From Siphonodentalium dalli (lineage: Eukaryota; Mollusca; Scaphopoda; Gadilida; Siphonodentaliidae): a stretch of 64,000 nt of DNA. A program made the position numbers and the translations under genes. Under the pieces are notes generated by a model, which worked only from the letters and a program-made list of their open reading frames with translations, did not search any database and was not told the origin of the DNA. The DNA lies in NCBI GenBank assembly GCA_032622095.1, contig CP136064.1, positions 171,252,310 to 171,316,309 on the forward strand, in the 5' to 3' direction. Of the stretch, positions 1 through 64,000 are shown piece after piece. Each line of letters begins with the position of its first letter. The stretch's first letter is position 1.

Positions 1-685
1 AATATTTTGAGCGATAACGTTGCGTTGGATTGTAAAGAAACGCTTCTTAGATCAATTCCCCCTTCCTAGGAACGACAGACAACGCATTCTTTGTTTTTTT
101 TTTTTTTAAACCTGCCCGTACCCGTCCTAATGTCATGAAATCTCTCTGCATAATATTTCGAGCGATAACATTGCATTGCATTGAAAACACGCTTCCCGTC
201 GTGAAATCTCTCTGCGATAACATTGCATTGAATTGAAAACAAACGGTTCCCGTCGTCTCTGCATAATATTTCGAGTCTGCCGTACCCGTCCTAATGTTGT
301 GAAATCTCTCTGCATAATATTTCTAGAGAAAACATTGCATTGAATTGAAAACAAACGCTTTCCGTCGTGAAATCTCTCTGCATAATATTTCGAGCGACTC
401 CCGTCATACAGATAAGTAGATAGCGAAAACGACGCTCTTTATATAGACACTGCGGAAAACGAACGCTCTTTATATATCAACGCTATTAACCCCGAAGTGC
501 TGATTGCGGTGATTTTGATGATTGGGAAGGGAGAAACGGTGCTCTGAGCTTCTCCAAAACACGACTACGGCGGTGTCCGTGGGATTTCACACTTATATAC
601 GAAATTTGAGCTCGATGGGTGCAGTCGTTTTCGATTCTATAAAGTACACACACATATATATACGGAAGTCTCAAAATATATAGTA
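1..685 (-). mobile_element. Helitron-like element, 5' part, with internal repeats
   Basis: Read on the minus strand, the right edge (about 670-685) is an AT-rich 5' terminus of the CTATATATTTTGAGA type that directly abuts the CTAG end of the next element at 686. Bases 100-400 hold several copies of a unit containing GAAATCTCTCTGCATAATAT and GATAACATTGCATTG. Bases 480-680 hold a module of about 200 bp, with GAGCTTCTCCAAAAC and a TA-rich tail, that recurs at about 6270-6480 and 8240-8460. The 3' end would lie outside the window. The short open frames here are repeat artefacts. Confidence 0.55.
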
Positions 686-1346
686 CTAGCAGGTTAGCCC
701 GCCACTGGCGGCTTGTCCGAAACATGACATTTTTATATATATTTTTTTAATTTTTAGCTCCACGCGTTTCAATAAGAAAAATTTGTACCCGGTAGCTCTA
801 CCAGTTTCCGAGATCTGGTCTGCGCATGAAAATTTGTACCCGGCGCAAGATACATTCACATGCCAAATTTCAAGTCGATAGCTCCACCCGTTTCCGAGAT
901 CTCGTCTGCGCATGCGCTGCACGTGCGTCGCACGGGCTCGGCGACCCGATAAAATTTGTACCCGGCGCAAGATACATTCACATAGCAAATTTCAAGTCGA
1001 TAGCTCCACCCGTTTCCGAGATCTCGTCTGCGCATGCGCTGCACGGGCGTCGCACGGGCTCGGCGACCCGATAAAATTTGTACCCGGCGCAAGATACATT
1101 CACATAGCAAATTTCAAGTCGATAGCTCCACCCGTTTCCGAGATCTCGTCTGCGCATGCGCTGCACAGGCGTCACACGGGCTCCCAATACGACAACGACC
1201 ACCGCCTGGTCAAACTACACACACGTACCAAGTTTCGTCCCGATCGGTCGAGAATCGTAGATTTGTATGAAGTACAACACACACGCAAACATAAATATAT
1301 AAGAGAGATATGTAAATTAGATAGATTGTATCAAAATATATAGGAG
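686..1346 (-). mobile_element. Helitron-like element with internal 122-bp tandem repeat
   Basis: On the minus strand the 3' end is CTAG (686-689), preceded about 9 nt away by a perfect GC hairpin, CCGCCA-C-TGGCGG in plus-strand reading (699-711). This is the known Helitron 3' arrangement. The probable 5' terminus is the CAAAATATATAGGAGA region near 1346. The interior holds three to four tandem units of 122 bp (about 826-1190) with GATAGCTCCACCCGTTTCCG and GCGCATGCGCTGCAC. No Rep/helicase ORF is present, so the element is non-autonomous. The exact 5' boundary is uncertain by a few bases. Confidence 0.65.
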
Positions 1347-1494
1347 AGATATGTAAATGATCTACACACCATTACTGGTGTTTGTCAAAGTTTAGTGGGG
1401 TATATCAATACTCATTCACGATCATATCATTGAGGTCCGGAGGGTGTGGGCTATCTCTCGAATACAAGGAGTTCTCAAAATATATAGAAGAAGA
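1347..1494 (-). mobile_element. Helitron-like 5' terminal fragment
   Basis: This short piece ends at its right edge in CTCAAAATATATAGAAGAAGA, the same AT-rich 5' terminus (TC.. on the minus strand), immediately before CTAG at 1495. Its 3' part is missing, so it looks like a truncated element in the head-to-tail chain. Confidence 0.5.
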
Positions 1495-1606
1495 CTAGCA
1501 GGTTAGCCCGCCACTGGTGGCAATAGTCAGAAACATGACAATTTTTAATTTAATTTTTTGTTTTTCAATGAGTTAATTTTTTTGTTTTTCAATGAGATAA
1601 TTGTGC
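1495..1606 (-). mobile_element. Helitron-like 3' terminal fragment
   Basis: It begins with CTAG (1495-1498), then the same hairpin-bearing terminus as at 686 (CCGCCACTGGTGG, one stem mismatch). Homology stops within about 60 bases at low-complexity T/A sequence, after which the satellite array begins. The 5' portion is absent or replaced. Confidence 0.5.
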
Positions 1607-4078
1607 CTTTTTAGCTCAACTTACTTGTAAGTTTGAGCTATTGCCATGGTTTGGCGTCCGTCGTCCGTGTGTCCGTGTGTCCGTGTGTCCGTGTGTCCGT
1701 CAACAATTTCCTTTGGCGCGGGCTACAGGTTGTACCTTTGGTCTGATCTTCATGAAATTTGTCATGAATGTTGACATTGACATGTAGATGGGAACGAGTC
1801 ATTTTTGGGTCATTCGGCCAAAAAACATGGCCGCTGGCAGCCATCTTGGATTTCAAGATTCAATCCATTGGCGCGGCCTACAGGTCGTACTGTTCATCTG
1901 ATCATCATGAAATTTGTCATTGATGTTAATAATGACATGTAGATGGGAACGAGTGATTTTGGGGTCGTTCGGCCAAAAAACATGGCTGCCAGCAGCCATC
2001 TTGGATTTTACTCTTTGCATGACTAAATCCTTTGGCACGGGCTACAGGTCGTTGTTTTGGTCGGAAGTTTATGAAATTTGTCATGGATGTTAACACTGTC
2101 ATGTAGATGGGAACGAGTGATTTTGAAGTTGTTCGGCCAAAAAACATGGCCGCCAGCAGCCATCTTGGATTTTACTCTTTGCATGACTAAATCCTTTGGC
2201 GCGGGCTACAGGTTGTACCTTTGGTCTAATCTTTATGAAATTTGTCATGAATGTTGACATTGACATGTAGATGGGAACGAATCAATGTGGGGTCATTCGG
2301 CCAAAAAACATGGCCGCTGGCGGCCATCTTAGATTTCAAAATTCAATCCATTGGCGCGGGCTACAGGTCGTACTGTTCATCTGATCATCATGAAATTTGT
2401 CATGGATGTTAATATTGACATGTAGATGGGAACGAGTCATTTTGGGGTTGTTCGGCCAATAAACATGGCCACCAGCAGCCATCTTGGATTTTACTCTTTG
2501 CATGACTAAATCCTTTGGCGCGGGCTACAGGTCGTAGCTTCGATCGGAACATCATGAAATTGGTCATGGATGTTAACAATGACATGTAGATGGGAACGAG
2601 TGATTTTGGGGTCGTTCGGCCGAAAAACATGGCCGCCAGCAGCCATCTTGGATTTTACTCTTTGCATGACTAAATCCTTTGGCGTGGGCTACAGGTCGTA
2701 CCTTTGGTCTGATCTTTATGAAATTTGTCATGAATGTTGACATTGACATGTAGATGGGAACGAGTCATTTTGGGGTCATTCGGCCTAAAAACATAGCCGC
2801 TGGCAGCCATCTTGGATTTCAAGATTCAATCCATTGGCGCGGGCTACAGATCGTACTGTTCGTCTGATCATCATGAAATTTGTCATTGATGTTAATAATG
2901 ACATGTAGATGGGAACGAGTGATTTTGGTGTTGTTCGGCCAAAAAACATGGCCGCCAGCAGCCATCTTGTATTTTACTCTTTGCATGACTAAATCCTTTG
3001 GCGCGGGCTACAGGTCGTTGTGTTGGTCGGAAGTTTATGAAATTTGTCATGGATGTTAACACTGACATGTAGATGGGAACGAGTGATTTTGGAGTCGTTT
3101 GGCCAAAAAACATGGCCGCCAGCAGCCATCTTGGATTTTACTCTTTGCATGACTAAATCCTTTGGCGCGGGCTATATGTTGCCTTTGGTCTAATCTTTAT
3201 AAAATTTGTCATGAACGTTGACATTGACATGTAGATGGGAACGAATCATTGTCGGGTCATTCGGCCAAAAAACATGGCTGCTGGCGGCCATCTTGGATTT
3301 CAAAATTCAATCCATTGGTGCGGGCTACAGGTCGTACTGTTCGTCTGATCATCATGAAATTTGTCATGAATGATAACAATGACATGTAGATGGGATCGAG
3401 TCGTTTTGGGGTCATTTGGTCAAAAAACATGGCCGCCAGCAGCCATCTTGGATTTTACTCTTTGCATGACTAAATCCTTTGGTGCGGGCTACAGGTCGTA
3501 GCTTTGGTCAGATGGTCATGAAATTTGTCATGAATTATAACAATGACATGTAGATGGGAACGAGTCGTTTTGGGGTCATTCGGTCAAAAAACATTGCCAC
3601 CAGCATTTTACTTTTTGCATGACTAAATCCTTTGGCGTGGGCTACAGGTCATACCTTTGGTCTGATCTTTATTAAATTTGTCATGAATGTTGACATTGAC
3701 ATGTAGATGGGAACGAATCATTGTGGGGTCATTCGGCCAAAAAACATGGCTGCCAGCGGCCATCTTGGATTTCAAAATTCAATCCATTGGCGCGGTCTAC
3801 AGGTCGTACTGTTCGTCTGATCATCATGAAATTTGTATGTTGTAGCTTTGGTCAGATCTTCATAAAATTTGTCATGGATGTTAACAATTATACGTAGATG
3901 GGAACGAGTTCTTTTGGGGTCAATTGGCCAAAAAAAATGGCCACCAGCAGCCATCTTGTATTTTACTCTTTGCATCACTAAATCCTTTGGCGCATGTTAG
4001 ACATTTCAATTAGCACCTTTCCTATTCCTCCATTTACTGTCAACCATTAAATTATTCCCCTACCTAAGTTGAGCTACA
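1607..4078 (+). repeat. 161-bp satellite array with hairpin head
   Basis: The array opens with a stem-loop, TAGCTCAACTTAC..GTAAGTTTGAGCTA, followed by a CCGTGTGT/CCGT microsatellite. About 14 monomers of roughly 161 bp follow. Each carries GGCGCGGGCTACAGGTCGTA, ATGAAATTTGTCATG, GACATGTAGATGGGAACGAG and CAGCCATCTTGGATTT. Related positions recur every 483 bp (1926, 2409, 2892), which shows a three-monomer higher-order unit. Because 483 is a multiple of three, 73-codon minus-strand frames repeat; they have no protein features. A complementary GTTGAGCTA lies near 4070. A headless relative is at 54350-55300. Confidence 0.85.
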
Positions 4079-4109
4079 GTGTCATTGACACTTTCATTAA
4101 TTTTTTAAT

Positions 4110-4520
4110 TAATTGTGCCTTTTTATGTTTACCCATACCATGTATGGTAAACATAGTGTCGTTGTCCGGATTGACCACTCGTCGTCCGTCCGTCCGTCTG
4201 TCCGTCCGTAGACACTTCACGTGTAATGCGATAACTCAAACATTTTCTATCCAATCAGAAGCAAATTTTGTATATGGGTATATCAACCCAAAATACAGAT
4301 CGAGTTCGAATTTGGGTTTGATCCGAGTTTTTGTTACAGAGTTATGGCCCTTTTTCTACTTAAAATTCACACATTCTGCCATAACTCAAACATTTTTTAT
4401 CTGATTGGAACCAAATTTGGTATGTGAGTTTCACAGCCCAAAATACAGATCTAGTTCGAATATGGGTTTGATCCGATTTATTTTAAAGGAGTTATGACCC
4501 TTTTTCGAAAAATAAATTGA
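4110..4520 (+). repeat. Hairpin-headed tandem repeat (CATACCATGTATGG family)
   Basis: It starts with the palindrome TATGTTTACC..GGTAAACATA (about 4123-4152), then GTCCGTCC repeats. Two to three monomers of about 165 bp follow, with ACCAAATTTGGTATGTGAG, AGTTCGAATATGGGTTTGAT and GAGTTATGGCCCTTTTTC. The same family recurs at 13391-14830, 15090-16246, 18445-19170 and 36830-37620. No coding potential is seen. Confidence 0.8.
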
Positions 4521-4639
4521 AGAAAAAAATCGATTTAAATTTTTTATTTTTTTTAACTTTTATAATAATAATAAAAAAAATGTCATTGACATTGTCATTT
4601 GTTTTCATTTAGATATTGATGATTATGATACAAGTTGAT

Positions 4640-5470
4640 AAAAAGATTTCCAATGTGTCCCTTTAATTTTTTTAAATAATTAAAAACAATTATAACCATT
4701 ATAACTCTGCCAAGGGTACCCCGAATCACCACACCAAATTTGATTAAATCGGTCCAAAATCTTGTGTTATGTACTGGTAAATCTGTTTGGAGCAACATTA
4801 AATCCAATTCACCAATTGCATTTGGACTACTTACTAGTAGCTATTGATAAACTTTCAGATAAAGCTATATTATTTTCTGATTTTTCTTATGCCAATGTGC
4901 AAATAATCTGATAAAGAAGCCTGTGGTATCTAATTTAAAATAAAGATTCAACAATAAACATCACATGATATTAACAGTAGACTTGGACATCTGTGTGCTG
5001 CAGAGTTATATCTTCAGATGGTCTGATATCATTATAATTGTTATTGGTTTAATAGAGGTCAGTGTTCAACATAAACAATTCCTGTGATTTTTTGACAGCT
5101 GTGCTATATAATTGATATTAATGGGTCAGTGGTGAGGTTGCTTATCTGTATACTAGGACACATTATTATTGTAAACTTAAATTGGACTCTCTTAACCCAA
5201 GTATTCCATGTCCAGGGCACACCTACACATTTAACCCACGGACTTGCTGGCTGTGGCGGTTTAGCATTACAGATCCTGTACCAGTGCATTCTCTTATATA
5301 AATGCCAGTGACCCATAAATTCCAATAATTTGTGTTATGTACATTTGTCTATAATAGTACATAACAGTATACTCTATAATTCAACACCAAAACTCTCATT
5401 TATCCGATCATATTAAATTTTTATCGCCAAGGGTTGGGTTAACATCTGCCGATCGTGATCGGCCTCTCGT
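4640..5470 (+). repeat. Interspersed repeat ending in a GCCGATCGTGATCGGC hairpin
   Basis: This is a dispersed repeat of about 830 bp. It begins near AACCATTATAACTCTGCC and ends with the hairpin GCCGATCGTGATCGGC (about 5446-5462) followed by CTCTCGTTA. A second copy starts near 19800, ends near 23295 and is split by insertions; a third tail lies at 19560-19795. It also contains GTGCATTCTCTTATATAAATG, a motif shared with the piggyBac-like MITEs. Its class is unknown to me; a Helentron-like or rolling-circle origin is possible because of the terminal hairpin, but no CTRR end is visible. Confidence 0.6.
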
Positions 5471-6421
5471 TAATTTTGTTTTTCAATTTTACCCGATTTA
5501 TTTTGTTTTTCAATGAACCCGTCCATGACACTTCCCGTATTTAGCAAGTTTGAGCTCAATCGGTTCGAGTCTATAAAGGACACACACATATATATGACAC
5601 TTCCCGTAGGTAGCAAGTTTGAGCTCAATCGGCATTCCCTGGAATTTCCCAGTCAATATTTAGTAAGTTTGAGCTCAATCGGTTCGAGTCTATAAAGGAC
5701 ACACTCATATATGACACTTCCCGTAGGTAGCAAGTTTGAGCTCAATCGGCATTCCCTGGAATTTCCCAGTCACCAACGCGGCGTAATTTTGGTACATATA
5801 TAGAGACCAATTGTCCATCGGCTGTCATGTGTAGTAAAGATGTCATATAAGCCGACATTGCCGTGGGGATGCCCGTTCCTACACGCGTTTAGATTGGCAG
5901 ATTCCAGTAGCTTTATAACGGTATATCTGGGGATAAATCTGATGCTATATTCGTGATTATCTGGGATGATTTCGGGATGCCCGTTCCTACACGCGTTTAG
6001 ATTGGCAGATTCCAGTAGCTTTATAATGGTATATCTGGGGAGAAATCTGATGCTATATTCGTGATTATCTGGGATGATTTCGGTATATAACTATATACTG
6101 TAAAAACAAAGCGCGCCATCCGTGCTCGCAGGGTTGGTCAGAAACAAATGTTTTAAATTTAATGTATGTTCCGTATATCTCTCTGCAGATGCAAATAACG
6201 TTGAATGGCAAACAGACGCTCTTTATAGCGATGCGTAAAAAACAAACGCTCATTAAATAATCACTTTATTAACCCCCGCCGTGCCTTTGCGGTGATTTTG
6301 AGAGTGGAGAACGCGTGCTCTGAGCTTCTCCAAAACGCCGCGACGACGATTCCCGTGGGATTTTACATTTAGATGGGAAGTTTGAACTCGATCGAGCGAA
6401 CCGTTTTCGATTCTATGAAGT

Positions 6422-6465
<44 letters not shown>

Positions 6466-6486
6466 GAAGTCTCAAAATATATAGTA
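5471..6486 (-). mobile_element. Helitron-like element, 5' part, with internal repeats
   Basis: The right edge (TCTCAAAATATATAGT at about 6471-6486) is the family's 5' terminus and abuts CTAG at 6487. Inside are tandem units with TAGCAAGTTTGAGCTCAATC (5540-5760), a duplicated block of about 110 bp (5868-5975 and 5972-6080), the GAGCTTCTCCAAAAC module and a (TA)n run at 6423-6465. No clear 3' hairpin end was found on the left, so the left limit is arbitrary. Confidence 0.45.
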
Positions 6487-7219
6487 CTAGAAGGTGACCC
6501 GACTTCGTCCGGGCTTCGACCTTGAATTGTCTATTTTGAAGGCCAAGGTCAAGTGGGGTCACGATTTGACCCGTCCAAAACACAGTGCCCGAACAAAAGT
6601 ACCCGACAAAAGTACCCGTCGAAATCCATCCCGATTTGATTTCCACTGAAGTATATAAACGCGCCTCAAGTTTCAACGTAAAGATAAATTACCATCGGTG
6701 CCCGAGATATCGCCAAGACGTCTGAAACAGTCAAATGCATCGGCCGGGTAAGAGTTAACGTGATCTAACTGTATGACCTCTAACGACGTCATAGAAGTTA
6801 CGCATTGTTTTTACCCTGATAGAAGATCGTACCACTTCTTCTTAATAATTGAGGCAGATAACTAAAACGGATACATACATATTATATATCGTTGGAAAGA
6901 GGAAACACGAAAGATTCTCATAGTGTCATTATTATGACTGGCATGTTATTATTCGCGCTGTTTTGAATCGATTTGTAAGCACCGAACTGAAATATATTAG
7001 CGCAAAACGGCGTAAAAACAGATTTGACCTCGGCACGTGAAAAGTTGACCTCGCACGGACAAATTAATAGGCCTATGTTAGTCCTGACCCGAAAATACCC
7101 CCACATACCAAGTTTCATCGAAATTGGCTCAGCTGTATTTGAGTCCATCGATTACTGACAGACAGACAGATAGATACACACACACACACACACACAGATC
7201 TTTCAAAATATATAATAGA
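6487..7219 (-). mobile_element. Helitron-like element A of a four-element array
   Basis: Minus-strand orientation. The 3' end is CTAG (6487-6490) followed outward by T, with the hairpin CCCGACTTCGTCCGGG just inside (plus reading, about 6498-6513). The 5' end is TC at 7219-7218, leading into TATTATATATTTTGAAAG. It ends exactly where the next CTAG begins. The interior has ACCAAGTTTCATCGAAATTG and GACAGACAGA runs. No Rep or helicase frame is seen. A close relative is at 20509-21267. Confidence 0.75.
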
Positions 7220-7745
7220 CTAGCCGATGAGCCCGACGTTGTCCGGGCTATTCAAAAACCAAATATCAAGTCGATAGCTCTACCCGTTTCCGAGATCTGG
7301 TCTGCGCATGCGCGAAGCTGGCGTCGCACGGGCTCGGCGACCCGATAAAATTCGTATCCGGGGCAAGATACATTCACATAGCAAATTTCAAGTCAATAGC
7401 TCTACCCATTTCCGAGATCTGGTATGAGCATGCGCGAAGCTGGCGTCGCACGGGCTCGGCGACCCGATAAAATTCGTATCCGGGGCAAGATACATTCACA
7501 TACCAAATTTCAAGTCGATAGCTCCACCCGTTTCCGATATCTCGTCTGCGCATGCGCGAAGCGGGCGCCGCACGGGCTCGCCAATACGACAACGTTCACC
7601 GCCCGGTCAAACTACACACACGTACCAAGTTTCGTCCCGATCGGTCGAGAATCGTAGATTTGTATAAATGACAGACAGACAAACAAACAAACAAACAAAC
7701 ATACATACAGACAGAGGTCTTCAAAATATATATGAGATAGATAGA
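7220..7745 (-). mobile_element. Helitron-like element B of the array
   Basis: The 3' end is CTAG (7220-7223) with a strong hairpin AGCCCGACGTTGTCCGGGCT just inside (plus reading, about 7230-7249). The 5' end is TC at 7745-7744, abutting CTAG at 7746. The interior has about three units of the 122-bp repeat (with GCGCATGCGCGAAGC) and ends in ACAGACAGAC/AACA runs before TTCAAAATATATATGAGA. Confidence 0.75.
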
Positions 7746-8459
7746 CTAGCAGGTTAGCCCGCCACTGGCGTGGTTCGTCTCATGGCTTTGTTCGAAAAAG
7801 CAATTGCAACAGCTTCCGAGACACGTATGCTGCACCTAGGTGTAAAATTTTGTCGAAATCCGCCAGTTTACCCGATTTGACCTTGAATTGATCATTTTCA
7901 AGGTCAAGGTCAGGTCGGGGTCACAATTTAACCCGTCCATGACATTTCCCGCACAAAAGTACCCCTAGGTAGCAAGTTTGAGCTCAATCGGTTCGAGTCG
8001 ATAAAGGACACACACATATATATCATTTGTGGGTACCCGTTTCAAGGTGAAGATCACCTCGGGCGGAAAAACTGACCCAATGAAAATCTCCCCCGTTCCT
8101 AGGAAGCCCTAAGTACATAAGAATCACACAACACTCTCATGTCTGGATACATTCGCTCACGCCCGGACACAGACGTAAGAATCACATTACACGCATACGC
8201 TCTTTATCAACGACACTGCGGATACGAACGCTCTTTAACTATCAACACGATTAACCCCACAGTGCTGTTTTTGTGACTGAGAGTGGAGAATGGGTGCTCG
8301 GAGCTTCTCCAAAATGCCGCGACGACCATTCCCATGGGTTTTTACCCTTAGATGGGAAGTTTGGTCTCAATCGGTGCAGCCGTTTTCGATTCTATAAAGT
8401 ATATATATAGACACATATATATTTATATATATACGTAGTTCTCAAAATATATATATAGA
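7746..8459 (-). mobile_element. Helitron-like element C of the array
   Basis: The 3' end is CTAG (7746-7749) plus the hairpin region GCCCGCCACTGGCG. The 5' end is TC at 8459-8458 after CTCAAAATATATATATA. The interior has TTGACCTTGAATTG, TAGCAAGTTTGAGCTCAATC and the GAGCTTCTCCAAAAT module also seen at about 540 and 6320. It is non-autonomous. Confidence 0.7.
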
Positions 8460-9114
8460 CTAGCCGAGGAGCCCGACGTTGTCCGGGCTATTCAAAAACC
8501 AAATTTCAAGTCGATAGCTCCACCCGTTTCCGAGATCTGGTCTGTAAACCAAATTTCAAGTCGATAGCTCCACCCGTTTTCCGAGATCTGGTCTGCGCAT
8601 GCACGAAGCTGGCGTCGCACGGGCTCGGCGACCCGATAAAATTCGTATCCGGGGCAAGATACATTCACATACCAAATTTCAAGTCGATAGCTCCACCCGT
8701 TTCCGAGATCTCGTCTGCGCATGCGCGAAGCTGGCGTCGCACGGGCTCGGCGACCCGATAAAATTCGTATCCGGGGCAAGATACATTCACATAGCAAATT
8801 TCAAGTCGATAGCTCCACCCGTTTCCGAGATCTCGTCTGCGCATGCGCGAAGCTGGCGTCGCACGGGCTCGGCGACCTGATAAAATTCATATTCGGGGCA
8901 AGATACATTCACATAGCAAATTTCAAGTCGATAGCTCCACCCGTTTCCGAGATCTCGTCTGCGCACGGGCTCGCCAATACGACAACGACCACCGCCTGGT
9001 CAAACTACACACACGTACAAATTTTCGTCCCGATCGGTCGAGAATCGTAGATTTGTATTAATGACAGACAAACAGACAGACAGACAGACAGAGGTCTTCA
9101 AAATATATATGAGA
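8460..9114 (-). mobile_element. Helitron-like element D, upstream end of the array
   Basis: The 3' end is CTAG (8460-8463) with the hairpin AGCCCGACGTTGTCCGGGCT. The 5' end is TC at 9114-9113, preceded on the minus strand by A, giving the A/TC junction expected for Helitron insertion between A and T. The interior has about four tandem 122-bp units (8540-8960) and a GACAGACA run. Open frames of 72-109 codons here are repeat translations. Confidence 0.75.
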
Positions 9115-9780
9115 TTATGTTTAACTGTAAATGTATGTTCCTATGGATCTGTAATTAGTTATCATTATATCCAAAATGGACGACATGCATGGGACTGCAT
9201 CTATATTTCTTTTTTCAAATTTCATACTGTAAAACGTTCACGATTATTGATATTTTATTGACAAAGTCACAAAGTTTGCGGAATGTTCAAAGTTACTAGA
9301 CAGTTAATCAGTAACAAGTTTGTGTCATCACTTATTAGTGCTACATACATTACATTCTCCAAATTGGTAACGTATATACCCCCACCCGCAACCGCGCTGC
9401 ACGATGCGCTGCACGCAGAATAAAATTAAGTGCTATGATATGTCAGGTGACGCAATCGGTACACAATGGGATTTTCTGCAAAACTAACTATAGTCCGTTT
9501 TCAATAAGTATGCGACAATTCCGCGATGCATGTTCACAGGGAACATTGATTGACTGAACAAATATTTTTTTAATTTCTCGTCCGCGGGAATAGCGATGAG
9601 GAGGGTGTTTACCTGCCGCATAAATTTGAGTTTAGGTGGCCGATGACGGGCGGGGGCATCAGAATGACAAGCCTGCTGACTGACAGTTTATAACTGTGTT
9701 CAGACTGGATATATTGTAGTCATTGTAATTTCGATATGATCACGTCTTTACCTGGGTGCAATATAGGCCACATATATAAA
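9115..9780. other. Unannotated spacer, no feature recognised
   Basis: AT-rich sequence without a domain-bearing frame, clear repeat or RNA gene. Bases 9590-9650 are locally more GC-rich (GGTGGCCGATGACGGGCGGG), but nothing is identifiable. Confidence 0.5.
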
Positions 9781-9996
9781 CGATTAATCGACTAACCGTC
9801 GACTATAACGGTCGATTATGAAAACTCATAGTCGTGGCAACCCTAGCGATAGACATGACAAACAATAACTATCATCATTATTATTATTAGGCACCTAAGC
9901 TTAATATCGATAGACATAAAAAACAATAACTATCATCATTATTATTATTAGGCACCTAAGAGTAATATCGATAGACATCGCAAACGATAACTCTAT
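9781..9996. repeat. hAT-type terminal remnant and 61-bp tandem duplication
   Basis: CGATTAATCGACTAACCG..GGCAACCCTAG (9781-9845) resembles the GATTAATCG/CAACCCTA ends of the hAT-like element at 21987-22703, so it is probably a remnant. Next, a unit beginning GATAGACAT starts at 9848, 9909 and 9970, a 61-bp period with internal TATCATCATTATTATTATTA. Confidence 0.55.
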
Positions 9997-10265
9997 CAGG
10001 GACCAGCCTAGAGTGCGATTTGGGAGATATCTTCTCTTAAAATTTTGTCACTTCGTCCTATTTTTGTCCTGGGGATAAGTGACTTCTCTCTCATATATAC
10101 CAGATTACACATGTCCCTAAAGCCTATTTAATCTGTATTTTCTGATTATAATGGTGTTTTACTCATTATAATAATTTTATAAATGGGCTTTTTGCAAAAC
10201 TTTGGACAGAACTCATTGTTAATGGTAAGATTGAATGTGGAGCTTGGCTTAAATGCCTTTTCCGA
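9997..10265 (+). mobile_element. Truncated hAT-like MITE (CAGGGACCAGCCTAGA family)
   Basis: The left terminus CAGGGACCAGCCTAGA and the interior (GGAGATATCTTCTC, AAGTGACTTCTCTCTCATAT) match the complete 280-bp copy at 39401-39680. The right inverted terminus is missing here. Confidence 0.65.
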
Positions 10266-10283
10266 CATTCCGTGTTACCTTTT

Positions 10284-10690
10284 TAGCTCACCTGAGATGA
10301 AAGCTCCAAAGGAGCTATAGTCATCACTCCTCGTCCGTTGTCTAGCCGTCCGTACATCGTACCCATCTGTCCGTCCATCAAGAATCGTCTTCTTCTCCAG
10401 AACCATAAGACCGAATGGGTTCATATTTGGTGTGGATGTTCCCTACTAGTAGGTGACTCACATTCAGATTTGTTCAAATGAGTTAATGAGGTCACCAGGT
10501 CAATTAGTTGCGAAATCAGGGCCTCCATAGTAATTCTCAGTGAGAACGACTTCTCAAGAACCATTGGGCCGATTTAGCTTATATTTGGTATGGAGGGGCC
10601 TTGGGTGACTGGGGTTCATATTTGTTCAAATGGGATCACTGGTTCAAATATGGGCAGAGCCAGGGACATAACTCTTAAAAAAAAATGAAA
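10284..10690 (+). repeat. Hairpin-headed repeat (AGCTCACCTGAGA family)
   Basis: The head stem-loop TAGCTCACCTGAGATGAAAG..GGAGCTA (10284-10319) is followed by GTCATCACTCCTCGTCCG, a CCGTCC region, and then about two monomers with TTCATATTTGGTGTGGATGT, CAGATTTGTTCAAATG and AGGGACATAACTC. Better copies are at 46582-47430 and 63347-64000. Confidence 0.75.
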
Positions 10691-11429
10691 AAAAAAATTG
10701 AAATAAATATTTTTTTATTTTAACTTTTGATTTTGTTTTTAAAGATTTAAATTTTTTTTTTTATTTGACATTTCAATGTGTAGATAGTACGACAAACTGG
10801 GTTTAACTGCCTTACTCTGCACAGCTGTTCGTCCCATCATTATAAAGCAATTAGTTGTCTCAATAGCCACATTTCTCCCAGCAGATAGTGGGTTGTATGA
10901 ATGAAATTTAATTCAATGTGTTGACTGCTATCAAAAATCAAATGTATCTGTTTGACAGTTTACAATTTATTATTAGTATTAGTATTAATACTTTTATGAC
11001 AGGAGCTGTGCTGGTGCAGCAATAAAGACCCTGTGCCAGTGCATTCTCTTATATATGCGAATGCACTGGCTTTCAAGGTCAAGGAGATATTCTTAGGCCA
11101 ATGTAGTCATTGATCAAGAGAAGGGAGCTCCTAGTTTTAATATTTACCCAATATTTATTATTTTATTACAAGATATCATGCGGTGGGTCCTGGCTTCTGA
11201 TGAGGAAAAAATTGCACTGAAAAAAAAAATTGTTTTATAAGTTTCATTAACTTATATCAAACCGCAGCCTGCTTTAGTGGGCACGATGTAATTTACGTTC
11301 ACCACCGCATCCCGCTTTAGCGGGCAGAGCTTAATTTTCTGGAATGACACGGAATAATACAATATTTACAGGGAAAAACAAATGAATTTATTTGTTAGCG
11401 ACTTTAATAAAAATGCTTTAAATTTTCAG
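10691..11429. other. Upstream flank of BTB exon; decayed MITE
   Basis: Bases 10995-11090 hold GACAGGAGCTGTGCTGGTGCAG, GCCAGTGCATTCTCTTATAT and GGCTTTCAAGGTC, which match the piggyBac-like MITE seen whole at 27440-27630. The final bases before 11430 (AATGCTTTAAATTTTCAG) are the splice acceptor of the BTB exon. I could not identify an exon for the first half of the BTB domain between 9115 and 11429. Confidence 0.5.
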
Positions 11430-12202
11430 GCTCACAAATTAGTGCTATTTGCAGCAAGTCCAAAGCTGCAAGCAGATTCATCAGACACTCCGTCATCATC
11501 GACATTGAATGTTTGCCTCCCAAGTGGAGTGAGCCATAAGGCTGTTCATTCCTTTCTCAGATATCTCTATGAAGGATACCTCAGAATCACAAGTGATATT
11601 GCAAACGACTTGCTGGATATTGCAAACTTTCTACAGATCCAAAGTTTAATAAAGTATTCGGAAGGATTTCTGAACTCCAATGATGATGGGTCAAACAATG
11701 GTCTCTTCAACAAGATTAAAAGTGACATTTCTTACGTTCGAATGGTTGAATGTGGTGAAAGTGAGTTAAGTGACATATCTTTTCAACGAGATGGGAATCG
11801 TGACTTACGTACGAAGCGGCCTAGGGAGCAGGATAAATTTTCCAATTCAGCAAAAAAAACAAAAGGTCCAGAATCAACAAGACTGCAGGCTAATGCCTCT
11901 TCTGACGTAAACTCACATCATGACCTTCCTTGTACACTCAAGACAAATGTATTAAACAGTGATGGCTTACCGATAAACTCAAGATCTAGTGCTAGTTCAA
12001 TATCAGCCAGCGTTCTGAAAAGTTCACAATCTTCAGCATATTCCATTTCCACATCTATCACTTCTGGTCAGTCGAACAATGTTGAGACAAGAGCAAGCAT
12101 TGCTGGTCACTGCATTCCAGGTGCTACAGATGTTCAAGCCGTGGGTACACCAGAAACTGCTATCAGTTCTGTTCAAACTACTAGTCAGCCTGAACATCTT
12201 GG
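11430..12202 (+). CDS. BTB-C2H2 zinc-finger protein, exon with second half of BTB
   Basis: This internal exon is the first visible part of a BTB/POZ zinc-finger transcription-factor gene. The acceptor is TTTTCAG ending at 11429 (phase 0) and the donor is GTGAGT at 12203, leaving two bases of a Gly codon. An ATG at 11382 opens the same frame but lies in the intron and would split the BTB fold. Residues 1-82 (starting AHKLVLFAASPKL, later SFLRYLYEGYL and DIANFLQI) match the second half of BTB, the dimerisation domain that recruits corepressors in this family; the D-V-x-L half must lie on an upstream exon. Residues 128-146 form a bipartite nuclear-localisation-like patch (TKRPRE..KKTKG). The rest is a Ser/Thr-rich, probably disordered linker. 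The protein is probably a nuclear DNA-binding regulator; targets are unknown. Confidence 0.85.
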
Positions 12203-12262
12203 GTGAGTTATTGGTAGAGAACATAGTCATGTAGGTGTAAATATATCAGCAAATTGTATTAA

Positions 12263-12702
12263 AGGCCCACTTAATTTTCGAATCACCAGATCACATTATA
12301 TACAACATATTCCATATTATATACCATTTGCTAGAGGAAGCTCCAAAACATTGTATTATCAACTGATCCGGTCGAATAAAATGGGAACATATTGTTTTTG
12401 TCAAGGTACTGGGGTGTGTTCTGTGATTAATTTTGATCCAGACTGTTCTATAAAGTCTATTATTCTCAATGGAAGGGGAATAACTATATCTCTTAGCTTG
12501 AATTCTGATGCATTCTGGGTTGATAGGGGGGGAAGTCTTGGAATGAATCTGAGAATCTCTATCACTTGGTGGACACTCCAAGGCCACAGCTGTTCCGTAT
12601 TCTTGTGGAATATATATATTTTTGGTTCCTCTTCCAAATGGGATATAATATGGGATATGTTGTGTATATTGTAATTTGGTCATTCAAAAATTATGTGGGA
12701 AT
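12263..12702. mobile_element. TTAA-flanked TIR element of 440 bp in intron 1
   Basis: TTAA at 12259-12262 and 12703-12706 flank inverted arms of about 75-80 bp. The left arm starts AGGCCCACTTAATTTT and the right arm ends AAAATTATGTGGGAAT; both carry CAACATAT-CCATATTATA. TTAA target duplication is characteristic of piggyBac. The 107- and 130-codon overlapping frames on both strands come from the foldback structure and show no domain. It sits 57 bp after the BTB exon donor. Confidence 0.65.
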
Positions 12703-12706
12703 TTAA

Positions 12707-13390
12707 GAATGAGACCTAATTTTGAAATTAGATTACTGTTTTTTACGTTCCTGTTTATCATTTCTATAGTTTCAGAGCTTGTGACATAAAAATTGAGAAA
12801 CGTCGCTGCGGATAATGTAATGGGGAAAGGAGAGGAGTGTCCACATTCATATTTCTAACTACCATTCACTGTTCATATAGGTTATATAGGTTACTTAGTC
12901 ATATGTATTCAAGATAAGTTGAAAATGCAGATTAGATATGGGCTGAAGAAAACATAAGATTTATGCTACTTTACATGTACATATGCCCAACATAATAAAA
13001 ACATTATGCTGATGAATATTTACACCCTTAATAGTCAAATCATAATAGGTGAAACTTTATTTCAAAGGCTTAGCCAGTCCATTGGTCGTTTGGACAGGAA
13101 GTTTTACTCTTGAACAATTAAGCAGATTTTTACTCTTGAACAATTAAACAGATTTTTTTACAAATCATATATGTATCATACATGAAATTATAAAATCGCA
13201 TCGTTTTTAATGTAATGGTCGTAGAAAAAGCATAATTTTATTATGTAGGCTTCGGAATAATTTTAGCGACTTAAACGGCGACAAATTTAAAGATTTTTTG
13301 ACAAATAGTCCAAATTGTGTAACTTGTGGTTCCAGTATGAGATTGCCAATCACTATTTATCCCCCGAATTTTTTTTTTCCGGGGGACTAT
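12707..13390. other. Intron 1 sequence, no feature recognised
   Basis: AT-rich intronic sequence. It contains a direct repeat of about 27 bp (TACTCTTGAACAATTAA at 13105-13150) and ends with the GC-stemmed hairpin CCCCCGAA(T)n..CCGGGGG at 13361-13385. No exon is evident. Confidence 0.5.
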
Positions 13391-14830
13391 TAAAATAGCC
13401 GGTGTGCATCTGGAAATGGTTTCCGGATAACCTTAGTTTCGGTTATTAGATCAAAAGCAAATTGCGAGAGTTATGGCCCTTTTTTTACTTAGAATCTTAA
13501 AAAAAAAAAAAAATTGTGATCATATCTGAACCAAATTTGGTATGTGAGTTTATCAGCCCAAAATACAGGTCAAGTTCCAATATGGGTTTGCTCCGCCCAT
13601 TTTTGCGAGAGTTGTGGTCCTTTTTCGACTTGGAATCCTGTCAATTTCTGATATCCGGATGATAACTTCAGTTTGTGTGATCATATCTAAACCAAATTTG
13701 GAATGTGCGTTTATCAGCTCGAAAAAAGGTCAAGTTCAAATATGGGTACAATCCGGATGATAACTTTAGTTTCGGTTATTAGATCAAAAGCAAATTTCAT
13801 AGGTGAGTTTATCAGACCAAAATACAGGTCAAGTTCGAATATGGGTTTGCTCCGCCCATTTTTGCAAGAGTTATGACCCTTTTTTTACTTAGAATCTTGT
13901 AATTTTCTGGTTTCCGGATGATAACTTCAGTTTGTGTGATCATATCTGAACCAAATTTGGTATGTGAGTTTATCAGCCCTATGTACAGGTCAAGTTCGAA
14001 TATGGGTTTGCGAGAGTTGTGGCCCTTTTTTGACTTGTTTTACTTAGAAAATTTCTCACTTTTTCGGTTTCCGGATGATATCTCAAGTTTGGATCCTTTA
14101 ATTGCAAATACCGTTATAATGTGGATCAGTCATATCACGATACAGGTAAAGTTCGAACCGATGATTTTTCTCAGAGTTATGGGCTTTTCGACTTAGAAAA
14201 TTCAATTTTTCTTGTAATTTTCTTCATTTTGTGCCAATTTGAGGTTATATTTTGACTTTAAGAGTTTTTTTAAGATTTGGTTATTTGTATGCATGTCAGT
14301 AATGAGACAATGCACAAGTGTCTTTAAAACTCTTATCCATATAGTATACTTCTACAAAGCCTCTGCTCCAAATGAAGCCACCGGTTCGGGGGGGCCTTTT
14401 ATTCGACTTAGAATCCTGTCAATTTCTGGTTTCCGGATGATAACTTTAGTTTGTGTGATCATATCTGAATCAAATTTAGTATGATAGTTTATCAGCCCAA
14501 AATACAAGTCAGGTTCGAATATGGGGTTGCTCTGCCCATTTTTGTGAGAGTTGTGGCCCTTTTATGACTTAGAATCCTGTCAATTTCTGGTTTCCGGATG
14601 ATAACTTTAGTTTGTGTGATCATATCTGAATCAAATTTGGTATATGAGTTTATCAGCTCGAAATACAGATCAAGTTCGAATATGGGTACTATCCACCCAT
14701 TTTTGTCTGGTTGCTTCGGATTTAGGGTCCTTGTTATTTTTTTCAGAAAAGCTGATGCCCCCAATGAAGCCACTTTTTCGGGGGACACTGTGGCCAGACG
14801 GCCTTTTATGTTTATTTAGAAAGAAAAAAT
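13391..14830 (+). repeat. Headless tandem array, about 160-bp monomers
   Basis: About eight diverged monomers carry CCGGATGATAACTT, TGTGATCATATCTGAACC, AAATTTGGTATGTGAGTTTA, CAGGTCAAGTTCGAATATGG and GAGTTGTGGCCCTTTTT. They are related to the CATACCATGTATGG family at 4110 and 18445 but lack the palindromic head. Frames of 60-100 codons in this stretch are repeat translations. Confidence 0.75.
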
Positions 14831-15106
14831 AGCAAGAACTGGACTGCATGTAGTACACATTGGATGGACAACTATTTTGATCACTCCTAGTTATCAATGA
14901 AACAAACATTATTTTATATTCAGCTGATAAAAACTTATCATCAAAACATTTCAGCAATGATGAAATATATTGGATCAATGCAACTGAACCAACATGATAT
15001 CACTCATGTTGGTATTTAATCCACATACAAAATCTGAAAAAAATCCTAAAGTTACTAAACCTAAAGTTATCAACCAGAAAATGGGCACCGGTGATTTTTA
15101 TGTTTA

Positions 15107-15959
15107 GGCCAAAAAAAAAACATCTGTGTTTCCGGTTTCCCGACCTACCTGCCGAAATTGGGCCGACCTGGATTTTTTTTTGAATTTTTTTTTTTTTTAT
15201 GCATGTAATTGACATGTAAAATTGACACTTTTTGTCCATCAGCTTTGTCATCTACTATAAAGATAAAGGCTGGAAAATAAACCATGGCTTTATTTTAGCA
15301 CGTGCTAGAATAAAGCAAGAACGGATACTCCAACTATCATAATCAAGTCACGCTCTCAGAACTACATGTACAACCAAAAATCTTGCAATTAATTTAATTG
15401 TTTCCTAAAGAAATTCCACATTAATTTCTTATCCCATTTAAACAAATTTAATAGATGTTAACGACTTTTAAACTTTGGCGATCGATAAAAACAATACCCA
15501 TAAAGTTTGACAAGATACAAGGTTTATTTCCTCGTATGATTCAGCAAATGCGAATAAATCGGTACTGTTCTGAGGGTCGCACGGCCAGGTGAAAATGAGA
15601 TGTCAACATGATGGCATAGAAGTTATCTAGACTTTTGCTAGCAATGCCGATAGTATCAATGTTGTCATGTACAATATTGCGCAACATTGTGTCATGGTGC
15701 CATGAGCCACAGGAGATAGCATTTTCGTGTCCCTACTTTCTGGTGCATATTCTGGATATATTGTCAGATATAAAACTAGTTTTCTGTCAGAAACTTCAGC
15801 AACTGGATACAAAGGCATTGAGAATACCAACTTTTTATCTTGCTTTTAGAATATGGTACATTATAGAAAGATTTAAAAAAAAAAAAAAAAAATCCCTACC
15901 TGCCTACCTGGATTTTTTTGCTCAAGAAATCGGAAACAGACATATTTTTTTTTTTGGCC
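15107..15959. mobile_element. PIF/Harbinger-like TIR element, 853 bp
   Basis: The termini are GGCCAAAAAAAAAA.. (15107) and ..TTTTTTTTTTTGGCC (15959), with inverted homology continuing through a ttCCGGTTTC / GAAATCGGAAACAGA region. TTA lies on both sides (15104-15106, 15960-15962). A TTA/TAA duplication is the PIF/Harbinger signature. The flanks rejoin into a CATACC-family repeat head (..TATGTTTA + CCCATACC..), so the insertion site can be reconstructed. No transposase frame is seen. Confidence 0.75.
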
Positions 15960-16246
15960 TTACCCATACCATAGTATGATAAACATAGTGTCGATGTCCG
16001 GATTGACCACTCATCGTTAGTCAGTCCGTCCGTCGTCTGTCTGTCCCTAGACACTTTACGCATGATGCAATAACTCCAACACTTTCTATCTGATCAGAAC
16101 CAAATTTTGTATATGTATTTCTCAGCCCAAAATACAGATCGAGTTCGAATATGGGTTTGATCCGACTATTTTTAACTTAATTATGGCCCTTTTTCAAAAA
16201 AAATATTCACTCTTAAAAAAAAAAAGAAAAAAAAACGAAAGATCAT
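15960..16246 (+). repeat. CATACC-family repeat, right part split by insertion
   Basis: It resumes the hairpin-headed repeat whose first bases lie at about 15094-15106. It contains CCCATACCATAGTATGATAAAC, GTCCGGATTGACCACTC, a GTCCGTCC stretch and one monomer (CAGATCGAGTTCGAATATGG, TATGGCCCTTTTTC). Confidence 0.7.
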
Positions 16247-16249
16247 TAA

Positions 16250-18428
16250 GGCCAAAAAAAAAAAGAGTTTTGGTTCTCGGGCAATTTTTTTTTCAAATCA
16301 ATGAGGGAGGGAGGGTTTTATTTTTATTTTTTATTTTTTTCTGCGCATAGTAAGCATGGACAAAGATACCTTCCTCTGTCTAGTAATAACCAGAAATGTA
16401 GAGGGAACTGTTATGCATATTAGGGCTGGGCGATATTGGCCCCAAAAAATATCGCGATATTATGGCGACAACATCGCGATACACGATATTATCGCGATAT
16501 TATTTTGGTATATTACAATTGGTAAGTACAATGTACAATATATGCAATATTTCATAAATAAAGTTTGCACAATACATCCCTACGTTTTATTTACGATTTG
16601 TGGGTCATGAGAGGTCGAGTAAATGTGTATTGAACAATTATCAGTAACATCACAGTATACATGTATATAATGACCACTCGTCAGCAACAATTGACAGTTT
16701 GCCGACGGAGAAATAATAACTTTGAAACAAAGGGATATAATCATATAACACGGCCCACGTGCGTTTTCGCATACATTTTTTAGAGTTATATCCCTTTGAC
16801 CATAGCGCTCAACACCATGCACACATTAAGCACCGCATTCGGTTTCAAATTGCCTTTTTATTAATTTGTGAGGAATTGGTTGTTTGTGAGACTATATTTA
16901 TCAGTGGTAATTGGTAGTTGGTAGCACCGTGGGACTTCAATGTCCATATACGGCAGCCCTGGGAATTAGCGTCGACAATGCCACAATGGGCAGTGTCGAG
17001 GCAAAAGCCGACGTGAAAATTTGAAATGAATTTGCGTCGGCATTTTTTTAGCTGAGGAAAATAAATAGAGACAATCATGTTCAATTAGTTTGTGAATTTG
17101 ACATTTGTTGAAGCGATAGCAATGCCATGATCCGTACGGCACATGTCCACAAAATCATTTTACTCGCAATTTGCACACATTGAGACGATCAGCTAGACTA
17201 AGTGTGGTCAATATAAAATCTGACATCGTAATCCGTCTCCAAGCAACCGGTTACGGTTGATAGAGCAAGCTGCACCAACTTGAAAGGAGGTCATTGTGCC
17301 AGTCGCATGCGCGCGACATACCAATCTCACAGTGTAGCCAACTGATGCTAATAGTATCTCTTTGATGTGTCCGACGAAGCATATCCAACTTGACAAGCAC
17401 GTGCTCCGATGTTTTAAAACGTTTTCGACTGCGTATTTCCGGGAAGTTTGGGACTATTATACTTACTCTAACTTCGCTGTTTGTTGGGACCATATGATGG
17501 GGTTCAACCTACATGGAGAATATTACAACTTGGGACGGTATTACGATATTTTTATTTCAGACGATATTATTGACGATATCAAAATTAAAACCGGGTATAC
17601 CCGATATATCGTCATACCGCCCAGCACTAATGCATATAAACTCATTTAATCTTATATAAAAATGACATTGTACTACCAGTGTATGACTGGGATTACCTAC
17701 CATTATATAATGCACCTGACATTAACTACTGTTATTGTTGTCTAAAAACTTATACCGCTCCATTCTAATATGTGATCCTGAATTTAGTTCTGTGCCTTTC
17801 AATTGTATAAAGTTACATCATCATCATCAATGTTTGGGGAGTAAGTCGCCATGACTTTTACCCCTTTCACATAATAACATACATGTATAGAATAACGTAA
17901 ATGAATTAATTGTTTTAAAATTATCCATGACGTTTAGTCGTACATATATCGCTCGTTATAACAGTTGTTATCGAATAACTCCTTGAATTGTTGAACCGAT
18001 TCAGTGGAAACAATGTAATCTGATAAACTATTCCAGTTTGTAATCACTCTCTGGGAAAAGAAATATTTTCGCACATCATTGACTATTATGTTCTTTTGTT
18101 ACAATTAGTGTAAGTTAGTTCACAATGACTAATTGTAAGAAGAGCATGAGGGTCAGCTTATCATTTTCTTAATTGTAGTCATCTACTTCATGTTGTAAGC
18201 CTGCAAGTCACTTTTTAACACATTACATGTTAGAGCTCAATGCACACTATTATTCAACACATATCTGTATCCCCCGAAAAAAAAAAAACTTTTTTTTTTG
18301 TTTTTCCATTTTTTTTTTTCGTAAGTTTTTTTTTCATAACATCAGGCATTGCAATAAAAAGGCCTAATGCGGCCCTTTTTATTCAATGCGGCGGTGCCTG
18401 AGAACCAAAACCTTTTTTTTTTTTGGCC
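16250..18428 (+). mobile_element. Composite Harbinger-like element, 2179 bp, copy 1
   Basis: The termini are GGCCAAAAAAAAAAA..GTTTTGGTTCTCGGGCA at 16250 and TGCCTGAGAACCAAAACC..TTTTTGGCC at 18428. A TAA duplication lies at 16247-16249 and 18429-18431. The interior matches 29749-31860 in inverted orientation across nearly its whole length, including a nested hAT-like element at 16421-17629. No transposase was recognised. Frames such as the one starting at 17362 are conserved between the copies only because the copies are nearly identical. Confidence 0.8.
16421..17629 (+). mobile_element. hAT-like element nested in the composite, 1209 bp
   Basis: The inverted termini are TAGGGCTGGGCGATATTGG and ..TATGACG..CCGCCCAGCACTA (reverse TAGTGCTGGGCGGTATGACG). 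An exact 8-bp duplication, ATGCATAT, lies at 16413-16420 and 17630-17637. Eight-bp duplications and this end motif are typical of hAT elements. Near the left end is TATCGCGATATTATGGCG and near the right ACGATATTATTGACGATATC. No hAT transposase is visible, so it is non-autonomous. Confidence 0.85.
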
Positions 18429-18444
18429 TAATAATTAAAAGTTT

Positions 18445-19170
18445 TAATTTTTATGTTTACCCATACCATGTATGGTAAACATAGTGTCGTTGTCCGGATT
18501 GACCACTCGTCGTTCGTCCGTCCGTCCGTCCGTCCGTCCGTCCGTCCGTCCGTCCGTCTGTCCGTCTGTAGACACTTTACGTGTAATGCGATAACTCAAA
18601 CATTTTCTACCTGATCAAAACCAAATTTTGTATATGGGGTTTTCAGCCCAAAATACAGATCGAGTTCGAATATGGGTTTGATCCAACTTTTTTTTACAGA
18701 GTTATGTCCCTTTTTCGACTTAGAATTCACGCATTCTGCCATAACTCAAACATTTTTTATCTGATTGGAACCAAATTTGGTATGTGAGTTTCTCGGCCCA
18801 AAATACAGACCGAGTTCGAATATGGGTTTGATCCGAGTTTATTTTACGGAGTTATGGCCCTTTTTCGACTTATAATTCATGAATTCTGCCATAACTCTTG
18901 ATTGGAACCAAATTTGGTATATGAGTTTCTCAGACCAAGATACAGATTGAGTTCGAATATGGGTTTGATCGGATGTTTTTTAATGGAGTTATGGTCCTTT
19001 GACATATAGTTCACACATACTTCGATAAAGCAACCATTTTTCATCTGATAGGAGCCAAATTTGGTATATATGAGTTTCTCAACTCAAAATACAGAACGAG
19101 TTTGAATATGGGTTAGATCCAATTTGTTATAACAGAGATATGGCCCTTTTTCAACTAAGAATTATCCAAT
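18445..19170 (+). repeat. Hairpin-headed tandem repeat (CATACCATGTATGG family)
   Basis: It has an intact palindromic head, TATGTTTACC..GGTAAACATA (18452-18483), then about twelve GTCC units (18513-18565) and four monomers of about 150-165 bp. The monomers carry CCAAATTTGGTATGTGAGTT, GAGTTCGAATATGGGTTTGA and GAGTTATGGCCC. It is the best example of the family here. Confidence 0.8.
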
Positions 19171-19559
19171 TATAACCCAAGTAACTTACAATTAATGAAT
19201 ACCTCAGCCTCACAGCTTCTCTGTGAGAGAGATAAAAAGACATGGTTTATTGAGAGTTATTTATAGCCCTCATATGTTAGCTCTCTATAAGAGACACAAA
19301 TTAGTGAATTATTGGATAAATTGATTTTGCTATCTTATTAACCACAACTTAGCCATGAAAATATATTTAACTAGACCAATGGAGCTCTCCAAGTCCTTGG
19401 ATATTGGGACTACATTGGATCAAACAGGGCAGAGATAGGTGATTTAACCCCTTTTACCCATTCCATGTCTTTTAACCTTTTCCATTAAATAAATAATTAT
19501 ATTATTTTGATATCTCACATGGCAATTTGCAACAACATGAATAGAACTGCTTACACTAT

Positions 19560-19800
19560 GATAGTGGTGACAGGCTCTAGAGTTTAGATGTTATATTAAC
19601 CCTTCTATATTGACTCATACATTTCAATAATTTGTGTTATTACTGGTTATTATGTACATTTGTCATATACTACTTTAGATCATAACAGTATACTCTATAA
19701 TTCAACATTAAAAGATTATGATTCTGATTATAACAATTTACTATCGCCAAGGGATGGGTTAAACATCTGCCGATCGTGATCGGCCTCTCGTTAAATTTTA
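19560..19800 (+). repeat. Tail fragment of GCCGATCGTGATCGGC-hairpin repeat
   Basis: This segment, ending ATCGCCAAGGGATGGG..CTGCCGATCGTGATCGGCCTCTCGTTA, matches the last 200 bp of the 4640-5470 repeat. It is followed at once by the start of another copy, so the family can sit head-to-tail. Bases 19171-19559 before it are AT-rich with no recognised feature. Confidence 0.55.
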
Positions 19801-19939
19801 AAGTTAACAACATTTGAAAAACTAACACCATTATAACTCCACTCCACCAAGGGTACCCCTAGTCAGCACACCAAATTTGGTTTAAATCGGTCCAAAATAT
19901 TGTGTTATGTACTGGTAAATTTGTTTGGAGCGACATTAA

Positions 19940-21956
19940 CTCTTTAACCCTCAATGACGTGATTTGACATGTCTAACGGGTACCTGTAACGTTACCTGAG
20001 ACAGCCCTCACCGGTAACGTCAAGGTAGACAACAGGGCGTAATTAGCAGCGAATTTGTTGCGCTCGCTTTATGTTGATAATTTATTGAACACTGGCGAAA
20101 TAGGTAACATTTCAATGCAAATTGTATCCGTTATTCCACAACTTAAATAATTACCAGCTAAATTTTCACTCTGAGAATCACGCCTATACAACGGAACTTA
20201 TCGGTCTATATCATACAGGAATGAAGAAAATGTATAATTTTTATTTATGCCAAACTTAATTGGAAAAGTTGAGAAAGTCAGCAGAAAAATTTGGGGGGAA
20301 ATCCTTGTGATGCAAGGAATACACATCCCATCTCCGATTATAATTTAAACTTCTGTGGAGAAAACTGGAAAAATCTAGCTTTAATATCGAGTAAATCATA
20401 ACATTTAACGACGTGATCGTTGGTTGCGTCATTTTCAGTTTGTCGATTTTGCATAACACGTTGTTTATTTATCTGGTGCGATGGTATTACTCGTCTCTTA
20501 TATATAAACTAGAAGGTGACCCGACTTCGTCCGGGGTTTGACCTTGAATTGTCTATTTTGAAGGCCAAGGTCAAGTGGGGTCACGATTTGACCCGTCCAA
20601 AACACTGCCCGAACAAAAGTACCTGACAAAAGTACCCGTCGAAATCCATCCGATTTTACCCGATTTGACCTTTTAACCCGATTTGATTTCCACTCAAGTA
20701 TATAAACGCGCCTCATATACACACGCTCATTAATTATCAAGTTTCAACGTAAAGATAAATTACCATCGGTGCCCGAGATATCGCCAAGACGTCTGAAACA
20801 GTCAAATGCATCGGCCGGTTAAGCGTTAACGTGATCTAACGTTATGACCTCTAACGACGTCATAGAAGTTACGCATTGTTTTTATCCTGATGGAAGATAG
20901 TACCACTTCTTCTTGATAATTGAGGCAGATAACTAAAACGGATACATACGCATTATATATCGTTGGAAAGAGGAAAAACGAACGATTCTCATAGTGTCAT
21001 TATTATGACTGGCATTTTATTATTCGCGCTGTTTCGAATCGATTTGTAAGCACCGAACTCAAATGAAAGTCCCGTAACACAGCGTAAAAACAGATTTGAC
21101 CTCGGCACGTGAAAAGTTGACCTCGGATCTGAAAATCAATATGTCTATGCCACCCCCCGGCCGAAAATACCCCCACATACCAAGTTTCATCGAAATCGGG
21201 TCGGCCGTTTTCGAGTTCATCGCGAACACACACACAGACATACAGATCTTCCAAAATATATAATAGATAATCCCTACGATTCCCAATATCAATAAAAAAT
21301 AAAAATAAATTCAACTTCCTTATTTGGGTGAGGCTCTTGAGTGACTCGATTCTGAGATCTCTGGATTGGTCTGGCTCTTCCATCAATTATACAGGCTCTT
21401 CCAATAACCTGCCTATTGAGCCACTCTTCTGGTTTGCAACATAACACACACACGTGGTTTTAATTTCTCAAAGTTGAATTAAGAACCACAAAGTTGGTTC
21501 AAACGATATAAATTATAATTATTCAGATAGTGGCAACAAGAAATAGATCTTTGGTTTTTTCTGGCGGATTTGGAAACGTTAGAAGACAATTTCAGTACCC
21601 GTACCAGTATGTTGTAATAATTTTATTTTATTTTATTTTATTTTATTATGTCGTTGAAAATGGAATAATTATTTGCACCCCAGCCGGAACTGAAATAGAT
21701 TATTCCATATTAAACTGCACTTAGTGATATAAACTTGCCGCTACTTGACCAGAAATCGACAAGGTGTTGATCTGCAACAGTTATGTCACAGTATTCATAT
21801 TTAATAAAGCATAAAAAAACTGAATATACACCGTTTATATAAACGGAAAACTTGCCATGTAAACCAACACGTCAAATCACGTAATTGAGGAATAGGTAGC
21901 CACGTCAAATCATGTCATTGAGGGTTACGCTAGAAAACTATTTGAGTGTTAAAGAG
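19940..21956. mobile_element. piggyBac-like TTAA-flanked element, 2017 bp
   Basis: TTAA at 19936-19939 and 21957-21960 flanks inverted ends CTCTTTAACCC and GTGTTAAAGAG. Subterminal inverted motifs CAATGACGTGATTTGACATG and CACGTCAAATCATGTCATTG lie inside. The empty site is preserved in the related repeat at about 4790 (GACATTAAATCCAATTC-like). The interior includes a 759-bp Helitron. No piggyBac transposase was recognised; the short frames at 20256 (minus) and 21530 (plus) show no domain. Confidence 0.75.
20509..21267 (-). mobile_element. Single Helitron-like element, 759 bp
   Basis: Minus-strand orientation: 5' A/TC at 21268/21267-21266, leading into TATTATATATTTTGGAAG, and 3' CTAG/T at 20512-20509/20508 with the hairpin CCCGACTTCGTCCGGG inside. 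Both junctions fit insertion between A and T with no duplication. It is closely related to array element A (6487-7219), sharing ACCAAGTTTCATCGAAATCG and CGATATATAATG-type interior. It is inserted into the piggyBac-like element. Confidence 0.8.
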
Positions 21957-21986
21957 TTAAACCCAATTCACCAATTCCATCCCATG

Positions 21987-22703
21987 TAGTGTTGAAACAA
22001 CTAGTGAATTTCAAAGTCGACTAGTAGAGGCTCAAAAGTCGCGTTGCGTCGACTAGTCGGTACCCGATATCAAAACTTTCAAACATAACATGGTACGGAA
22101 AATACAGGTTTTAAATTTAATATCAGCGTTCGAGATTTCGTTTAGTCACGTGATCACCAATAAACCGGTGCCGAGCGTTGTCTCTATAAAATGTTAATGT
22201 TCCGACTAAATACGCCCTATAGTATAGGCTACGTTGTAGAATACGATAGCCAGTTCTTAATGTCAGTATCATTTATATACGGTAGCACCAATGATGTCAC
22301 CTTAAGCGACCTTCACACAGCGTCACATCATAACCCGACGGTGCAAGATCAATTGAAATATACACAGTGTCTAGATAAAAGCTGTCTCCGACAAACGATA
22401 AAGCCGCGTCAATCATTGCCATCATGTCGCAGTGATGTCTTTGACCTCAAACGACGAGTGAGACATTGTGTTGTCAATTTCATTTAATAGTCGGGTCACC
22501 GTGTGTGTCTATACTAGTAACACTGTCAATTCCGGGTGCCACCAAACGTTATACTTACCGTAACTTACGCGCAGTTAACACCGTTTATGCCGGAATCGAT
22601 CTTGAAAATGTTATACATGTAACTAATACACTATGTTCCGACTAGTCGACGTTCTGACATTTCAGTGTCGACTACAGCTAGTCGATTAATCGTTTCAACC
22701 CTA
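21987..22703. mobile_element. hAT-like element, 717 bp
   Basis: The inverted ends are TAGTGTTGAAACAACTAGTG and GATTAATCGTTTCAACCCTA. An exact 8-bp duplication, ATCCCATG, lies at 21979-21986 and 22704-22711. Repeated GTCGACTAG motifs near both ends may be transposase-binding subterminal repeats. The 98-codon frame at 22191 has no recognisable domain, so the element is non-autonomous. Confidence 0.85.
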
Positions 22704-23608
22704 ATCCCATGCCTTTGGACTACTTAGCTATTAATATGGCTATATTATTTTCTGATGTGCAGATAAAGAAAGCTATGGTATCTAATTTAAAAAAAAGGTT
22801 TCAACAATACACATCACATACTGTTAACAATAGACTAGAACATCACTCTACAGATGGTCTGAGGTCATTATAAATGTTATTGGTTTCATAGATGCCAGCC
22901 TTTAACATAAACAATGCCTGTGATTTGTTGACAGCCCAGCTGTATAATTGATACTAATGGGTCAGCAGTGAGGTGTTTATCTTGATGCCTGTTGTTGGTA
23001 GAATTTGATACATTATCATTGTAAACTTAAATTGGAATCTCTTGACCAAGTATTCCATGTCCAGATCACCTTTTCACATTTAACCCAAGGTTGTGGTGGT
23101 GCAGCATTACAAATCCTGTTCCAGTGCATTCTCTTATATAAATGGAGTGACCCATAAATTCCAATAATTTGTGTTATGTACATTGTCTATAATAGTACAT
23201 AACAGTATACTCTATAATTCAACATCAAAACTCTCATTTATCATTCCGATCATAGTAATTTACTATCGCCAAGGGGTGCACGATCGGCCTCTCGTTATAG
23301 TCCCCCGATATGGGGACAACCAGGAATGATAATGGTACAGATATATAGATTTATAAGACTGGTAATTCGATGGGTGACTGGGTCCTAGCCATGGCAGCTT
23401 AATTCAATTGTGTTCAGTCATAGGTATGGTGTAGGCCCCAGACATTCACCAACAATAGGCCCTCCCACCCTTGTCGATGACCTGTCGACCAACACAAGAC
23501 AATTGGTTTGGACATTCTATTTCTATTTCCTGGATAACTTGACCAAAGAAAACCCCAAAATCATGTAAAGCGAGCATGTTTTATAATTTTCTTTTCTTTT
23601 GATTTCAG

Positions 23609-23837
23609 TTCATCCAATCATTTAATCCAAATTGAAACTATAAAATCTGAAACTGATGTAGCCATTCCAAACATTACCATTAAGAGTGAACCTGTTGATG
23701 ATTATAATGAGAACATGAACACAGTAATACAGGCTGATTCTATTGGTGGTGCAGTTACTAACGAGCCATCATCAAGTTGTGAATGGAGAGTTGAGACTGC
23801 TGATATTTCCTCACCAGATGGCATCACTCAGCCTCAG
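23609..23837 (+). CDS. BTB-C2H2 zinc-finger protein, linker exon
   Basis: This 229-bp exon lies between acceptor TTTTGATTTCAG (ends 23608) and donor GTAAGC (starts 23838). Its first base completes the Gly codon split at 12202, and the frame then runs through to a phase-0 end that fits the zinc-finger exon at 38682. The product is an acidic, probably disordered linker. Two I-K-S-E motifs (ETIKSETD near residue 12 and TIKSEPVDD near residue 25) fit the sumoylation consensus psi-K-x-E, and the second resembles the IKxEP form common in transcriptional repressors. No folded domain is seen. Phase agreement on both sides is the main support for membership in this gene; an expressed transcript would settle it. 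Confidence 0.75.
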
Positions 23838-26570
23838 GTAAGCAGACTATGTATATTGCGTCCTATTCGATATACCTGGCAGGGTTCCTACTCTAGAATC
23901 CTGGAAAAATTTGGAATATTATAATATCACTCCAGACCTGGAAAAGTTATAGAAAAATGCACAACAATAACAATATTTTTACCAGAAGTGTTTTTTCTGA
24001 GCGCCGGGTCGCCTATTATAACTTCTTCTGGTCATTGATATTTGATATAAGACTAATTTAACTATTTCTGAGGCCAAGTTGTGAGAAGAAATTAGCTATT
24101 CGATATTCATCTGACATTAGTTATGAAAGTCCCACCTTGCTATGTCTGGATATTTCAGTGAATTTTATTGCCTTGAGGTCATGGAAAATTCTCGAAAATC
24201 CTGGAAAAGTTATGGAATTACATCTTGGATAGGTTTATGAACCCTTTCAGAGGTCTCCCAAGAGAGCGAAGTCAGCGAAGAAGTCTCATTGGACCTTAAA
24301 AAAAGTTGTTAAGTTGTGTAAGATGAAAAACCTTGTCCTGTAATTTTGCATTGGAAATACAGGCTGTAAAAATCCTAAGTGATTTAACTTTCCTATTTTC
24401 GATCCACGGCGAGAGATAATCACCAGTGATGATGCGAGAGTTAATTAGACACCTTCTTTGTGTTTTTATTAGGGCATTGAAAGGGGAATTAATGATTATC
24501 TATTTAGTGTGGACGACTAACAGTCTCATGTCCTGAAATACAAGACATTGAGGCCATATGTATACCATAAATCCAGCCCTTGAAATTGGACATGGCAATA
24601 AGCAATGCCGTGAGAAAAGCCGTGGCAACATATGTCATCTAACATGCCACAGCATTAAACTTGCATGACAAACCAGTGCAATAATGTTAACATGTTTGCG
24701 ACTAAATTGTGTTTATGTTTTTTGCAAACTCTGAATATTCTAACTTGTTATATAGTTAAATTTAGGTCAGTATTTTTCTATCTAATTGAACAAGTGAGTG
24801 ATTTATGTAGACTATACCACATGTATACATTAAAGCCACATGGCGGTTTGCGCTCCAAAATACACTTAATATTATTTGCTTTTGAATTTTTCTTAGTTTC
24901 GAAATAGGTTGACAACTATCTGAACTACCTTTCTATACAAACATTTTGAAACCCAAAAAGATGCATTGAAGTAATGAAAAATACGAAGTTCTGTGAATAC
25001 GGTGTTAAACACAAAACAGCCATTTGCATGACATGGAACAGAAAAGAGCATACCATGGTAGACTATTCATGATATGGTAGCAATAAAGAGCGTTTGTCTG
25101 ACTTCTGGCGAAACGTTGAAAGCTGCTGAAAAATGGCTGTGACTTTGGCAAGTGTTTATCAGAGCATATGAAGCCTGTATATCAATAGTTCATTTATTTA
25201 TCAACCTATCGTATTCGTCGCTCCAAATTACGTAGAAACACAATAGGAGGTTCGAATGAGCCATGTCCGTTTAATCAAGATATTTAAAGTTGAGGTCCTT
25301 GTAAACTTAATCCGTTTTCATTGTTCAAGGACCGGTAAGCCTTAAAATAATTTTTATTTGACTGTCTGACATTTTGTCAGGCACCAAACAGACATTTCAA
25401 AATGAGGCCTGACATATCTTATTTATCACCCGAAATAATGCGAAGTGAAACTAATAATGATGCATTATCCAACAATATTCCTCTTCTCAATTGTCACCTT
25501 TTTACTATAAATAATGCAAATCTGCCCATCCTGGCCACAACATCAAACATGCTTGCCAATTTCATGCTCAATTCTAAGGTTATAGAAATCTTCAGTTGTT
25601 ATGATCCCGGTGCTGTAACTAGCTAGTACCATGTAAGGGTAGGCCTATCATTACGAACATATGACTGTATGGAACGCAGTAGTATGTTATAACTCGATCG
25701 GGAGGAAAAACATTCATAAATTTTCCAATTCCAATATTGTGCAGACATCCAAGTTCTAATAATCAAACATCTGAAAAATCCAGATTTTGGAAAAACATAT
25801 AATTAAAAACTACTCCCCAATAGAATAAATTTCATTTAACAGCACACTATCAATTTATTTTGCAATATATCACATTACCAGTGATATTTTCCTTAAAAAT
25901 ATGTCAATATTTCAACCTGACATTTTGTCAGAGATTCAAAGCAGAGCCTGACAACCTATAAAAATTCAAATTTGGCATCTGACATATCTGGAGCCTTGAA
26001 GATAAGAGACAATTTGTTTTATTGAAATCTTCTGTATGTTGCTGTATTTTGGAAAAAATAATCAAGTATTAACACCTGTTCAAAATAGAATTAGATAAGT
26101 TACTGTTAATCCTCACAGAATGGGTGAATTTTGTAATGATTGATATTTTCAAAACAAGGTCAATGAATGGGATCCATAAATCTTTTCAATTGTAGAAAAA
26201 TGTTTGTGCTTTATTTCATCTTACGATGACAATTTGACATTATTTGCGTTTTAGTATGTTTTTATACAGTCAAACGTTCGAACAGTCAAACTGATTGGGA
26301 CCAACCGATTATTTCGAGGGACCAGATTTTGTTCGGCCTTAACCTGGAATTTCAAATTATCGTGGTTTGACTTATCCGTGTTACATTTGATGACTTTATA
26401 CAAGGCTTTAGCCGGGACTGAGTCCCATGCATCAATTTTAAATGGGTTTTTGAGTTACCACTGTTCGTCGTAATGAAATTTGACTGTACCGTAAAACTAT
26501 CAGATCATCTTGTGACAAAATAGCCCAGTATAGAAACGTCTCATCATGGTTTTTCACACCATAGCTTTTT
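23838..26570. other. Start of intron 2, dispersed-repeat fragments only
   Basis: No exon-like frame was recognised. Bases 24830-25010 (GCCACATGGCGGTTTGCGCTCC..) resemble 40475-40610, and the CTGACATTTTGTCAGGCACC motif near 25365 recurs in altered form near 25915 and 40690, so this is a dispersed repeat of unknown class. The rest is AT-rich. Confidence 0.45.
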
Positions 26571-27310
26571 ATGAAAATGAAATTTGCGGGGGATATAGGA
26601 ATGGGTTCCGTCCATCCGTCCGTCCGTCCGTCCCGAATTTATAAGAGTCATAACAAATGTCAACGGATTTCAAGATTTTTGGTATATGAGTTCACCTGAC
26701 CATTACCTAGAATGAATTCGCAAGCCAGGTCCGGCCGGATATTTTTACCGGAGTTATTGGAATTTGTTTATTATTTTTGTCGATTTTACCAAATAGCAAA
26801 TAGACGATGTCACAGGGCTCATTTCCACTAATCTCAACGGATTTCAAAGATATTTGGTACTGGTATATGAGTTCACTTGACCTGTATCTAGAACGAGGTC
26901 GCAAACCAGGTCCGGCTGGATATTTTAAGCGGACTTTGTTTATTTTTGTGTGTGCAAATGGACGACGTCACAGGGCTCATTTCCACGAATGATTTTTGGT
27001 ATATGAGTTCACATGACCAGTATCTAGAACGAGTTCACAAACCAGGTCCGGCCAGATATTTTCAGCGGAGTTATTGGACTTTTTTTAAAATTATTTTTGA
27101 TGCAAATGGACGACGTCACATGGCTAATTTCCACAAAGTCAACAGATTTTTGGTATATGAGTTCACATGACCAGTATTTAGAACGAGTTCGCTAACCAGA
27201 TCCGGCCCTATATTTTCACACATTGTTTATTATTTTTGTCTAATTTACCAAATAGCAAATAGACGACGTCACAGGGCTCATTTCCACAAATGTCAACAGA
27301 TTTCAATCCC
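26571..27310 (+). repeat. Tandem repeat with GTCC head, about 150-bp monomers
   Basis: A short GTCCGTCC block (26608-26630) is followed by four to five monomers with TTTTGGTATATGAGTTCAC, GACCAGTATCTAGAACGAG, CAAACCAGGTCCGGC and GACGACGTCACAGGGCTCAT. The layout matches the other hairpin-headed families here, but the monomer is different. No coding potential is seen. Confidence 0.75.
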
Positions 27311-27439
27311 ATCTCTTGTTTAGCACATACTGAGAACGCAAACATTATTGAGAATGCACTTCCCCAACAGCACAATTCGGCAGGGGATACCGCCGTCTGC
27401 GACTGCTTTTTAGATTTATAGTGACTGGGTTTCGGTGCC

Positions 27440-27630
27440 TTAACCCTTTCATGACGGGAGCTGCGCTGGTGCAGCATTAAATATCCCATGCCAGTGCATT
27501 CTCTTATATATGTGAGTCTCCCATATGGATCCTCGCATAGGCTCCGTATGGGAGACTCTCATATATAAGAGAATGCATTGGCATAGGGTTTTCGCTAAAA
27601 ATCAAGAAGCTCCAGTCATGGAAGGGTTAA
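27440..27630. mobile_element. piggyBac-like MITE, 191 bp with TTAA
   Basis: TTAA CCCTTTCATGACGGGAGC at the left and GCTCCAGTCATGGAAGGG TTAA at the right form terminal inverted repeats with TTAA duplication. A central foldback has GCATTCTCTTATATATGTGAG and its inverse around CATATGGATCC. Fragments of the family lie at about 11000, 40430-40480 and 48610-48760. Confidence 0.8.
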
Positions 27631-29180
27631 GGTTCAAATCTAAATCTTTTTGATATGATGCTCTTTGATTGGCAAATCAGTCCTAGTGAATATGTTAGGA
27701 AAACCTATTACTGTTAGTTGTGCAAACTAAAAAGAGTAAGATAGTGGAATAAAAGAGCTAGATTGAACAGACTAGTCACATGTGACAGGTAGAATATTTT
27801 TATACCTGTTCCTATAAGGAATCATCCTTTCGCCGAGAGATCTTGACATATCAACAGTTTTTAGGGGAGTAAATAAATCATGGTGAACTAACAGCACAGA
27901 TGGCTTGTTCTGAAAAATATTTAATTAACCCTTTCTATTCTAAATACTCATTGACAAGAAGTCCCCTGGGAAATGTTCAGATACAGTAATAAGTCCAACA
28001 AAAACGTTCAGAATTTCTTGGTTTCTGGATGATAAATTCAGTAAATATTGTCGACTGAATGGCTTGAATTTTGGTATGCAGGTTTTTTAAACCATTTTCG
28101 GATGACAACTTATGGAATCTTTCGGAAATGCAATTTGAAACAAGCCAACAGATGTATCATGCCACTGTGGCATGCTCTTGTTTGCCTTTATTCTCCGCGC
28201 ATGTTTAATATGTGACTGCTGTTAATAACAAAAGGTATGAATTCCCACTATACTATTTATTTTGGATATGTTCAGTATTATTGCGTAATATGCTATTTTG
28301 TTGCTTGTGCAGAGATTACTTTACTGCTAAAGTATTGTTTGGCATTATATGGTGTGCGACTATTTGACATCATACATTTACTTGGATGTATGCTGCACTT
28401 TGATGGTACACAAAAATTAAGTTGTAGTTCGCGGCACTTTGATTTCAAAGTGTTCTGTTTAATATATTGTGCTCTGTTGACACGCTTTCGAAAGTCAGCA
28501 TTCTGTTTAAACCTAGATCTTCCTTTCCAGTAGGAATTTTGGGGATAAATTCAGAATGACTTGCACATATAGTGGAAACCCTGAAGGTACATTATTTAGT
28601 TACAGTACCCACTCAGTCAATTTAATTTATTTTAAACATATTTTATTGCCATATATACATGTATATATACATACAACAATTGGGATTGGGACACAAGTAC
28701 CGACACTTAGATTTGTCCCGTTCCCAGTCAATTTAATGATAATGTGTATCTGGAGTCAGAAACTGCCAAACCTTCCATATCTTTCTAGTTATAGTTTCTT
28801 CATAATCAGCAGCATGTAAGGATATAATATCTACTATACTACGGTGGAACTCATATTATACATATACGTTATACATATTATACATACTTTCTAGATGTGA
28901 ATCACACCTGGTAGAGTTGGCACAGAATGATCATTTGCATACCTCTCAACAGTAACTATGATAAGCTGTAAATTTTTATAACGATGTTTACTTCAATATC
29001 TTTTAGCATAACGCAACACAGTTTTGATGTTTGTATCATTGAAGAGAATTAATTTTCCAAGATCTGAGTAAAATGTTCACTAACAAGTGTTTGCTGGCAA
29101 ATATAATTATCTTCATTTATTCGTCTCTGTTAGTTATTTATTGGGCAATACACAAATGATGTAGGCAGTAAAGACATAAG
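27631..29180. other. Intron 2 sequence, no feature recognised
   Basis: AT-rich sequence with no domain-bearing frame. Bases 28240-28530 hold a 98-codon plus-strand frame with hydrophobic, Cys-rich composition and no recognisable family, probably by chance. The TATACATGTATATATACATA palindrome at about 28650-28672 is simple sequence. Confidence 0.45.
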
Positions 29181-29312
29181 TAATCCCCTAAGGCTAAATA
29201 ATCGATTGAGAACTTTCCGATGAATGGTAACAAGCCATATTTCCGACTAAATCCTGAAAATTTACCCATAATTCTGCTGTTGTTAAGAAGTCGATTATTT
29301 AGGGCAATACTG
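29181..29312. mobile_element. Half copy of TA-flanked foldback MITE
   Basis: It contains the right arm of the MITE complete at 37795-38004: CAACAAGCCATATTTCC-type sequence, CATAATTCTGCTG, and a terminus GGGCAATACTG followed by TA. The left arm is shortened and diverged. Confidence 0.6.
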
Positions 29313-29748
29313 TATTATGTACTTATTTCAGTGAATCAAACTGATTAGTGACTACCCAGGCAATTAATTACCAAGTGCAACCATGTAACATTCTACTACT
29401 ATTACCAAAACTTCCAGCCACACTGATCGAACAATTTCAGAAAACACAACATCTGAACTACTCACAATTGTAAAAAAAAAACACTCCTCAGTTTGGGACG
29501 ACAATGTGAGTCGATACATATAATTTATGCATAAGAATGAAGTTGCGTGCTGTATAAACTTTATGAAAATAACTACTTTATTTTGTATTCACCCCAGCAG
29601 AGTGTTCCACATAAATATTCAATTTAATCTTCGGAAAAGGTAGGGGAATGTGGGCTAGAGAAAAGGCACCCACTAGATCATGCCATGAATCGCTACTCTG
29701 GCTATACCAGTAGAGATTATATCCCAGCAGTTCAAAACCTTGGAATTA

Positions 29749-31860
29749 GGCCAAAAAAAAAAAAGGTTTTGGTTCTCAGGCACCGCCGCATTGAATAAAA
29801 AGGGCCGCATTAGGCCTTTTTATTGCAATGCCTGATGTTATGACAAAAAAACTTTCTTTTTTTTCGGGGGATACAGATATGTGTTGAATAATAGTGTGCA
29901 TTGAGCTCTAACATGTAATGTGTTAAAAAGTGACTTGCAGGCTTACAACATGAAGTAGATGACTACAATTAAGAAAATGATAAGCTGACCCTCATGCTCT
30001 TCTTACAATTAGTCATTGTGAACTAACTTACACTAATTGTAACAAAAGAACATAATAGTCAATGATGTGCGAAAATATTTCTTTTCCCAGAGAGTGATTA
30101 CAAACTGGAATAGTTTATCAGATTACATTGTTTCCACTGAATCGGTTCAACAATTCAAGGAGTTATTCGATAACAACTGTTATAACGAGCGATATATGTA
30201 TGACTAAACGTCATGGATAATTTTAAAACAATTAATTCATTTACGTTATTCTATACATGTATGTTATTATGTGAAAGGGGTAAAAGTCATGGCGACTTAC
30301 TCCCCAAACATTGATGATGATGATGTAACTTTATACAATTGAAAGGCACAGAACTAAATTCAGGATCACATATTAGAATGGAGCGGTATAAGTTTTTAGA
30401 CAACAATAACAGTAGTTAATGTCAGGTGCATTATATAATGTTAGGTAATCACAGTCATACACTGGTAGTACAATGTCATTTTTATATAAGATTAAATGAG
30501 TTTATATGCATTAGTGCTGGGCGATATACCCGGTTTTAATTTTGATATCGTCAATAATATCGTCTGAAATAAAAATATCGTAATACCGTCCCAAGTTGTA
30601 ATATTCTCCATGTAGGTTGAAACCCATCATATGGTCCCAACAAACAGCGAAGTTAGAGTAAGTATAATAGTCCCAAACTTCCCGGAAATACGCAGTCGAA
30701 AACGTTTTAAAACATCGGAGCACGTGCTTGTCAAGTTGGATATGCTTCGTCGGACACATCAAAGAGATAATATTAGCATCAGTTGGCTACACTGTGAGAT
30801 TGGTATGTCGCGCGCATGCGACTGGCACAATGACCTCCTTTCAAGTTGGTGCAGCTTGCTCTATCAACCGTAACCGGTTGCTTGGAGACGGATTACGATG
30901 TCAGATTTTATATTGACCACACTTAGTCTAGCTGATCGTCTCAATGTGTGCAAATTGCGAGTAAAATGATTTTGTGGACATGTGCCGTACGGATCATGGC
31001 ATTGCTATCGCTTCAACAAATGTCAAATTCACAAACTAATTGAACATGATTGTCTCTATTTATTTTCCTCAGCTAAAAAAATGCCGACGCAAATTTTCAC
31101 GTTGGCTTTTGCCTCGGCACTGCCCATTGTGGCATTGTCGACGCTAATTCCCAGGGCTGCCGTATATGGACATTGAAGTCCCACGGTGCTACCAATTACC
31201 ACTGATAAATATAGTCTCACAAACAACCAATTCCTCACGAATTAATAAAATGGCAATTTGAAACCGAATGCGGTGCTTAATGTGTGCATGGTGTTGAGCG
31301 CTATGGTCAAAGGGATATAACTCTAAAAAATGTATGCGAAAACGCACGTGGGCCGTGTTATATGATTATATCCCTTTGTTTCAAAGTTATTATTTCTCCG
31401 TCGGCAAACTGTCAATTGTTGCTGACGAGTGGTCATTATATACATGTATACTGTGATGTTACTGATAATTGTTCAATACACATTTACTCGACCTCTCATG
31501 ACCCACAAATCGTAAATAAAACGTAGGGATGTATTGTGCAAACTTTATTTATGAAATATTGCATATATTGTACATTGTACTTACCAATTGTAATATACCA
31601 AAATAATATCGCGATAATATCGTGTATCGCGATGTTGTCGCCATAATATCGCGATATTTTTTGGGGCCAATATCGCCCAGCCCTAAATTTTATGCATAAC
31701 AGTTCCCTCTACATTTCTGGTTATTACTAGACAGAGGAAGGTATCTTTGTCCATGCTTACTATGCGCAGAAAAAAATAAAAAATAAAAATAAAACCCTCC
31801 CTCCCTCATTGATTTGAAAAAAAAATTGCCCGAGAACCAAAACTCTTCTTTTTTTTGGCC
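29749..31860 (-). mobile_element. Composite Harbinger-like element, 2112 bp, inverted copy 2
   Basis: This is the reverse-complement counterpart of 16250-18428. It has GGCCAAAAAAAAAAA..GGTTTTGGTTCTCAGGCACC at 29749, a matching GGCC end at 31860, and its own TTA duplication at 29746-29748 and 31861-31863. The nested hAT-like element occupies the same internal site. Separate target duplications show that each composite inserted by transposition rather than by a simple local inversion. It lies in intron 2 of the BTB gene. Confidence 0.8.
30512..31685 (-). mobile_element. hAT-like element nested in composite copy 2
   Basis: It runs from TAGTGCTGGGCGATATACCC to GGCCAATATCGCCCAGCCCTA, inverse of 16421-17629. 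The left 8-bp duplication is ATATGCAT (30504-30511). The right flank reads AATTTTATGCAT, a slightly altered form of the expected ATATGCAT. The sharing of site and flanks with copy 1 means the hAT insertion came before the composite was copied. Confidence 0.8.
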
Positions 31861-31975
31861 TTAACTGAGAAGTATATTAATTACAGGGTCTGCATTAATT
31901 TTTTAATGTTATAATGTTGCCCGTCAGAACATCAAAAAGTTGAGCTGGTGGAATAAGATCTCTACTGGCATTACT

Positions 31976-32075
31976 GGCTTAGTATCACGTCTCGTTGACA
32001 AGGTCAGATCGCCACATCAAACTCGCTGCCTATGGTTTGATACGGCGATCTGACCTCGTCAACTTGACGTATTAC
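31976..32075. repeat. Inverted repeat (foldback)
   Basis: TTGACAAGGTCAGATCGCC..ATCAAAC and GTTTGATACGGCGATCTGACC..GTCAA form an imperfect stem of about 30 bp around a short loop. The flanks also pair weakly. It may be the core of a small MITE; no target duplication was identified. Confidence 0.55.
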
Positions 32076-32175
32076 TACGGCCCATATCACTTCACTGTAC
32101 TGATAATGTGTATGTATCGCTAACCACGTATCATGACACAAACTGTATCTCCCATCCCTGATCACATCAAGCCTG

Positions 32176-33115
32176 AGTTTATTATACCCCCTTTTAAAAA
32201 AAAAAAGGGGGGGATATACTGTTTTGCACCCGTCCGTGCGTGCGCCGTCCGTCCGTCCGATGTCTGTTCATGTCATAACTTGAACAGTTGTGCTCGGATC
32301 TCAATGGAATTAGGTATGGATGTTACTATGAGGACATTAAATAGAGGGTTCCATCGTTTTGTTCGGATTTTCCATTCTAGAGTTATTCATCTTTGTTTAT
32401 CTGGAAATGTTGGCTTTTTGGTCTGTCGGGTGTCTGTTCATGTCGTAACTTCAACAGTTGTGCTGGGATCTCAATGAAATTTGTTATCCAGATGTTCACT
32501 ACTATGAGGGCATTCAATAGAGGGTTACATCGTTTTGTTCGGATATTTTCCATTCTAGAGTTATTCATCTTTGTTTATCTGGAAATGTTGGTTTTTTGTC
32601 TGTCGGGTGTCTGTTCATGTCGTAACTTCAACAGTTGTGCTGGTATCTCAATGAAATTTGGTATGGATGTTCACTACTATGAGTACATTTAAAAGAGTAC
32701 CATCGTTTTGTTTGGATTTACCATTCTAGAGTTTTTCATCTTTGTTTATCTGGAAATGTTGGCTTTTTTGTCTGTCTGGTGTCTGTTCATGTCGTAACTT
32801 CAACAGTTGTGCTGGGATCTCAATGAAATTTGGTATGGATGTTCACTACTATGAGGACATTCAATAGAGGGTTTCATTAATCTGTTCCGCTTTTCTATTC
32901 TAGAGTTATTCATCTTTGTTTATCTGGAAATGTTGGCTGTTTGGTGCTTCTGATGTCTGTTCAGGTCATAACTTGAACAGTAATGCTTGGATCTCAATGA
33001 AATTTTGTATGGATGTTCACCACTATGAGGACATTTAATGGCACATTCAACTGTTTTGTTTTGGTTTTTTTTTCTATAGTTATTCATCATTGTTTATATG
33101 AAAATGCTGATGTTT
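32176..33115 (+). repeat. Hairpin-headed tandem array, about 175-bp monomers
   Basis: The head TATACCCCC..AAAAGGGGGGGATATA (about 32184-32217) is a stem-loop. It is followed by GTCCGTGCGTGCG/GTCCGTCC and then five monomers starting near 32260, 32430, 32605, 32780 and 32950. Each carries TGTCTGTTCATGTCGTAACT, CAATGAAATTTGGTATGGAT and TAGAGTTATTCATCTTTG. Confidence 0.8.
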
Positions 33116-33216
33116 GGGTCCATCTGTCTGAGTATAGCAGTCATAAGTTATAGATATGCCCACACTAGGCGGTATGCCACAAGGGGGTATGCACCGGACA
33201 ACAGTCCATCTCTTGC

Positions 33217-33655
33217 TGTGCCTGTCATTTGCAGAATGAGGTCCCCAGAGGGTGAATTTAGTGACGCTATCCCGCATAGCAGTTTAGCATCACTAAATTC
33301 ACCCTATGGGGACCTCATTCTGCTTTATATAATAATAGTCCTCATCTTCTCTGGAAAGTTTCTTTATTATCAAATTTCTATAGAAACTTATTTACAGATT
33401 CTATTTCTTTTTTAGTTTAGTTTCTCTATATCCCCAAATTGGCAGATGACACATTGCAAAATCGAGGTTCCCAAATTGTGACATCACATGATGATCACAA
33501 TATTCATGATTTGGGAACTTCAATCTGAGTCTATGTCTATGCCATGCAGAATGAGCTCCCCAGAGGTTGAATTTGGTGATGCTAGCCTGCTATGCAGGAT
33601 AGTGTCACTAAATTCACCCTCTGGGGACCTCATTCTGCAAACGACAGGCACACTA
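33217..33655. mobile_element. Compound MITE, GTCATTTGCAGAATGAGGTC family, copy A
   Basis: The outer inverted termini are GCCTGTCATTTGCAGAATG and CATTCTGCAAACGACAGGC. Each end is itself a foldback module of about 100 bp (CCCAGAGGGTGAATTTAGTG..CACTAAATTCACCC). A middle segment holds TTTCTCTATATCCCC. Related copies are at 42190-42606, 44770-45145 (inverted, truncated) and 47750-48170. The right flank is followed by a 20-bp direct duplication (CACTAAACTCAGGCTTGGAT). Confidence 0.75.
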
Positions 33656-34021
33656 AACTCAGGCTTGGATCACTAAACTCAGGCTTGGATCACATTCATA
33701 TATGAATTTGATAAAAGAGCATTAATAAGGCAAATGCAGATAATCCATAAATTGTTGAGAAATAGCATGGTGCACAGTAACGGCATGCCAATTTTGTTTG
33801 TGTATTAAATGAAATAACTTGAAAGTGTAATCATGCAATGTAATATATAGATGTCATGGCGAGATATAAGGCAGCCTAAGATAGGCATACTTGCATATAA
33901 ATGTCACTGAAATAAATTATTTGTGCGCAACTTCCTAAATCTAGTCTAGATCAGGAACATAGTGACATCACGATCTTTAGAGATGCATTCAGGGCTGCAG
34001 ACCTCCAATTACAACAACATA

Positions 34022-34235
34022 CATATGGTAATGCCCGAAGAATATGACCCTTTAACCACAGCAGAATTATGGGAATTATTTCAGGATTTAGTCGGAAATA
34101 TGGCTTGTTGCCATTCATCGGAAAGCTCTCACCAAGAGCTTTTCGATGAATGGCAGCTAGCCATATTTCCATCTAAATCTGAATATTTCCCATAATTCTG
34201 CTGTGGTTTAGGGGTCGATTATTTAGGACATTACT
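34022..34235. mobile_element. TA-flanked foldback MITE, diverged copy
   Basis: The long inverted arms (GGTAATGCCC..CCACAGCAGAATTATGGG..GGCTTGTTGCCATTCAT and inverse) match the complete copy at 37795-38004, with more mismatches. The frames on both strands here are foldback artefacts. Confidence 0.65.
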
Positions 34236-36072
34236 GGATCTAATTTAACATCGTTTTCTGCTTTGGTCTGTTGAAAAAATATTGAAAACTAAATATGACA
34301 TATAAACTAGACCTCTATTTACAGAATAATATAATTTTTGTTATTGAAAAAGTAACAAAATAATTTTTGATGTTATTGATAAAACATTGAAACTCTATGG
34401 GAAAAAATGCATATAAAATTTAATATCAAACAATTTCAAAATAGCGTCTTTCGATTGGCACTTCTTGTTCCAAACATGTTATATCATACACTGGTCACTA
34501 GTATCTAAATAAAAAGTATATCAGTTTTCCTAATCATTGGCCTGGAACCCTGAGTGTATCATTAAACAGAGTTTCTGAAAGTAATGTCAGAAATGTCTTT
34601 GGGACTTAATGTATTGACCACTCCATCGCTGGAACAATCAGGAATATAAAGAAAATGCATACACAGGTGCAACTCTTCCTAAGTATTATATTGTTAACGG
34701 GTATAAAATAATAAATATGAATTGAAGACACCTGTCTGGAAAGTCTTCTATCAATTAATATTGATTTTATTTCATTTTTTTCTGGTTTTATACACACAAC
34801 ATACAACAGTTTTATGGTTATTTTTAGAAAGAAAACTTCAGCAAGCGTTGATAACTCTATCTAGTTAGCACTCTCCATTATTAAAGGCAAAATGTCATTT
34901 TGATTCAGATATTTTGCAGGCATTATAAACAACTGTATTATGCCTTTATAGACAAATAAAATAACCAATTTTCCATTTTGTCTGTTTTATTCACAGAAAA
35001 AGATATAAATTGTAGTCTTAAATCAGGTTTTATAAAAAATATGTTGTAATAGTGGTCCTTACAAGATAGACCATCTTTAAACCATGGAAATAATCTATAT
35101 TTTGATGTCTTGAAGCTGGAATCACTTGATTGGTTTATAAACTCCATGAAAGCTCCTGAATATGTCTGCTTCATCTTATGACTCAATATATATACTCGCA
35201 TTAAATTTTGCTAACAATGATTTTTTTGCGCATCATAACTCATTAATATTAACCATTTTACAATTTACAATGCGAAATACAAATGTATTTTCTCCTGAAC
35301 AAATGAGCTATGCATTACTTTGTTTGATTTGAACATAAACTAGACCAATGTTGGTGAATGGAAGTAGAATTATCTACACAAGATTTTTGACTAAAGTTTT
35401 CGAAGTGGAAATTCAAAAGATATATTTCCAAATGGTGAGTAGATTTATGATAAATTCACATTAATCCCTGAAAAATTGGAATGTTATTACCTGGATTCTG
35501 TACAACAAATATTCTGCTTCCGTGCTTTGATTTTGCCCCTTAAATAGTAGATTTATGATAAAACTATAAATTATTATTATTATTTGCCAAAATAAGTGAT
35601 CAGATGGTACATCTTTTTGCACACCCACTTTAATAGTAGTTTGCTCAATAATGAAAAACATGGCCATGGCTCCAGAATCGAGATGAGGTTTATTTAGAAA
35701 CATGTTGTGATATGCTATTTTAAAATAATTACATATCACTTTATTTTCTATAGTATTTTCCCATACAGTTTCTAAAATGCTAAATATATTTAAATAGGAT
35801 AATTGAACTGGGGCAGAAGTGAACATCGACTGTAGGAATTTCATCACATCATGTATTGTCGTGGCAATGTCACCATATAAATTTACCAATATTTTACAAT
35901 ATCTGCAGCTCAAAACTAATTTTTATGCTGATATTTTTCACTGAGATGGAATATAAGTAATAATCTTGGTATCCTAATATAATTAAAGAGTTTAAAGGTA
36001 TAAAGCCTTAAGGGCGAATCCAAACATGTCATAATTCTACCAGCAATTACATTAGGGAACCGAGATTATTCC
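34236..36072. other. Intron 2 sequence with two minus-strand frames of unknown nature
   Basis: No repeat family was recognised. Two minus-strand open frames lie in order: 35913-35461 (150 codons, starting MSCRYCKILVNLYGD) and 35201-34938 (87 codons, with FMEFINQSSDSSFKTSKYR). The first is long for such AT-rich DNA, but it is rich in I, F and N and matches no family I know. They could be chance frames or a decayed gene antisense to the BTB gene. I do not call them as genes. Confidence 0.35.
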
Positions 36073-36310
36073 TTAACCCTTTCAGTGCCAGGGGCCGATC
36101 TCATCAGCCCTAATTTACGGTCTGTAAAATCGGCCCTAAAAAAATAAAAAATTGTCAAAAATAATAACAAATGATGAAAAATTGTTAGGCCAATGCATTC
36201 TCTTATATATGCGAGGCGACTCCTATGGTCGACTCGCATATATAAGAGAATGCATTGGCACAGGGTATATGGGTTGATACAAAAATCGGACCTCGCACTC
36301 AAAGGGTTAA
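36073..36310. mobile_element. piggyBac-like MITE, 238 bp with TTAA
   Basis: TTAA CCCTTTCAGTGCCAGGGG at the left and CGCACTCAAAGGG TTAA at the right, with a central foldback GCATTCTCTTATATATGCGAG..CTCGCATATATAAGAGAATGC. The same family is complete at 59228-59460. TTAA plus CCCTTTGAGTGCC-type ends fit the piggyBac superfamily. Confidence 0.85.
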
Positions 36311-36829
36311 TTCATAATAATTTGAGTTAAAAATGCCTTTCTGTTTGATATTAACGAGTAGGATGGTTTGCTCATCTATATATGGACTATACATTGTTGT
36401 TATGGAAAAAAAAACCCACAGAAATATTCTTATGATGGCATTCACTTTCCAAGTCATTTCATTACAATATTAAATGAAATTGGTATGATTCACTCTAAGA
36501 CTATTTGTCAATCATTGATTGAAATCATTGAATTGAAGTGATGTCTCAGTGTTATAATGTCATTATCGACACTGCCAACCTATTACCTGCACATTTAATA
36601 CCACCTGATCATGTAAAAATAAGTGCTAAAATGTCAAACTGTTTAACATAATAATAAGCAATAGCAGCCAAAATTGTCTGAGGACCATAGAAGCGCATTG
36701 CTGAAAATGGTGCTACTAGTATTTATGCACCCGTTTTTAAAAGAATGGGACATATTATGTTATTGGTCTGACTGATTCACATTGTGGGGTATGCAGTCAA
36801 GAATAAGGTATTATTAGTCTGTCCATCTG
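36311..36829. other. Intron 2 sequence, no feature recognised
   Basis: AT-rich with no repeat, frame or RNA gene that I can support. Confidence 0.5.
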
Positions 36830-37620
36830 AACTAACTGGAATAAAATTTGGTATGTCATATGTGGGTTTACTAGCATGAAATACAGGTCAAGTTCGAACT
36901 TGGTTTCTGCCCACTGATATTCATCAGAGTTATGGGTCCTTTTTGTTGGAATTTGCACTTAATTTTCATTTCCTGATGATAACTTTGGTAAGTCTGAACT
37001 GAATGGTATGAAATTTGGTATCTGGGTTTACTAGCACAAAATACAGGTCAAGTTCGAATTTGGGTTTTGCCCACAAATTTTTACCAGCCCTTTTCATTGG
37101 AATTATCACTCAATTTTCGTTCCGACCGATAACTTCATTTTGGATTATTTGTTCTGAACCAAAGTTGGTACGTGTATTTCTGAGCTAAAATATAGGTGAA
37201 GTTCGAATGTGGGTTCTGTCCAATTATTTTTACATGAGTTACAGCCCTTTTTCGATTTAGAATTTGACCATATTTCGGCATTGAAATTAGGGGTATATTA
37301 GATATTCTTTGTAAGCTCAAATTGTTATTGTATTTTGCATTATAGTACAATTCGAAATGGCTAACAGGTGTATTTGCCACGCCCTAGCGTTGCTCTTGTT
37401 GGAATCTACATACAGTGTTTGTTTCTAAATGATAACTTTAGTAAGTCTGAACTGAATGGAATGAAATTTGGTACCTGTATGTGAGTTTACAAGCCCAAAA
37501 TGCAGGTAAAGTTCAAATTTGGGTTCTGCCCACCAAATTTTCATCAGAGTTATAAATGGCCCTTTGTTGGAATTGCCACGGGATATTTTTCCATGCCCTA
37601 GCGATGCTCTTGTTCACTTC
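36830..37620 (+). repeat. Headless tandem repeats of the GAGTTATGGCCCT type
   Basis: About five diverged monomers carry TGAAATTTGGTATCTGGG, ACTAGCACAAAATACAGGTC, AAGTTCGAATTTGGGTT and CAGAGTTATGGGTCC. It ends with CACGCCCTAGCGTTGCTCTTGTT / CATGCCCTAGCGATGCTCTTGTT, a tail also hinted at near 28160. Confidence 0.7.
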
Positions 37621-37794
37621 TAGACAGCCCTGTTAATTAGCAGAATTGGCCTCTGCGAAAAGATTGCATAGGCCAGATATATTGCCTCGCACAAGAGCCT
37701 TTATAACCGCCACAGGGTCTGAGGAAGGGGAGTTGGTAATAGTTTGATTCTCTCAAAATCATCTGAGTAAGAAGTTAATTCCAGTACCATGATA

Positions 37795-38004
37795 CAGTAA
37801 TGCCCTAAATAATTGACTCCTTAACCACAGCAGAATTATGGGTAATTTTTCAGGATTTAGTTGGAAATATGACTTGTTGCCATTCATTGGAAAGCTCTCA
37901 CAGAGCTTTCTGATGAATGGCAACAAGCCATATTTCTGACTAAATCCTGAAAAATTACCATAATTCTGCTGTGGTTAAGGAGTTGATTATTTGGGGCAAT
38001 ACTG
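37795..38004. mobile_element. TA-flanked foldback MITE, 210 bp, complete
   Basis: The element folds almost end to end: CAGTAATGCCCTAAATAATTG..TTCATTGGAAAGCTC against GAGCTTTCTGATGAATGGC..ATTTGGGGCAATACTG. It has TA at 37793-37794 and 38005-38006. A TA duplication fits Tc1/mariner. Other copies are at 29181-29312 and 34022-34235, all in intron 2 of the BTB gene. Confidence 0.75.
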
Positions 38005-38006
38005 TA

Positions 38007-38681
38007 TGTAATTGGTTTTAAGAGAAGTAGAAAAATAGTATTCTTAGAATAAATTTGCTGCATAGCCGAGCAGTGGTACTCTTCCACGACAGTTTTCCTT
38101 GTTTCTAAACTACATTTATGGTCCATTTATGTCGTATGCATGCTGGGCACAACTCGACATTAAAAAATTTCGACAGCAAATTGATTGCATTAAAAATTGT
38201 ACAAAACTGCAGATAAACATCAGCAGCTTCTGAAATTTGCCTGCTGAAATATTGGCGACAAAATATATATTTATGTCGCATTTTGCCTCAGTGTTCAGCT
38301 CACTGATTAACTGGGCTGTCTAGATGTGGAACTCTCAGTCTGGTTTCTTTATCAAAGATTAGATATGTATGTGCTAGATCGTATGGTTAATATTTCCAAT
38401 ATGTCCGACATGTTTAAGTGTGGAAACAAAACTATCAAACCATTTTTTCATGCAGAACTGAAAATGACTCTTAAGACTTTAAAGCACCCAAGCGATTATA
38501 CATACTAGTATCACCACAGATCAGTGATTTTAGTTGTGGACTAATATGCATGTAATATGCCTTTGCCAAATAAAACTAAATTTCCAACAATATTAGCATA
38601 TATATATATGTTAGCATGAATTCACACTTATCTTGGTAAAGATATTCTATTTATGAGAACATGTTATTGTTATATTTCCAG
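38007..38681. other. End of intron 2, no feature recognised
   Basis: AT-rich intron sequence with a small TATATATATATG run near 38600. The last bases, TATTGTTATATTTCCAG (ending 38681), form the acceptor for the zinc-finger exon. Confidence 0.5.
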
Positions 38682-39299
38682 ATGAGTGAGTCATTGGTTG
38701 TAGCAGCTGAAATAGACATACATGTAGATAGTGCATCAACATTCGGTTGTAGTGATTGCCAATTTGTCACGAGACACAAATCAAGTTTGATGCGACACAA
38801 ACAATCTCATAAAGAACAAAAAACAAAATCTGATGCAGCGAAGATATTTATATGCTCACAATGTGGAAAACCTTTCATTACCTGGACTGGACTAAGGCTG
38901 CATGACGAGTCAATCCACCAAAAGAAGTTTAAATACAACTGTGATGAATGTCATAAAAGCTACAACCAGATTTCAAATTTTCGAGCGCACATGGCAAACC
39001 ATGAGCACAGTCTAAAGAGGGAATGTGAGCATTGTGAGAAGTCCTTCAACAGCAAGTCAGCACTTGTTCTTCATGTTAAATCAGAACACGAGGGAGTGAA
39101 ATATCCATGCGATACTTGTTCGAACAGTTACAAACGGAAAAGTGATCTTCTGTGTCATCAAAAGGTATCTCACGAAGGGAAGCAATACTCTTGTGAAAAA
39201 TGTGGCAAATCTTTTAAATGGCGATCGTCGAAAAAATATCACAGTCGTACTTGTGGACAGCCATCATGGAATCTAGGGCCATCATGGAACATGCAGTAA
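38682..39299 (+). CDS. BTB-C2H2 zinc-finger protein, terminal zinc-finger exon
   Basis: This is the last coding exon (205 residues, stop TAA at 39297-39299), joined in phase 0 after acceptor TATATTTCCAG. Six zinc fingers are visible, numbered from M1 at 38682: 23-43, 58-79, 87-107, 115-136, 143-164 and 171-191. The first five are C-x2-C-x12-H-x3/4-H. The sixth has Cys191 in place of the last His (C-x2-C-x12-H-x3-C), a C2HC variant that can still bind zinc. Linkers between fingers 4-5 and 5-6 are HEGVKYP and HEGKQYS, degenerate TGEKP types. The fingers should bind DNA in the nucleus while the upstream BTB half dimerises. An ATG at 38682 could serve an alternative start giving a finger-only protein, but the acceptor just upstream supports splicing. 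The C-terminus after finger 6 is only 14 residues. Confidence 0.9.
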   Translation: MSESLVVAAEIDIHVDSASTFGCSDCQFVTRHKSSLMRHKQSHKEQKTKSDAAKIFICSQCGKPFITWTGLRLHDESIHQKKFKYNCDECHKSYNQISNFRAHMANHEHSLKRECEHCEKSFNSKSALVLHVKSEHEGVKYPCDTCSNSYKRKSDLLCHQKVSHEGKQYSCEKCGKSFKWRSSKKYHSRTCGQPSWNLGPSWNMQ

Positions 39300-39346
39300 T
39301 GGACGACAATCTTCCACTATATAATCAATGTACTGCCACGCCTTGA

Positions 39347-39352
39347 AATAAA
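39347..39352 (+). terminator. Poly(A) signal of the BTB zinc-finger gene
   Basis: AATAAA lies 48 bases after the stop codon in CTTGAAATAAATATAG, and a T-rich TGTGTGTTTTTCACC stretch follows. This is a plausible short 3' UTR and cleavage region. The hAT-like MITE starts 49 bases later. Confidence 0.65.
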
Positions 39353-39400
39353 TATAGTACTGTGTGTTTTTCACCATTTTTATCTCAATTCAATTCATGT

Positions 39401-39680
39401 CAGGGACCAGCCTAGAAGGTGACTTGGGAGACATCTTCTCCCTAAAATGTGCCACTTCTCCCTATTTTTGTCCCAGGGAGAAGTGACTTCTCTCTCATAT
39501 AGCAGTATGCATATATCCAACCAGCATATTTAAAAGCATATTTATTGATTATAATTTAGTGTACTCACTACAATGGTTTAAAAAAAGGGCTCTTACAGCA
39601 TAATACTTATTTTATCATAAAACAGGGACAAACAGGGAGAAGTGACTTCTCCCAATTTCAAACATCTAGGCTGGTCCCTG
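39401..39680. mobile_element. hAT-like MITE, 280 bp, complete
   Basis: The inverted termini are CAGGGACCAGCCTAGA and TCTAGGCTGGTCCCTG. An exact 8-bp duplication, ATTCATGT, lies at 39393-39400 and 39681-39688. CAG-start ends and an 8-bp duplication are standard hAT features. The interior has AGAAGTGACTTCTC foldbacks. A truncated relative is at 9997-10265. Confidence 0.9.
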
Positions 39681-39891
39681 ATTCATGTACTCACAGCTGT
39701 TATGTGTTTCTAGACATTGAAGATTTGCTATTTACTTGTAGAATACACTGTACAAAGTAATTGTCTCCAAAATTATGAATGGACTAATTTTATTATATAT
39801 AACCTTTCAAACTCGGATGTTTTTTTTTTGTGGGGTATCATACACATATATACCTATTATCAGTTCGGGGAAATCTTATTTATTGGCTTAA

Positions 39892-40194
39892 AGGGGACAT
39901 GTACACTAAATCTGGCCATTTATGGGACCATCTCTGTTTATACGCAACAAAATATATGCAACTATTGACTGAATTTGAGCCATGGATTAGCGCAAAATAC
40001 ACTCATGTGCTTTATGAACGATATAATCTCATTTTCATTATAATTACTGGGTACCATGTTGTTTGTATCGTTCATATAGCACATGAGTGTATTTTGCACT
40101 AATCCATGGCTCAATTTCATTCATTTGTTGCATATTCTGTTGAGTATAAAGGAACATGGTCCCATAAATGGCCGGATTTAGTGTACAGTACCTC
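39892..40194. mobile_element. TTAA-flanked foldback element, 303 bp
   Basis: TTAA at 39888-39891 and 40195-40198. Arms of about 140 bp pair nearly throughout, from AGGGGACATGTACACTAAAT at the left to ATTTAGTGTACAGTACCTC at the right, with GAGCCATGGATTAGCGCAAA in the left arm. The loop is only about 30 bp. The TTAA target suggests piggyBac-type mobilisation, though the foldback is unusually complete. Confidence 0.75.
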
Positions 40195-40198
40195 TTAA

Positions 40199-42189
40199 TT
40201 TAAATAAAGATAATGTATTACTTCTGGGCCCCAATTACAACATAATTTTCATAAAACCCAACTTAATTTGCTTATTTGCTTGAATGAAACAGAAAAAAAC
40301 TGAAGACTGGGTTTATTATTTGTCTATGAAGGCAAACTAAATAGAGAATACCAACAGTTTTTGTTTGAATACCAAAATATCTGAGGAGTGTCTGGAGAGA
40401 AATATTGAATTTTCACAAGCGGCTGCATCAGCACAGGGTTTTCGCAAAAATCAGGAAGCACCAGTCATGAAAGGGTTAAAGCCACACGGTGATTTTGCTC
40501 CAAAATACACCTTATAATATTCACTTTTGAATTATTCCCGGCATCGAAATAGGTTAATAAATACCTGAAATACATTTCTACGAACATCATATCTGCCAGA
40601 AATATACATTGAAATTATATACAAAACGATTATCGGTCTCCTTCGAACTCGATAATCGGTCCCCGAACAAGCCTGGATATAATTTTTTTTTGAGTGTCTG
40701 ACAAAATGACAGGCACCAAAGATTCGGTGTCTGACATTTGAAAAGTGTGTCTGTCATTTACCTGGTATCAATAAATAGCAGCAATTAGGCGTTTTTTAGC
40801 CCATTCCAATGCACAAATTAGATTCATTGATGTACATGTACCATGTTATGAATTATGGTGTTTTACATCACTTTTAGCTGAAGCTCATTTTATCATGTCA
40901 TAATGTGACAGGGGTGCAAAGTCAGACAAGGCTGTCATTTACAGTATGTCTCTACTGAATTCTTTTCCAGTTTCATAAATACTATTACATTATTAGGCAG
41001 TGGTTTACCGTTACCAAGGCCCTGTTTCTTCTCAGTATGTTAGCCCATGGCCCCATGCCTAAGTCAATAGACAAGAACTGACACGTCACACATGTGACTG
41101 TTGTGACATGCTACCCAGGAACCACACCGGATCACAAATTTGAAGTATATGGGATGTCCCGGACATATATATTTTAAATAGAGGCTCTATTTTCATGCAT
41201 GTTTTAAAAACTACCCGGTATGAATTTTTTCGGAATTTCTTCCGCTAAATCTCCAACTAACACCCTTAACTTGTGGAATATATTACACTTGTGCTGATTT
41301 AACTTGTGACATCTCCGTGTATCTTACGTCAAACGAGAAAAACACGACGAAGTGTATTTCTTGGTTGGAGTTTCCCCCCAGTGGCAGCCATTTTTTCTGG
41401 GTTTTTCACGTTCTAAAAATAGAAAGTCGTAAATAGTGCGGACGTGAAGGCAGCGATAATTCGCAGTTTGCGATCAATCATCAATCGCGGACAATTTAGG
41501 TTAGAGGTTGCATTAAAATTACATTTATAGGTCCTGTATACGGATCATTAACATGTTTTCGGTAAAACGCGTTGTATTGGTGGGGGGATTCGATATTTAG
41601 TGCACAGTAGTGGTAATTGAATGTCTTTGCCGCGGATAATACATCTACTTGTTGTTTTCCCCTTAATTATATATTTTTTGTGAAGATAATGTGCGCCGGA
41701 CAAACTGACGGACGATAATAAGGCGGTGCCGGTCATCGGTGTATTTGGCTCGGTCAATGACCGTGTCCGACCTCTTATATCCAGGCTTGTCCCCGAACCT
41801 TTGCTGCATCATATGTATTTATTGAAATCATGGACTCTGAAATGGAATAATGCGCGACTGTCTGGAAACGTATATTAAACTTGAAACTTTTTAACTTCAC
41901 ACAGTGCTTTATCTTCATTTTAATCATCAAAATTAAGTATTGCCATAAAATTCTGAGAGCGACAACTGCTCTAGATATTCTTCCTATGGTCCATAGGTAC
42001 AATTTTTATGGGACCACTGATTAAAAAATTGGAACCGGCACAAACGACATAATCATACCAAAGTATGTATTCATAATTTTGGGGTTCGAAGGAGCTATGT
42101 CCATTTAAATACATGTGGTAGTTAGTTCTATACAAAAACAATCCAAATCTCTTGGTAGATGGTTTGGACAGATAGATACCTGCAAATAG
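40199..42189. other. Intergenic region; repeat fragments and possible promoter area
   Basis: Bases 40430-40480 hold a solo right end of the piggyBac-like MITE (GGGTTTTCGCAAAAATCAGGAAG..GAAAGGGTTAA). Bases 40475-40740 resemble 24830-25400. Bases 41300-41520 are a less repetitive stretch with TACGTCA (CRE-like) near 41327 and GGCAGCCATTTTT (YY1-like) near 41383. It could be a promoter for a plus-strand gene downstream, but no TATA box or first exon was found. Confidence 0.35.
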
Positions 42190-42606
42190 TGTGTCTGTCA
42201 TTTGCAGAATGACGTTCCCAGAGGGTGAATTTAGCGATGCTTTCCCGACCGGCAAGCATCACCAAATTCATCATCTGGGGACCTCCTTCTGCTTAGGCCT
42301 CGTCTTCTGGGAAGTATCTATAGTCTCAAATTAACATTGTTTTTAAGTTACTTTTTCTGGGATGTTTCTATATCCCCTAATTTGCAGAAGATAAAATGCA
42401 TAATTGAGTTGACTAATGGGTGAACATCACCAACTTCAACTGGGGAACTTCAATCTGATCCTAGGTCTTCCATAGTTGTTGAGGCTTAAGCAGAATGAGG
42501 TTCACAGAGGGTGAATTTGGTGATGCTAGCCCACTGTGCTGGATAGCATCACTAAATTAAACCTCTAGGGACCTCATTCTGCAAATGACAGACACACTAT
42601 TTGCAG
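42190..42606. mobile_element. Compound MITE copy B, adjoining the recombinase exon
   Basis: The inverted termini are GCAAATAGTGTGTCTGTCAT at the left (about 42182) and ATGACAGACACACTATTTGC at the right (ends near 42605). The family's GAGGGTGAATTTAGCGATGC and ACCTCATTCTGC modules lie inside. Imperfect direct repeats GGACAGATAGATACCT (about 42167-42182) and GGGCAGATAGATGCCT (about 42611-42626) flank it. The right terminus supplies the TTTGCAG that precedes the coding frame. Confidence 0.7.
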
Positions 42607-43610
42607 GCTTGGGCAGATAGATGCCTCCAGCAAGAAGAGGAACAAGAGACGGACAACTCGTTTTGTGATTCATATGACGAAAGTGGATCTCCTGTGCAGC
42701 AAGACATCGTGGTGAACAGGCGATTTAATAAACAAGGTTGCAATCTTTCCATTGGAATGGTTGATGAAGTTAATACATTGCATAGTTCTTCTGAAAAAAG
42801 TTTTAATACTGATCGAAAAACAAATTATGATTTAAAACTACTGAGAATGTTTCTCAATTCAAAAGGTGAAACGCGAAACCCTGAGTTGATTCCGCCGGAT
42901 AAACTCGAAGATTTTATATCCGAATTCATTCTTACTGTTCGAAAGAAGGATGGATCGGAATATGAACCGACTAGCTTAGGAGCATTTATTTCTTCATTCG
43001 ATCGATATCTGAAGAAAATGTTTTATTCTGTGCAGTTCAAGACTGATAAGAAATTCAATAAGGCTCAGCAAACTCTGCGAATAAGACAGAGATACTTGAG
43101 GAGGAAATATTCCGACAGAGTGACGAAATGTTCAGTCAGCTCAATAACAGAAGCAGAAATTAATCTATTTATTGAGAAAAATATTCTTGGACCATTCAAT
43201 CCAAGATCTCTAATCAATTCCATGTGGGTGGTTTGTGCTTTGAACTTTGGAATTAGGGTAGTATCCGACCTCCTGAACCTAAAGTGGGGTAACATTGAAC
43301 TAAAAGCTGATGACGATGGGCATGAGTACATTACGTGCACTCATGGAATGGACAAAAGGAGTCTTTATGATCAAAGGGCTTATGCTACAGGGAATTTGAA
43401 TCACGACCCTGTCATTCTTTATAAGCTGTATGAGGAACAGAGGCCCATATGTATGTGTACCTACAACAGTCCATTCTTTTTGTCAGTGAACCGTAACTGG
43501 AAAACTGGAGATTCTTGGTACCATGAGAGAGAAAGTGGGAAAAACAAATTCAATAAAATGTTCACCAAATTGTTGCAGAGTGTAGGATTATCACCAGAAA
43601 ACAGACTTAC
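42607..43610 (+). CDS. Tyrosine-recombinase-like (Crypton/ZMYM DUF3504-like) domain exon
   Basis: An open frame of 334 codons plus two bases. I infer an acceptor at TTTGCAG (42606) or at TCCAG (42630), and a donor GTAACT at 43611 that splits a Thr codon. Unspliced, a TAA stop follows at once. Residues 1-70 are acidic and low in structure. Residues 72-170 (TNYDLKLLRMFL, YEPTSLGAFISSFDRYL) fit the N-terminal SAM-like core. Residues 180-335 fit the catalytic fold, with FGIR at about 214-217 (R217 as first catalytic Arg) and LKWGNIEL. The run SPFFLSVNRNW..GKNKFNKMFTKLL..VGL..ENRLT resembles the stretch just before NHSARKT in ZMYM2, QRICH1 and Crypton proteins. The later His-x-x-Arg, His and Tyr would be on a further exon, which I could not find. 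It could be a domesticated host gene or a 5'-truncated Crypton. The frame is intact. Confidence 0.7.
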
Positions 43611-44520
43611 GTAACTGTGAGATAATGCAGTGTGAAAAACAAATTCAATTTTATTTCAAGGAAGTGTTCAAGGAATGTAGGTCTATCGCCAGAAATAGTG
43701 TTTTTTTAACCCTTTTTTTCTGAATGGGTTCTCCAATTCAGTTATATAAGTATACATTGGAATGGTCTATCATTCATTTGGAGGGATGTTCAGGAAATAT
43801 TATTAACATATTATATAAAATATTAGTAATTTAGAGGGATGTCCAGGAAATATTAGTAAATATTAGTAATTGACAGGTAATACAAGCACAGAAGAAGGAT
43901 TCTTATCCATTGGTGGGAATATTCAGATAATAAGTTCAACAAACTGCCATTTATTAATTTTATATCTCACTGGTGATATTGCAATTCAATCTTTTATTCG
44001 AAGTTACAAACCTCTATCAATATTCAAGGGAAAATGAACTTGCAGCATTAACCCTTTCTATACTGAATGGATTCTCCCATTCAGTTATAAGAGTATACAT
44101 TGGAAATTGGAATGGTCTATTATTCATTTGGAGGGATTTTCAGGTAAAAAACATGGAAGACAGACAGAAATATAGATAATACAAGAGTTGAATGATTCAT
44201 ATTCATTGGTGGGAAATGTTCAGATAATAAGTTCAACAAACAAACGACCTATGAAATTTTTAACTGAACATTTCCTAAGGGATATATTAACTACTCCTAA
44301 ATGAGTGTTTAGTATATAAATGGTTAAACCTTTATATTCACCTAATATTGCTTCTAATTTTCCCATATCGTTTCTATAGACACACCCCTGATTCAATGTG
44401 TTCAACAAACGGAACTTTATATTATCTGAACATTTCCAATGGGAACTACTCATCAATGAGTATTTAATAAAGAAAGAGTTACCTTCTGAATATATGTAAT
44501 TGTTCTGTTTATTAATTTAA
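43611..44520. repeat. Diverged repeats downstream of the recombinase exon
   Basis: A unit with GAATGG.TTCTCC.ATTCAGTTATA, AGTATACATTGGAA and GGAATGGTCTAT.ATTCATTTGGAGGGA occurs at 43725-43810 and 44060-44145. GGGAA.ATTCAGATAATAAGTTCAACAAA occurs at 43917 and 44211, and inverted at about 44395-44445, making a foldback. Class unknown. No exon continuing the recombinase domain was found here. Confidence 0.5.
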
Positions 44521-44769
44521 TTATGTTCTTTCAGTTACTTGAGATTTCTCAACATATATATAATATAAGATATTGTTGTTCCAATTACTTGCATTCCTTG
44601 TCTTGTAACTCATATTCACACTACCGGATCATTTTCCATAGCCTCGGTGATCTGTGTATACATGTTACGTTTTTATATTTTGAGAAACAAGCATGCTCGT
44701 CTAGTGACCTAATTTCATGCCAACCACGCTGTTATTATAATGTGCTGAGTAGTGTTATGTTCAAGCCTG

Positions 44770-45145
44770 AGTTTAGTGTGCTGTCATTTGCAGAATGAGG
44801 TCCCTAGAGGGTGAATTTAGTGATGCTATCCCACACAGTGGGCTAGCATCACCAATTGACCCTCTGGGGCGCTCATTCTGCATGGCCTCATCTGCTATGG
44901 GAGACATAGACTCTAATTGAATTTCCCAAATGGTGAATATTGTGAAGTACACCCATTGGGAACCTCGATTATGCAATATGTCGTCTGCCAATTAGGGGAT
45001 ATAGAGAAACTAAACTAAAAAAGAAATAGAATCTATGTGAAGAAGTTTCTCTAGAAATTTGATAATAAAGAAACTTTCTAGAGAAGATGAGGGCTAATCA
45101 GAATGAGGTCCCCAGAGGGTGAATTTATGCGGGATAGTGTCTCTT
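44770..45145 (-). mobile_element. Compound MITE copy C, truncated and inverted
   Basis: It begins GTGCTGTCATTTGCAGAATGAGG; then come a foldback module, GGGGATATAGAGAAACTAAA (inverse of the TTTCTCTATATCCCC segment of copy A), and a second GAATGAGGTCCCCAGAGGGTG module. It breaks off near 45145 without the terminal inverted repeat. Confidence 0.65.
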
Positions 45146-45825
45146 GTTTTTATTTTGCTTTAACATGACAAAATGCAATACATGCAGGATTAAATCCATG
45201 TAGAACCAATTCTTGTCAGAATACTGCAATATTTTGCAATTAATCTGTCGACTGGATATCTTTTGTGACAACAACCCAAGTTTTGAAATGGAAGAACACT
45301 TTATAATGAGATGTGAAAAACAACTATTTGCGGCAAAGATTTTTCACTGAAATAACATTTCACCAACCAATTTTCGTTAACTATGATGAAAAAGAAAAGT
45401 TCATATTCCTCATGAAGGCTGAAAACCCGAGTATTTGCAATCTGATCTGTATTCAGCAGTTTTACGCAAATAATTGAGAATATATAGTGTTGAGTTACCA
45501 ATACATGTTCTATAAATATTTGATATGAAGTTGTCTTGGCTTGTGTTTAAATGACTGTATATGACAACTGCCCAGCGTGGGTGTATTTTGTCAATAAATA
45601 AATGTTAAAATGTTCTTCAGATTACTTTTAATGAAAATAATTGGGACCAAAATCTAGTAGTGGTTTGTTTCACATTCCGGTTTCCTGCTGCAAGCAACAC
45701 CAGTGGTCTGCTGTTAAACAAGAAAATTAAGTTCTAGTTTCTGCTGTTTACATTAAAAGTTTCGTGTTGACAAGAAGTACAGGAAGTACACAAGAACCCA
45801 GCATCAAATATGAATATAAATCATG
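45146..45825. other. No feature recognised
   Basis: AT-rich sequence without a repeat match or domain-bearing frame. It leads directly into the minisatellite. Confidence 0.5.
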
Positions 45826-46575
45826 TTTCTTGTGGACAATGTTCCCTGGTTTCTTGTGTGCGCCCGGGTTTCTTGAAGACATGATCCTAGTTTCTTGAAG
45901 ACATGATCCTGGTTTCTTGAAGACATGATCCAGGTTTCTTGAAGACATGATCCTGGTTTCTTGAAGACATGATCCTGGAACCTGTAGACATCCTGGTTTA
46001 TTGAAGACATGATCCTGGTTTCTTGTGTGCGCCTGGGTTTCTTGAAGACATGATCCTGGTTTCTTGTGTGAGCCCGGGTTTCCTGAAGACATGATCCTGG
46101 TTTCTTGAAGACATGATCCTGGTTTATTGTGTATGCCCGGGTTTCTTGAAGACATGATCCTGGTTTCTTGAAGATATGATCCTGGTTTCTTGAAGACATG
46201 ATCCTGGAACCTGTGGACATGATCCTGGTTTCTTGAAGACATGATCCTGGTTTCTTGAAGAATTGATCCTGGTTTCTTGAAGACATGATCCTGGAACCTG
46301 TAGACATGATCCTGGTTTTTTGAAGACATGATCCTGGTTTCTTGAAGACATGATCCTGGTTTCTTGAAGACATGATCCCGGAACCTGTAGACATGATCCT
46401 GGTTTCTTGAAGACATGATCCTGGTTTCTTGTGTGCGCCCGGGTTTCTTGAAGACATGATCCTGGTTTCTTGAAGATATGATCCTGGTTTCTTGAAGACA
46501 TGATCCTGGTTTCTTGAAGATATGATCCTGGTTTCTTGAAGATATGATGCTGGTTTCTTGAAGATATGATCCTGG
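45826..46575 (-). repeat. 22-bp minisatellite array A
   Basis: The main unit is TTGAAGACATGATCCTGGTTTC (22 bp), repeated over 30 times with two regular variants: a CCTGGAACCTGTAGACATGA type and a TTCTTGTGTGCGCCCGGGTTTC type. Since 22 is not a multiple of 3, every minus-strand frame is open and cycles through the same 22-residue repeat, which explains three overlapping frames of about 200 codons. No start context, splice site or domain supports a protein. Confidence 0.9.
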
Positions 46576-46581
46576 TTTTTA

Positions 46582-47430
46582 TCTCACCTGAGACGAAGTC
46601 TCCGGTGGAGCTATAGTCATCACTCCTCGTCCGTCGTCCGTCCATCCGTCTGTCCGTCCGTCTGTCCGTCTGTCCGTCCGTCAACTTTTTTTTAAACATC
46701 TTCTCCTCTGAAACCATCATACCGAATTGGTTCATATTTGGTGTGGATGTTCCCTAGGTGACTCTCATTCAGATTTGTACAAATGAGGTCACTGGGTCAA
46801 ATAGTTGCGAAACCAGGGCCATAACTCTATTCCTCCATAGTAATTCTTTTAACAACTTCTTGTCCATAACCATTGTGGCGATTTAGCTAATATTTGGTAT
46901 GGAGGGTCCTTGGGTGGCTGGTGTTCAGATTTGTTCAAATGAGGTCACCCGGTCAATTAGTTGAGAAACCAGGGCCATAACTCATAGTAATTCTTACAAT
47001 GACTTCTTCAAAAAAAATATTGGGCCGATTTAGCTTATATTTGGTACTGAGGAACCTTGGGTGACTGGGAATCAGATTTGTTCAAATTGGGTCACTGGCT
47101 CAAATAGGGGCAGAGCCAGGGACATAACTCTAAAAACCAAAAAATTACATTTTTGCATTTTGATCATATTTGGTGTGGATGTTCCCTAGGTGACTGTCAT
47201 TCAGATTTGTTCAAATGAGGTCACTGTGTCAAACAGTTGCGAAACCAGGGCCATAACTACATTCCACCTTGGTAATTCTTATATCGACATCTTGTCAAGA
47301 ACCATTATGCCGATTTAGTTTATATTTGGTATGTGGGGTCATTGAATGACTGGGGTTCAGATTTGTTCAAATGGGGTCACTGGGTCAAATAGGGATGGAG
47401 CCAGGGCCATAATTCCCAAAAAAATAATAA
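46582..47430 (+). repeat. Hairpin-headed repeat (AGCTCACCTGAGA family)
   Basis: The head TCTCACCTGAGACGAAGTCT..GGTGGAGCTA adjoins the minisatellite. It is followed by GTCATCACTCCTCGTCCG, GTCCGTCTGTCCGTC runs and about four monomers of roughly 150-160 bp with TTCATATTTGGTGTGGATGT, CAGATTTGTTCAAATG and AACCAGGGCCATAACTC. A 17-C run follows at 47476. Nearly the same sequence begins at 63347. Confidence 0.8.
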
Positions 47431-47749
47431 TAAATTTAGGAACTCCTTGATCAATTTAACATACAAACAAAATTATCACCCCCCCCCCCCCCCCCCACAT
47501 GACCCAGAACCCCACACTGCCCCCAACCAACAGCATTCCACCCTATCTCATTTCCTAACTCACAGGATCTCCCCCACCAGCAGATTAAGTCAATTGTATT
47601 AGCTACAGACCCAGAGAGAGAGTTAATATAAACATCAATTGTGATTTTTATCAGGCTGACAGGTGTGAACTTAATGCTTAGACAGCACTCATGCCAATGT
47701 GTGTTATTAAAATAAAAACAAATTATTGTTCTCTAACCTGAATTTAGTG

Positions 47750-48170
47750 TCTGGCATTTGCAGAATGAAGTTCCCAGAGGGTGAATTTAGTTATGCTATC
47801 CTGCACAGCAGTCTAGCATCACCAAATACACTAGCCAGGGTCCTCATTCTGCTTAACCTCATCTTCTGGGAAGTATATAGGCACTTAAATTGACACTTTT
47901 ACTTACTTTTTCCCTTCTGTTTATAGTTTCTATATCCCCTAATTTGTGAATATAAAATGCATAATTGAGGTGCCCAGTGGGTGCACATCACCAACTTTAA
48001 CTGGAGAACATCAATCTAATGCTATGTCTCCCATAGCAGTTGAGGCCTACACAGAATGAGGTCCCCAGAGGGTGAATTTGGTGATGCTAGCCCACATTGC
48101 AGGATTGTGTCATTAAATTTACCCTTTGGGGACCTCATTGTGCAAATGTCAGACACTATGTTCAGGCTTG
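47750..48170. mobile_element. Compound MITE copy D
   Basis: The termini are AGTGTCTGGCATTTGCAGAATG at the left and CATTGTGCAAATGTCAGACACT at the right, with two foldback end modules and TTTCTATATCCCC in the middle. It is a full-length copy of the family at 33217 and 42190. Bases 47431-47749 before it are low-complexity C-rich then AT-rich, with nothing recognised. Confidence 0.75.
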
Positions 48171-48214
48171 GCTGTTCGAATATTTATATGTTCTTAACCA
48201 CCAGTATCCAATTG

Positions 48215-49460
48215 AACTCATTATACCCTGATTTTGCAAAGAAAACTTGGGGGGTATATTGGATTGAATTTGTCAGTCTCTATGTCAGACTGTTTTCCCA
48301 TCCATCCATCTGTCATTATGTCTCTATCCGTCCATCAATTGTTTTCTTCTCCAGATACATATTAAAGACCAAATGGGTTTATATATTTAGGTGTGGATGT
48401 AAATCCTTGTTTTGATCACAGCTGTAGGAGTAACACAATACATTGGTATCACTGGGCAAAATGTTTGTGACATCATTAATTATCTTCATGTCAACAGGTC
48501 TCCCAGACTTTCTGGTAGCTGATAGTGGCTTTATGAATGGACTTTTATCCCATGTTTATCTCAGATACAAATTACCTGTTTGACAGATAAAGTTTATTTT
48601 TACTATTAATATTAACCATTTCATGACCAGAGTTGTGCTGGTGAGAGCAATGAAGACACTGTGCTTCTGCATTCTCTCATATATGCTCCCATGGGAAGCC
48701 TCCCATATAAAAGAGAATGCACTGGCTTTCAAGGTCATGGTAATTTTGTTAAGGCAATAGGCATCCAAATAAATCATGTATGTCATATTCTTGCAGGGAT
48801 GTCGCCACTGTGTTGGGGGGGGGGGGGTGATTTACAGATTTGTTCAATGAAATGTAATTTTTGAGCTCACATCTTCTCTAGACTGAATGGGTTCATATTT
48901 GGTGTAGATATTCCCTAGGTGACTTACATTCATCATTCATATTTGTTTAAATGAGGTCACTCTATCAAATGGTTATGAAGGCAGGGCCATAACTCTTGCT
49001 CTCCATAGTACTTCTTAAAAACTACCTCTTCTGCTGTACCATCAGGTTGAACGGGTTCATATTTGGTATGAACAGTCCTTGGGTGACCCGGAGTTCAGAT
49101 TTTTTTTCAAATGGGGTTATTGGTTTTAAATGGGGTCAACTAGGGGTCAAGCAAAGGAAAGTTTTCCTCTTAATATGCTTCCTTCACACAGACCATCAGG
49201 TCTATTTTACTGATATTTAGTATGAAGGGTTCTTTGGTGTCTGGGATTCAAATTTATTCAGATGGGGTCACCAGATTAAATAGACTGGGACCAGGGACAT
49301 AACTGTATGTCTCTATAGTAATACTTAAAAATGTCTTCTCAAGAGAGGTTGGACTATTTAGCTTACATATAGTATGGAGGATCCTTTAGTGACTGAGATT
49401 CAGATTTGTTAACATGAGGTCAACCTGTTAAGAAATGACGGGGCTATGGGGACTTCACTT
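48215..49460 (+). repeat. Mixed hairpin-headed and headless repeat monomers
   Basis: Bases 48217-48400 open with TATACCC..GGGGGGTATA and carry CCATCCATC/GTCCATC runs. Bases 48600-48760 hold a degenerate piggyBac-like MITE (TTAACCATTTCATGACCAG..CTTTCAAGGTCATGG). Bases 48865-49460 are diverged AGCTCACCTGAGA-family monomers (GGGTTCATATTTGGT, CAGGGCCATAACTC). Confidence 0.6.
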
Positions 49461-49856
49461 AAAACATCTACCTTGGAACTACCTGACTGATTAATCTGAC
49501 ATATATATGTTGTTTTCGGGTTCATGGATAATTGGGCTTCAAACATGTCTAAATAGTTTATAAAAAGGTGCTTGTGAGAATGGAAATTTCGAACAATTGA
49601 GAAAGTTTGAGACGTCAGTTGTGAAATTCCAACCTAAGACTTGGGAATCTGGAGCCCGGTCAGGAGGGGATATGTTGAGCTGGAGGGGTGATCTGTAGTG
49701 TTCCATTGGTAATTAAAAGGTAGATATTCGCTGATCTCTGTTTAGATCCGCTTCTTATAAAGTGATTATGAAAAGTTCTGACTGTTATGGTCTCAAGAGT
49801 CCCAGTCTTATCAGTCTTTGCAGTCTGGTGAGCGACCCCACAGTCTTTGACTGTCT

Positions 49857-50817
49857 TGTTTGAAGACATGATCCGGGTTTCTTGAAGACATATCCTGGAA
49901 CCTGTAGACATGATCCTGGTTTCTTGAAGACATGATCCTGGTTTCTTGAAGATATGATCCTGGTTTTTTGAAGACATGATCCGGGTTTCTTGAAGACATA
50001 TCCTGGAACCTGTAGACATGATCCTGGTTTCTTGAAGACATGATCCGTGTTTCTTGAGGACATGATCAAGAGAAATCTTGAGTTGTATGTTAACACATGC
50101 AATTCAGATAACATGGGGGGTAATATTTTCCTAAGTATGTCCCACAAACATTGTGGTAAGCTGTTATCAATTACACACGAGTCTCAAGGTTGTAGGTTCT
50201 TCACATGTTATGGCGACACTATCGAAATTTGGGAAAACAACAACATAAACAGCCAGCTGGCTTCTTGTGTGCGCCCGGGTTTCTTGAAGACATGATCCTG
50301 GTTTCTTGTGTGAGCCCGGGTTTCCTGAAGACATGATCCTGGTTTCTTGAAGACATGATCCTGGTTTATTGTGTGTGCCCGGGTTTCTTGAAGACATGAT
50401 CCTGGTTTCTTGAAGACATGATCCAGGAACATGTAGACATGATCCTGGTTTCTTGAAGACATGATCCTGGTTTCTTGAAGACATGATATCGGAACCTGTA
50501 GACATGATCCTGGTTTCTTGAAGACATGATCTGGTTTCTTGTGTGCGCCTGGGTTTCTTGAAGACATGATCCTGGTTTTCTTGAAGACATGATCCTGGTT
50601 TCTTGAAGACATGATCCTGGTTTCTTGAAGACATGATCCTGGTTTCTTGTGTGTGCCCGGGTTTCTTGAAGACATGATCCTGGTTTCTTGAAGACATTAT
50701 CCTGGAACCTGTAGACATGATCCGGGTTTTGGGTTTCTTGAAGACATGATCCTGGTTTCTTGAAGACATGATCCTGGTTTCTTGAAGATATGATCCTGGT
50801 TTTTTGAAGACATTCAC
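49857..50817 (-). repeat. 22-bp minisatellite array B, interrupted
   Basis: It has the same 22-bp unit and variants as array A. Bases 50065-50258 are unrelated sequence that splits the array. The variant order from about 50262 to 50440 (TTGTGTGCGCCCGGG, TTGTGTGAGCCCGGGTTTCC, then TTTATTGTGTGTGCCC) parallels 46022-46205 in array A, pointing to a shared origin by duplication. The minus-strand frames of up to 216 codons are repeat artefacts. Confidence 0.9.
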
Positions 50818-51479
50818 TTAAAGACATATTATGGACTTGTCCGATGCGTGAAACTGATAAACTAGTACTCAGGCGCTATGCCAACTGGGGGCATGTAGCA
50901 TTCTACTAACATTGCCCAAAATCTCAAAGAAATCGACCGTACAACTCCAAAGAAAACACCGTCTTTAACTACGCTCAATTGTAAATATTTACATCTCAAT
51001 TCGGGACGCAACAAGCGGCGATAAACTAATGCAAATGATTTCGTCATCGATACTCATTGCATTTAATAAATATATAAGACTGACCGTGTGTATTGTAAAT
51101 TTGGGTTAATATTCATAAAAATAACTACTTTGAGCAAGATTATTCTCCATTTCTATATGATCACCCAAATGGAGTGTTTCACATCACTTTAAAGCAGCGG
51201 TGCATGTTTCCAGTGTGTCCATTGACTCCAATTAGTGACAACCTTGATGCAAAGGTTTTGTCACAAAAGACACAATTATATTTCGCTCGGTGGGCGTGTG
51301 CATATCTCTTTCAACATATGTCATACATGTAGCTGTTTGGGTTTCCTCTTGTGTGTGAACAGCCTTTTGATGATGCCACAAACTCGTTCTTTGCACGGTT
51401 AGGAATGTGCACTCACTGCATGTAAGGGACTACTGTTTGTTCTTATTTTATTGCAATTTCACACTAGGTTTCGTCTATT
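50818..51479. other. No feature recognised
   Basis: AT-rich intergenic sequence. Bases 51185-51420 contain CATGTTTCCAGTGTGTCCATTG and CACTCACTGCATGTAAGGG, which do not translate into anything I recognise. Confidence 0.4.
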
Positions 51480-51810
51480 CATCAGAGGATGACACTCTCT
51501 GGAGACTGGTGGAGACCTGTATAGGACGACCTGACAATGGGTATTTTCGCATTGATCAGGTCCGTGTATGTAGATTCATCTTCTGGGCTCGATCTACATG
51601 TATCAGTTTCCTCTTTTGGTTCGTTTCGATCTCTGTATACTGCTTCACCAAACAAATCAAACAACTCATGGACAGAGCACTCAACAGGTGTCAATTCATT
51701 GTCCTTAAATGAGAATATAAATATATAATCATAAGTCCGCGACTCAGAATTCTTATCTCGAGAATACCTGGTATCTAATCAAGATTAGTCGGCAGCCTTG
51801 AATAAGTTGT
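51480..51810 (-). pseudogene. Inverted partial copy of the BEN-gene exon start
   Basis: On the minus strand a 71-codon frame (51694-51482) starts TPVECSVHELF and continues GEAVYRDRNEPKEETD, clearly related to TPAERSVHELF / GDAVDRHRMEQKEETD at the start of the exon at 52122. The flank also matches: GAGTCGCGGACTTATGATTA, TCTCATTTAAGGACAATGAA here against GAGTCGCGGACTTATTATTA, TCTCATTTCAGGGCGAAGAA there. The acceptor CAG has become AAG, and the copy lacks the rest of the exon. It points away from the gene, so it cannot be spliced to it. Probably a dead inverted duplication. Confidence 0.75.
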
Positions 51811-52235
51811 ATGTTTAATGTTAAAAATTATGAAATTGGACCATGCACTGGAACTGCTTGGGCAATGACTGTGTTGGGCTTAGTTTTAGGCCTCATGAGT
51901 TTTTGTACAGAACTTGGTGTGCATCAAACTCTGAGTAAGTAACAAGTGCACCGCCAGACCATGGCTTACTACTTATCTAATAATGTTCCATCGAATCGCA
52001 TAAAAATCTATGGAACAACTTATTCAAGGCTGCCGACTAATCTTGATTAGATACCAGGTCTTCTTAAGATAAGAATTCAGAGTCGCGGACTTATTATTAT
52101 ATATTTCTATTCTCATTTCAGGGCGAAGAATTGACACCTGCTGAGCGCTCTGTCCATGAGTTGTTTGGTGATGCAGTAGACAGACATCGAATGGAACAAA
52201 AAGAGGAAACTGATAATGATCATTCAACACCAGTT
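51650..52235. repeat. Inverted repeat spanning intron and exon start
   Basis: The arms run about 51650-51812 and 52013-52175, with further, weaker pairing outward. ACTAATCTTGATTAGATACC and its inverse are at the inner ends and AGAGCGCTCAGCAGGTGTCA-type sequence at the outer. The 200-bp spacer (51813-52012) shows no feature. The structure could form a cruciform or an RNA hairpin overlapping the splice acceptor at 52121. Confidence 0.75.
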
Positions 52236-52919
52236 ACAGTAGAACACAGTTCATATATCAGTTCTGTACCTATGGTTTACCAGACTACCGGCAGTAACAG
52301 TATGCCAAACCAAGAGGTTCTCATGACAAAAATGAATGCCATTCATGTCGGAATTCAGAAGTTGATTAATTTGTCTGAAACAACACTGAAAAGGGTTGAA
52401 AAAATTGAACTTTCTGTGTTTCAAAATAAAAAAAGTACAGAATTGCCTAATTTGCCCAACCATGTTATTAAAGTACCCACTCCTACAGTTGAAACCACCA
52501 ATTGTCCTGCAATGTCACAGTCAATTGATCAGGACACGCCAAACGATGAATGTGTTACAACAATAAGAATCCAACCGCATATGACCATCGTTCTATCAGA
52601 TGGTTCTATGCCTTTGGGTTCATTTGATCCAAACCATCCCGTTAAAATGAATGCAGTACAGTATAACAAATTGTTCTTAGCAACTCCTACCCCAAAGCAC
52701 ATGCTCCACAAACTCGTGGCTGAAATATTTTCTGAATCTGAGTTGTCATCGTCCAATTGCAGAGGGACCCTCGGAAAAATTGCTCTAGATTCAATTAAGT
52801 TATCTTCAATCCTGATCCACATGAGAGGCCAATACCCCACATTTGCTGCAATGACAGATTTTCAAATGTATTCCATCATCAATAGCAAATTACTCCATAC
52901 TAAAATTGCCACAAATTAG
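52122..52919 (+). CDS. Probable BEN-domain protein, terminal exon
   Basis: A terminal exon of 265 codons with stop TAG at 52917-52919. The acceptor is TATTCTCATTTCAG ending at 52121, and the frame opens directly with GEELTPAERSVHELF. Residues 1-40 are acidic. Residues about 65-100 (MTKMNAIHVGIQKLINL..LKRVEKIEL) have heptad spacing and probably form a coiled coil. Residues about 183-241 (HMLHKLVAEIFSESELSSSNCRG then LDSIKLSSILIHMRGQYP) resemble the BEN domain, an alpha-helical DNA- or protein-binding module of chromatin repressors. The usual basic residues are few, so the match is moderate. Upstream exons were not identified. Direct splicing from the donor at 43610 is excluded because it would give a stop after four codons. 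It may be a separate gene from the recombinase-like exon. Confidence 0.7.
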   Translation, partial: GEELTPAERSVHELFGDAVDRHRMEQKEETDNDHSTPVTVEHSSYISSVPMVYQTTGSNSMPNQEVLMTKMNAIHVGIQKLINLSETTLKRVEKIELSVFQNKKSTELPNLPNHVIKVPTPTVETTNCPAMSQSIDQDTPNDECVTTIRIQPHMTIVLSDGSMPLGSFDPNHPVKMNAVQYNKLFLATPTPKHMLHKLVAEIFSESELSSSNCRGTLGKIALDSIKLSSILIHMRGQYPTFAAMTDFQMYSIINSKLLHTKIATN

Positions 52920-53135
52920 TGATACTACCTGTGAACTCCAAAATTTACCCCACCCTATTAATATGTAAGCCTATAGGTTTCAGATACTGTACCACAATTA
53001 AAGTGACATAGCCGACTTTTATTAAAATTTCTACATGACCGCTTCATTATAAAAAAACATCACAAGACGGGCGAAATGAATATAGAACTTGTCACTTGTG
53101 TAGATGCAAACGAGGTCCTATATAAGATCTACACT

Positions 53136-53240
53136 TCAAATAAGGTTTTAATCTAATTTATTAATTGGTCTAATTACTATAATTGCTATTAAATATTAGT
53201 TAGACCAATTTATAAATTCGATTAAAACCTTATTTTCAAA
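53136..53240. repeat. Inverted repeat of about 45-bp arms
   Basis: AAATAAGGTTTTAATCTAAT..ATTGGTCTAA at the left pairs with TTAGACCAAT..CGATTAAAACCTTATTTT at the right around a short AT loop. It is a small foldback, probably MITE-derived, lying in the 3' flank of the BEN exon. Confidence 0.65.
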
Positions 53241-53298
53241 ACTTTACGTCCAGTAGCTGTGCTCAAATGTGTTCTTACAGGTTCTGTCTCAAATTCTC

Positions 53299-53304
53299 AA
53301 TAAA
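53299..53304 (+). terminator. Candidate poly(A) signal downstream of BEN exon
   Basis: AATAAA in TTCTCAATAAAACTTGG, 380 bases after the stop codon. It is the first canonical hexamer I find on the plus strand there, with no other support. Confidence 0.4.
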
Positions 53305-54349
53305 ACTTGGAAAAATTATGATTGATATATTACTGACTCGGTGTAATAGCCACTAATACCAGTCACACCATGACACATGGACTCGATCCACTCCATGTTT
53401 CAGTTTGCTTCCCCATTCAATTGACGATAATTCAATGAAAATTATGAAAATCACCAAGACAGGCACTAACTAGTAACAACACATACACATTCAAATGTAC
53501 ATTAAATATTAATGATTGAATGAAAATGTAAAACATGTTTTCCTGGTCATAACTTACTAATTATTGATGATATTCGGTTCACATCTTCTCCCATCAGTTG
53601 AAAAGAACACATGTTGAAAATGACATCAGCGCGGGCGATACTCGTTAGTTTGATTGGTCAACGTAAACTGACGTCATTGAGGCACGCTGCGGGTGACACC
53701 GTTATGCGATACATAATTATATAGACAAAATTAATGCGTTGATGGCATTTGCATTTCAAAATCTGTCTATTGCACTATATGGTGGAGCCCTACTTTATAA
53801 TGCTTGGTCTGCACATTAATTTGAAAGTTTAGTACATCTATACACAGAAACAGTCTAATATATTTTGTTTAATGTCTGGTGTGTGACATGTTCGTTGCTA
53901 ACCAATGTACACTAAACGATTCCGTCCATAGATACTTTATTTTCAGGATTATACCTATATACATATGTGCTTGTGGCATGTGACATGACCAGGTTGAGAT
54001 ACTGTACTCTCAGGTGCCTACTAATAGTGTCAGCACGCTTATTAATTTTGGAGAAAATTCCCAATGATCACTATTATTTGGCATTGCGACATTGAGTGAA
54101 ATTGCCATCACTATTATTATCAACATAAATCATCATCCATCATCATTTATTAGGCCGTCACAATTATTGGGCACATGAGAGTACCACAATTAAAGCGACA
54201 TAGCCGATTTGTATTCGAATTCTACACACCCGCTTCATTATAAAACAAATAGAAATCATCTGACGGGTGAAATGCGTAGACCTTACAAGTATGAATATGT
54301 ATATATGAGGTCCTTTTTAATTTAGAACCGTAGCTAATATAGCTAAATG
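53305..54349. other. No feature recognised
   Basis: AT-rich intergenic sequence. Bases 54180-54260 (ACCACAATTAAAGCGACATAGCCG..) repeat 52990-53070 in diverged form, so a dispersed repeat of unknown class is present twice. Confidence 0.45.
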
Positions 54350-55300
54350 TACCATTTTAGGGTCATTCGGAAAAAAAACATGGCCACCAGTGGCCATCTT
54401 GGATTTCAAAATTCAATCCATTAGCAAGGGCTACAGGTCCTACTGTTCGTCTGATCATAATGAAATTTGTCACGGATGTTAATATTGACATGTAGATGGG
54501 AACGAGTCATTTTGGGGTCATTTGGCCAAAAACAAGGCCACCAGCAGCCATCTTGGATTTTACTCTTTGCATGACTAAATTGTTTGGCACGGGCTACAGG
54601 TCCTACCTTGGTTGGATCATAATGAAATTTGTCATGGATGTTAACAATGACATATAGATTGGAACGAGTCATTTTGGGGTCATTCGGCCATAAAAACATG
54701 GCCGCGGGCAGCCATCTTGGAGTTTACTCTTTGCATGACTAATTCTTTTGGCAAGGGCTACAAGTCGTACCTTTTGTAGGATCATTATGAAATTTGTCAT
54801 GGGCGTTGATATTGACATATAGATGGGAACGAGTCATTTTGGGGTCATTCGACAGAAAAGCATGGCTGCCAGTGGCCATCTTGGATTTCATAATTCAATC
54901 CATTAGCACAGACTACAGGCCGGAGTGTTTGTCTAATCATCATGAAATTTGTCGTGGAAGTTAATATTGACATGTAGATGGGAACGAGTCATTTTGAGGT
55001 CATTCGGACATAAAACATTGCCGCCAGTAGCCATCTTGGATTTTACTCTTTGTATGACTAAATCCTTTGATACAGGCTACAGGTCGTATCTTTGGTTGGA
55101 TCATCATGAAATGGATGTTAACATTGACATGTAAATGGGAACAAGTCATTTTGGGCTCTTTCGGCAAAAAAACATGGCTGCCAGCGGCCACCTTGGATTT
55201 CAAAATTCAATCCATTAGCATCGGCTACAGGCAGTACTGTTTGTATGATCATCATGAAATTTGTCATTTATGTTGATATTGATATACAGTCCACTTCCCT
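54350..55300 (+). repeat. 161-bp satellite, second, headless array
   Basis: Six to seven monomers of the 1607-4078 satellite (GGCTACAGGTC, ATGAAATTTGTCATG, GACATGTAGATGGGAACGAG, CAGCCATCTTGGATTTTA), more diverged and without the hairpin and CCGT head. Alternation of a TTTCAAAATTCAATCCATTAG type and a TTTACTCTTTGCATGACTAA type is still visible. It decays near 55400. Confidence 0.8.
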
Positions 55301-55566
55301 CATCTGATCATCACCAAACTTCATATTAATCTTGATATTGATCTACTAGATGGAAGCTATCAAATGTTTTTGAATTTCATTGGAAAACATAGCCATCAGC
55401 AACCATCTTGGATTTTACTTTATATATACATGTTGATAATCAACATGCAGTATTAGTACTAATATGATCATGTACGTAAACGTAATTTGCGCCGGCTTGT
55501 TACTGTTCATGGGATTATCAGATGAATTTTTATCTGTATAGAAGAAGGATTTGATGATAAACCCTA

Positions 55567-56347
55567 AGGGTGGATACACACATGCATGTAATCTCTGTAA
55601 TTATCGTGTATTTGGCGTTTTACATCGATCATACAGACGATGTAATATGTGTCCACTTACAACCCAATCATTGCCTACGTGTTGAACGCACTGAGTTCTA
55701 GTTCCAATTAAGACAGAATGTAGATAAGCTGTTATCTTGGACCGAGTCGCCAGGCCACTTAAAATAATTGTTCATGGGATAACCCATATGGTAGACTTTC
55801 TATTTAAATAATTACTAGTCCTCTCTTATTTTAATATAGCAGTGGTGGATTAGGATTTCCCCGACGCATGCAGGGGCTATATATGACCCCGAAAGCTACC
55901 AGGTGGGGTGGCTAACTGAGCTATTTAAGTAAAACATATCATATTGTACCTTCTTGCCCAGATTGTTCCGACCGATACATTCAACTAAAGTCCCTTAGCC
56001 ATGTGAAGCTTTCGAGACCCCACCCAAACAGGCATCATGGTTGAAAATGTTCTACATCAAGCCTGTGTATGCCAGACGTATGGCTTCTGGTGTTCGTGCA
56101 TTAATAAAATGCCAGATATCACACAGACTTGACTAATTTCTGCATCCGTAAGAGAAGACATGTTTTGGACTGGCCTTAAATGTACTGATAGAAGACAATT
56201 TGACTTCGCTTAGCACTACTCACTTGTCTGACCTGTTAAAAATGAACCGCTCACGCGCAGGTGATTAATGTTGTCAATTATTGGTGTGGCCATGTAAAAT
56301 ACATGTATTTTACATACAGAAATTACATGCATGTGTGTATCCACCCT
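55567..56347. mobile_element. TA-flanked TIR element, 781 bp
   Basis: The inverted termini are AGGGTGGATACACACATGCA at the left (continuing TGTAATCTCTGTA) and TGCATGTGTGTATCCACCCT at the right. TA lies at 55565-55566 and 56348-56349. The interior has TACATGTATTTTACATAC near the right end and no transposase. TA duplication fits Tc1/mariner, but the TIR sequence is not diagnostic. Confidence 0.65.
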
Positions 56348-56349
56348 TA

Positions 56350-58494
56350 TAATGGGACACAAGAAAATGATATATACAATGTATGTAAATAATCACATAT
56401 AACGTAAATGTGGATATTTAGCCTGCCATCAGTGCCATGTAATACGAGTCTCAGCTGTCTGGCCATCGACGCAGTCCTGTCTGGAATTTTGCGCGCCGGT
56501 GTAGGTAGTGACGTCATGATGTACGTCTTGATGTCATGACGCCTTTACTGGTTTCCCCAAGAAGCAATCTTAAAATGACTCTACGATCTTTCAATCGGAA
56601 CTTAAAGTTTCCGTTTGTCGGCCTTGAACTTTGAGAATATTTCATCGATCTTTTAGGCGGAAATACCGTTTGAAAATTGAAGATAATATGTAAATGGCCA
56701 GCAAGGTCGCTAGATTCCTCTTTGGGGGTAAATATTTTTAATAATTTTATGAAATATGTAAACAAAACTTTTTCATGCAATTTAACTTTTTTGTTAACCA
56801 GAGCTTTTGTTCAATTTACATTCACTTTTTGAAAATATATTTGGCTTTAGGAGCATGATGTTCCTACATATGATGAACAAAAGCTAACAGTTGCTAGATC
56901 AAAGTTTTTTATTTTTGCCCTGGAGCATTTTGCCCAATTACACATTTTGAGGTGAAATTAATCAATACAAAATGGCGGCCGTCGCCAACAATCATTTTTG
57001 GACTCCGCTGACCTTTGAATTATGAATAAATTATTCTACTTTAGGTAATTTAATCTATTTTTAGAGTGGGCTGAAAAAGTCGATTGGTATATATCTCATA
57101 TTCGCATACGTATACCCTAGGTCGCTTCGCTTCCTCGGCTTCGCCGCGGGAGAGCGGGCGCTATTACTTAGACCATTCAACTTTCTGCATTCCTAATCGC
57201 TCCATTGACTGTAACACATGAAATTATTACCTTTTCAAGTTGAGCTACAGTAGGGTCTGCAGGTTACTATGTTTTCATCTTTTCGGTGAACAAAGATAAG
57301 TACCAGTTTATTACGCGAAATTCGTCAACAACTATAAATTTCTAGTTCATGGAAGTAAATGTACATTATAATGGACGATTTCGTCTGATAGTTGATATAA
57401 CTGCTTAGTGAACGAAAATTGCTATCTATAAGTCGTTTCATTGTTTTTGCGACTCTCATGTCTGTTTATTTGCGCACACTAAATGTCTCTTGTTGAATAG
57501 ACTGGTCCCTGGTCGAAAGCTGCAAAAATCTGAAAACGAAGTAACCTGACCCCTCCAGCGAAAGTATCAGAGAGAATTTATGCTATTTGAGGTGTTAATT
57601 ATATATAGTTATCACTTTACCCGAGCATGGTGGATTCTAATTTCTAGAAACGATTTCCACAAAAAAACAATGTAGCACTTATATAATTCACTATATAAGA
57701 AGTACATTGCATCGAAATTGATAAGAGGACGAAACAGAGAATGGTTGGTGTCCAGTTGACCTAATGCTTATCAAGTCAAATTTGAGAGCAAACACTAGTT
57801 AAAGATGGTGTATCTCTTACCTGATTTTTTTGGTACAGATTCTGGGTATAAAATAATAATTAGGCATACGAGTCAATAAACCAGTCAATTGGAGCTCCGT
57901 GAAATAAATAGATAGAACGGCACAAGTGTGTGAACTGGTTAACGTTATTGCACGAGTTTGTTGTGACTTGATGGTAAAACGAGAACCGGAGGTTCGAATT
58001 TTACCTCGCGGCACGACAAACGAGTTGAATAACGTTAACATGTTCACACAACTGTGTTGTGGCATGTGAAGATTGCAGCTTGTAACATACTAACATTTAG
58101 GTCGACATTGTTGTATTTAATTGAACAAACATGTGCTTAATGTAGACTATACCCCATAATTTAGCGAAGAAATTTTCTGTTAAAGTTGACGTCGCCAGTG
58201 ACGTTGTTGACGTAATAGGTTTGTATTGTTCAAGATCAATACACATTTTTTTATTGAACTTTTCAATTCTGTATTTTGCTGTATTTCCCACAAATAAGCC
58301 ATTGGGTGTGCAATAATATTTTCTATGAATCAGTATACAGCGTAATGCTTATGTGGCTAGTTTTAGAACATTAATACATTTTGATTTAACATTTATCTTT
58401 TAAAACACTGTCATGTGAAATCTTTGTAACATCAGATGTTTTTCCTGTGTTTGTGTGGGAACAGCCGTGCTGAGCTGGATGTCATGGAAACGAG
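56350..58494. other. Mostly unannotated; one foldback at 57915-58060
   Basis: No coding region was recognised. A foldback pairs GTGTGTGAACTGGTTAACGTTATTG..CGAGTTTGTTGTG (57918-57964) with CACGACAAACGAGTTGAATAACGTTAACATGTTCACAC (58009-58048). Bases 57195-57250 (CCATTGACTGTAACACATGAAATTATTACC..AAGTTGAGCTACAGT) match the tail of the 161-bp satellite family near 4035-4080, so a solo tail is present. Bases 57110-57150 have TCGCTTCGCTTCCTCGGCTTCG simple repeats. Confidence 0.45.
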
Positions 58495-58502
58495 TTTCCT
58501 AT

Positions 58503-59678
58503 TAGTGATGCGGACCAGACCACCTTAGGTGGTCCGGTCCACTGCCAAGGCGGTCCGGTCCAGGCCATTCCGGTCCAGGCCATTCCGGTCCGGTACACAT
58601 GCCTGGACCGGTCCAAAACGGTCTGGTCCACCTATAATAGGCTATATGTTAATGAATGCTCTGTTTTCTCAAAGTTTTTACTCTGTATAGTACAAACTAT
58701 AAGGTTACTGAGTTCAGTGCATTGCAATGAGTCCATATATGTTAAAACTTACATTGTTTGCCGATTGTGTGCATCATTGTCTGTCTCTGATGGGATATAC
58801 TGGGAACAATGCACGATAATAGTATATCTAGTAATGCGAACATGCACTAATTAAATGTATTGGACAGATATATAGCTAGGGGCAGAATGTGTTATAACCA
58901 ATCTAACATGGCACTCAACTGATCGTATGCATGCTTCATATCATACTTATTTTCATTCAATTGAAATTTAAACGAAATAGCTATACTGATGACAATTATA
59001 CAAATGTGTACTAATATGACTACTACATTAATATTGGAGTCTTGGAGATTGTGATGGCTGATTGTATAGTCCTGACAATTACAGTTATATACCTATTAAA
59101 GTACAGCTACTATAATACTATTGGATTAATGTGACTGTCTTGTGTATGTGGCACACTGGCACTTTCATTATAAGGAAAGTGACATGTACAAAGTACATCT
59201 ATACATTGTTTTCGTGGCATCAAACATTTAACCCTTTGAGTGCCAGGGGCCGATCTCATCGGCCCTAAACCTACAAAATAAGTCTGTTTAAGAATATAAG
59301 AATAAATTATTAAAATTGTAAAAAAAAAAAAAAAATGGCAGGCCAATGCATTGTCTTATATATGCGAGGCGACCTATGGTCGACTCGCATATATAAGAGA
59401 ATGCATTGGCACAGGATATATGGGTTGATACAAAAATCGACCAGGCACTCAAAGGGTTAATAGATATTAACCACTTGAATGCGTCAATACATTGTTTCTA
59501 ATTGATATGATGGCAAATACGCAATAATATTCGCGATAGTTTATTATAACTGAAGTAAAATAGTGGACCGGACCGGAGAGTACCGGACCGGCGGCAAAAA
59601 GCGGTCTGGTCCGGTCCAGTTACACGCGGTCTAGACCGGACCGTGGACCGGTCCAAAGTGGTCCGGTCCACATCACTA
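58503..59678. mobile_element. hAT-like element with GGTCCGGTCC subterminal repeats, 1176 bp
   Basis: The inverted ends are TAGTGATGCGGACCAGACCA and TGGTCCGGTCCACATCACTA. Dense GGTCCGGTCC/GGACCGGACC repeats occur within about 120 bp of both ends. The flanks TTTCCTAT (58495-58502) and TTTCTATA (59679-59686) are similar but not identical 8-mers, as in an aged hAT duplication. The interior is AT-rich with no transposase and carries a nested piggyBac-like MITE. Confidence 0.75.
59228..59460. mobile_element. piggyBac-like MITE, 233 bp with TTAA, nested
   Basis: TTAA CCCTTTGAGTGCCAGGGG at the left and AGGCACTCAAAGGG TTAA at the right, with the central foldback ATATATGCGAGGCGACC..GTCGACTCGCATATATAAG. 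It is the same family as 36073-36310, here inserted in the hAT-like element. Confidence 0.85.
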
Positions 59679-59686
59679 TTTCTATA

Positions 59687-61430
59687 GATACCGATATGTT
59701 ATTGTAAAAAATCACAGTGATGCCCAGAAGAGATAGACCATCTTTAACAATTGTTCGTTTGTCTAATGTTTTAAATGTTGGTTTCCATAAATTTAAATTG
59801 TTGTTTGATTATTGAAAACGTTTTATTCCACGATTACCATGTAACACATGTATTGGGATATGTTAATTCTGAATGTTAATTCATAAAATAAATATTCATT
59901 AAGATAATAGTCCGATGTTATTTTCAAGTGACATAAAGTTTGCCAAATTTTATAGTCACTTTCACTTAGAATGACTGTGAAATCATCTTTGTTGAATTGG
60001 GCTTTGGGCAACCAAGCCAAACACGCTCCAAATATATAGAGACAACAGCACATAGAGACTTGTTATAGAAATGTAAGATAATTAACTATCATATAAGTTC
60101 AGTCGAATTGCAGAGAATAATACATGATTGCTGGTCATGCTGGACCTGTTGATATTCACATCAATGACAGTCACTTGGCTATAACATTTGGCAAAGTTGT
60201 GTCACTTGAAAATAACCAGATCATGACCTTAATATGAATGACATACATCGTCATAACTCTCATGTCACCCTCCCCATATCACTTATTGACGCTGAAGGGT
60301 TATCGCCACAGTGTGGTATGCTTTAGGAAAAGGTGTTTTGTGTACCCAGCTTGACCTTTGTAATGTTTTGAGCAAACATTTGTTGAAGAAATACGCATGC
60401 TATCAAATGGCGCACCCATGGCTACTAATCTTCATAAAATTGATATTTGTTTCTAATAATTACTTTTCTCATCGATATAACTTTATGATTACGATAACAT
60501 AATATAACATAGAACCGCAAAGGTCAAGTTGGATATCAAAAACACCTGTTCGTAAAGCTGCAATGGGTACCCAACACACCAAAATGTGGCGACAATGACC
60601 CCTTCAGTATTGACCCCCCCAATGTCGTAACGCTCCATTGAACTGCAATGCCCCTCCGTATTGCCATCATAAACCAGGTGTATATACCAGAGGCTTTTGT
60701 AACTCGAAACTATAGTTACAACTTAAAACCTACTAATACACACATGCTTTATCTAAATTCCTTGCAATATGAAAATGTATTTTCAAGATCTGAGTCAACA
60801 TAATTATTGTAATATTGGTAAAATATTCAATTTCTCAGAAGCGCATATTATTTTTTTTTACTTTGTCTTCTCATTAATATTCATGAATTCCTAAAATGCA
60901 TAAATATTATACTTTTCTGTGTACAGTCTGTTGAGAAAATTAACAAAACAGTGAAAACAAATATATTGAATATAAAAATAGACTTAGGGCTCCTTCTGAG
61001 AAATTGAAGCCCCTGCCCCCTCCAATTCAACCTTACACAATTTAAGTTGGAATTTTCCAACTCCAGCTTTCCAACGTTGGAAATTTCCAACATAACATGC
61101 TTAGGTCTATAAAAGATTCTACTCCACTGCGATGACCCTTTCTAACTTGTCCGAAAGACAATAGTTGGATTATAAATCGACATCGTCCTAAAATGACTAT
61201 GATACCAAATTTTACTCTGGCAAAAAAAAACAACGTCGTCGTTAAGTGCACACGCCCTGGTGGTTGTTTGCCGATACACGACGTTTCGATGAGACAGGTA
61301 GCAAGCTGTTGGACCTTTCCGGGCTATTCTCAATGACGTTGGTCATCAATATAGCAAAACACGACACCCTGGCCCTGCGTAACACACGCGGTTTGCCTGC
61401 AATCCAAGTTAATTCAGGGTCGCGGTGATA
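59687..61430. other. No feature recognised
   Basis: AT-rich sequence; frames up to 78 codons show no domains. Bases 61030-61100 contain TTCCAAC/GTTGGAA palindromes (CAACTCCAGCTTTCCAACGTTGGAAATTTCC), a short foldback. Confidence 0.4.
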
Positions 61431-61632
61431 GTCCACAGGTTCAATAGCTCGAGGGTTCAATAACTCGAGGGTTCAATAGTCCGAGGGTTCGATAGTCAGA
61501 GGGTTCAAGGGTTCAATAGTCCGAGGGTTCGATAGTCCGAGGGTTCGATAGTCCGAGGGTTCAATAGTCTGAGGGTTTGATAGTCCGAGGGTTCAATAGT
61601 CCGAGGGTTCGATAGTCCGAGGGTTCAAAAGT
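61431..61632 (+). repeat. 16-bp minisatellite
   Basis: About a dozen units of GAGGGTTCAATAGTCC / GAGGGTTCGATAGTCC in tandem, with single-base variants (CTCGAG, CAGAG, CTGAG). No coding frame or regulatory motif is recognised. Confidence 0.85.
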
Positions 61633-62340
61633 CTGCTTATTTGCATGCACTCAATGTTTCTTGTTAAATATAGACTGGTTGCTGGTCGAAAGCTGCACAA
61701 ATCTGAAAAGGTAGTAAACTGAACCATCCAGCATTAGTGGGAAATGCGTTTTTTTCCAGACAAACAGTCGCATTCTTTGACCAAACTTGCAAACATTTGC
61801 CACCGTTTAGGGATGTGGAGTTCCAACGTTTGGAAAGCTGGAAGTAGCCCTGTTGACATAAACTAGGTTCCATAGACACGAAGACAGTCCAATATAGAAA
61901 GGGGTTCTAACGCAGCCCGTCGCAGGATTCATTCTGTGTGGACCCATGTGTGTGTGTATAAATAAAACATTTTGTGATAGGCTACACGATTGCGATTGCA
62001 AAGGCCCGCGTATCTTAATATAAACAAGGAGCAGGTGCTACGAATTGGGATGAAATATAATGCAAGAAATCCGGCAACAACTTACTGCCGTTTCTACATG
62101 TACTTCACGGAACTAAAATATATTCCTCAACATACACACGAGCCAGTGTTATATGTTTGATAATCCATATATCCCAGACCTATATATGCATATTCAGGTT
62201 ACACACTTAATTATCCTTGCACATGCATTTGCAGTAGTGCACTATTGAGGGGAAAATTACCTATATCACACGTTTCTTAACGTGGAACGACAAACAAGAG
62301 TGGGATTCCCAGGAATATCGTGTACTGACTGCCCTGAGCA
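61633..62340. other. No clear feature
   Basis: Bases 61633-61730 (TTTGCATGCACTCAATGTTTC..GACTGGTTGCTGGTCGAAAGCTGCACAAATCTG) repeat 57465-57540 in diverged form, so a dispersed repeat is likely. The rest is unrecognised. Confidence 0.4.
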
Positions 62341-62579
62341 TAGCACGTGGGCGGATCACTGCTTTGTCGGCAAACATCAAATCGCATCAACAAAGAAGTA
62401 TGCGTGATGATGATTGACACAGTTGGGCTGATCACCATCATGCTGATGGGGTCATTGTCACAAGGGATCGATCACATTCGTGGCCAGCTTTTAAAATCGA
62501 TCACAATTGTAGCTAGGCTATATTTAACTATGGAGATCACATTTGTAGCCAGCTTTCCATCAAGTTTCAAGTAGATTGT

Positions 62580-63271
62580 TCGGTAGATGGAGCAGACTTG
62601 AAAGGGTTAGAGTCTAATCACGAAGAGGCTGACACTAGACTTATCCTTCATTCACTTGATGCCAGCATGGGGTACAATCATGATGGCTAGAAAAGCCAAA
62701 AGCCCTAAAATTGTACCCATCAGGGATGTTGCCACCCAAATACTGAGCGACGCTCTGAACTATATTCTTGTGTTTCATGCTTTAACGGGGTGTGATTCAA
62801 CTTCGTTCATATATGGGGTGTCTATTAAAACGATATGCATGGACGATTTACCTGGAATGTTGTGAACTCTTAACAGGTATAGGTAATATTGCAATACCCG
62901 CTGAAACAATTGAAAGTCCTGAAAATTTTGTATGCAAGTTCTATGGAGTTTCCGATGCAAAATTCAACAATGCAAGATTCAGGATGTTCCCTCGGACTGA
63001 ATCTCCCGAAAAGCTTCCACCAACCAGTGACTCATTTCATTACTGGTACCACCTTTTGAGAACAAACTACCAGGTTTTAGTTTGGAAACAAGCAACCATT
63101 CCTGTGTAAACATTACCGGATCCTTCAACAATGGGATGGAAAGAAGAAAATGGTCGATTAGATCCAACCATAATGTCACTAGAGCCCATTCCAAAATCAT
63201 GTCTCGAAATAATCAAATGTGGGTGCAAGAAGGGGTGTGTAACAGCAAGGTGTACATGCAGAATTTTAACT
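62580..63271 (+). pseudogene. Decayed transposon-associated gene (EADTR..LTGCDSTS family)
   Basis: Conserved blocks appear in order but in three different frames with in-frame stops: VDGADLKGLESNHEEADTRL (62583 on), then VFHALTGCDSTSFIYGV (about 62771-62821), then PPTSDSFHYWYHLLRTNYQ (about 63018-63075), then GWKEENGRLDP and a Cys-rich end CGCKKGCVTARCTC (to about 63260). From memory, EADTR, ALTGCD and a GW.. plus CxCxxxC tail occur together in many uncharacterised repetitive proteins of molluscs, cnidarians and fish; the tail resembles a Tesmin/TSO1 CXC motif. The function is unknown. At least two frame shifts and several stops make this a pseudogene. Three diverged GATCACA-TTGTAGCCAGCTTT motifs lie just upstream (62465-62560). 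Confidence 0.6.
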
Positions 63272-63346
63272 GATTATTTTATCGGCCATTTTGAATTGTC
63301 ATTTTAGGTCAGAAATAGTTATTTGTCGAGTTGCCAACATTGTTTT

Positions 63347-64000
63347 TAGCTCACCTGAGACGAAGTCTCCGGTGGAGCTATAGTCATCACTCCTCGTCCG
63401 TCATCCGTCCGTCCGTCCGTCTGTCAACTTTTAAAAAAACATCTTCTCCTCTGAAACCATCATACCGAATTGGTTCATATTTGGTGTGGATGTTCCCTAG
63501 GTGACTCTCATTCAGATTTGTTCAAATGAGGTCACTGGGTCAAATAGTTGCGAAGCCAGGGCCATAACTCTATTCCTCCATAGTAATTCTTACAACGACT
63601 TCTTGTTCAGAACCATTGGGCCGATTTAGCTAATATTTGGTATGGCGGGTCCTTGGGTAACTGGTGTTCAGATTTGTTCAAATGAGGTCACCCGGTCAAT
63701 TAGTTGAGAAACCAGGGCCATAACTCATAGTAATTCTTACAATGACTTCTTTCTAAAAAAATATTTGGCCGATTTAGTTTATATTTGGTATAAAGAGAGA
63801 CCTTGGGTGACTGGGGTTCAGATTTGTTCAAATGGGGTCACTGGGTCAAATAGGGGCAGAGCTAGGGACATAACTTTAAAAACAAAAAATTTAATTTTTG
63901 CATTTTGACCTTTAATTTTTGTTTAGGACACATCACAGCCTCATATTTTTTACTTAGATTTTTCTTAGCATGTTCTTCATCTGTATGGATTTTGGTATTG
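63347..64000 (+). repeat. Hairpin-headed repeat (AGCTCACCTGAGA family), runs off window
   Basis: The head TAGCTCACCTGAGACGAAGT..GGTGGAGCTA (63347-63380) is followed by GTCATCACTCCTCGTCCG, GTCCGTCCGTCCGTC and four monomers (TTGGTTCATATTTGGTGTGG, AGCCAGGGCCATAACTC, TTGGGCCGATTTAGC). It is close to 46582-47430, suggesting recent spread. Confidence 0.8.

Follow-up and report, generated by a model that had tools for sequence, protein, structure and literature searches.

The left end of the window (the whole 64-kb stretch of Siphonodentalium dalli DNA analysed here) carries seven Helitron-like units, arranged head to tail in a single orientation over at least 9.1 kb (Table 1). We read the region 1–10500 and scanned both strands for the 5′-end motif ATATTTTGA and for CTAG with a preceding hairpin; the elements are read throughout on the minus strand, 5′ to 3′, and a slash within a sequence marks a boundary. 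Six junctions between a 3′ CTAG and the 5′ end of the next unit, all on the minus strand, lie at 8459/8460, 7745/7746, 7219/7220, 6486/6487, 1494/1495, and 685/686. The first three, which read CTCGGCTAG/TCTATATATATATTTTGAG, CCTGCTAG/TCTATCTATCTCATATATATTTTG, and ATCGGCTAG/TCTATTATATATTTTG, respectively, are exact in the sequence, as the first-pass annotation had claimed. It had also proposed that the pattern extends to 6486/6487 and 685/686; both proved to be real junctions, the two of the six with TA instead of TC on the 5′ side, and to these we add 1494/1495, which had not been listed. Six junctions give seven units, so the earlier count of four was too low. Of the two outer edges that had been drawn, the A/TC at 9114 (A/TCTCATATAT) stands, and 6487 is a further junction rather than an edge. 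Ordinary flanking DNA is touched only by the 5′ edge of unit E (ACATAA/TCTC); on the other side the array continues past the window's left edge, beyond which lies its far 3′ terminus. The description of the elements as spacerless and joined head to tail likewise stands, with the qualification that 7745/7746, where 8 extra bases (TCTATCTA) precede the 5′ end common to units C and E, is spacerless only if these bases are counted in unit C.

Table 1. Units of the Helitron-like array, the short repeat before unit C, and the solo relative of unit B; positions are those of the window.
Feature	Positions	Strand	Description
Unit E	8460..9114	-	122-bp-repeat type; 5′ end A/TCTCATATAT, the one place where host DNA is seen next to the array; terminates in CCTCGGCTAG
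Unit D	7746..8459	-	D-type body; intact 5′ end TCTATATATATATTTTGAGA; 3′ end AACCTGCTAG
Unit C	7220..7745	-	122-bp-repeat type; 5′ end common to E begins at 7737
TCTATCTA	7738..7745	-	Separates D's CTAG from the 5′ end that C shares with E; putatively left over from the starts of G and A
Unit B	6487..7219	-	Starts TCTATTATATATTTTG, ends CACCTTCTAG; both ends recur at B2
Unit A	1495..6486	-	D-type 5′ part starting TACTATAT; 3′ end AACCTGCTAG; interrupted from ~1572 to ~5501
Unit F	686..1494	-	122-bp-repeat body with a 3′ end of the D/A kind; second 5′-end-like motif
Unit G	1..685	-	D-type 5′ part starting TACTATAT; runs off the window
B2	20509..21267	-	Solo relative of B; host A before TC, host T after CTAG

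A junction pattern (CTAGT, 3–22 nt, then TATATTTTG), defined post hoc with the junctions already seen, gave six matches on the two strands of the 64-kb window, 6/6 of them at array junctions, and none in 300 order-1 Markov sequences, each 9,114 nt long and matched to the array in composition. Likewise, two 3′-end motifs allowed up to 3 mismatches matched at three and two places in the window and in none of 100 shuffles each. The scan for a bare hairpin plus CTAG recovered only three of the six junction 3′ ends together with three unrelated places; hence, this criterion alone is non-discriminating. Folding of the 3′ hairpins offers weak support: E and C stand marginally above shuffled sequences (12 and 11 of 200 as good, respectively), and for the other five of the seven ends 61 to 136 of 200 shuffles were as good. 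CTAG terminates every element whose 3′ end is visible, seven in all (E, D, C, B, A, F, and B2; that of G lies outside the window), and a TC start is seen in E, D, C, B, F, and B2, with the TA start of A and G being read as truncated. A comparison of the first with the last 60 nt for exact inverted matches (7 nt or longer) gave 9 nt in B, 10 nt of AT only in F, and 7 nt in B2, and none in E, D, C, or A. The 3′ ends of units other than B recur within the array only, one kind at three places and another at two. In wider searches, the 3′-end pattern of the E, C, and B kinds had no match in viral_contigs, nor did four exact patterns (the 122-bp repeat core, the A/G 5′ end, the D/F 3′ end, and the B interior). 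Two matches of the 3′-end pattern in genome_contigs fell in bacterial MAGs, where the 251 bases around each match were GC-rich with nothing Helitron-like, and we set these aside as chance.

The solo copy B2, a full-length relative of B, fixes the ends of one unit. Its first bases are TCTATTATATATTTTG, preceded by a host A, and its last are CACCTTCTAG, followed by a host T; clear likeness to the array ceases at those terminal bases at both ends. BLAST places B and B2 at 83% over 786 columns, and in their alignment 651 of 707 aligned bases are identical, with 78 gap columns. As the termini of B2 are those of B, the boundaries of B and its A/T target are confirmed; recurrence of the termini at an independent locus, a test named beforehand, thus holds for B, with flanking A and T. 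The insertion of B2 between A and T is without target duplication, as read from one occupied site. In their TC...CTAG ends and A/T insertion the elements conform to canonical non-autonomous Helitrons. Helentrons and HINEs insert between T and T. Helentron membership was rejected on the target site, B2 lying between A and T. A Pfam scan of 26 of the 52 open reading frames of at least 95 aa in the window detected no Rep/helicase, and two of its batches returned only four matches, all below curated cut-offs; a Rep/helicase transposase encoded elsewhere would have moved these elements.

The remainder of the window has other features of its own. Open reading frames at 11358–12206, 38640–39299, 42589–43614, and 52068–52919 are associated with Pfam BTB, C2H2 zinc-finger, DUF3504, and sub-cut-off BEN, a set of domains that gives the window an animal-like character. 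A 22-bp unit, GGTTTCTTGAAGACATGATCCT, forms three arrays (45867–46578, 49860–50067, and 50278–50813) in which long open frames are kept on the minus strand. Inverted ends CAGGGACCAGCCTAG at ~39.4 and ~39.67 kb (39400–39685), with a similar end near 10003 (~10003–10017), may delimit a small terminal-inverted-repeat element.

All-against-all BLAST was used to classify the unit bodies, and it distinguishes a 122-bp-repeat type (E, C, and F; longest matches 87.5–88.9% identical), a D type (D, A, and G; 72.8–76.2% identical), and B as a third type. From E to G the types run 122, D, 122, B, D, 122, D, such that 0/6 adjacent pairs have a common body type. Two neighboring pairs are partly alike, B and C along 65 nt of the 5′ end and A and F along 71 nt of the 3′ end; B and D, which are not adjacent, have 91 nt in common internally. 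The 3′ ends are independent of the bodies, with F joining a 122-type body to a 3′ end of the D/A kind. Unit A is read as one interrupted element because it combines a D-type 5′ part with a 3′ end of the D/F kind; the other repeats that interrupt it include a 164-bp-period array at 1709–3772, and a 15-bp direct repeat, TTTGTTTTTCAATGA, which flanks the interrupting stretch (1557–1571, 1581–1595, and 5502–5516), is a possible target duplication. Unit F starts with the repeat-like TCTTCTTCT, and its outer 5′ end, with ~145 nt (1350–1494), lies upstream of the second 5′-end-like motif at 1339 (A/TC at 1350/1349); its BLAST likeness to E and C begins only at F position 204. By analogy with the self-insertion Helitrons of Fusarium, F may be chimeric and possess two 5′ ends.

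Units A and G start TACTATATATTTTGAGACTTC, which is D's start TCTATATATATATTTTGAGA minus TCTA; with TCTA prefixed, the starts of A and G align with that of D. Conversely, C is identical to E from 7737 onward (30/30 bases), with E's TCTC directly after flanking DNA, and C carries exactly two extra TCTA (TCTATCTA) between D's CTAG and the 5′ end common to E. We consider it somewhat probable that the TCTA missing from A and G are the very four-base pieces before C, i.e., footprints of insertion. As a simple repeat with five occurrences on the two strands of the window, one of them inside F at 1325, TCTATCTA could also have arisen by slippage or inheritance. If the footprints are genuine, solo copies of the A/G type would be expected to read A/TCTATACTATATATTTTGAGAC and not A/TACTATAT, and solo copies of the C/E type A/TCTCATATAT.

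Taken together, we propose, with a probability of about 0.72, that the array is a stack of at least seven non-autonomous elements produced by repeated independent insertions at, or four bases inside, the 5′ end of a resident element; that serial insertion in general occurred here is highly probable. The first-pass annotation had offered repeated insertion at the AT-rich 5′ end as its alternative, and with unlike neighbors this becomes the better reading. An inserted Helitron, starting with T after a host A, would present at its 5′ edge an A/T target once more, followed by an AT-rich tract; a newcomer at that edge would join the older element as CTAG/TC, spacerless and always on the 5′ side. 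Entry at TCTA/TACT would instead leave TCTA upstream of the newcomer, with the older element now starting TACT, and two such entries (F into G and B into A) would strand two TCTA. Entries at A/TC (A before F and C before B) would keep these residues on the 5′ side and, with D and E entering at the host A/T, both would end just before C, as observed. Every step would take place at an A/T target: F, A, B, and C would have followed G in that order, and D would likewise have come after G but before E. If the first 145 nt of F belong with G, one TCTA residue is left unexplained.

The sites of these putative insertions are AT-rich: the 20 nt after each inferred target contain 16–17 A or T bases, against a mean of 13.0 over 13,184 A/T sites (of which 14.5% reach 16 of 20) and 15 at B2's own target, the six target values being non-independent as all come from element 5′ ends. 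Six insertions in one orientation would have a chance of 1/64 if orientation were random. Helraiser is reported to favor AT sites in surroundings rich in A and T, most strongly on the flank of the transposon 3′ end; the left end of Helraiser is itself rich in AT (PMC4778049). By analogy, the 5′ edge of an element would have the layout favored by Helraiser in one direction only, which would lead to 5′-ward growth in one orientation. We accordingly raise, as a tentative idea that we hold at rather less than even odds, that the 5′ end serves as a renewable landing pad, wherein each insertion would recreate A/TC and the AT tract, growth would remain on the 5′ side in one orientation, and TCTA would record the order of events.

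Serial insertion could also have proceeded without leaving footprints, if the TA start of A and G was inherited and the TCTATCTA of C was a product of slippage or likewise inherited. The (TCTA)n character of this sequence, the repeat-like start of F, and the further copy within F are in line with such a history, and A and G may have a common inherited 5′ variant, which would count against footprints. Nevertheless, it requires that two units began with a noncanonical TA, along with the coincidence that the surplus TCTA are equal in number to those missing and sited where nesting leaves them, and we regard it as unlikely, though deserving of serious consideration. Composite transposition, in which some neighbors moved jointly as a piece bounded by the 5′ end of one element and the 3′ end of another nested within it, has been described for Helitrons of Fusarium (PMC5148889) and maize (PMC3288121) and would suit the chimeric look of F, with its two 5′-end-like motifs and one 3′ end; however, BLAST found no two-unit block that recurs elsewhere in the window, itself a small sample, and we consider this process improbable at the locus.

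The order of the body types might alternatively point to duplication or rolling-circle amplification of a pair comprising a 122-type and a D-type unit (E-D, C-(B)-A, and F-G). Members of such pairs should have diverged in step, but in addition to the unequal BLAST identities given above, chosen blocks differ by 9–11% among 122-type units vs 23–26% among D-type units, where the former figure is lowered by the choice of blocks via a shared exact anchor and the repeats are possibly homogenised; the whole-body BLAST identities agree in direction, the 122 type being the closer. Moreover, the 3′ ends of E and F match at just 28/60 positions, albeit homogenised repeats could distort the comparison, and amplification of a pair appears very improbable. 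Rolling-circle read-through past the 3′ hairpin, which the first-pass annotation had put forward as a cause, would have inserted a tandem concatemer of one element. It predicts head-to-tail CTAG/TC junctions in a single orientation, and Helraiser circles carry such a junction (PMC4778049); yet adjacent units are never copies of one element, which disfavors a rolling-circle concatemer and led us to reject one made of a single element, and the 5′ ends short by TCTA are left unexplained, such that read-through retains hardly any likelihood. An assembly artefact in this repeat-rich region is the least credible of all, given that the junctions coincide exactly with element termini and that the units are unlike one another.

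Neighboring Helitrons have been reported before in maize, bats, and fungi, and the present array is a long and informative case of this known arrangement. In maize, Du and colleagues described two different Helitrons head to tail, with CTAG directly followed by TC, and considered either a route via an A/T on the 5′ side or insertion at GT, with the order left unsettled (PMC2267711). The scaphopod array resembles that pair in its different elements, its CTAG/TC junctions, and its proposed origin by consecutive insertions, where the A/T formed from the host A and the 5′ T was one of the two routes considered in maize; it differs in comprising seven units, with possible footprints of their order, rather than two whose order is open. 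Maize HelAs are also said to prefer sites near or inside other Helitrons (PMC3288121). According to an argument of Pritham and Feschotte cited by Du and colleagues, elements inserted independently should be separated by an A, the host A, and spacerless head-to-tail Helitrons have been taken to favor rolling-circle transposition on this argument (PMC2267711, PMC5876387). Tandem Helitrons of Myotis lucifugus and plant centromeres (as cited in PMC2267711, PMC5876387, and PMC5148889) have the same spacerless head-to-tail junctions, and such junctions or arrays in plants and bats have been cited for rolling-circle transposition (PMC5876387); those tandems are discussed as rolling-circle products, whereas the present units differ in body. 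For three tandem Helitron copies in Metarhizium acridum, 5′-end insertion and rolling circle were both left open, and FoHelis with two 5′ ends arise by self-insertion (PMC5148889). Unit F is like these two-5′-end FoHelis, and the 5′-end insertion considered in Metarhizium acridum is akin to that proposed here; the ends of Fusarium Helitrons are noncanonical, unlike those of the present units (PMC5148889). Among molluscs, the Cg_HINE Helentrons of the Pacific oyster (PMC7492417) are likewise non-autonomous and, like E and C, combine an internal satellite-like repeat array with a GTCY-like microsatellite of four bases on one flank; HINEs have subterminal inverted repeats, and B2, in contrast to them, inserts at A/T and ends in CTAG. 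A literature search, which covered few subscription journals, recognised no seven-unit mixed Helitron stack with four-base footprints.

The locus thus suggests that independent, canonical A/T insertions can yield the spacerless junctions of read-through, and small marks of the kind seen here could separate serial insertion from read-through in other genomes. If the 5′ end does act as a renewable landing pad, head-to-tail arrays cited elsewhere for read-through could in part be such stacks.
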